A DNA stretch of 26,328 nucleotides from a virus: IMG/VR virus record IMGVR_UViG_3300009436_000096, positions 1 through 26,328 of that record; one strand, 5' to 3'. The notes under the pieces were generated by a model. It was not told where the DNA came from, made no database searches, and saw only the letters and a program-made list of their open reading frames with translations. The position numbers were made by a program, and so were the translations under genes. Positions 1 through 26,328 of the stretch are shown piece after piece. Each line of letters starts with the position of its first letter. Positions within the stretch are counted from its first letter, which is position 1.

Positions 1-318
1 GGTGCATTTGGCGATGACATGGATTATCCTATTGACTTTAAGAAAGAAATGGCAGGTGACTTCTTTAGACCTGTAAGTTCTGATCCAAACATACAAACAA
101 TGAAGATGGCTTGCTATACTTGTCCTATGTTTGAAATATGTAATGGCTGTAGAAAAACAGTACGTGATATGAAACGAGAAGGAACTGTAGAAGAACACTG
201 TAAAAGAATGAAAGGTCTTGCACCTCGTATTTTAGAATCTAATGGAATGACTGCAGAATCAGTAACACCATACGTAGATGAATCTAACTCTAACTTAATA
301 GCAGTAGCTAATATATAA
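1..318 (+). CDS. Radical-SAM/SPASM-type protein, C-terminal part (5' end outside window)
   Basis: The frame is open from the first base, so this is the C-terminal end of a longer gene that begins upstream of the window. The visible part has a cysteine cluster C-Y-T-C-P-M-F-E-I-C-N-G-C (CX2CX5CX2C) followed about 18 residues later by another Cys. That is the usual form of a SPASM/twitch auxiliary iron-sulfur site at the end of radical-SAM peptide- or sugar-modifying enzymes. The CX3CX2C radical-SAM core itself is not in view. It ends two bases before the ATG of a second radical-SAM gene and is probably co-transcribed with it. The tail after the last Cys (about 35 residues) carries no recognisable motif. 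The class assignment is good; the substrate is unknown. Confidence 0.75.
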   Translation, partial: GAFGDDMDYPIDFKKEMAGDFFRPVSSDPNIQTMKMACYTCPMFEICNGCRKTVRDMKREGTVEEHCKRMKGLAPRILESNGMTAESVTPYVDESNSNLIAVANI

Positions 319-320
319 TA

Positions 321-1220
321 ATGAATATATCAATTAATCCTACTTATTACTGTAATTTTCGATGTGATTTTTGCTACTTAACTGAAGCACAACTCGCCGA
401 TAGGAATAAGATTAGCCCTGAAAAACTTGATGAAACATTAAGTAAAGTTACAGATCCAATAGATCATATTGATTTATATGGTGGTGAAATTAGCCTATTG
501 ACAAAAGAGTATTTTTATGATATAAAGAAAGTAATACGCAAGTACTACGATGGTACTATCAACATCAATACTAATTTTTCTGCTTTGCCAGATTATTTTT
601 ATGATGACGATATTACTATCAGTGTATCGTATGATTTTTCTGCTAGAGAAAAAGAACAATTTGTTTTAAACAATATGATGGCTTCTCTTAAGCCGTTGTC
701 TGTTTTAATATTAGCATCTGAAAAGGTGCTGGAAACCGATGTAGAGTTTATGATCTTTACATTAAACATGTGTGCACAGGTAAAGTCTGTTGAGATTAAA
801 CCATACTCTACTAACCAGGCTAATGCTCACCCAGTAACACACAAAGATTTCGAAGAGCACATTAAAAAATGGATAGATTCAAAAACGGAGAAAAGGTTTC
901 AGTTTATAAATCAAGAATTAATCGAAGATGCGCTCGATGGTAATTATTCAGCTTTCAGTGACGATCATGTATATATAACACCGAAGGGTAAATTCGGCGT
1001 GCTGGAGTTCGATAAATACGACCGAGAGTATTTTAAAGAATATTCTGAGTATGAAGAATACAAAGAATGGGCAAGACTAGAACCTATTAATAATGTATCA
1101 GATATATGTAAAGAATGCCCATACTACGGCGGGTGTTTAACTGAACATTACCGATGGGTTAAAGACTTAGACAATAGTTGCAACGGTTATAGAGGATTAT
1201 TAGACTGGTATGATGAATGA
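321..1220 (+). CDS. Radical SAM enzyme with SPASM-like C-terminus (299 aa)
   Basis: The N-terminus carries the radical-SAM cluster motif C11-N-F-R-C15-D-F-C18 (CX3CX2C) and a GGE motif at residues 54-56, the usual SAM amino-group contact. A second cysteine group at the C-terminus (C263, C266, C272, C287; CX2CX5CX14C) looks like a SPASM/twitch auxiliary [4Fe-4S] site. The enzyme is expected to cleave S-adenosylmethionine to a 5'-deoxyadenosyl radical in the cytoplasm; its substrate cannot be inferred. At 299 residues it is shorter than typical SPASM enzymes (350-450 aa), suggesting a reduced barrel. It starts two bases after the preceding radical-SAM gene and overlaps the next gene by 11 bases, so all are probably one operon. 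Confidence 0.88.
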   Translation: MNISINPTYYCNFRCDFCYLTEAQLADRNKISPEKLDETLSKVTDPIDHIDLYGGEISLLTKEYFYDIKKVIRKYYDGTININTNFSALPDYFYDDDITISVSYDFSAREKEQFVLNNMMASLKPLSVLILASEKVLETDVEFMIFTLNMCAQVKSVEIKPYSTNQANAHPVTHKDFEEHIKKWIDSKTEKRFQFINQELIEDALDGNYSAFSDDHVYITPKGKFGVLEFDKYDREYFKEYSEYEEYKEWARLEPINNVSDICKECPYYGGCLTEHYRWVKDLDNSCNGYRGLLDWYDE

Positions 1221-1617
1221 TATGAAAGATTGGAAAGCAAGCCAAGCGGCGTTTCACATGGCAAACAAAAGTTTTAAAGACGATTTAACAGATGAGGATA
1301 TTAAGTACTCAGATGATATCGTTGATGATGTATTAATGCATTTTGCACAATATGTCGATGAGTGGATTTATCCTGCAAAATCATATGTCGTAGGTATATG
1401 TTACGCAAAATGGTTAGAGCAAGATTTCGGAGAGGACTTCTATGAAGTACTTGACGATCCAGAATTACTATATGGCAATGATCCATATTTTGTTCCTTAT
1501 TCAGAAGATGAACAAGTATATGATGCTATATTAAAAGAGTTAGATTTTAAAGAAGATATTGGTATGGTACCAGATATTTACGAGTATTATCGAGAGGAAA
1601 TGTTCTTTGGTAGCTAA
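1210..1617 (+). CDS. Small acidic protein between radical-SAM genes (135 aa)
   Basis: I do not recognise this protein. It is strongly acidic, rich in Asp, Glu and Tyr, predicted mostly helical, and has no signal peptide, membrane segment or metal-binding cysteine set. It opens with clustered methionines (ATG at 1210, 1213 and 1222). A Shine-Dalgarno-like AGAGGA at 1191-1196 fits the first of these best. It overlaps the upstream radical-SAM gene by 11 bases and is followed directly by another, which implies translational coupling. A partner, chaperone or substrate-presenting role for the flanking radical-SAM enzymes is possible by position only. It lacks the obvious leader/core layout of a peptide precursor. 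Confidence 0.7.
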   Translation: MMNDMKDWKASQAAFHMANKSFKDDLTDEDIKYSDDIVDDVLMHFAQYVDEWIYPAKSYVVGICYAKWLEQDFGEDFYEVLDDPELLYGNDPYFVPYSEDEQVYDAILKELDFKEDIGMVPDIYEYYREEMFFGS

Positions 1618-2725
1618 ATTTCCAAATGGTTCGTTAATAATGACAGACCGTCAGAGAAACAACGGGTTAGTTAACCCTGCGGATCCTGAAGCTGATGCAG
1701 TGACTAAAATTATCCTTGAGGATAAGCGTCCTGATATCGGTGAAATAGAACTTACTCTATTTGAAAACTGTCATTTGAATTGTTTTTTCTGTCACCATGA
1801 TAAGAAATCGACTGTAGGATTATCTAGAGAAGAAATATTCTCTAAGTTAACCCTTGTTGAAGATCATCTTATTAAAATGAAAGGCAGAGCCGACGTTGTT
1901 CAAATCAATATGGTCGGTGGAGAGTTATTTCAAGATAGAATATCTGAGTGGGCTTATCCAGTTTACTATGATTTCTTACTTGCTATTAAAAAGCTATACG
2001 ATAAATACGATCATAATATCAAAGTTGTGTGGGTAACATCATTTCAATTTGCTAAAAGAGATCGTGTACAAAAACTTATCGATGATTTAAATGCAGCAGA
2101 TATACCGTCTTATATTATATGTTCATATGATTTTGATGGTAGACCTGTTAAAGGACCATACGGTAAGAATATAGAATACTTTGCAGATTATATTACATCA
2201 ATTAATATGGTTGCAACTGTTCCTTCTATTGAGAAGTTTATGGAAGACAAAGATGAATATTTCCATTACTTATATAATAAGTTTGATAACTTCTATTTTG
2301 ATGATTACATTCCTGATAAAGGTTTTGATCATTTAATACCAAGTGATAGTTTATATCTCGAGTTCTTAAAATTCGTGTATCATAACTATCCTGATATTAA
2401 TCCCATGAAAGATCTTATAAGTAAAGATAAGAACCATATGCATTGCTTGTCATTAAACAAGGTTACGATCTTTCCAGACAATAGTACATCTAATTGTCGT
2501 TGGGATAGGTATACTCCAGAAGACTTTAATACACCATTGCATAGAAAAGATAATGCTTCGATGATGCAAGCCTATATGGATGAACACGGATGCTTATCTT
2601 GTAAATGGTGGAATAAGTGTGGATTTAGATGCTATACACAGTGGGATTGGAAGAACCGTGAACGTGATTTACCTGACTGTATTATGAGAATGTGGTTTAA
2701 CTATATGGAAAAAAATAAATTATGA
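1607..2725 (+). CDS. Radical SAM enzyme with SPASM-like C-terminus
   Basis: The core motif is C-H-L-N-C-F-F-C (CX3CX2C) at about residues 44-51 counted from the ATG at 1640, with a downstream VGGE. The C-terminus has a cysteine-rich region (CLSCKWWNKCGFRC, then a later Cys) typical of SPASM/twitch auxiliary cluster domains. I prefer the TTG start at 1607 because a GAGAGG ribosome site at 1592-1597 lies about 9 bases before it. The ATG at 1640 has no convincing site. The TTG overlaps the upstream gene by 11 bases, the same overlap length as at the previous junction. It overlaps the next gene by four bases. The reaction and substrate are unknown. Confidence 0.88.
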   Translation: MVAKFPNGSLIMTDRQRNNGLVNPADPEADAVTKIILEDKRPDIGEIELTLFENCHLNCFFCHHDKKSTVGLSREEIFSKLTLVEDHLIKMKGRADVVQINMVGGELFQDRISEWAYPVYYDFLLAIKKLYDKYDHNIKVVWVTSFQFAKRDRVQKLIDDLNAADIPSYIICSYDFDGRPVKGPYGKNIEYFADYITSINMVATVPSIEKFMEDKDEYFHYLYNKFDNFYFDDYIPDKGFDHLIPSDSLYLEFLKFVYHNYPDINPMKDLISKDKNHMHCLSLNKVTIFPDNSTSNCRWDRYTPEDFNTPLHRKDNASMMQAYMDEHGCLSCKWWNKCGFRCYTQWDWKNRERDLPDCIMRMWFNYMEKNKL

Positions 2726-3420
2726 AACTAGATTGCTATACATTTGATGAAAATTTAATTACATTACAGCCTATACAAACAAAATCACCTAAGCCAAAAT
2801 GGTGGAATGGTTTAAAGAAGCTGTATAAAGTATTTGATATTAAATCAGGAATTGAAGTTCCTAGCCCAACAATTAAGCTATGTCCTGGCGTAGTAGATTA
2901 TATGCGTAATGCTATTGAAATAAAACTATGGACTGATGCTATATTCAAAGTCTATCCTGATGGTAAAGTAACTACTGCTTCTCCATTACATGAAGGCAAT
3001 GCTATGATAGCGGGCGTACACTCAGAAAAGCAAACAGGTCCTGATTTATATCCAGGAAGAACTGTTGTAAAGATTACAAACCCTTGGTGTGTTGTTGGAT
3101 CAGATAGAACACAGTTTATGTGCACCGAAGTACATTACTCAGAAGATTTAAGAGAACATGGAATAATTGTATCACCAGGAGTTCTAAACTTCTATGATCA
3201 GCATGCACTTAATATATTCTTAGTGTTCCCTTTAAAAGACGAACCATATGAAATAGAATTAAAATATGGTACACCTTTAATGGGCTTACATCCTTTAACA
3301 GATAAGCCTGTTGAAATTGAATGCCATAAAGCTGGCAGGGAAAAGTTTAACGATATATTAGCTAATTTCCCATCTACGTTTTTTGGTAGATATTATGCTA
3401 AGAGAAAGGTTACTAAATAA
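2722..3420 (+). CDS. Unrecognised protein in radical-SAM/2OG operon (232 aa)
   Basis: The start codon overlaps the stop of the preceding radical-SAM gene (ATGA). The stop is immediately followed by the oxygenase gene, whose ATG shares the last base, so this is a coupled operon member. The sequence is Trp- and Pro-rich at the N-terminus and then a long run of alternating beta-type segments. The latter half (for example LKYGTPLMGLHPLTDKPVEI) suggests a small beta-barrel or beta-clip-like fold. There are no cysteine clusters, P-loop or membrane segments. The layout (short CY near the N-terminus, early W, conserved R/C/P positions) loosely recalls the DUF6065 family of proteins of unknown function, but I would not assign it. 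It could be the substrate or a partner of the neighbouring enzymes. Confidence 0.65.
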   Translation: MKLDCYTFDENLITLQPIQTKSPKPKWWNGLKKLYKVFDIKSGIEVPSPTIKLCPGVVDYMRNAIEIKLWTDAIFKVYPDGKVTTASPLHEGNAMIAGVHSEKQTGPDLYPGRTVVKITNPWCVVGSDRTQFMCTEVHYSEDLREHGIIVSPGVLNFYDQHALNIFLVFPLKDEPYEIELKYGTPLMGLHPLTDKPVEIECHKAGREKFNDILANFPSTFFGRYYAKRKVTK

Positions 3421-3980
3421 TGGAATATCTTAGTCTATGGCCTACAGAAGTAGCCAAAGGTAAGTTTGATACTACAGGAATGGTGGATTACATTTTAACA
3501 CACTATGATATTAACAACCTACATTCCGAAACATCGGGTTTTAATATGTTCGATAACGATCATGAAACTTTAAATGCGTTTAAAGACATGTGTTATGAGA
3601 ATTTTGACCATTATCTCACAAATACTATCGGTAAAAGGATATCAAACTGGGGTAATTATACTATGAAATCATGGCTTACGGGCCACGGTAACGATTATAG
3701 TATGACAATACACAATCATTCAGGGGCTCATTTGTCGGCTGTATATTATGTATTGGCGGAAGAAAAGAATGCTGGCGGGGATATAGTATTTACTGATCCT
3801 CGTTCAAATGCAAATAGAGGGTACGATGATAATTTTGAACCTATGTTTAAACAGTTCAAGCATGTACCCGAAACTGGAGACTTTATGATTTTTCCTAGTT
3901 TTACTTATCATCACGTTAATCCATACCTTTCTAACCTTAGAATGTGTATACCTGTAGATCTATTTCTGCATAGAGGATAA
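3420..3980 (+). CDS. Putative 2OG-Fe(II) oxygenase (186 aa)
   Basis: The C-terminal half matches the phage/bacterial 2OG-Fe(II) oxygenase family often called 2OG-FeII_Oxy_5 (TIGR02466-like). It has an HxH-type segment with small residues and LSAVYYV (residues 98-111), then GGDIVFTDPR (119-128). A GDFMIFPS strand (153-160) precedes the distal His (YHHVNP, H164/H165), and the 2-oxoglutarate-binding Arg is probably R174. These enzymes hydroxylate proteins or small molecules using iron, oxygen and 2-oxoglutarate, and are common in marine T4-like phages. The length is normal for the family. It closes the radical-SAM operon; after its stop the intergenic region contains late-promoter-like boxes. 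Confidence 0.85.
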   Translation: MEYLSLWPTEVAKGKFDTTGMVDYILTHYDINNLHSETSGFNMFDNDHETLNAFKDMCYENFDHYLTNTIGKRISNWGNYTMKSWLTGHGNDYSMTIHNHSGAHLSAVYYVLAEEKNAGGDIVFTDPRSNANRGYDDNFEPMFKQFKHVPETGDFMIFPSFTYHHVNPYLSNLRMCIPVDLFLHRG

Positions 3981-3984
3981 AACA

Positions 3985-3992
3985 TATAAATA
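3985..3992 (+). promoter_or_regulatory. Late-promoter-like box TATAAATA
   Basis: An exact match to the T4 late promoter -10 consensus. It lies in the 89-base gap after the oxygenase gene and 77 bases before the ATG at 4070. Confidence 0.55.
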
Positions 3993-4019
3993 GAACTAAT
4001 AAAGATAAAGTTCAAACAA

Positions 4020-4027
4020 AATAAATA
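4020..4027 (+). promoter_or_regulatory. Late-promoter-like box AATAAATA
   Basis: A one-mismatch copy of the TATAAATA octamer 42 bases before the ATG at 4070. It may be the main late start for the two DUF7936-like genes, or a second start alongside the box at 3985. Confidence 0.45.
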
Positions 4028-4069
4028 ACCTAACTATTATAGTTATATTAACAATTGGAGAATAAAGAA

Positions 4070-4480
4070 ATGGCTCTTACACTAGAATACTCAATTACTA
4101 ATCTTAAAGTAAAAGATGAAGTAAACGCTGACGGTGATACGCTAACAAACGCAGTTGTACAAACTTATTGGAAAGTCCAAGGAACAGATCCTGAAGGCAA
4201 TACTTCCGATTGGTCAGGTGCTACACCTTTCACTGCAGCTAACGTTCCTGCTGGTTCGTTTACAGCATTTGAAAGCTTAGAAGAAGCAACAGTGGTTGGC
4301 TGGGTTACAGCTGTCGTTGAAGCTGACGCTGGTTACAAAGCGCACATCCTAGAACAATTACAACGTCAAATCGACGAAACGCTTATTACAGACGCTGAAA
4401 TGCCTTGGGCTGAGGATGTTACACCACCTCTACCTGATGATGCACCTGGCGCTGAAGATCCTGCACCAGCAGGCGAGTAA
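4070..4480 (+). CDS. Small phage protein, DUF7936-like (136 aa)
   Basis: I chose the ATG at 4070, because TTGGAG at 4055-4060 is its ribosome-binding site about 9 bases upstream; the in-frame TTG at 4055 is part of that site. The protein starts MALTLEYSITNLKVKDE and contains the layout tyWkvqGtd..g, tpF.a and an ATVVGWV helix followed by I..q..rqIde. This recalls a small protein family frequent beside tail genes of marine phages (I believe DUF7936), function unknown. The next gene encodes a shorter member, so the two look like a duplication. Unlike it, this copy ends in a Pro/Ala/Asp/Glu-rich low-complexity tail of about 25 residues. It probably has late expression and is a virion or tail accessory protein by context. 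Confidence 0.75.
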   Translation: MALTLEYSITNLKVKDEVNADGDTLTNAVVQTYWKVQGTDPEGNTSDWSGATPFTAANVPAGSFTAFESLEEATVVGWVTAVVEADAGYKAHILEQLQRQIDETLITDAEMPWAEDVTPPLPDDAPGAEDPAPAGE

Positions 4481-4498
4481 TAGATAAAGGAATCTATC

Positions 4499-4825
4499 AT
4501 GACTTTTACTTGGCATATTTCCAAGCTTGGATTAACAGACAAAATGAGTACAGACAATGTCTTGCTCGAAAATGCTATTGTTAATGTTAAGTGGAAACGT
4601 ATTGCAGAAGATGCTGATGGAACCCTTGCAAGTTATGTCGGAAACACAGGATTAACCGTCTCATTAGAGGCGGCTAATTTTGTTGCGTTAAACGATGTCA
4701 CTGCTGAACAAGTTACTAGCTGGATCGAAGAAGAAATTGGTGCGGCAGGTCTATCTAAAATGGATAGCATATTAGAAACTAAAATTGAACGAAAAAGATT
4801 GAGAAATGTCTCCACTAGCTGGTAG
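4499..4825 (+). CDS. Small phage protein, paralogue of preceding gene (108 aa)
   Basis: The N-terminus MTFTWHISKLGL, a central VNVKWKRIAEDADG strand and a late VTSWIEEEIG helix align with the MALTLEYSITNL, WKVQGTDPEG and VVGWVTAVVE segments of the gene just upstream. An AAAGGA ribosome site lies at 4486-4491. It lacks the Pro/Ala-rich tail of its paralogue and ends in a basic helix. Function is unknown; a tail-fibre or tail accessory role is likely only from the neighbourhood. The two genes are separated by 18 bases and probably share a transcript. Confidence 0.72.
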   Translation: MTFTWHISKLGLTDKMSTDNVLLENAIVNVKWKRIAEDADGTLASYVGNTGLTVSLEAANFVALNDVTAEQVTSWIEEEIGAAGLSKMDSILETKIERKRLRNVSTSW

Positions 4826-4832
4826 ATAAATA
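4825..4832 (+). promoter_or_regulatory. Late-promoter-like box GATAAATA
   Basis: A one-mismatch T4 late octamer overlapping the stop codon of the preceding gene, 36 bases before the ATG at 4869. The following ATG also has a strong GGAGG ribosome site (4860-4864). Confidence 0.5.
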
Positions 4833-4868
4833 AACTAAACAATCAATCTTTTATATTATGGAGGTGAC

Positions 4869-5918
4869 ATGCACGATTTGCATATGGGCGGCTTAGCAGC
4901 TTGGGCTTTAAAAAGAGGTGGGTCTCTACACCCAGTATTATTACCAACATCAGTAACGGGTAATGAAACTGGAGTTATGAATCCATCTATTTTTGCTCAC
5001 AAAGGCAAGCTCCTTCTCAACATTAGACACATTAACTATATCCTCTATCACAGTGAGGGCAAACAGTTTCCGCATCAGTGGGGACCGTTAGTTTATGTTC
5101 ATCCCGAAAATGATGTAACCTTAACCACGCATAATGTTATGTGTGAACTCGATAGTGGGCTGAATCTGAAAACAGCTCAAAGAGTTAATATGGCATTAGA
5201 TACTGGTAAACCTACCTGGAACTTTATTGGTTTAGAAGATGCTCGTTTATTCGAGTGGGAAGATAAACTATATCTTTGCGGTGTACGTAGAGATTGTTAT
5301 GATTCTAAAGGCACTGGTCGTATGGAATTATGCAATATTGATTTAGTAGATGGTGCATGGACAGAAATATCTCGCCATCCTATTCCAGCTCCAGGAGACG
5401 ATGGTAGCTTCTGTGAAAAGAACTGGATGCCAGTTATAGATAAACCTTATCACTTTGTTAAATGGTGTAACCCTACTCAAGTGGTTAAGTTTAATATCGA
5501 AGAAGGTACAACTGAGGTTGTATATGAAGATGAGTTTGAAAATCGTCAACCCTATGCTAAAGACTTCCGTGGTGGTTCACAAGTTATTCGTATTAACGAA
5601 AACCAACGCATGGCATTTATTCATGAAACAAATCTATTAAGAGATCCCTTTGGTCGTAAAGATGGTGATTATTCTCACCGTGTATTGATATGGGATAATG
5701 ATTGGAACCTGATTCATGCTTCACGTAATTTCCATTTTCTAGGTACTTACTTTGATCATGTAACTGGTACTGATTATAACATTGAGTTTGTTACTGGTAT
5801 GACTATACATCCTGATACAGGTGATATGCTTATATCGTTTGGATTCCAAGACAATGCAACATTTGTTTTAAGAATGCCGCAAAAACTGTTTCTAGATTTT
5901 TTAAGTGATAAGGGTTAA
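4869..5918 (+). CDS. GH130/GH43-like five-bladed beta-propeller protein (349 aa)
   Basis: The motif GLEDARLFEW (about residues 121-130) and the later EKNWMP (183-188) with HFVKWCNPTQVV are typical of beta-propeller sugar-active proteins related to GH130 (mannoside phosphorylases) and GH43/GH32-like folds. In those, GxEDpR lines the sugar pocket. Blade-like repeats run along the whole length, ending in a VTGMTIHPDTGDMLISFGFQ-type segment common to the group. There is no signal peptide, so the protein acts in the cytoplasm or on the virion. It could process a nucleotide sugar or glycan, or simply bind sugar as a receptor-recognition component. It is followed by a methyltransferase and a nucleotidyltransferase-cupin protein, suggesting a glycan-modification set. 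Catalytic competence cannot be judged here. Confidence 0.7.
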   Translation: MHDLHMGGLAAWALKRGGSLHPVLLPTSVTGNETGVMNPSIFAHKGKLLLNIRHINYILYHSEGKQFPHQWGPLVYVHPENDVTLTTHNVMCELDSGLNLKTAQRVNMALDTGKPTWNFIGLEDARLFEWEDKLYLCGVRRDCYDSKGTGRMELCNIDLVDGAWTEISRHPIPAPGDDGSFCEKNWMPVIDKPYHFVKWCNPTQVVKFNIEEGTTEVVYEDEFENRQPYAKDFRGGSQVIRINENQRMAFIHETNLLRDPFGRKDGDYSHRVLIWDNDWNLIHASRNFHFLGTYFDHVTGTDYNIEFVTGMTIHPDTGDMLISFGFQDNATFVLRMPQKLFLDFLSDKG

Positions 5919-5920
5919 TT

Positions 5921-7156
5921 ATGATGAAATTTAATATGAATCTTTTGAATGATGTTGTATTGGACTACGACAATCCTGATAAAATATATGCATTAGCTCG
6001 AGAGTACGACAAATTGGAACAGGGATCAGGAGCATTCAGTTTCTATCTACGTGCAGCTGATATGTCGGCAGGAAAAACCTTTGAAGAGAAATGGTTACAA
6101 TATAAATGTATGATTCTTTCTGCGTTTATCTATAAAAGAAATGATAATCGTAATCAAAGTGTTGAAGGTCTATTAAAGATTGCAATTGCAACATTACCTG
6201 AAAGACCAGAAGCTTATTACTTTCTTGCAGTAGTAAAACAAGAACGTGATGATTGGCGTGAATGTTTAATGTACACTACAATTGGTATGAGCAATATTGG
6301 AGATCATCCACTAGATAATGATATTGGTTATCCAGGTCATAATGCTTTAAAACTATTAAATGCGAGATCAAAGTGGAAGACAGATGGCAGGGATGCCTCT
6401 AAGAATTTAGCTTTTGATTTAAAATATAAGAATGTACTAAACAAAAAAGACTATAAAGCTGCAACAGTATTATTGGCAGAACACGGTTATCCAAGTACTC
6501 TTGCATATGATAAAACATTATTTAGTAATTATAAATTCAAGTTTAATGGACTTCAAGATATAGAACAGAACTACTCTCGACATTTCCAAGATATGTTTGT
6601 TCTATCTGTATTAGACGGTAAACGTAAAGGTACATTTGTAGAGGTAGGATCTGGCCATCCTGAATTATTCAATAATACATTACTATTAGAAAAAGACTTT
6701 GACTGGAGTGGTATATCAATAGATAACTCAGAAAGGTTTGCACAAATATTCAGTAGAAAAAGAGCTACAAGTATGCTCCTATGTGATGGTGCAACAACTG
6801 ATTATAAAGTACTCTTTAAACAACAGTGTTTAGAACAGCATATCGATTTTCTTAGAATAAATGCAGAAACAGCTTCATTAAAAGTTTTAGAAGCTATTCC
6901 TTTTGATAGACACGAATTTGGTATTGTTCAATTCCAACATAATGCTACATGGTGGGGAGACGATTTAAAAACTAAATCAAGAGAAATACTATCAAAAATC
7001 GGATATATATTATTAGTAAGCGATGTTGCAGTTGATGAGACTCAAAACTATGAAGATTGGTGGATACATCCAATGTATGCTAATCGAGTTGCACAAATGA
7101 GATCTAATAATAAAACAAACTTTGCATGGAACTATATGATGGAGAAAGTTAAATGA
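5921..7156 (+). CDS. TPR-like domain fused to FkbM-type methyltransferase (411 aa)
   Basis: The N-terminal 200 residues are helical, with a TPR-like segment around ERPEAYYFLAVVKQERDDW (94-112). From about residue 237 the protein has a SAM-dependent methyltransferase fold of FkbM type. Motif I is GTFVEVGSGHPELFNNT, an acidic strand end is GISIDNS (264-270), then comes DFLRINAET..LKVLEAI. FkbM enzymes O-methylate sugars or similar small groups. The TPR plus FkbM combination occurs in surface-glycan gene sets. Two methionines open the gene (5921 and 5924). The 3' end overlaps the following nucleotidyltransferase gene by four bases (ATGA-type coupling). Substrate unknown; a glycan or virion protein sugar is inferred from the neighbours. 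Confidence 0.8.
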   Translation: MMKFNMNLLNDVVLDYDNPDKIYALAREYDKLEQGSGAFSFYLRAADMSAGKTFEEKWLQYKCMILSAFIYKRNDNRNQSVEGLLKIAIATLPERPEAYYFLAVVKQERDDWRECLMYTTIGMSNIGDHPLDNDIGYPGHNALKLLNARSKWKTDGRDASKNLAFDLKYKNVLNKKDYKAATVLLAEHGYPSTLAYDKTLFSNYKFKFNGLQDIEQNYSRHFQDMFVLSVLDGKRKGTFVEVGSGHPELFNNTLLLEKDFDWSGISIDNSERFAQIFSRKRATSMLLCDGATTDYKVLFKQQCLEQHIDFLRINAETASLKVLEAIPFDRHEFGIVQFQHNATWWGDDLKTKSREILSKIGYILLVSDVAVDETQNYEDWWIHPMYANRVAQMRSNNKTNFAWNYMMEKVK

Positions 7157-7914
7157 AACCAGTATTAATAACAGGCGGATTTGATCCGATTCATTCGGGT
7201 CATATCGCATATATGAAAGCAGCTAAAGAACTCGGATCTATTCTATATGTCGGAGTAAATTCTGATGAATGGTTAACTCGTAAGAAAGGTAGACCATTTA
7301 TGTCATTAGAAGAAAGAATGGCTATTATTAAAGAAATAGGATGTGTAGGTCACGTATTCTCTTTTAATGATGATGACGATACGGCTATTAATGCTATTGA
7401 ATATGTAAAATACTCTGCACCTCGTAACGCTGAAATTATCTTTGCAAATGGTGGAGATCGTACAAAGGGTAATATCCCTGAAATGTTTAGTGGTGGAGAT
7501 CAAGTAAAGTTTCACTTTGGTGTAGGTGGAGACGATAAAAAGAATAGTTCGTCTTGGATTCTAAATGAATGGGATAAACCTACTACTCAAAGACTGTGGG
7601 GAAAATATCGTAATCTAGATTCTAACGGTCATTGGAGAGTAAAAGAACTATCAATTGATGTTGGTAAGTCTTTATCAGACCAACGACACTTCGTGAGATC
7701 CGAACATTGGCATATTGTTGATGGTGAATTGAAAATGAATCTTGAATTCAAGAACGGTTACACTTCATCTAAGATATACAAAACTGGTGACAGCATCGAC
7801 ATACCGATAAATACATGGCATATGGCGACCAATGTCGGTGACAAACCGGTTAAAGTCATAGAAGTTTGGATGGGATATACCTTATCCGAAGAAGATATTG
7901 AAAGAAGAACTTAG
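7153..7914 (+). CDS. Nucleotidyltransferase-cupin fusion (253 aa)
   Basis: Residues 1-140 form an HxGH-superfamily cytidylyl/adenylyltransferase: GGFDPIHSGH at 8-17 gives the nucleotide-binding HSGH, and GGDDKKNSSSWILNEW (125-140) resembles the RfaE/TagD C-terminal motif. Residues about 145-245 form a cupin close to the C-terminal domain of type II mannose-6-phosphate isomerase/GDP-mannose pyrophosphorylase, with LSDQRHFVRSEHWHIVDG (174-191) giving the metal-binding His set. This pairs activation of a phosphorylated sugar or polyol with a sugar-binding or isomerising domain in one chain. The fusion closes the sugar cassette. Its product would be a nucleotide-activated sugar for surface or virion glycosylation, which is inference; the exact substrate is not readable. 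Confidence 0.85.
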   Translation: MKPVLITGGFDPIHSGHIAYMKAAKELGSILYVGVNSDEWLTRKKGRPFMSLEERMAIIKEIGCVGHVFSFNDDDDTAINAIEYVKYSAPRNAEIIFANGGDRTKGNIPEMFSGGDQVKFHFGVGGDDKKNSSSWILNEWDKPTTQRLWGKYRNLDSNGHWRVKELSIDVGKSLSDQRHFVRSEHWHIVDGELKMNLEFKNGYTSSKIYKTGDSIDIPINTWHMATNVGDKPVKVIEVWMGYTLSEEDIERRT

Positions 7915-7975
7915 TATTGTTTAAAGGGATTAACCCTATTATAACATAGTACAGAACTGTTGTCAACTGTTTTTT

Positions 7976-7983
7976 TATAAATA
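7976..7983 (+). promoter_or_regulatory. Late-promoter-like box TATAAATA
   Basis: An exact octamer immediately after a run of seven T, 34 bases before the ATG at 8018. It sits in the 100-base gap between the sugar cassette and the tail-region genes, the clearest promoter gap in the first 9 kb. Confidence 0.6.
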
Positions 7984-8017
7984 TCTATAAATTAATCTAT
8001 AAACAAAGGAGACGATG

Positions 8018-8425
8018 ATGGCTTTTCAACTATCAGTAGCCGCAAGAAACGCTACCTTAGCCGCGATCGAAACAGAAGTTGGTGTAAATCCCATTTTAAC
8101 TATTAACACTGGTACAAAGCCAGCCGATGCCGGAACTGCAAACACAGGTTCAGTATTAGCAACTATGGTATTACCAAGTGATTGGCTGGGAGCACCATTT
8201 ACTGGATCTATTGCATTATCAGGTACATGGCAAGACTTGTCGGCAGATGATTCAGGTACTGCTGGATATTTCAGATTACATAACAATGCTGGGACTGTAT
8301 GTCATATGCAAGGAACGGTTAGTGCTACAGGCGCTGGTGGTGATATGCAATTGGATAATACAAACATTGCAACAGGTCAGCAGATCAATATTACCACATT
8401 CACGATTACAGCTGGTGGGGCTTAA
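8018..8425 (+). CDS. Small tail-region phage protein (135 aa)
   Basis: The opening (SVAARNATLAAIETEVG) is followed by ILTINTGTKPAD, LATMVLPSDW and SGTWQDLSADDSGTAGYFR. This is a pattern I recognise from a family of small phage proteins of unknown function that sit beside tail and head-tail genes in many marine and pseudomonad phages. It is beta-rich with no catalytic motif, signal or membrane segment, and probably a virion accessory or tail-fibre-associated protein. AAAGGAG at 8005-8011 is about 6 bases before the ATG at 8018; the ATG at 8015 is too close, so I take 8018. Confidence 0.75.
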   Translation: MAFQLSVAARNATLAAIETEVGVNPILTINTGTKPADAGTANTGSVLATMVLPSDWLGAPFTGSIALSGTWQDLSADDSGTAGYFRLHNNAGTVCHMQGTVSATGAGGDMQLDNTNIATGQQINITTFTITAGGA

Positions 8426-8447
8426 CTTTAACATAAGGTAAAGCCAC

Positions 8448-9038
8448 ATGTCTGCAAATGCTGCGGTTACTACAACATTAGATTTCCAATACTTCGGTGG
8501 CGGTGTTATTCAAGTATCAGGAGAGCTATCAGGATTAATTGATAACTCTTTTGTTTTTGATGGCGTCGTTCCAATTGTTGGTCATATCGAACCAGTAAGC
8601 ATTGAATTTGGTTTTAGTGCAGGTATTGAAACACCTACAATATATGGCGCGTTAACTCCACAATTAATACCTTTCTCTTCAAACAGTTTTGTAGAGTTTG
8701 GTGTACAAAGATACCTTTCAGTAGCAAACAATACTTTATTCGATTATGGCGCGACTTCTGAAGGTTATGTTACAACTCACGTAAACTTTAATCCTACATT
8801 AGAATTTAATCTTGAAACAGATATCTACGTATTCTCATTAGGAGATACCAGTGGAACATATTCTTTCAGTCTTGATGGGTTAGGATTAAACATATCTACT
8901 AGAGAATACTCAAGAACAGGCGGTAATACCATAACATTCGATGGAATTGATAACAACTCCGCTAATATAATACACGACACGAATGGAATAAAATTAATTA
9001 GCAACGGGGTTTCATACGCTGAAATTCTACAGACATAG
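8448..9038 (+). CDS. Beta-rich hypothetical virion protein (196 aa)
   Basis: I do not recognise a family. The sequence is a long series of short beta strands with Gly, Asn and Thr (for example FQYFGGGVIQVSGELSG), has no cysteine and no charged clusters, and lacks a signal peptide. This composition is usual for phage tail, baseplate or fibre domains. It follows the small tail-region protein by 22 bases and precedes a gap with two late-promoter-like boxes. A structural role is likely from composition and position. Confidence 0.6.
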   Translation: MSANAAVTTTLDFQYFGGGVIQVSGELSGLIDNSFVFDGVVPIVGHIEPVSIEFGFSAGIETPTIYGALTPQLIPFSSNSFVEFGVQRYLSVANNTLFDYGATSEGYVTTHVNFNPTLEFNLETDIYVFSLGDTSGTYSFSLDGLGLNISTREYSRTGGNTITFDGIDNNSANIIHDTNGIKLISNGVSYAEILQT

Positions 9039-9047
9039 TTTACTTTT

Positions 9048-9055
9048 AATAAATA
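9048..9055 (+). promoter_or_regulatory. Late-promoter-like box AATAAATA (first of pair)
   Basis: A one-mismatch late octamer 35 bases before the ATG at 9091. A second copy lies 11 bases (start to start) downstream. Confidence 0.45.
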
Positions 9056-9058
9056 CCT

Positions 9059-9066
9059 AATAAATA
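9059..9066 (+). promoter_or_regulatory. Late-promoter-like box AATAAATA (second of pair)
   Basis: The second one-mismatch octamer, 24 bases before the ATG at 9091, at a spacing like that of the boxes before the portal and tail-tube genes. It probably drives the gene at 9091 and the neck genes behind it. Confidence 0.5.
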
Positions 9067-9090
9067 AAAGTAAAACTTGGAGATAAACAA

Positions 9091-9423
9091 ATGGCGGCTA
9101 GCTTTTACATAAAACAAAACGACACTGCACCGTCTATTGAGGCTGGATTAACTGATTCTAATGGTAGAATCAAATCAATGGCAAACGCAGCATCAGTTAA
9201 GTTCCATATGCGAGACGAAAACGGTACCGTGCTTATCGATTCTGGTCTAGGGACTATTACGAGTCCAGCAAAAGGAATCGTTGCATATGAATGGCAAGAT
9301 GGTGATACCTCAAATACTGGTATTCATAGTGCAGAATTTCAAATAGAATACAATAACGGCCAGATAGAAACATTCCCAAACACCGGTTATATTAAAGTAA
9401 TCATTAAAGACGAGATATCATAA
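9091..9423 (+). CDS. Baseplate upper-protein N-terminal-like domain protein (110 aa)
   Basis: The N-terminal FYIKQNDTAPSIEAGLTDSN, the central VKFHMRDENGTVLIDS and the late Y..G....I strands match the immunoglobulin-like N-terminal domain of phage baseplate upper proteins (BppU_N/DUF2479-like). Free-standing copies occur in tail regions of many phages, where they may join fibres to the baseplate. The length fits a single domain. The stop codon shares its last base with the ATG of gp13, so translation is coupled to the neck gene. Confidence 0.65.
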   Translation: MAASFYIKQNDTAPSIEAGLTDSNGRIKSMANAASVKFHMRDENGTVLIDSGLGTITSPAKGIVAYEWQDGDTSNTGIHSAEFQIEYNNGQIETFPNTGYIKVIIKDEIS

Positions 9424-10166
9424 TGCCACAACCACAATCAAGAGAAGAATTTAAAGACTATTGTTTAAGAAAGATCGGTGCACCAGTCATCGAGATTAAC
9501 GTGTCTGAAGAACAGATCGACGATCGTGTAGATGAGGCTATTTCTTTCTGGAGAGATTACCACTATAACGGTTCTGAAATGGTATATCTAAAACATGCTC
9601 TCACAGCAAAAGATATCGAAAACGGATATATTACTCTACCACAAAAGTTACTTGGTATATCTAAGATCTTTCCATTAGATACTTCGATCTCAACAGGATC
9701 CGGAATATTTAATGTAAATTATCAGTTCGTTTTAAACAATCTGAATGATCTTACAGGATATACAATCCAGAATTATTATATGACTATGACCCACTTAACT
9801 TTCTTACAAGAGTGGTTAGTAGGAAAACCAATGATTCGCTATAACAAACATTCCAATAAACTTTATATCGATACAGGTAAGGCATCCTTGGCTGTAGGTA
9901 AATATATTATTGTTGAAGCATATGATGTTATAGATGAAGATGCATATCCAGACGTATTTGGAGATCGTTGGTTACAAAATTATTCTACTGTTCTTATCAG
10001 AGAGCAATGGGGTTTAAACCTAACCAAATTTACAAACATGCAGTTAGTTGGTGGTGTTACCTTTAATGGTGAACAGATTTTACAGGAAGCCAGAGCTGAA
10101 AGAGAAAAAATGGAAGAAGAAGCAATTCGGTCTCTTCAACCACTCACATATAATTTCATTGGATAA
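9423..10166 (+). CDS. gp13: Neck protein gp13-like (247 aa)
   Basis: This matches T4-like neck protein gp13 by its N-terminal pattern (SREEFKDYCLRKIGAPVIEI..SEEQIDDRVDEAI.FW.DYHYNG), characteristic of the marine T4-like versions, and by its position directly ahead of gp14 and gp15. gp13 joins head and tail and acts after packaging. At 247 residues it is shorter than T4 gp13 (309), as usual for marine relatives. The C-terminus is charged and helical. It is separated from gp14 by three bases. Confidence 0.9.
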   Translation: MPQPQSREEFKDYCLRKIGAPVIEINVSEEQIDDRVDEAISFWRDYHYNGSEMVYLKHALTAKDIENGYITLPQKLLGISKIFPLDTSISTGSGIFNVNYQFVLNNLNDLTGYTIQNYYMTMTHLTFLQEWLVGKPMIRYNKHSNKLYIDTGKASLAVGKYIIVEAYDVIDEDAYPDVFGDRWLQNYSTVLIREQWGLNLTKFTNMQLVGGVTFNGEQILQEARAEREKMEEEAIRSLQPLTYNFIG

Positions 10167-10169
10167 AAA

Positions 10170-10850
10170 ATGGCAACGAATGCATACTTTAGAAATTACA
10201 ACAATTTCAATGAACAGAATTTAATTGACGATCTAGTAATCGAATCAATTCGAATGTATGGCATTGATGTTAAATACCTTAGTGGCAAATTTAACCAAGT
10301 TGATAAAATCTTTAACGAAGACGATACACCGTTATATGACGAGATGTACGGCTTTGAAGTATACGTTAAAAATGTCGATGGCTTTGAAGGTGAAGGCGAC
10401 TTCCTATCTAAATTCGGTCTACAAATCAGAGATCAAATTACTTTCAGTGTCGCAATAAGAACATTTGAAAGATATGTTACTCGTAAAGATTCAGAGAAAA
10501 TACGTCCAAGAGAAAACGATATTATTTGGTTACCTCTTAATCAGAAAATGTATAGAATTACTTACGTAGAACATGAAAGCGTATTCTATCAAGCAGGTAA
10601 GTTACAAGTTTACGATATCAAATGTGAACTTATGGAATTCTCTAATGAGAGATTCGATACTGGTAGACCTGAAATTGATGAGTACTTTGATGATATTAAA
10701 TCTACTGATGATGTTGTACAGACACTAGAAGATGTGGCCAACAATGATCCAATAGCTCAGAACTTTGAATTCGAAAAAATATCTGATGATATATTAGACT
10801 TCTCTGAAGTCGATCCATTCAGTGAAAACATTAGCATAGAGGATTCCTAA
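10170..10850 (+). CDS. gp14: Neck protein gp14-like (226 aa)
   Basis: This sits between gp13 and gp15 as in all T4-like phages. It carries the family pattern (YFRNYNNFNEQNLIDDLVIESIRMYG near the N-terminus, then DIIWLPLNQKMYRITYVEHE..FYQ.GKLQVYDIKCELMEFSNERFDTG). The product forms the neck or collar joining the filled head to the tail. T4 gp14 is 256 residues. The C-terminal 50 residues are very acidic. Its stop overlaps the gp15 ATG by one base. Confidence 0.9.
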   Translation: MATNAYFRNYNNFNEQNLIDDLVIESIRMYGIDVKYLSGKFNQVDKIFNEDDTPLYDEMYGFEVYVKNVDGFEGEGDFLSKFGLQIRDQITFSVAIRTFERYVTRKDSEKIRPRENDIIWLPLNQKMYRITYVEHESVFYQAGKLQVYDIKCELMEFSNERFDTGRPEIDEYFDDIKSTDDVVQTLEDVANNDPIAQNFEFEKISDDILDFSEVDPFSENISIEDS

Positions 10851-12943
10851 TGGCTATTGCAAATTACTTTTATAATGAAACTACGAGAAGATACGTAGCT
10901 TTATTCGGTACATTATTTAACCAGTTAAAAATCGAAAGATCAGATAACGCTGGTACTAAAATACAATCTATGATTGTACCACTATCTTATGCCCCAGCTC
11001 AAAAGATTCTTGCAAGACTCAGAGATGATCCTGACTTATTAAATAGTCGTAGAACTGCTATGACTCTTCCTAGAATGTCTTTTGAAATCACGAGTTTAAA
11101 CTATGATCCACAACGTAAAATTGGATCTACTCATAAGATGACAAAGTCTGCAAAAGCAGAAACAGAATCATCACGTAATTTTGTACACTCAGCGGTACCA
11201 TACAATTTAGATTTTTCTTTATACATTATGACAAAGTATTCAGAAGATGCTACAAAGATTATGGAACAAATCATTCCATTCTTTACTCCTGATTGGACTG
11301 TAACTGCTAAGATGGTTAATGATTTAGATCCTATTGATATTCCTATTATCCTTAATGGTGTTACCACCGAAGATCTTTACGAAGCTGATTTTGAATCACG
11401 ACAAACCATTATGTACACACTCAACTTTACATTAAAAGGTTGGTACTTCGGACCAGAGAAGAAACAAAAGATAATCAAATTTATTGATATAGATATGATG
11501 ACTGATACTGCCTCAAACGCTCCTCGCCAAGAAGGTGTTACAATTAAGCCAGGACTAGATTCAAATGGTAATCCATTAAATGAAGATGGTGTTGGAGTAA
11601 CAGCAGTTGCATCACTTACAAATGGTACTGTTGATACAATTGCAATTACAAACGATGGTGAAAACTATGATGCTAATAATAGTATTGCGGTAACAGTTGC
11701 AGCTCCAGATGCTTTAGATGCCAGCATTACAGCCAATGTATCGAATACAGCAATTGCTTCGTTCAACATACTTGAGGCTGGAGGGTTCTATTCTAGCTTA
11801 CCAAATATAACTATAACTCCTCCAAACATGCCCGTAACAACCGCTGCAGTGTCACAGATCATTGCTGGAGGGGCCATTACATCTATCAATATAGACAATC
11901 CAGGTACATACTATAATTCAGCCACTATTGCAATATCTGAGCCACCGGCTAAATCACCTTATGTTAAATTTGGTGATGATGCTTTATATCACGATAGCCA
12001 TACTGATACAACATTACTTCATACAACAGGAATTAATTTCGTAACAGCGGGTAGTGGTTATGCTATCGAGTTTTGGATATATCCAACAGAATTTAATGCA
12101 AACGATAATGTTATTCTACATATGAATGGTTCTCAAATGAGAATTGAAATAGAAGATGGCACTGGAACTCTTGCATTATTCTACGCAACAGGTGGTGCAC
12201 CATGTAGGTCAACTCCTGAAACATTAAATCTTAATGCATGGAATCACTGTCGTGTTGAACACTTTGGTGCAAATGCAAGATGGTTAGTAAACGGTGTAGC
12301 TGATGCTGGCACCTCAGGTCCTCAAGGATTCTTACTCGGTGGTGGAGCACAGGTTATTGCCGGTGAACGTTCTGCAAACGAAAGATCTTTCCTAGGTGCA
12401 TTAGATAACGTTAGTATTTCTACAATTAGTGCATTAACACCTGCTGGTACATACACAGTACCGACTGATCCAACAAACGGAACAGATTACACTGGTAACT
12501 TTGATAAAGATATTGCTTCGGCAGATCTTGTTGTTACCAACGGTGAAGTCACTGGTGTTACAATAACAAATAACGGTTTAAACTATGACGCTAATACAGT
12601 GTTTACAATATCAGCACCAAATGGTGTTGCTGCAGATTATCAAGCAACTGCAACTCCGGTCTTAGTAGACGGAAGCGTAAACTCAATCACTATAAATAAT
12701 AGTGGTAAGTTCTACACCTCGGCAAATGTTTCAATCGATTCAGTAGTTACAAGTACTGCAACGGCAAACATAGTAATTGATGGTACAGGACAAGCCACAA
12801 GTATTAACGTAACAAATGCTGGTTCTGGTTATCGTACAGCTCCTGCAGTTACAATTGGAGGTCCAGCCGCAACGTCAGTACCATATACACAAATTGAATT
12901 TGATGACGACTGGGGTATTATTACAATATTTGAGGATGAATAA
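10850..12943 (+). CDS. gp15: Tail sheath terminator/stabiliser gp15-like with large LamG-containing insertion (697 aa)
   Basis: Residues 1-235 match T4-like gp15, the tail-completion protein that caps the sheath. Motifs include AIANYFYNETTRRYVALFG, LNSRRTAMTLPRMSFEI and a GWYFGPEKKQKIIKFI segment at about 197-212. T4 gp15 is 272 residues; here the chain is 697. Residues 250-366 contain three Gly/Tyr-type beta repeats. About 369-545 is a concanavalin A/LamG-like domain (GYAIEFWIYPTEF; LNLNAWNHCRVEHFG; WLVNGV; FLGALDNVSIS). Residues 567-672 contain three more repeats. The last 17 residues (IEFDDDWGIITIFEDE) return to a gp15-like acidic C-terminus, so the extra part is an insertion, not a tail. 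It probably projects as a sugar-binding decoration from the neck. gp14 and gp16 flank it with one-base overlaps. Confidence 0.9.
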   Translation: MAIANYFYNETTRRYVALFGTLFNQLKIERSDNAGTKIQSMIVPLSYAPAQKILARLRDDPDLLNSRRTAMTLPRMSFEITSLNYDPQRKIGSTHKMTKSAKAETESSRNFVHSAVPYNLDFSLYIMTKYSEDATKIMEQIIPFFTPDWTVTAKMVNDLDPIDIPIILNGVTTEDLYEADFESRQTIMYTLNFTLKGWYFGPEKKQKIIKFIDIDMMTDTASNAPRQEGVTIKPGLDSNGNPLNEDGVGVTAVASLTNGTVDTIAITNDGENYDANNSIAVTVAAPDALDASITANVSNTAIASFNILEAGGFYSSLPNITITPPNMPVTTAAVSQIIAGGAITSINIDNPGTYYNSATIAISEPPAKSPYVKFGDDALYHDSHTDTTLLHTTGINFVTAGSGYAIEFWIYPTEFNANDNVILHMNGSQMRIEIEDGTGTLALFYATGGAPCRSTPETLNLNAWNHCRVEHFGANARWLVNGVADAGTSGPQGFLLGGGAQVIAGERSANERSFLGALDNVSISTISALTPAGTYTVPTDPTNGTDYTGNFDKDIASADLVVTNGEVTGVTITNNGLNYDANTVFTISAPNGVAADYQATATPVLVDGSVNSITINNSGKFYTSANVSIDSVVTSTATANIVIDGTGQATSINVTNAGSGYRTAPAVTIGGPAATSVPYTQIEFDDDWGIITIFEDE
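11630..12865 (+). repeat. Six Gly/Tyr beta repeats flanking a LamG-like domain in gp15
   Basis: Repeats of about 25 residues with pattern v.siti.n.G..Y......v.i..p lie at gp15 residues 261-286, 302-325, 342-366, then 567-590, 610-630 and 649-672. The period within each group is about 38-43 residues. The LamG-like domain at about nt 11954-12484 lies between the two groups of three. Similar repeats are common in phage tail and fibre proteins and are not themselves diagnostic of function. Confidence 0.75.
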
Positions 12944-13419
12944 TGAGCGACGAAAAGATTTCTTCTGCACTTGGCATTAGACCAATGTCAGAAATTGATG
13001 AAGACGAGAAACACGTACCGGCAGTAAAAGCTCCGGTTGAGGAAGAAGCTAAGTCTTTGCCCGTTGTCATGTCAGATATCGATGAAGAGAACCTTAAAGA
13101 TATAGAAGACGTTAGACAAAACGTTGCGTCAGTTATTGAAACCGGCAAAGATGCTATGCAAGAAATGTTAGAAATAGCCAAACAATCTGAGCAGCCTAGA
13201 GCTTTTGAAGTTGTTTCTACTTTAATGAAAACCCTTCTTGATGCCAACAAAGATTTTGCCGATATTTCTACTAAAAAGAAGTTTGCAAAAGAAGAAATTA
13301 ATGGGCCCAAAGAAAATGCTCAGCCAAACACGGTAAATAATAATTTAATACTTTCCACATCAGATCTACTCAAAATGTTAAAAGACACGAATAAAGATGA
13401 CGGTGTAATAGATGGGTGA
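12943..13419 (+). CDS. gp16: Small terminase subunit gp16-like (158 aa)
   Basis: The assignment rests on position immediately before the large terminase and on character: an acidic N-terminal tail, a central helical coiled-coil stretch (about residues 45-120) and a length like T4 gp16 (164). In T4-like phages gp16 forms a ring that regulates gp17 during initiation of DNA packaging. The C-terminus overlaps gp17 by eight bases. Low sequence conservation of the family means the name depends mostly on synteny. Confidence 0.85.
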   Translation: MSDEKISSALGIRPMSEIDEDEKHVPAVKAPVEEEAKSLPVVMSDIDEENLKDIEDVRQNVASVIETGKDAMQEMLEIAKQSEQPRAFEVVSTLMKTLLDANKDFADISTKKKFAKEEINGPKENAQPNTVNNNLILSTSDLLKMLKDTNKDDGVIDG

Positions 13420-14998
13420 TGGATACTTAGGAAACACGCATCTTAAGAAAGTGCAGGAGCAAATTGAGTGGACTCCTGACCTCGTTAAAGAATATATGAA
13501 GTGTGCTAACGATCCAGTATACTTTGCGAAGAGTTATATTAAAATCGTGCATGTTGATAGAGGATTAGTTCCTTTTGATATGTATGATTACCAAAAAGAA
13601 ATTTGTGCTAAGATATTTGAAAGTAGACGAGTAGCTGTTTTGACCGCAAGACAGTCTGGTAAAACTACCACAGCCGTTGCAGTTATCTTACACTATATTT
13701 TGTTTAATGAATTTAAGACTGTAGCTATCCTTGCGAATAAAGGAGATGCCTCTAGAGAGGTTATGGCTAGAGTTAAGTTAGCATATGAAGCACTACCTAA
13801 GTGGTTACAGCAGGGCATCGAGGAATGGAATAAAGGTAATATAGCACTCGAAAACGGATGCCAAGTATTAGCCGGTACAACATCTTCAAGCGCCATTCGT
13901 GGTAAATCTGTTAACTTTCTATACCTCGATGAGGTTGCATTTATTGAAGGGTATGATGAGTTTTTCGCATCAGTATATCCAACTATTTCGTCTGGTGAGT
14001 CTACAAAGTTGTTAATGACTTCCACACCTAATGGATTAAATCACTTTTGGAAGACCTGTAAAGGTGCTAAAGAAGGTACAAATGGCTATGAATATCAAGA
14101 AGTAATGTGGTATGATGTTCCTGGCCGAGACGACAAGTGGAAAAAAGAGACACTTGAAGCTTTAGATCATGATGAAGAAAAATTTAATCAAGAATATTGC
14201 TGTGAGTTTTTAGGCAGTTCAGGTACTCTTATTAGTGGCGGTAAACTAAAACAGTTATATCCTGAAACACCATTAGTTAAAAGCGAAGGTTTTATTCAAT
14301 ATGAAAGACCTGAAAAAGATAAACAGTATGTAATAACTGCAGATGTTGCAAGGGGTAAAGGTTTAGACTATTCTACTTTTACAGTCTTTGATATTTCAGA
14401 GATGCCTTATAAACAGGTTGCAGTGTATAGAGACAACTATATTGGTCCAATTGATTTTGCATCTGTACTCAATAGATGCGGAAATATATATAATACAGCA
14501 GGGCTTTTAGTAGAAATTAATGATATCGGCGGACAGGTCGTCGATGTTTTACATATAGACTTTGGTTATGAAAATTTACTTTACACACAAAACTCTGGGC
14601 GGAGTGGTAAGGTACTTAGTGGCGGATTCGGAAAAAATGTAGAAAATGGTATACGAACAACTAAAACCGTAAAAGGAACCGGTTGCTCGATGCTTAAAAT
14701 GCTCGTTGAACAAGATCAATTGTTTGTACGAGACTATGAAACTATCCAAGAACTGAGTAGGTTTTCAAAGAAAGCAAACTCATTCGAAGCAGAACCCGGT
14801 TTTCATGATGATTTAGTAATGAACTTAGTTTTATTTGCTTGGATGACCGAGCAAGCTTATTTCAAAGATATGACTGATATTAACACATTAACGAAGCTCA
14901 GAGAAAAAACAGAAGAGCAGATTGAAGAAGAGATGCTACCATTTGGTTTTATAGATGACGGAGAAAGCATATATGAAGAAGATGGACTTAGGTTATGA
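13412..14998 (+). CDS. gp17: Large terminase gp17-like (528 aa)
   Basis: The packaging ATPase-nuclease. The ATPase domain has a variant Walker A ARQSGKTT (79-86), Walker B FLYLDE (169-174) with catalytic E174, and the coupling motif TSTPNG (203-208). The RNase H-like nuclease domain has D311 (ITADVARG), E368 (LLVEIND) and D466/D467 (GFHDDLVM), matching the acidic triad of T4 gp17. At 528 residues it lacks part of the N-terminal extension of T4 gp17 (610), as in marine relatives. It overlaps gp16 by eight bases and is the last gene before a 103-base gap carrying a late promoter for gp18. Confidence 0.97.
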   Translation: MGDGYLGNTHLKKVQEQIEWTPDLVKEYMKCANDPVYFAKSYIKIVHVDRGLVPFDMYDYQKEICAKIFESRRVAVLTARQSGKTTTAVAVILHYILFNEFKTVAILANKGDASREVMARVKLAYEALPKWLQQGIEEWNKGNIALENGCQVLAGTTSSSAIRGKSVNFLYLDEVAFIEGYDEFFASVYPTISSGESTKLLMTSTPNGLNHFWKTCKGAKEGTNGYEYQEVMWYDVPGRDDKWKKETLEALDHDEEKFNQEYCCEFLGSSGTLISGGKLKQLYPETPLVKSEGFIQYERPEKDKQYVITADVARGKGLDYSTFTVFDISEMPYKQVAVYRDNYIGPIDFASVLNRCGNIYNTAGLLVEINDIGGQVVDVLHIDFGYENLLYTQNSGRSGKVLSGGFGKNVENGIRTTKTVKGTGCSMLKMLVEQDQLFVRDYETIQELSRFSKKANSFEAEPGFHDDLVMNLVLFAWMTEQAYFKDMTDINTLTKLREKTEEQIEEEMLPFGFIDDGESIYEEDGLRL

Positions 14999-15033
14999 GA
15001 AAGCTCTTATTAAAATACACAAATCGATTAATT

Positions 15034-15041
15034 TATAAATA
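15034..15041 (+). promoter_or_regulatory. Late-promoter-like box TATAAATA
   Basis: An exact T4 late octamer in the 103-base gap between gp17 and gp18, 60 bases before the gp18 ATG. Confidence 0.6.
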
Positions 15042-15101
15042 GAAACAGATATATAACTAAAATAATTAAAACGCGTTTCTAATTAAATAAAGGAGAAAAA
15101 C

Positions 15102-17087
15102 ATGGCTTTTTCCGTAAGTCCTTCCGTCATTGTTCGAGAAGTGGATGCGAGTCAGGCAGTACCAGGCGTTGCGACGGCCCCAGCGGCATTAGCTGGCATA
15201 TTCAAGTGGGGTCCAGTTAACGATCCTATCTTGATTACCTCTGAGAATGAACTAGTTGAACGTTTCGGTTCCCCAACCGACGACAACTATGAAACATTTT
15301 TCACAGCAGCAGACTACCTCTCATATTCAAATGCACTATATGTGACTCGAGCAGATGATAACTCAAACACCGCAACCTCTACGACAGTCGTATTGGATGC
15401 TAATAATAACATTATAGCAGATGATAGTACCTTCGGTGCGTTCTCAGCTAAATACCCTGGCGCATTAGGTAACTCTATTGAAGTTTCTTGGTCTACCGCA
15501 AAGGCGTTTATGTCTGAAATCGAACCAGTAGGTGGAATTGATTCTAACCAAATTGGTGATGAATCAGTATCGCAAACCATTGGATTTAATTCTAATGAAT
15601 TATCATTCGAAGTTGAAGCAACATTGGATGCAAACAACGCCGTAACAGCAACTAACGTTGAACCTGTTTATGTAGGCGATGTTCTTGTAATCGGTAACTC
15701 AAGTGTTGGATACCAAGACATAGTCGTAACATCAGTAGAAAATACAGATGTTGAAGGCACAGTTGGTGTTGGTAATAACGCTGTTACAGTAACAATTGCT
15801 ACAAAAGTAGATATTGGACTTGGTTCAAGATATACATTAGCTGAGACTGATCTAAGTAAGGTATCAATCACTAGAAAGTGGGCACAAAATGCACTATTTG
15901 GTAAAGCACCAAGTGTAGGACATGTTCATATTACAGTCTCTGATAAAGATGGTTTAATCACAGGTACACCTAATACAGTACTTGAAGTATTCGAAAATCT
16001 TTCAACAACAGCAGGTGCTCAAGGCGCTCAAGGTGGAACAAACTATTACGATACAGTAATCGAAAATATGTCTTCTTGGGTCAAAGTTGCTAATACTGCA
16101 GTAGTTACTGCGGCTATTTCCAACGAAGATGACGTCGCTACTGCTAAGGTAACAGCATACGAAAGAATGGCTGCCGGATCTGATGCTTCAACTGAAAGTA
16201 CAGCATCGTTAAGTGGTCTAGCATTTGCATGGGATACATTCAAAAATACAAACGAAATCGACATTAGCTTTATCCTTCAAGGTAAGGGTGATGATCTAGG
16301 TGTTAGAGCTAACTATATTATCTCTAATGTTGCAGATTATCGTAGAGATTGTGTTGCATTCATCTCACCATCTAAAGAAGCAGTCGTTGACGAAGTAAAA
16401 GCAAATGATAAGTTAGTAAATGCTATTGCATATCGTAACAGAATTCAAAATTCATCTTATGCATTCATCGACAGTGGTTATAAATATAGGTATGACAAGT
16501 ACAATGATCAATATCGTTGGACACCATTAAACGGTGACATGGCCGGTCTTTCTTCAAGGGTTGATCCTTGGGAATCTCCAGCTGGTTACAGAAAAGGTAT
16601 TATCAAAAATATCGTTAAATTAGCGTTTAACCCAAGCAAACCACAAAGAGACCAGTTATACAGCTCGGATGTTAATCCGGTTATGTCACAAGCAGGTCGT
16701 GGAATTGTACTATTTGGTGATAAAACAGGTCTTGGAATGGCAAGTGCTTTCGATAGACTGAATGTTCGTAGATTGTTCATCTCAGTTGAAAAAGCGATTG
16801 CTACTGCGGCTGAAAGTTTCTTATTCGAGTTCAATGACGATTTCAGTCAAACTCAATTTAGAAACATAGTTGATCCATTCTTACGTGACATCCAAGGTCG
16901 TCGTGGTATTATTGATTATAGAGTTGTTAGTGATTCTACAGTTAATACACCGGATATCGTAGATGCAAATAAGTTCCGTGCAAGCATATTCATTAAACCA
17001 GCTAGGTCTATTAACGTTATCGAATTAACATTCGTTGCAACTAGAACCGGCGTTGAGTTTGACGAAATTGTTGGTCAGATCGCATAA
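15102..17087 (+). CDS. gp18: Contractile tail sheath protein gp18-like (661 aa)
   Basis: The N-terminus (SPSVIVREVDASQAVPGVAT) and the region (ALAGIFKWGPVNDP..I.SE.ELVERFGSPT) are the signature start of T4-like sheath subunits. The C-terminus (FRASIFIKPARSINVIELTFVATRTGVEFDEI) is the conserved core that forms the sheath mesh. Length is almost the same as T4 gp18 (659). About 140 copies polymerise around the tail tube and contract at injection. It follows the terminase after a 103-base gap and precedes gp19 by 27 bases with its own late-type box. Confidence 0.96.
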   Translation: MAFSVSPSVIVREVDASQAVPGVATAPAALAGIFKWGPVNDPILITSENELVERFGSPTDDNYETFFTAADYLSYSNALYVTRADDNSNTATSTTVVLDANNNIIADDSTFGAFSAKYPGALGNSIEVSWSTAKAFMSEIEPVGGIDSNQIGDESVSQTIGFNSNELSFEVEATLDANNAVTATNVEPVYVGDVLVIGNSSVGYQDIVVTSVENTDVEGTVGVGNNAVTVTIATKVDIGLGSRYTLAETDLSKVSITRKWAQNALFGKAPSVGHVHITVSDKDGLITGTPNTVLEVFENLSTTAGAQGAQGGTNYYDTVIENMSSWVKVANTAVVTAAISNEDDVATAKVTAYERMAAGSDASTESTASLSGLAFAWDTFKNTNEIDISFILQGKGDDLGVRANYIISNVADYRRDCVAFISPSKEAVVDEVKANDKLVNAIAYRNRIQNSSYAFIDSGYKYRYDKYNDQYRWTPLNGDMAGLSSRVDPWESPAGYRKGIIKNIVKLAFNPSKPQRDQLYSSDVNPVMSQAGRGIVLFGDKTGLGMASAFDRLNVRRLFISVEKAIATAAESFLFEFNDDFSQTQFRNIVDPFLRDIQGRRGIIDYRVVSDSTVNTPDIVDANKFRASIFIKPARSINVIELTFVATRTGVEFDEIVGQIA

Positions 17088-17093
17088 TAAATA
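17086..17093 (+). promoter_or_regulatory. Late-promoter-like box AATAAATA
   Basis: A one-mismatch octamer overlapping the gp18 stop codon and 21 bases before the gp19 ATG. The whole gp18-gp19 gap is only 27 bases, so a promoter there may add to read-through from gp18. Confidence 0.5.
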
Positions 17094-17114
17094 TACTTAA
17101 AAGGAGAAGAACAC

Positions 17115-17648
17115 ATGGCATTTAACATTAATCAGTTCAAATCAGAACTTGTTGGTGGCGGTGCACGTCCTACGCTCTTCCAATGTCAGATCACCAACCC
17201 GGTAAACACTGTTGCAGATATCAAAGTACCATTCATGGTACGAGCAGCAGGAATTCCTGAGTCAACAGTAGGGCAGTACACTGTGCCTTACTTTGGACGC
17301 CAGGTTAAATATGCCGGTGATAGAACATTCGCAGACTGGACTGTAACCGTAATCAACGACGAAGACTTTGCTATTCGAAACGCAATGGAAGAGTGGATGA
17401 ATTTCATCAACTCTCACGACAGTAATTCTAGAGGCTTACCTCAGCAGTACAAATCAAACGGTCAAATTACTCAATTTAGTAAAGACGGTTCGATTCTTAG
17501 AACGTACATTTTTGAAGGTATGTTCCCTATTGCAATTGATGGAATTCAGATGGATTGGTCACAAACTGACACGATCGAAGAATTCAACATTCAGTTCCAA
17601 TACGACTTGTGGAGAGTCGAAGGAAACACTGGCGTATCGACGACATAA
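17115..17648 (+). CDS. gp19: Tail tube protein gp19-like (177 aa)
   Basis: T4-like tail tube subunit, identified by the N-terminal FNINQFKSELVGGGARPTLF and the middle (PFMVRAAGIPESTVGQ..VPYFGR..KYAGDRTF.DWTVTVINDEDF.IRNAMEEWM). It forms hexameric rings stacked inside the sheath. It is 177 residues against 163 in T4, and lies between the sheath and portal genes as in T4. Expression should be strong and late: AAGGAG precedes the ATG. Confidence 0.97.
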   Translation: MAFNINQFKSELVGGGARPTLFQCQITNPVNTVADIKVPFMVRAAGIPESTVGQYTVPYFGRQVKYAGDRTFADWTVTVINDEDFAIRNAMEEWMNFINSHDSNSRGLPQQYKSNGQITQFSKDGSILRTYIFEGMFPIAIDGIQMDWSQTDTIEEFNIQFQYDLWRVEGNTGVSTT

Positions 17649-17651
17649 ATA
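17644..17651 (+). promoter_or_regulatory. Late-promoter-like box CATAAATA
   Basis: A one-mismatch octamer overlapping the gp19 stop, 25 bases before the gp20 TTG start. Confidence 0.45.
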
Positions 17652-17676
17652 AACTATATAATGTGAGGAATAAAAA

Positions 17677-19239
17677 TTGAAATTATTCGGATTTGAAATT
17701 AATCGCGACACAGGCGAGGATACTACACCACCAGTAGTATCCTTTGCCGAGCCGCAAAATGACGACGGTGCGATTACCGTCGGTAACGCTGTGGGCGGAT
17801 TCTACAGTACTATTCTAGATTTAGAAGGTACTGCAAAAACTGAATCAGAGTTAGTTACCAAATATCGTGGTTTAGCAATGAACCCAGAAATTACTCAGGC
17901 GGTTGATGAAATCGTTAATGAAGCAATTTCAGTAGATCTGGAAGATAAAGTAGTCGATATTATTATGGACGACTCAGACTTACCAGACAAAGTTAAAGAA
18001 AAAGTATCAGAAACCTTTCAAGAAGTTCTTACTTTATTAGACTTTACTAATAAAGGTTACGATACATTTTCAAAGTTTTACGTAGATGGTCGAGTTAACT
18101 ATCACGTTATTATCGATCCAGAGAATGTTAAAGATGGTATACGGGAATTACGTTATGTAGATCCTCGTAAACTTAAACTTATTCGTGAAATGGATAAGAA
18201 AGGTACTGACAAACATTCAGGCGTACCTGTTAAGAAAGTTAAAGCTGAGTACTATATGTATTCAGAAAACGGTTTTGGTAGTGAAAAGGGATCTGGAACA
18301 TCAGGCTCACAGGGCTATAAGATTGCAAAAGATTCAGTAGCACGTATTACGTCTGGGCAAATGAGTGAGAATAATGCACTTGTTCTTAGCCATTTGCACG
18401 CAGCTATTAAGCCAATTAACCAGTTAAGGATGTTGGAAGATGCGACAATCATTTATACAATTACACGAGCTCCTGAAAGAAGAGTGTTTTACATTGACGT
18501 TGGTAACTTACCTAAATCGAAAGCTGAACAGTATATAAGAGATATGATGGTTCGTCATAAGAACAAGCTTCAGTACAATTCACAATCCGGTGAAATTACA
18601 GATGCTCGTAAAATGATGACTATGACTGAAGACTTTTGGTTCCCTCGTAGAGGTGGTGAACGTACAACAGAAGTTGACACTATGCCTGGTGGTAATGCTG
18701 CTGGACTTACTAGTGATGAAACACTTCAGTTCTTTCAACGCAAATTATACAAATCACTTAAGGTTCCTATTTCACGTTTAGAACCTGAATCAATGTACTC
18801 ATTTGGTCGTGTTTCAGAAATTACTCGTGACGAACTTAAGTTTAGCAAATTCATTCAACGTTTAAGAAATAGATTTTCTGGATTGTTTACACAGATCTTA
18901 GAAAAGCAATTAATTCTTAAGGGTATTATGACACCAGAAGAATTTGCAGAAATAAAGAATACATTACGTTATGACTTTATCCAAGATAACTATTTCTCTG
19001 AATTAAAAGAAGCAGAGATTGCTCGTGAAAGGCTAACAACTTTAAGAGAAGTTGATGAACATATTGGTACTTATTATTCTAAAGAGTGGGTTCGTAAAAA
19101 CGTTCTTAGAATGAATGATGATGATATCAAAGATATGGATAAGCAGATAGCAAAAGAAGCTGCAGCTGGTGAGACAGACGATGAGCCAGATGATGAAGAT
19201 CAAGGCCAAGAACAGCAATCGAGATCTGTAAATGGATAA
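17677..19239 (+). CDS. gp20: Portal vertex protein gp20-like, TTG start (520 aa)
   Basis: The start is TTG at 17677 (MKLFGFEINRD), seven bases after a GAGGA ribosome site (17665-17669). The N-terminal match to marine T4-like portals (MKLFGFEI, then QNDDGA..VG) excludes a later ATG. Conserved blocks include RGLAMNPEITQAVDEIVNEAI, LRYVDPRKLKLIRE, ITRAPERRVFYIDVGNLPK and LEPESMYSFGRVSEITRDE. The product is the dodecameric portal through which DNA is packaged and on which the prohead assembles. T4 gp20 is 524 residues. The C-terminus is low-complexity acidic/Gln. A TTG start may hold portal synthesis low against capsid protein, which is inference. Confidence 0.97.
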   Translation: MKLFGFEINRDTGEDTTPPVVSFAEPQNDDGAITVGNAVGGFYSTILDLEGTAKTESELVTKYRGLAMNPEITQAVDEIVNEAISVDLEDKVVDIIMDDSDLPDKVKEKVSETFQEVLTLLDFTNKGYDTFSKFYVDGRVNYHVIIDPENVKDGIRELRYVDPRKLKLIREMDKKGTDKHSGVPVKKVKAEYYMYSENGFGSEKGSGTSGSQGYKIAKDSVARITSGQMSENNALVLSHLHAAIKPINQLRMLEDATIIYTITRAPERRVFYIDVGNLPKSKAEQYIRDMMVRHKNKLQYNSQSGEITDARKMMTMTEDFWFPRRGGERTTEVDTMPGGNAAGLTSDETLQFFQRKLYKSLKVPISRLEPESMYSFGRVSEITRDELKFSKFIQRLRNRFSGLFTQILEKQLILKGIMTPEEFAEIKNTLRYDFIQDNYFSELKEAEIARERLTTLREVDEHIGTYYSKEWVRKNVLRMNDDDIKDMDKQIAKEAAAGETDDEPDDEDQGQEQQSRSVNG

Positions 19240-19242
19240 ATA
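19235..19242 (+). promoter_or_regulatory. Late-promoter-like box GATAAATA
   Basis: A one-mismatch octamer overlapping the gp20 stop, 33 bases before the ATG at 19276. Confidence 0.45.
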
Positions 19243-19275
19243 TAATCAAATTAAACTAAATTTAGGAGATTTCAA

Positions 19276-20631
19276 ATGAAGTCGTTTTCAAGATTTATCT
19301 TTGAAGTTGCACAACCTTCAGAGCGTGGCGCTAGCGAAGAGCAGGCGTTTAAAGACCAACACACTTATGAAGTAATACCTCACCCTGTTGCTTTAGATCA
19401 TCAACACACTGGCGAAATTGCAAAGCCAGAATTAGCTGCTGACAACGCTGCTCGAAGAGCAGACCAAAAAGGTGACGTTGCTTATGATCAAGCATACAAA
19501 AGAGGTAATAGCGAAGTTTTCTCTGCTATGGAAGCTGTTCAAACTAAGTTAGATGATGCATTAAGCGATAAGCAAAAGAAAATAGATCATAACAATAATG
19601 GCAAAATTGATGGCCATGATTTAGCACAATTACGCAAAGGTAAGAAAAAAGATCTTGACGAATTATCTCCAGCAAAGCTTGGATCATATATCAACAAAGC
19701 TCATGATGACTCTAGCGATTTCCAAAATAGTGCTAAGCGCAAAAAGGGTATTGCTACAGCGACTAATAAACTAGTTAAAAAAGCCGGTGGTAAACCAGAA
19801 GGTAGTATGTTTGATGAATCAGTAGATGAAGGCATGATGGATAACATCAAGAAAAAAGCTAATGATATTAGACGTAAAGTTGTAGGTCCAAACCAAGCAG
19901 AAAAAGATGCTGCTAAAAAGGCTAGACAACATGCTAGTACAATGAAGAACATTGGTAGAGCTATGAGTGCCGTTGCTAAAAAAGATAAAGCTGCAGAAGT
20001 AGCTAGACTTAAGCAAGGCCTAAAAAATGTTGAAAATCAAAGAAAAGAATCTGTAGAGCTTGATGCATTAGAAGAAGATATGAATAAGGTTCATACTGTT
20101 GATATCGATCATACTGGCGGCCATGATGCAGCTGCTAAAAAGCACAACATTACTTTAAAGAAATCTAAAGATACTGCTGATTCACACTCTGCTACTGGTA
20201 AGAAAAAAGATCTTCAAAAGTATTTAGCACATCATTATGATTCAGCTGAAGATGCAAAAGATATTCACCCTGAAGTACATGAAACAACAATGTCAGCTAT
20301 GAAAAGACCAGTAAGACAAACAGGTCCAGATGGCAAAACAAGAACCGTTATGAAATCAGTTAAGGTACAACATACTGATGATCATGGTCAAGATAAAATT
20401 AGAACTAACGAATCTATTATTGCTGAATTACAAGAAAATATGAAGTTCAAGCCAGGCAATTTAAGACTCCAAAACGGTAAATCCGTTAACGTTTCTAAGC
20501 AAGATTCACAATTATTAAACCAAATGTTTAAAGATCTGAATCCTGTAAATCGTAGAAAACTCGGAGCAGTAGCTATTAAAGATCCAGCTGGTTTCGAAGA
20601 AATCGTCGGATTTGCAAGAGAAGCTTTATAA
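19276..20631 (+). CDS. Probable prohead/head-associated protein with EF-hand-like loop (451 aa)
   Basis: Not homologous to a T4 protein I can name. It is Lys-, Asp- and Ala-rich and mostly helical, and it starts MKSFSRFIFE, an opening often seen in structural proteins of marine T4-like phages. Residues 102-115 (KIDHNNNGKIDGHD) form a calcium-loop pattern D-x-N-x-N-G-x-I-D-x-x-D. It is followed by a basic KKGKK-type stretch and LDELSPAKLGSYINKA. A second segment (residues about 270-330) is His- and Lys-rich. The place between portal and protease, where T4 has the core genes 67 and 68, suggests a core or internal head protein, possibly cleaved by gp21. This is inference. It probably has its own late promoter. 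Confidence 0.7.
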   Translation: MKSFSRFIFEVAQPSERGASEEQAFKDQHTYEVIPHPVALDHQHTGEIAKPELAADNAARRADQKGDVAYDQAYKRGNSEVFSAMEAVQTKLDDALSDKQKKIDHNNNGKIDGHDLAQLRKGKKKDLDELSPAKLGSYINKAHDDSSDFQNSAKRKKGIATATNKLVKKAGGKPEGSMFDESVDEGMMDNIKKKANDIRRKVVGPNQAEKDAAKKARQHASTMKNIGRAMSAVAKKDKAAEVARLKQGLKNVENQRKESVELDALEEDMNKVHTVDIDHTGGHDAAAKKHNITLKKSKDTADSHSATGKKKDLQKYLAHHYDSAEDAKDIHPEVHETTMSAMKRPVRQTGPDGKTRTVMKSVKVQHTDDHGQDKIRTNESIIAELQENMKFKPGNLRLQNGKSVNVSKQDSQLLNQMFKDLNPVNRRKLGAVAIKDPAGFEEIVGFAREAL

Positions 20632-20638
20632 AAAGAAT

Positions 20639-20646
20639 TATAAATA
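20639..20646 (+). promoter_or_regulatory. Late-promoter-like box TATAAATA
   Basis: An exact octamer 25 bases before the gp21 ATG. Confidence 0.55.
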
Positions 20647-20671
20647 TAATAGAATAATATAGAGGCACAAC

Positions 20672-21364
20672 ATGAAACTTATTACTGAAGTCACAGAAGA
20701 ATGTAATGTAATTACCGATCTTAATGAAGAGACTGGTGAAAAGTCTCACTTCATTGAAGGTATCTTCATGCAAGGTGACTTAAAGAATCGTAATGGCCGA
20801 ATATATCCGTCAGCGATTTTAGAAAAAGAAATGAATCGCTATAACAAAGATTTTATCGTTACAAAAAGAGCACTCGGCGAATTAGGACATCCTGATGGAC
20901 CAACAATCAATGGAGATAGGGTTTCGCATCTTATCACAGAGATGAAAAAAGATGGCTCTAATTTTATCGGTAGAGCAAAGATTCTTGGTACTCCGATGGG
21001 TAACATCGTTAAGACTTTAATGGACGAAGGTGTCCTTATTGGTGTATCTACAAGAGGACTTGGTTCCGTCAAGCAAGGCAAAGACGGAATCATGGAAGTA
21101 CAAAACGATTTCCATTTAGCTACTGTTGACATTGTCACAGATCCAAGTGGCCCGAATTGTTTCGTAAATGGTATCATGGAGAATGCAGAGTATTATTATG
21201 ATATCGCTTCAGGCAATTGGCTTCCTCAGGATGTGTCTATTGAAGAAGTTATCGAAGAAATTCAACAGACAGTAGAGAAAGAAGTTAGACGGGTCGTCCG
21301 TCGAGTTGATGAAAGTACAGCCGCCGAGTTATTCGAGCGATTTGTATCTAGTTTACGAAAATAA
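20672..21364 (+). CDS. gp21: Prohead core protease gp21-like (230 aa)
   Basis: The prohead maturation protease. Catalytic candidates are H73 (LGHPDGP, 71-77) and S126 (GVSTRGLG, 124-131), with an Asp in VDIVTDPSGPNC (152-163). The pattern GIFMQGDLKNRNGRIYP (30-46) is typical of the T4-like/herpes-type serine protease group. It is 230 residues against 212 in T4. It cleaves the scaffold, capsid and core proteins at (L/I)-x-E sites before DNA packaging. It precedes the scaffold and capsid genes as in T4. Confidence 0.95.
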   Translation: MKLITEVTEECNVITDLNEETGEKSHFIEGIFMQGDLKNRNGRIYPSAILEKEMNRYNKDFIVTKRALGELGHPDGPTINGDRVSHLITEMKKDGSNFIGRAKILGTPMGNIVKTLMDEGVLIGVSTRGLGSVKQGKDGIMEVQNDFHLATVDIVTDPSGPNCFVNGIMENAEYYYDIASGNWLPQDVSIEEVIEEIQQTVEKEVRRVVRRVDESTAAELFERFVSSLRK

Positions 21365-21370
21365 CTTTTT

Positions 21371-21378
21371 AATAAATA
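21371..21378 (+). promoter_or_regulatory. Late-promoter-like box AATAAATA
   Basis: A one-mismatch octamer 40 bases before the gp22 ATG; the same distance holds for the exact box before gp23. Confidence 0.5.
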
Positions 21379-21418
21379 GTAAACATATAGAATAACCATT
21401 TTAAAAGGAGTAGAACAT

Positions 21419-22411
21419 ATGTCAAATGAGTTAGACGAAAAGTTCGTCGAAAAATCCGGTGGTGCATCTGTTCCTGCAGCTGAAACTGCAGAACCAGTAT
21501 CTCCAGAGGGCGGCGAAATTAAAAAGAAAAAGGCAGATGTCAAAAAGAAAGTCGATCCTTCGGCTGATAAAGTTGACAAAGTAACTCCAGGCCAAGCTGC
21601 TGTTAAGGAAGAAGCTGAAGAAGCGGAATCTGAAGTAGTGGTTGAAGAAGTAGTTGAAATTGAGGAATCAATTCAGGCTATGTTCGAAGGCATGGACTTA
21701 TCTGAAGAATTCACAACTAAAGTAACATTAGTATTTGAGGCGGCTGTTAATGAAGCAGCTACTGCAAAGGCTGAAGTTGTTATTGCAGAAAAAACTGAAT
21801 CTCTAGAAGTAGAGATGAAAGAATCAGTTGATTCAGCAGTAGAAAAAATCGTGGAAAATCTTGATTCTTATCTCGAATACGTAGTAGAAGAGTGGATGAA
21901 AGAAAACGAACTTGCTATTGAAACCGGCGTTAAGGTAGAAATGGCAGAATCATTAATGACTGGCCTGAAAGGTCTTTTCGAAGAGCACAACATTGAAATC
22001 GATGACGAAACTATCGACGTAGTTGCTGGACTTGAAGAAGAAATCGAACAAGTTAAGGCTGCTGCTAATGATGCTATCAATGAGAATATTGCGCTTTCAA
22101 GCGAAATTGCATCACTCAACGCTAGTAGAGTATTTGATGAATTAACTGAAGACTTGACTATCACCCAGCGTGAGAGATTAAAAGTTCTTTCTGAGAAGCT
22201 CGACGTAGAAGATATTGCGGTATACCAAACAGACCTTACAACGCTTAAAGAGTCTTTCTTCACGAAGAAAACTGTTATAGCTGAAGAAGTTCAGGAAGAG
22301 CAAGAAATCATTACTGAAGAAACACAAGTGAAGAGAGAAGTCTCAGATCATTCTTCAATTAATGCTCTCGTTGAGTCTCTAAACGCAAGACAAAAATTAA
22401 CCCAAAACTAA
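21419..22411 (+). CDS. gp22: Prohead scaffold protein gp22-like (330 aa)
   Basis: Very Glu-, Val- and Ala-rich, nearly all helical with long coiled-coil stretches, placed between the protease and major capsid genes. This is the normal composition and place of the T4-like scaffold. It fills the prohead and is cut to peptides by gp21. It is longer than T4 gp22 (269). The N-terminal 60 residues are low-complexity (Lys- and Pro-containing). A block near residues 185-285 (EEHNIEIDDETIDVVAGLEE, then TITQRERLKVLSEKLD) is like the conserved C-terminal part of marine T4-like scaffolds. Assigned by synteny and composition. Confidence 0.9.
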   Translation: MSNELDEKFVEKSGGASVPAAETAEPVSPEGGEIKKKKADVKKKVDPSADKVDKVTPGQAAVKEEAEEAESEVVVEEVVEIEESIQAMFEGMDLSEEFTTKVTLVFEAAVNEAATAKAEVVIAEKTESLEVEMKESVDSAVEKIVENLDSYLEYVVEEWMKENELAIETGVKVEMAESLMTGLKGLFEEHNIEIDDETIDVVAGLEEEIEQVKAAANDAINENIALSSEIASLNASRVFDELTEDLTITQRERLKVLSEKLDVEDIAVYQTDLTTLKESFFTKKTVIAEEVQEEQEIITEETQVKREVSDHSSINALVESLNARQKLTQN

Positions 22412-22417
22412 TAATAT

Positions 22418-22425
22418 TATAAATA
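22418..22425 (+). promoter_or_regulatory. Late-promoter-like box TATAAATA
   Basis: An exact octamer 40 bases before the gp23 ATG. It would drive the most abundant structural protein. Confidence 0.6.
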
Positions 22426-22465
22426 GATCCAGATAGAACTTATTTAAACAAGGAGATAGACAATT

Positions 22466-23809
22466 ATGGCACAGTCAAACTATCAGGCACTTGTAGAAAA
22501 GTGGGGCCCAATTCTTGAGCACGACTCTTTCTCACCGATTGCCGATCAACACAAGAAAAGCGTAACAGCTACTATTCTTGAAAACACAGAAAAGGCTTTA
22601 GTAGAATCCGGGGATATCTCCGCTTCTATGACTGGCTTACTAAGTGAAACTACAGTAACAGGCGATGGCGGCTTCGGCTCAGCTTCTACTGCTGCTGGTC
22701 CAACAGCTGGTTACGATCCAGTATTAATCTCACTAGTACGTCGTGCTATGCCTAACTTAATGGCATACGACATCGCTGGTGTTCAGCCGATGACAGGACC
22801 AACCGGTCTTATCTTCGCAATGCGTTCAACTTACACTAACCAAGCGGGTGCAGAAGCATTCTACGGCGAAGCTGATTCAGACTTCTCTGGTGCAGGTACT
22901 CACGCTAACACACTTCCAAATGCTGCCGCTACTTCAGGTACTGGTATGACTACTGATGCTGCTGAAGCATTAGGTGCTGGTCTTGCAGTTGGTGGAACAG
23001 GTTCTGCTGGTGACCCAGTTGCTCCAGCTACTGGTTTCGCAGAAATGGCCTTCTCAATCGAGAAAGTAACTGTTGCTGCTAAGTCAAGAGCTCTTAAAGC
23101 TGAATACACTACAGAGCTAGCTCAGGATCTTAAAGCCGTACACGGTCTAGATGCTGAAACAGAACTAGCGAACATTCTACAGTCTGAAATCTTAGTTGAA
23201 ATCAACCGTGAATTAGTTCGTACAATCTACACTAACGCTAAACCAGGCGCTGTAGCTACTGCTGCTTCAGGTACATTCGACTTAGACGTTGATGCAAATG
23301 GTCGTTGGTCAGTAGAGAAGTTCAAAGGTCTTATGTTCCAAATCGAGCAAGAAGCTAACGCTATTGCTAAAGACACAAGACGTGGAAAAGGTAACATCGT
23401 TATCTGTTCTTCAGACGTAGCTTCTGCATTGCAAATGGCTGGTGTACTAGATTACACACCTGCTTTAAACAGCAATTCTCTAACAGTAGATGATACTGGT
23501 AATACTTTCGCTGGTGTACTTAACGGTCGCTATAAAGTATATATCGATCCATATGCTGTAGGTAACTACTTAGTAGTAGGATATAAAGGTTCTTCATCGT
23601 TCGATGCAGGCTTATTCTATTGCCCATATGTACCGTTACAAATGGTACGTGCAGTTGGCGAGAACAGCTTCCAGCCAAAAATCGGATTCAAAACCCGTTA
23701 TGGTATGGTATCTAACCCGTTCGCTAAAGGTAGCGCGCAAGGTTCTGGTGCTCTTGAAGCTAACCAAAACGTATACTACCGTAGAGTTGCTATCACTAAC
23801 TTATTCTAA
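22466..23809 (+). CDS. gp23: Major capsid protein gp23-like (447 aa)
   Basis: HK97-fold T4-like capsid protein. Diagnostic pieces are the N-terminal NYQALVEKWGPILEHD, FSPIADQHKKSVTATILENTEK, LVRRAMPNLMAYDIAGVQPM and TGPTGLIFAMRSTY. The C-terminal part includes FFAKGSAQ-type residues and YYRRVAITNLF. About 61 N-terminal residues form the propeptide; L59-S60-E61 fits the gp21 (L/I)-x-E cleavage rule, giving a mature start at TTVTGDGG. Length is 447 against 521 in T4, typical of marine relatives. A Gly/Ala/Thr-rich stretch (about residues 145-190) is a likely surface loop. It is the last + strand gene before the terminator. Confidence 0.97.
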   Translation: MAQSNYQALVEKWGPILEHDSFSPIADQHKKSVTATILENTEKALVESGDISASMTGLLSETTVTGDGGFGSASTAAGPTAGYDPVLISLVRRAMPNLMAYDIAGVQPMTGPTGLIFAMRSTYTNQAGAEAFYGEADSDFSGAGTHANTLPNAAATSGTGMTTDAAEALGAGLAVGGTGSAGDPVAPATGFAEMAFSIEKVTVAAKSRALKAEYTTELAQDLKAVHGLDAETELANILQSEILVEINRELVRTIYTNAKPGAVATAASGTFDLDVDANGRWSVEKFKGLMFQIEQEANAIAKDTRRGKGNIVICSSDVASALQMAGVLDYTPALNSNSLTVDDTGNTFAGVLNGRYKVYIDPYAVGNYLVVGYKGSSSFDAGLFYCPYVPLQMVRAVGENSFQPKIGFKTRYGMVSNPFAKGSAQGSGALEANQNVYYRRVAITNLF

Positions 23810-23833
23810 GTTAAAGCAAAACTATAATAAGAA

Positions 23834-23850
23834 GGGTGGGTCAACCACCC
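23834..23850 (+). terminator. GC-rich hairpin after gp23
   Basis: GGGTGG at 23834-23839 pairs with CCACCC at 23845-23850 around a five-base loop. No U-run follows, so alone it is more likely a transcript-end stabiliser or a first hairpin of a tandem pair. Confidence 0.5.
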
Positions 23851-23870
23851 CAATTATTCAAGATAAGATT

Positions 23871-23896
23871 AGGGATTCTTCGGAATCCCTTTTTTT
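23871..23896 (+). terminator. Intrinsic terminator with UUCG loop after gp23
   Basis: AGGGATTC (23871-23878) and GAATCCCT (23883-23890) form an 8-bp perfect stem closed by the C(UUCG)G tetraloop, followed by T7 ending at 23896. It ends the + strand structural transcript. On the opposite strand the stem is followed by AATCTTATC, a weak tract, so it is probably mostly one-directional. The last T residues lie in the stop region of the convergent gene. Confidence 0.92.
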
Positions 23897-24656
23897 ATGC
23901 CAGATATTCAGTAAGCTTATCGACTTTAAGTAAGAAGTCTTTATAAGCACTTTCAACCTTGAATTGATTATAAAAGAAGTATTTGTGGATTCGTTCCCAT
24001 ATCGATTTTTCAACCATCGGGTAACCAAAAGAGAATACAATACATTCGTAATGTTTGTAATTACGCCACATTTGTATATTCCAGAACTTAGTTAGTTCTT
24101 CATCTGTATATGGCTTTTCTCGTCTCTCCATTTGAGACATATTGTCGTAATTGTGATCATCGTAAACTATGTGTAAAGTAATGCCACCCTCGGACCACCA
24201 CGGGATGTTCTTACAAGGTCTTTCTTCGGAATTGATGGTGTTATCATACCAATGAATATCGCACCTTAGATCCTTCATCTCGTGCATAAACTGGCCCTTC
24301 TGAGCCTTATCGTTAAACACAACCCCGATATATCGGTGTTTAGAATCAGCATGTCCTTGGCAACTAGTGAAGGTTAGATAACCCTTCTGTTGTAAAGCAA
24401 GTACAGCATCTCTAACACCAGGTTCAAGATTCTTTTCCATTATATCAGAGTATTGACTGACGAACGTACTTACATATTTGCCGAATTCATCTTTAAATAC
24501 GTAAGTACGTCCATTATCAAAGTGCTCGTTGCCCTTTACGAACATAGCATACTTGTGGCAATCTTCAGGCGTGTTTAACGCAGGAATTGTTTCCTCTTGT
24601 ACGTATTGCTGTTCGTATTGGATACGATATTCATATTGAGACTTCAAACCCGCCAT
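23895..24656 (-). CDS. Unrecognised protein (253 aa)
   Basis: I do not recognise a named family. It is soluble, rich in Tyr, His and Trp, with no membrane segment. A segment at about residues 80-115 (VRDAVLALQQKGYLTFTSC, then QGH and RYIGVVF) has the shape of a motif seen in Tyw3-like and other small RNA- or metal-linked proteins (KGY.T.SSC.G). That resemblance is short and not an assignment. A middle part contains HWYDN and PWWSEGGITLHIVYDDHNYDN. It is the last gene of the minus-strand set, its ATG overlapping the end of the 70-aa gene by 13 bases. It converges on gp23 and its terminator. Confidence 0.7.
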   Translation of the reverse strand: MAGLKSQYEYRIQYEQQYVQEETIPALNTPEDCHKYAMFVKGNEHFDNGRTYVFKDEFGKYVSTFVSQYSDIMEKNLEPGVRDAVLALQQKGYLTFTSCQGHADSKHRYIGVVFNDKAQKGQFMHEMKDLRCDIHWYDNTINSEERPCKNIPWWSEGGITLHIVYDDHNYDNMSQMERREKPYTDEELTKFWNIQMWRNYKHYECIVFSFGYPMVEKSIWERIHKYFFYNQFKVESAYKDFLLKVDKLTEYLA

Positions 24657-24856
24657 TCCCTTTCTTCTTCAATAGCCATCTGAACGTATTGGTAATAGTC
24701 TCTATTCTCATCATCCATGTGTTGAAAATAGATGCTTACCTTATTCATTAGCTCATGAATTTTAGTACCTTCTTCGAGATGAGCTCTAGGATGTGACTCC
24801 ATAAGAGCTTGTATCTCGTCCATGATACTATTTAGCTTTTCTTGGATCTTACTCAT
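24644..24856 (-). CDS. Small helical protein (70 aa)
   Basis: Short, acidic, helical (KIQEKLNSIMDEIQALME), without membrane segment or cysteine. The ATG overlaps the stop of the upstream 44-aa membrane peptide (ATGA), and the 3' end overlaps the 253-aa gene by 13 bases. It is clearly part of the same transcript. Function unknown. Confidence 0.65.
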   Translation of the reverse strand: MSKIQEKLNSIMDEIQALMESHPRAHLEEGTKIHELMNKVSIYFQHMDDENRDYYQYVQMAIEEEREWRV

Positions 24857-24987
24857 AAGCCTAGTATTCCAAACAGGTTAAACCAGCCCATAGATGTACC
24901 AATGACTACTGGTAATCCAATCATAGTGAGCGCGATAATTAAAAAAGCTAAACCTACGCCTTTATTATGATAAGGTTCCTGATCCAT
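24853..24987 (-). CDS. Small single-pass membrane protein (44 aa)
   Basis: I take the ATG at 24987 because GAAAGGA lies about 6 bases upstream on the minus strand. A longer frame back to 25050 would overlap the DsbA-like gene extensively and has no site. The peptide is MDQEPYHNKGVGL followed by a hydrophobic stretch of about 30 residues (AFLIIALTMIGLPVVIGTSM then GWFNLFGILGL) forming one transmembrane helix or hairpin. It overlaps the DsbA-like gene by 23 bases and the 70-aa gene by four. Role unknown; small inner-membrane peptides of phages often act on the host envelope. Confidence 0.55.
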   Translation of the reverse strand: MDQEPYHNKGVGLAFLIIALTMIGLPVVIGTSMGWFNLFGILGL

Positions 24988-25276
24988 CTGAATCCTTTCC
25001 GAGCTGCAACGGTTCCATAACTGCTTCAGCAAACTGCATAAACTCTTCACTTTTTGCTGCTTCTTGAGCTAAATTAGATGCATGATAGATACGTGCTAAC
25101 TTGTTAAAGTCTTTCTTTGGTACCAAGCAATCTTCGAGAATTTTCTCAGCAATTGCTTTCATGTGATCCTTTTCAGCTTCTACCCGTAACATAGAATTCG
25201 ACATTTCCTGCAAAGCGCCTTGGATCTGTTTTCTATTCTTTTCGGTAATTATTGTTGGTAGTGTTTCATCACTCAT
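24965..25276 (-). CDS. dsbA: DsbA-like double-stranded DNA-binding protein (103 aa)
   Basis: The C-terminal half, ILEDCLVPKKDFNKLARIYHASN.......EEFMQFAEAV, resembles T4 DsbA (RAKDELGVDGKMFNRLLALYHKDN..). T4 DsbA is a small dsDNA-binding protein reported to bind near late promoters. The preceding helix (IQGALQEMSNSMLRVEAEKDHMKAI) also aligns with T4 DsbA. It is slightly longer than T4 DsbA (89). AGGAG precedes the ATG on the minus strand. A Gly/Ser/Asp tail follows the homologous part. The name rests on a remote but extended match. Confidence 0.7.
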   Translation of the reverse strand: MSDETLPTIITEKNRKQIQGALQEMSNSMLRVEAEKDHMKAIAEKILEDCLVPKKDFNKLARIYHASNLAQEAAKSEEFMQFAEAVMEPLQLGKDSDGSGTLS

Positions 25277-25304
25277 ATTTTACTCCTAAGTTGTATTTGT
25301 TTTT

Positions 25305-25391
25305 TCATTTACAATTATCTTCGTAGATGCCAGAATACTTTCGGTGATGACTCTGATCACCCTCATGTATTCTTATTTTATAGTTTCCCAT
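25305..25391 (-). CDS. Possible 28-aa ORF after the nucleotidyltransferase
   Basis: ATG at 25391 opens a 28-residue frame (MGNYKIRIHEGDQSHHRKYS then GIYEDNCK) that overlaps the nucleotidyltransferase end by 14 bases and fills the gap before the DsbA-like gene. The ribosome site is poor (GAGAAG directly against the ATG). The longer reading of this frame back to 25538 is a shadow of the nucleotidyltransferase. It could be chance. Confidence 0.25.
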   Translation of the reverse strand: MGNYKIRIHEGDQSHHRKYSGIYEDNCK

Positions 25392-25800
25392 CTTCTCTAA
25401 GTTGGGCCCTGATTTTCGTTGCCGATATTTCGTGAATTTCTTTGCCCAAGTCATGTTCGGTAAAAGTATAACCAACACCTCGACCATAGCTAATATCCAC
25501 AATGTTAGGAACGCAAATAATAATATATTCGTGACCATTACGATAACCCTCGCTAGCTAAGCCAGCTTCAATTGATTCTATTACTGAAATTTCACCAAAG
25601 GGATTATCAGACTGATCTGCGGTACGTCCACCGCCTGCATCTTTGCCTACAATCCCACCCACGTCTCGGACCATTATAGCGACTTGTCCAGTCACTTCTA
25701 AGGCCCTTTTAAATAATGCTGTATGACCACCATGCCAAGGCTGCCAACGCCCTAGCATTTGAGCTGTGGGCTTCTGATAGTCAAAAAATTCTTTCTCCAT
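25378..25800 (-). CDS. HxGH-type nucleotidyltransferase (140 aa)
   Basis: GRWQPWHGGH at residues 17-26 supplies the HxGH nucleotide-binding motif, and ISATKIR (125-131) the second ISS/TxxR-type motif of the cytidylyl/adenylyltransferase superfamily (nicotinamide-nucleotide adenylyltransferase and related). It is a single compact domain. In marine phages such genes lie near adenylylsulfate-kinase-like genes, as here. An AAGGAGGA ribosome site lies 7 bases before the ATG. Its substrate (NMN, a phosphorylated alcohol or a sulfur intermediate) is not readable from motifs. Confidence 0.85.
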   Translation of the reverse strand: MEKEFFDYQKPTAQMLGRWQPWHGGHTALFKRALEVTGQVAIMVRDVGGIVGKDAGGGRTADQSDNPFGEISVIESIEAGLASEGYRNGHEYIIICVPNIVDISYGRGVGYTFTEHDLGKEIHEISATKIRAQLREDGKL

Positions 25801-25801
25801 A

Positions 25802-26020
25802 TTAGTTCCTCCTTAAACCGATTTTAATATACTTATACCACAGCCTTTCGTGACCGTAGTACAATACGAACTTAATTACTAAATCTGCTAAGAATACCAT
25901 TCCAACTGCTTTTGGAGGTAGACCAAAGTAATAAGCAATTAAAGCCGTTGTTATACTAGCTATTATACGCCAAGTTACTGCTTTTGTCAAATGCCTAATT
26001 TTACTTACTGACTCAGACAT
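25802..26020 (-). CDS. DUF2061 membrane protein (72 aa)
   Basis: The pattern K.VTWRIIASITTALIAYYF..........ADLVIKFVLYYGHERLW is that of DUF2061 (two transmembrane segments with WR at the start and YY.HErlW at the end). This family is often next to adenylylsulfate kinase or sulfate-assimilation genes in bacteria and is carried by marine phages. It overlaps the upstream kinase-like gene by eight bases and is one base from the nucleotidyltransferase gene. It lies in the inner membrane; function unknown. Confidence 0.88.
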   Translation of the reverse strand: MSESVSKIRHLTKAVTWRIIASITTALIAYYFGLPPKAVGMVFLADLVIKFVLYYGHERLWYKYIKIGLRRN

Positions 26021-26328
26021 TCCTTTGCATCCATACTGAGATAACTTTCATCAATGTCTGGTGTGTATCATCAAACCATTCTGAAACTTTATAATCCACG
26101 TTCTGTGGTTCTACGAACATCTTATTAGTATCTTCAAAACGACCTTCATCGATAGTATCCATCCAAATAGTAAAGTCTGCATCAAATGCAGCTCTTGCTT
26201 CTTCGGTAGGACATACAAAATCTGTTACAGCAATAGCACCAGCTTTTACAACTCCGTCGCTTAAATGTCGCATACGATTTGCTTGTCTCATACGACCTTC
26301 AGGACTGAAATCCCAGTCATCGTATTCA
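26013..26328 (-). CDS. Adenylylsulfate kinase-like protein, C-terminal part (5' end outside window)
   Basis: The frame is open to the window edge, upstream of the first methionine in view: DWDFSPEGRMRQANRMR precedes it. VKAGAIAVTDFVCPTEEARAAF and WMDTIDEGRFEDTNKMF are characteristic of adenylylsulfate kinase (CysC)-like enzymes. The P-loop would lie outside the window. The family makes PAPS from APS and ATP, but phage copies can be related nucleotide kinases with other substrates. The next gene encodes DUF2061, a typical partner. It is probably the promoter-proximal part of the minus-strand operon. Confidence 0.85.
   Translation of the reverse strand, partial: EYDDWDFSPEGRMRQANRMRHLSDGVVKAGAIAVTDFVCPTEEARAAFDADFTIWMDTIDEGRFEDTNKMFVEPQNVDYKVSEWFDDTHQTLMKVISVWMQRNV

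Follow-up and report, generated by a model that had tools for sequence, protein, structure and literature searches.

The 26,328-nt stretch of viral DNA analyzed here (the window; IMG/VR record IMGVR_UViG_3300009436_000096) contains the tail end of an operon with about six radical-SAM enzymes, found in many unrelated large phages and in some predatory bacteria. The operon probably chemically modifies the almost invariant C-terminus, CHxSCHxSCHxSRGRR, of a small protein (denoted the CHS protein) encoded next to the tail-fibre gene. Neither this substrate nor this link appears to have been described, and a literature search for a published link between phage radical-SAM clusters and a substrate found none in the library searched.

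The original prediction described three related but diverged radical-SAM genes (one partial) packed with a small acidic protein, a 232-aa protein and a 2OG-Fe(II) oxygenase, and this observation is confirmed, with all ORFs located where they had been placed (Table 1). The junctions are a 2-base gap followed by overlaps of 11, 11 (or a 22-base gap if RSAM3 starts at the ATG), 4 and 1 bases. The six paralogues of the complete operon are only 13–25% identical to each other, consistent with the description as related but diverged. The rest of the window is the T4-type structural module (neck proteins, gp15-like tail-sheath stabiliser, terminase, sheath, tube, portal, protease, scaffold and major head protein).

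Table 1. Operon genes at the left end of the window.
Position	Strand	Feature	Support
1..318	+	RSAM1, radical SAM/SPASM, 3' part only (last 105 aa, SPASM-type cysteines); gene cut by the left end of the contig	phrog_1802, E 4e-11; full-length homologue in relative L010 (8932-9999); 12 conserved cysteines in 87 homologues, 11 of them at 100%
321..1220	+	RSAM2, radical SAM (CNFRCDFC) with a single C-terminal four-cysteine cluster	phrog_1802, E 9e-35; PF04055 over cut-off; 7 phage records, 273 viral-contig loci, 18/369 Bdellovibrionota genomes
1210..1617	+	p135, 135 aa, conserved acidic helical partner protein (predicted fold), function unknown	phrog_20737; same 7 phage records as RSAM2/RSAM3/RSAM4; homologue alignment; model pLDDT 88.5, no Foldseek match with E<=0.001
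1607..2725	+	RSAM3, radical SAM/SPASM; start TTG 1607 or ATG 1640	phrog_1802, E 2e-21; CxxxCxxC in 90/90 homologues, SPASM cysteines at 99-100%
2722..3420	+	p232, 232 aa, accessory protein of unknown function	phrog_7084; weak homologue in cyanophage S-RIM44 between halogenase and 2OG-oxygenase genes; 15 of 74 loci with both CHS and RSAM2
3420..3980	+	2OG-Fe(II) oxygenase, 186 aa, accessory	PF13759, E 6e-14; 41 of 74 loci with both CHS and RSAM2

The operon is truncated at base 1 of the window, which could not be seen from the sequence alone. A near relative (L010, 95% identical in the 299-aa radical-SAM) contains the whole operon: a tail-fibre gene, two small proteins ending in CHxSCHxSCHxSRGRR, then six radical-SAM genes, a cupin, and the unknown, 135-aa, 232-aa and 2OG-oxygenase genes. 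The full version has about 9 kb more upstream, encoding three further radical-SAM enzymes, a cupin, two further unknown proteins and the putative substrate. A 100%-identical contig (L008) extends 333 bases upstream. The upstream half is taken from a relative rather than from the window's own phage.

To determine whether the tail and the enzymes are linked, we scanned viral contigs for the tail motif alone. Of the 120 loci returned, 115 carry the radical-SAM families of the operon, and most of the rest are truncated loci. One viral hit (L123) and two hits in bacterial genomes (Pseudoclavibacter, L089; Thauera, L097) have no neighbouring operon gene and no in-frame motif ORF and are attributed to chance. 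The motif is positioned at the exact C-terminus in 225/225 ORFs (154 distinct proteins), although the search pattern itself demanded three CH and R.RR, such that the invariance of those positions is partly by construction. In the reverse direction, among loci found by RSAM2 only, 13/13 with the RSAM4-x-p269 slot and 29/31 with a complete p364 carry the CHS gene, and the two exceptions end inside or at RSAM5. The CHS proteins fall into two types, T4-type and jumbo-type, which share the tail but no detectable body homology (hhalign probability 7% with the tail removed, 99% with the tail included), indicating that the tail is the conserved unit. Foldseek searches of the CHS model against PDB and BFVD returned no significant match.

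Loss of cluster cysteines and scattering of the genes in relatives had been set beforehand as observations that would count against the operon, and neither was found. The CxxxCxxC motif is present in 100% of sequences of all six radical-SAM families (28–105 sequences each) and the auxiliary-cluster cysteines in 99–100%, with full SPASM-like cysteine sets in RSAM1, RSAM3 and RSAM4 and a four-cysteine set in RSAM2, RSAM5 and RSAM6. The genes remain together in several phage lineages (T4-type, DT01, FLC6, Atu_ph07/Phosso), and cultured phages that hold the system include Atu_ph07, Phosso, FLC6, FLC8, SURPRISE13 and DT01. Ralstonia RSF1/RSL2, said in the FLC6 paper to share the enzymes, were not found under the accessions searched.

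The CHS gene is associated with the tail-fibre region. In tandem-CHS loci a fibre gene directly precedes the CHS gene in 50 of the 51 loci with room for one, whereas in jumbo-type clusters a fibre-domain gene was seen in only 53 of 107 loci, many of them short. Among cultured phages, the CHS protein is gp72 in FLC6, PA10_00065 in DT01 and gp170 in Atu_ph07. In FLC6, RSAM1 is gp79, RSAM2 is gp81, RSAM3 is gp76, RSAM4 is gp71 and p135 is gp85. In Atu_ph07, gp170 lies where a virion cluster defined by mass spectrometry (CDS 170-215; PMC6102473) begins, and its presence in the virion is inferred from this cluster boundary. In pelagimyophages, radical-SAM gene cassettes were noted inside the fibre/host-recognition island between VrlC and gp14 (PMC7029224), with no substrate, operon content or function proposed.

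The system is also chromosomal in Bdellovibrionota, where the RSAM2 enzyme occurs in 18 of 369 genomes. In three cases the clusters lie beside genes for proteins with the phage-fibre S74 chaperone (Peptidase_S74) and prepilin-type starts. S74 fibres (MAT) are phage-fibre-type adhesins used for prey recognition in Bdellovibrio (PMC10769870); the neighbours identified here differ in carrying a type IV prepilin start, and no radical-SAM partner is mentioned in that paper. In some bacterial copies the tail diverges (HSSHSSHSS, or PPP inserts), and the near-invariant tail thus holds for phages more than for bacteria. A terminase search in six MAG genomes gave no hit and did not distinguish phage from chromosome, although gene content did for some. 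An unrooted RSAM2 tree with long branches shows several deep bacterial and phage lineages and does not resolve the direction of transfer.

Based on these observations, we consider it more likely than not that the window carries the 3' half of a CHS operon, upstream of which, as in L010, there should be a tail-fibre gene, one or two CHS proteins, RSAM5, RSAM6 and RSAM4, a cupin and two unknown proteins. In this view, RSAM1–RSAM6, with p135 and p269 as binding or scaffold partners, act successively on the Cys/His/Ser tail, which is predicted to be flexible before modification, and install cross-links or other radical modifications, while the 2OG oxygenase, cupin and p232 add optional finishing steps. 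The product would not be an exported peptide but the modified C-terminus of a virion protein carried on or near the tail fibre, where it would contact the host surface as a rigid or metal-binding adhesive tip, and predatory Bdellovibrionota would use the same device next to pilus-anchored, fibre-like proteins. That the tail is the target of the enzymes is strongly indicated, but by gene linkage only; the fibre or virion association is indicated by gene position and the literature; the modification itself, its chemistry and the adhesion role are inferred.

The original interpretation is partly supported. An undescribed radical-SAM peptide- or protein-modifying operon with several enzymes acting on one target is supported, but the suggestion that the 135-aa or the 232-aa protein is the target is not, and we consider it very unlikely. 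Both are packed with the radical-SAM genes, and p135 always travels with RSAM2 in the seven phage records. However, p135 is predicted to be a well-folded helical protein with no CHx tail or flexible Cys-rich tail (model built without sequences from the phages collection; no significant match in PDB by Foldseek plus VIA-align), its only conserved cysteine (C64) lies in a helix, and p232 is an optional accessory missing from most clusters, whereas the CHS tail is present wherever the slot is covered. It is also unlikely that the operon makes a secreted RiPP (a bacteriocin-like or signalling peptide, or a metallophore) with the CHS body as a cleaved leader. The radical-SAM/SPASM enzymes best match RiPP maturase models (PapB, DynA, DarE; 36–50 bits), the tail resembles a core peptide with a flexible end, and a dedicated precursor with a conserved core does lie next to the modifying enzymes. 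Yet all matches are far below NCBIfam cut-offs, no leader-recognition (RRE/PqqD) domain, protease or exporter was recognised in the cluster proteins scanned (unrecognised versions cannot be excluded), the core is almost invariant and the body variable, the reverse of usual RiPPs, and the gene lies after the fibre gene and at the start of a virion-protein cluster.

A metal or haem site is a further, similarly unlikely, alternative, which could also be true together with the favoured model: CHxSCH reads as CX3CH, a rare c-type haem motif variant, or as a Cys/His metal site, and the enzymes would build or insert the cofactor to give an iron-bearing fibre tip, in the spirit of the "Ferrojan horse" idea. 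Cys and His are at fixed spacing, many of the phages are marine, and iron-binding fibre domains have been proposed for another marine phage (PMC11705849), but no cytochrome c maturation genes were seen in the clusters and bacterial tails without CX3CH (HSSHSSHSS) exist. Earlier papers assumed that such genes serve DNA repair, haem or host Fe-S metabolism (DT01, PMC8541153; a T4-like genome with 12 radical-SAM genes, PMC5332604). We consider this auxiliary metabolic role remote, given the constant linkage to the CHS and fibre genes and the lack of any match above cut-off to AhbD, NrdG, MoaA or other metabolic equivalogs.

Comparison with the closest known systems revealed partial similarities. 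The His-Xaa-Ser system HxsABCD (TIGR03977, TIGR03978, TIGR03979; Haft and Basu, as cited in PMC9062424) also has several radical-SAM enzymes near a protein with a C-terminal H-x-S repeat, and one bacterial CHS homologue (L239) ends WCHSSHSSHSSHSSRGRR. However, the HxsA match is only 16.1 bits (cut-off 121.65) and covers the repeat alone, HxsB (35.7 vs 370) and HxsC (26.2 vs 267.9) are far below cut-off, and six enzymes, the invariant SRGRR end, the cupin and the fibre neighbourhood are not part of Hxs. CXXX-repeat target systems (TIGR04115) and PapB ranthipeptide maturases (NF047865) share a Cys at every fourth residue (C-H-x-S-C-H-x-S-C), and PapB is among the best curated matches of RSAM4, but the scores are below cut-off (NF047865, 50.3 vs 340; TIGR04115, 21.4 vs 350), there is no CX3D pattern, and the CHS protein has a virion-like body instead of being a short precursor. 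The quinohaemoprotein amine dehydrogenase maturase (TIGR03906) is a radical-SAM/SPASM enzyme that modifies a structural protein subunit rather than an exported peptide; it is weakly matched by RSAM3 (13–18 bits, cut-off 453) and differs in substrate and context.

A broader reading, which we hold only tentatively, is that phages and bacterial predators share a genetically encoded device that builds, with six or more successive radical-SAM reactions, a non-proteinogenic tip on a fibre-associated protein for recognising Gram-negative prey, a new class of post-translationally built adhesin or receptor ligand. If the modification of the CHS tail is as proposed, phage virions carry radical-SAM-made chemistry at the point of host contact, which would explain why some phages devote 6–12 genes to radical-SAM enzymes, a feature called "highly unusual" (PMC12390700) and left unexplained or assigned to metabolism elsewhere. 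It would give a testable substrate for a whole set of orphan enzymes, a protein modification whose target is conserved rather than diversified, and a molecular link between phage and bacterial predation.

The six ORFs of the original prediction are real and lie where it placed them. Three encode radical-SAM proteins (phrog_1802), one encodes a 2OG-Fe(II) oxygenase (PF13759), and the 135-aa (p135) and 232-aa (p232) proteins belong to phage families without function (phrog_20737 and phrog_7084, respectively). The 26,328-base virus record begins inside the first radical-SAM gene, and the rest of the window is the T4-type neck-tail-head module. Within this module, the gp15-like tail sheath stabiliser is 697 aa, with a long C-terminal extension matching virion structural, fibre and baseplate families and, by inspection, holding a LamG/concanavalin-like segment, and the tail sheath (661 aa) is about 160 aa longer than the matching PHROG, probably through an inserted domain. 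Between the operon and the structural module are three further enzyme-like genes, encoding a weak beta-mannosyltransferase-like protein, a TPR plus FkbM-like (by inspection) methyltransferase, and a cytidylyltransferase fused to a mannose-6-phosphate-isomerase-type cupin, which perhaps form a surface-glycan cassette.

Coordinates of additional features in the window and in related loci
Sequence	Positions	Feature
Window	4869-7914	Three enzyme-like genes between the operon and the structural module
Window	10850-12943	gp15-like tail sheath stabiliser
Window	15102-17087	Tail sheath
L007 (cyanophage S-RIM44)	4634-10428	Fibre to gp13 slot
L005 (FLC6)	7216-8429	Two dihydrofolate-reductase-like genes inside the radical-SAM cluster
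L241 (bacterial locus)	15294-15608	CHS homologue with proline-rich inserts in the tail
L242 (bacterial locus)	14603-15169	CHS homologue with proline-rich inserts in the tail
L243 (bacterial locus)	14594-15148	CHS homologue with proline-rich inserts in the tail

To recover the complete operon, we scanned viral contigs with an alignment of the second radical-SAM protein (RSAM2), which gave 273 relatives, 80 of them kept as loci. A 95%-identical relative (L010) shows the complete gene order, with all genes on one strand and mostly overlapping: tail fibre; CHS-A (125 aa); CHS-B (127 aa); RSAM5; p364; p269; RSAM6; cupin; RSAM4; RSAM1; RSAM2; p135; RSAM3; p232; 2OG oxygenase; and then a gene like the DUF7936-type gene that also follows the operon in the window. 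The window therefore lacks about the first 9 kb. That the window's phage has the same upstream half is inferred from this relative, as a 100%-identical contig (L008) extends the window by 333 bases only. A cyanophage, S-RIM44, carries in the same genome slot two "tryptophan halogenases", a weak p232 homologue and two 2OG oxygenases but no radical-SAM gene in the annotation, perhaps a different fibre-side tailoring set.

In each jumbo-phage cluster that we read (Phosso, Atu_ph07, FLC6 and DT01), one ORF ends in CHxSCHxSCHx(S/A)RxRR, and we denote its product as the CHS protein, the candidate substrate of the operon. A DNA-level scan of viral sequences for this motif alone returned at least 120 stretches; 115 of these loci contain radical-SAM families of this operon, and the others are mostly short or edge-truncated. 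In all 225 ORFs the motif is positioned at the exact C-terminus, and the 154 distinct proteins agree on Cys, His, Ser and the RxRR end. As the positions demanded by the search pattern are invariant by construction, we also examined the reverse direction: of the loci found through RSAM2 only, 13/13 with the RSAM4-x-p269 slot and 29/31 with a complete p364 hold the CHS gene, and the two exceptions end inside or at RSAM5.

CHS proteins fall into two types, one of about 120-140 aa that usually occurs in tandem pairs (T4-type clusters) and one of about 170-310 aa (jumbo-type, also in many environmental contigs). A single 151-kb phage contig (IMGVR_UViG_3300025138_000014; L152, L165 and L071) holds both a tandem-type CHS pair and a separate jumbo-type CHS cluster. 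With the tail the two types align at 99% probability, whereas without it hhalign gives 7%, indicating that the tail is the conserved unit. An AlphaFold model of CHS-B (pLDDT 79) shows a helix, a beta hairpin and a long helix with a poorly predicted tail (pLDDT 53-59), and has no Foldseek match.

The six enzyme families are intact in sequence and diverged. CxxxCxxC is present in 100% of RSAM1-RSAM6 homologues; RSAM1, RSAM3 and RSAM4 keep full SPASM-like cysteine sets, and RSAM2, RSAM5 and RSAM6 keep a four-cysteine set. Pairwise identity among the six is 13-25%, and no NCBIfam model comes near its cut-off, apart from the generic SPASM domain model in the RSAM4 homologues. RSAM2, RSAM3, RSAM4 and p135 occur in exactly the same seven phage records. 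Among the 74 loci with both CHS and RSAM2, we find RSAM3 and p269 in 73, RSAM4 in 71, RSAM1 in 70, p135 in 61, cupin in 60, 2OG oxygenase in 41, p364 in 33 and p232 in 15. The 232-aa protein and the oxygenase of the original prediction are thus accessories, and its interpretation was supported only in part. The p135 model has a confident predicted fold without a PDB match. In FLC6, two dihydrofolate-reductase-like genes also lie inside the radical-SAM cluster.

In tandem-CHS loci, the ORF directly upstream of CHS-A carries the fibre C-terminal domain in 50 of 51 loci with room, the exception being a bacterial MAG contig. In jumbo-type loci, a fibre-domain gene is present in 53 of 107, and lies within 4 kb in 52 of these 53. 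In Atu_ph07 the CHS protein is gp170, and the published virion proteome includes a cluster of structural proteins designated CDS 170-215 (PMC6102473), so that an association of gp170 with the virion is inferred from the cluster boundary. Published remarks on phage radical-SAM genes fit this context, although none names a substrate: eight such genes lie inside the structural cluster of Aeromonas phage 332-Vera, described as "highly unusual" (PMC12390700), radical-SAM cassettes lie inside the host-recognition island of pelagimyophages (PMC7029224), six genes in DT01 were linked to DNA repair and host metabolism (PMC8541153), and twelve were found in a T4-like environmental genome (PMC5332604).

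Outside phages, a motif scan of about 85,000 prokaryote species gave 13 stretches. Several of these look like virus contigs binned with hosts, but two loci, L096 (Halobacteriovoraceae) and L099, lie in chromosomal surroundings, with ribosomal protein S20 and acyl-CoA dehydrogenase-like genes recognized by inspection. RSAM2 is present in 18 of 369 genomes of that phylum (Bdellovibrionota), and one copy lies on a 4.15-Mb contig beside Rieske and multihaem cytochrome genes. Their tails are looser (CHSNHCSHSNHGSRGRR, WCHSSHSSHSSHSSRGRR, YCHTNVPTPPPCHASRGRR) but keep the (S/A)R(G/S)RR end. Bacterial CHS homologues in L241, L242 and L243 keep the SRxRR end despite their inserts, and are natural variants that could tell which residues are modified. 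In three of the bacterial loci a neighboring gene encodes Peptidase_S74, the phage-fibre intramolecular chaperone, behind a prepilin-type start (PF07963 matched in two, by inspection in the third), and in a further locus (L240) a prepilin-type gene runs off the end of the stretch examined. S74 fibres are prey-recognition adhesins of Bdellovibrio (PMC10769870). The presence of fibre-type neighbors in both phages and bacterial predators is the main reason for our hypothesis of a role in adhesion, a step that is itself inference.

Taken in order, the steps of the proposed mechanism differ in their support. The C-terminal tail of the CHS protein is shown by sequence, and its flexibility is supported by the structural model. 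That RSAM1-RSAM6 modify the tail, probably in order and with p135 and p269 as partners, is inferred from linkage in both directions and from the conservation of the tail, and we consider it likely. The reaction may be the formation of thioether or C-C cross-links of Cys/His or of a metal site; PapB, among the best curated matches of RSAM4, makes Cys thioethers, but this is a lead only. The 2OG oxygenase, cupin and p232 are inferred to finish or vary the product. Gene order, together with the Atu_ph07 cluster boundary, makes it reasonably probable that the CHS protein sits on the fibre or virion, whereas its contact with the host or prey surface is inferred and remains tentative.

Radical-SAM maturation of ribosomal substrates is already known. 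In contrast, a near-invariant CHxSCHxSCHxSRGRR terminus, six dedicated enzymes, a fibre-side location and sharing between phages and bacterial predators are not described in Pfam, NCBIfam, PHROGs or the literature that we could search. On this basis we regard the operon as a variation on radical-SAM maturation that differs in these features, with a real chance that it represents a new class.

Follow-up and report, generated by a model that had tools for sequence, protein, structure and literature searches.

A repeat–LamG–repeat module inserted in the tail terminator gp15 of a clade of uncultured T4-like viruses

Neck genes and composition of gp15

The window analysed in this work is the whole of a 26.3 kb IMG/VR record, which represents part of the genome of an uncultured T4-like myophage. 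According to Pfam and PHROG matches, its genes follow the usual T4-type order gp13–gp14–gp15–gp16–gp17–gp18, and a portal protein is also encoded, whose closest relatives are found in the Sinorhizobium phages phiM12, phiM7 and phiM19 (54% identity). The region before the neck genes contains a cytidylyltransferase fused to a mannose-6-phosphate-isomerase-type cupin (7153–7914), a radical SAM protein (321–1220) and a 2OG-Fe(II) oxygenase (3420–3980), together with two adjoining genes (4055–4480 and 4499–4825) that match DUF7936 (PF25590) and are likely to be a tandem pair. Two places upstream of gp13, a gene for a 196-residue protein (8448–9038) has no Pfam or PHROG match; its counterparts in the loci L022 and L024 are only 35% identical, even though the gp13 proteins of these loci reach 74%. 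The features of the neck region are as follows.

9423–10166, plus strand: gp13 neck protein (head–tail adaptor); PHROG 211, 9.8e-40
10170–10850, plus strand: gp14 neck protein (head closure Hc2), 226 residues, without insert in the window; PF11649, 4.4e-32; PHROG 460
10850–12943, plus strand: gp15 tail terminator / tail sheath stabiliser, 697 residues, with insert
10850–11554, plus strand: gp15 core, residues 1–235; PF16724, T4 gp15 fold
11576–12871, plus strand: insert, residues 243 to about 674; pairwise alignment to plain gp15 proteins
11597–11710, plus strand: repeat 1, residues 250–287; repeat HMM and predicted strands, as for all six repeats
11711–11830, plus strand: repeat 2, residues 288–327
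11831–11947, plus strand: repeat 3, residues 328–366
11954–12508, plus strand: LamG / pentraxin-fold domain, residues 369–553; PF13385, Foldseek, VIA-align; mean pLDDT about 93
12506–12619, plus strand: repeat 4, residues 553–590
12620–12751, plus strand: repeat 5, residues 591–634
12752–12877, plus strand: repeat 6, residues 635–676
12878–12940, plus strand: conserved C-terminal motif VPYTQIEFDDDWGIITIFEDE, residues 677–697; kept in plain gp15 proteins; proposed sheath-clasping arm
15102–17087, plus strand: gp18 tail sheath with C-terminal sheath domain; PF17482, PHROG 23

The gp15 gene is a single open frame of 697 residues, directly followed by gp16. The family PF16724 (T4-gp15_tss) matches residues 6–227 (E 2.2e-69, 233.8 bits against a cut-off of 25), and the superposition on T4 gp15 that a preliminary description of this DNA had proposed aligns 174 residues of the core model to 4huh with a Z of 16.8 and an rmsd of 3.7. 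The C-terminal motif aligns to the gp15 ends of phiM12, DLP_6, L248 and L250. Both the core and the end motif are thus intact, as that description had held. T4 gp15 (PF16724; PDB 4huh, 4hud, 3j2m, 9mkb) shares with the window protein the core sequence and fold, the place between gp14 and gp16/gp17 and an acidic end motif that includes an aromatic residue, but it comprises 272 residues, the length that had been quoted and that T-even gp15 proteins have, and carries no insert.

The LamG-like domain that had been recognized between two blocks of three repeats is well supported. PF13385 (Laminin_G_3) matches residues 399–531 at E 1.9e-15, scoring 57.8 bits where the cut-off is 27.6, and the model of residues 369–553 superposes on the PTX3 pentraxin 8s50 with a Z of 18.7 and an rmsd of 2.6 over 174 aligned residues. 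A profile search with this domain among solved structures retrieved neurexin and pentraxin chains, while a single-sequence search for solved relatives found none. On both sides of the domain, a repeat HMM finds six good copies in all of a unit of about 38 residues, at 250–287, 289–327, 330–366, 553–591, 596–633 and 633–673, totalling 278 bits against a best score of 4.6 bits in 200 shuffles of the insert; as the HMM was built from the same six units, these values measure the mutual likeness of the repeats and not their independent discovery. The repeat blocks had been placed at residues 261–366 and 567–672; their number and composition stand, but both starts were given about ten residues too late (250 and 553). 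By sequence, the repeats resemble a stretch of the tailspike Dpo31 (28lx; E 0.00027) as well as repeats of several marine phage virion proteins. Moreover, an AlphaFold2 model of gp15 built from 34 relatives predicts three strands in each repeat and an insert that is almost all beta, with no long helix; its pLDDT is about 93 through the insert, drops to about 40–80 for the core and does not reach 50 for the C-terminal motif, and the pTM of the chain is 0.47. A separate model of repeats 4–6 reached a pLDDT of 74 and a pTM of 0.31 and gave no usable PDB match.

Empty site and spread of LamG-bearing gp15

In plain gp15 proteins (phiM12, DLP_6, L248 and L250), a PG(L/M)xxxGxP segment is followed by a linker of 5–7 residues and a DDDWG-type motif. 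The insert can be delimited to residues 243 to about 674 because these proteins pass from the linker straight into the same end motif, so that about 432 residues of the window protein occupy the place of 5–7, in agreement with the insertion of some 430 residues initially described. A scan of IMG/VR with the window gp15 retrieved 79 loci, in which 67 of 67 complete gp15 proteins contain LamG and measure 695–707 residues, although such loci are retrieved by their likeness to the queries and their counts are not frequencies in nature; the gp14 proteins of the LamG-bearing loci measure 225–230 residues. In the phylogeny, LamG-bearing gp15 proteins form one clade among plain ones (support 100/99), and their sister group consists of plain gp15 proteins of 263–285 residues with the exception of L262. 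A repeat–LamG–repeat module has therefore been placed in the gp15 linker and fixed in a large clade, with the core and the C-terminal motif retained.

Two trivial explanations that had been raised at the outset were weighed against these data. A standard extension of the gp15 family is ruled out, since plain proteins surround the LamG clade and the empty site is visible. An assembly or gene-calling artefact fusing gp15 with another gene is likewise rejected, as the same layout recurs in all complete proteins and in many assemblies at 46–86% identity, the gp15 motif resumes past the insert and gp16 comes directly next.

Other extensions occur among the gp15 proteins compared. That of L262 (4001–5278) measures 426 residues and extends past its DDDYG motif with a weak match to DUF285. 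In L265 (3986–4996), a protein of 337 residues carries only two GSGYxxAPxxTI repeats at the site of the window insert, a possible intermediate layout. Campylobacter phage PC14 (L268, 2974–4005) has a gp15 of 343 residues with a C-terminal extension of its own, and a homing endonuclease gene lies between its neck gene and gp15.

Related modules on other neck proteins

Modules of this kind are also found elsewhere on the neck of T4-like phages. In the cultured cyanophages S-SSM7 and Sf-FS3, gp14 comprises 762–763 residues and consists of repeats, LamG and repeats followed by the gp14 end motif, an arrangement collinear with the window insert that is present in 71 of 71 complete IMG/VR relatives of these proteins. 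As in the window, the module of the cyanophages S-SSM7 (Kyanoviridae), S-SSM6a and Sf-FS3 precedes the C-terminal motif of a neck protein. However, the carrier is gp14 instead of gp15, identity amounts to 25% in the aligned stretch, and the gp15 of these phages has only an insert of about 95 residues of another kind, which in S-SSM7 (L002, 5825–6907) occupies the position that the window insert has; throughout the S-SSM7 group, gp15 keeps a constant length (354–362 residues). Close kin of the window LamG were also sought in cultured phages by tblastn, which returned only the gp14 of S-SSM7 and S-SSM6a, with 32.6% identity over half of the domain.

A different LamG insert is found in the gp14 of the pelagimyophage-like loci L116, L433 and L434 (PF13385 at 1e-8 and 2e-8). 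L116 and L433, from two metagenomes, match at 100%, and L434 matches at 89%, whereas most relatives of these gp14 proteins give shorter matches and have no LamG insert. In HTVC008M (L004, 6318–7712), a tryptophan halogenase gene lies between the two terminase genes. In the cultured Pelagibacter phage Mosig EXVC030M, gp15 (532 residues) resembles the window protein in having repeats and a probable LamG, but its repeat, probable LamG and repeat all lie past the end motif, while those of the window lie before it. This candidate LamG is backed by BLASTP (9e-9) and a profile alignment and was not called in a Pfam search of the protein; the nearest relatives, with 90% core identity, match the core only. 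The gp14 of P-SSM2, like the gp15 of L265, carries repeats only. In each of the 11 longer records that have PF13385, the domain occurs once and always in gp15 or gp14, the complete S-SSM7 being among them. Since the placements differ in carrier protein and site, at least several separate events of LamG placement on neck proteins are likely from the sequences, which suggests an exchangeable binding device on the neck of the phages concerned.

The neck had been regarded as an unusual place for attachment, a view that stands only in part: the insert does lie in the tail terminator, but neck attachment domains are known from lactococcal 936 phages, in which CBMs on neck passage structures (NPS) bind host cells, although weakly (PMC6669499). 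Neck passage proteins are, moreover, a hotspot of domain shuffling (PMC10684548). The NPS of 936 and P335 phages resemble the window gp15 in that they bear carbohydrate-binding modules at the head–tail junction, which are exchanged by shuffling (PMC6669499, PMC10684548), but they are separate, dispensable collar proteins with coiled-coil fibres in siphophages, whereas the window domain is part of one of the core ring proteins in a contractile tail. The window protein is therefore no NPS, which would be a separate collar protein with a BppU-like N-terminal domain and a coiled-coil fibre: its domain is inside gp15, its N-terminal part is PF16724 and its insert is predicted to be almost all beta. 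Nor is it a T4 fibritin (wac), a segmented trimeric coiled coil with its own gene, as the insert is part of gp15 and predicted to be beta-rich. Glycan-binding-type domains at a myophage neck are likewise present in the neck fibres of cyanophage A-1(L) and the collar of Milano (PMC10966104, PMC10491603), but in separate fibre or collar proteins instead of being built into gp15; the CBM on the A-1(L) fibres failed to bind host cells (PMC10966104).

Domain evolution and proposed role

In the T4 virion, gp15 residues 203–245 contact the C-terminal region of gp14 (PMC12270204). The terminators of XM1 and Milano contribute a C-terminal strand to the sheath (PMC10457771, PMC10491603); in the crystal structure of T4 gp15, the C-terminal region is missing (PMC10457771). 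By analogy, we infer that the motif VPYTQIEFDDDWGIITIFEDE may clasp the last sheath ring, for which the C-terminal sheath domain of gp18 is the expected partner. Six gp15 subunits would assemble into a ring on top of the tail, whose C-terminal strands would grip the terminal ring of the sheath in the way known from XM1 and Milano, while the insert would leave the ring as a loop, because, if the end motif clasps the sheath, both flanking segments are anchored. The linear order of these segments most naturally suggests that the insert lies at the surface, with the two blocks of three beta-repeats serving as a putative stalk and LamG as its tip, facing outward at the head–tail junction.

Within the window clade, mean pairwise identity is 70% in the core, 46% and 48% in the repeat blocks, 41% in LamG and 67% in the end motif, LamG being the fastest diverging part of gp15. 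Nevertheless, dN/dS is below 0.3 for every part in the pairs measured, which indicates that LamG stays under purifying selection, and no positive selection on LamG was seen in these pairs. Moreover, LamG appears to have been swapped between backbones by recombination, a reading that is based on domain-by-domain contrasts. Between L022 and L024, LamG is 93% identical against 76% for the core and 47% for repeats 1–3, and the neighbouring proteins reach 74% (gp13), 76% (gp14), 84% (gp17) and 67% (sheath). Conversely, dS between L069 and L071 reaches a saturated 3.85 in LamG, compared with a core value of 0.44 and values of about 0.5 for the two repeat blocks. No near-identical exchange tracts were seen at the DNA level. 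The combination of divergence and swapping is consistent with a function that is conserved and a partner that varies.

LamG-type domains often bind polysaccharides. We put at about an even chance the interpretation that the window gp15 is a working T4-type terminator that displays a lectin-like domain for auxiliary binding to host glycans. The neck-borne LamG would then bind host-surface glycans with low affinity and multivalently, keeping the phage near the cell while the distal fibres seek their receptor. The lactococcal NPS are a precedent for this reading. Three points count against it: LamG folds also bind proteins, the neck stays distant from the cell when a phage attacks tail first, and the A-1(L) neck fibres set a contrary precedent (PMC10966104).

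The variable partner could also belong to the virion itself. In that case, the module would replace the fibritin whiskers of T4 and hold retracted fibres to the neck, either the long tail fibres of the phage or a different kind, regulating their deployment. In T4, the neck fibres attach to gp13 as well as to the long tail fibres (PMC12270204), and the fibritin loop had earlier been assigned a position against gp15 (PMC3004832); variable fibres of the phage itself, as ligand, would likewise account for fast divergence and swapping. However, LamG in L022 and L024 does not track the virion parts compared, sheath and neck proteins, given the identities above, and we consider this role unlikely. 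A structural collar, in which the module packs round the neck or onto the head and stabilizes the joint with no outside ligand, would be compatible with purifying selection, and the Milano collar domain resembles glycan-interacting proteins, yet a stabilizing role has been proposed for it (PMC10491603). This function is rather unlikely as well, since LamG is missing from close sister clades and most T4-likes examined and, unlike a surface in contact with conserved neck proteins, has diverged far more quickly than the core and seems to have changed backbones. Finally, LamG might bind non-host material such as marine polysaccharide gels, mucus or particles, affecting dispersal and not infection. 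The frequent binding of polysaccharides by such domains and the marine origin of the cultured relatives with such modules would agree with this, but host-surface glycans are a simpler ligand, and we regard it as improbable. Beyond auxiliary binding to host glycans, it would be a long shot that the insert, placed between the gp14-contacting segment (203–245 in T4) and the sheath-clasping arm, could couple the binding of a ligand at the neck to contraction of the sheath or opening of the gate, with the gp14 and gp15 rings of marine T4-likes as a shared display platform that was given LamG modules several times.

Lectin-like domains at phage necks are already known as separate collar or fibre proteins, and a search of open-licence papers returned no description of LamG in either gp14 or gp15 of T4-like phages. 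With respect to that literature, the new element is a lectin-like domain integrated in a T4-type terminator and fixed in a clade, with separate gp14 and gp15 placements in other marine T4-likes. The layout is not an oddity of one contig but belongs to a widespread clade of uncultured T4-like viruses. Searches for the receptors of marine phages target distal fibres; if swappable lectin-like domains do sit on the neck rings of common marine myophages, the neck would be a second attachment site, one that goes unnoticed when the proteins are annotated as "tail sheath stabilizer" or "neck protein". Modules of this type are present in phages that are in culture (S-SSM7, Sf-FS3 and Mosig), so this idea can be tested on isolates.
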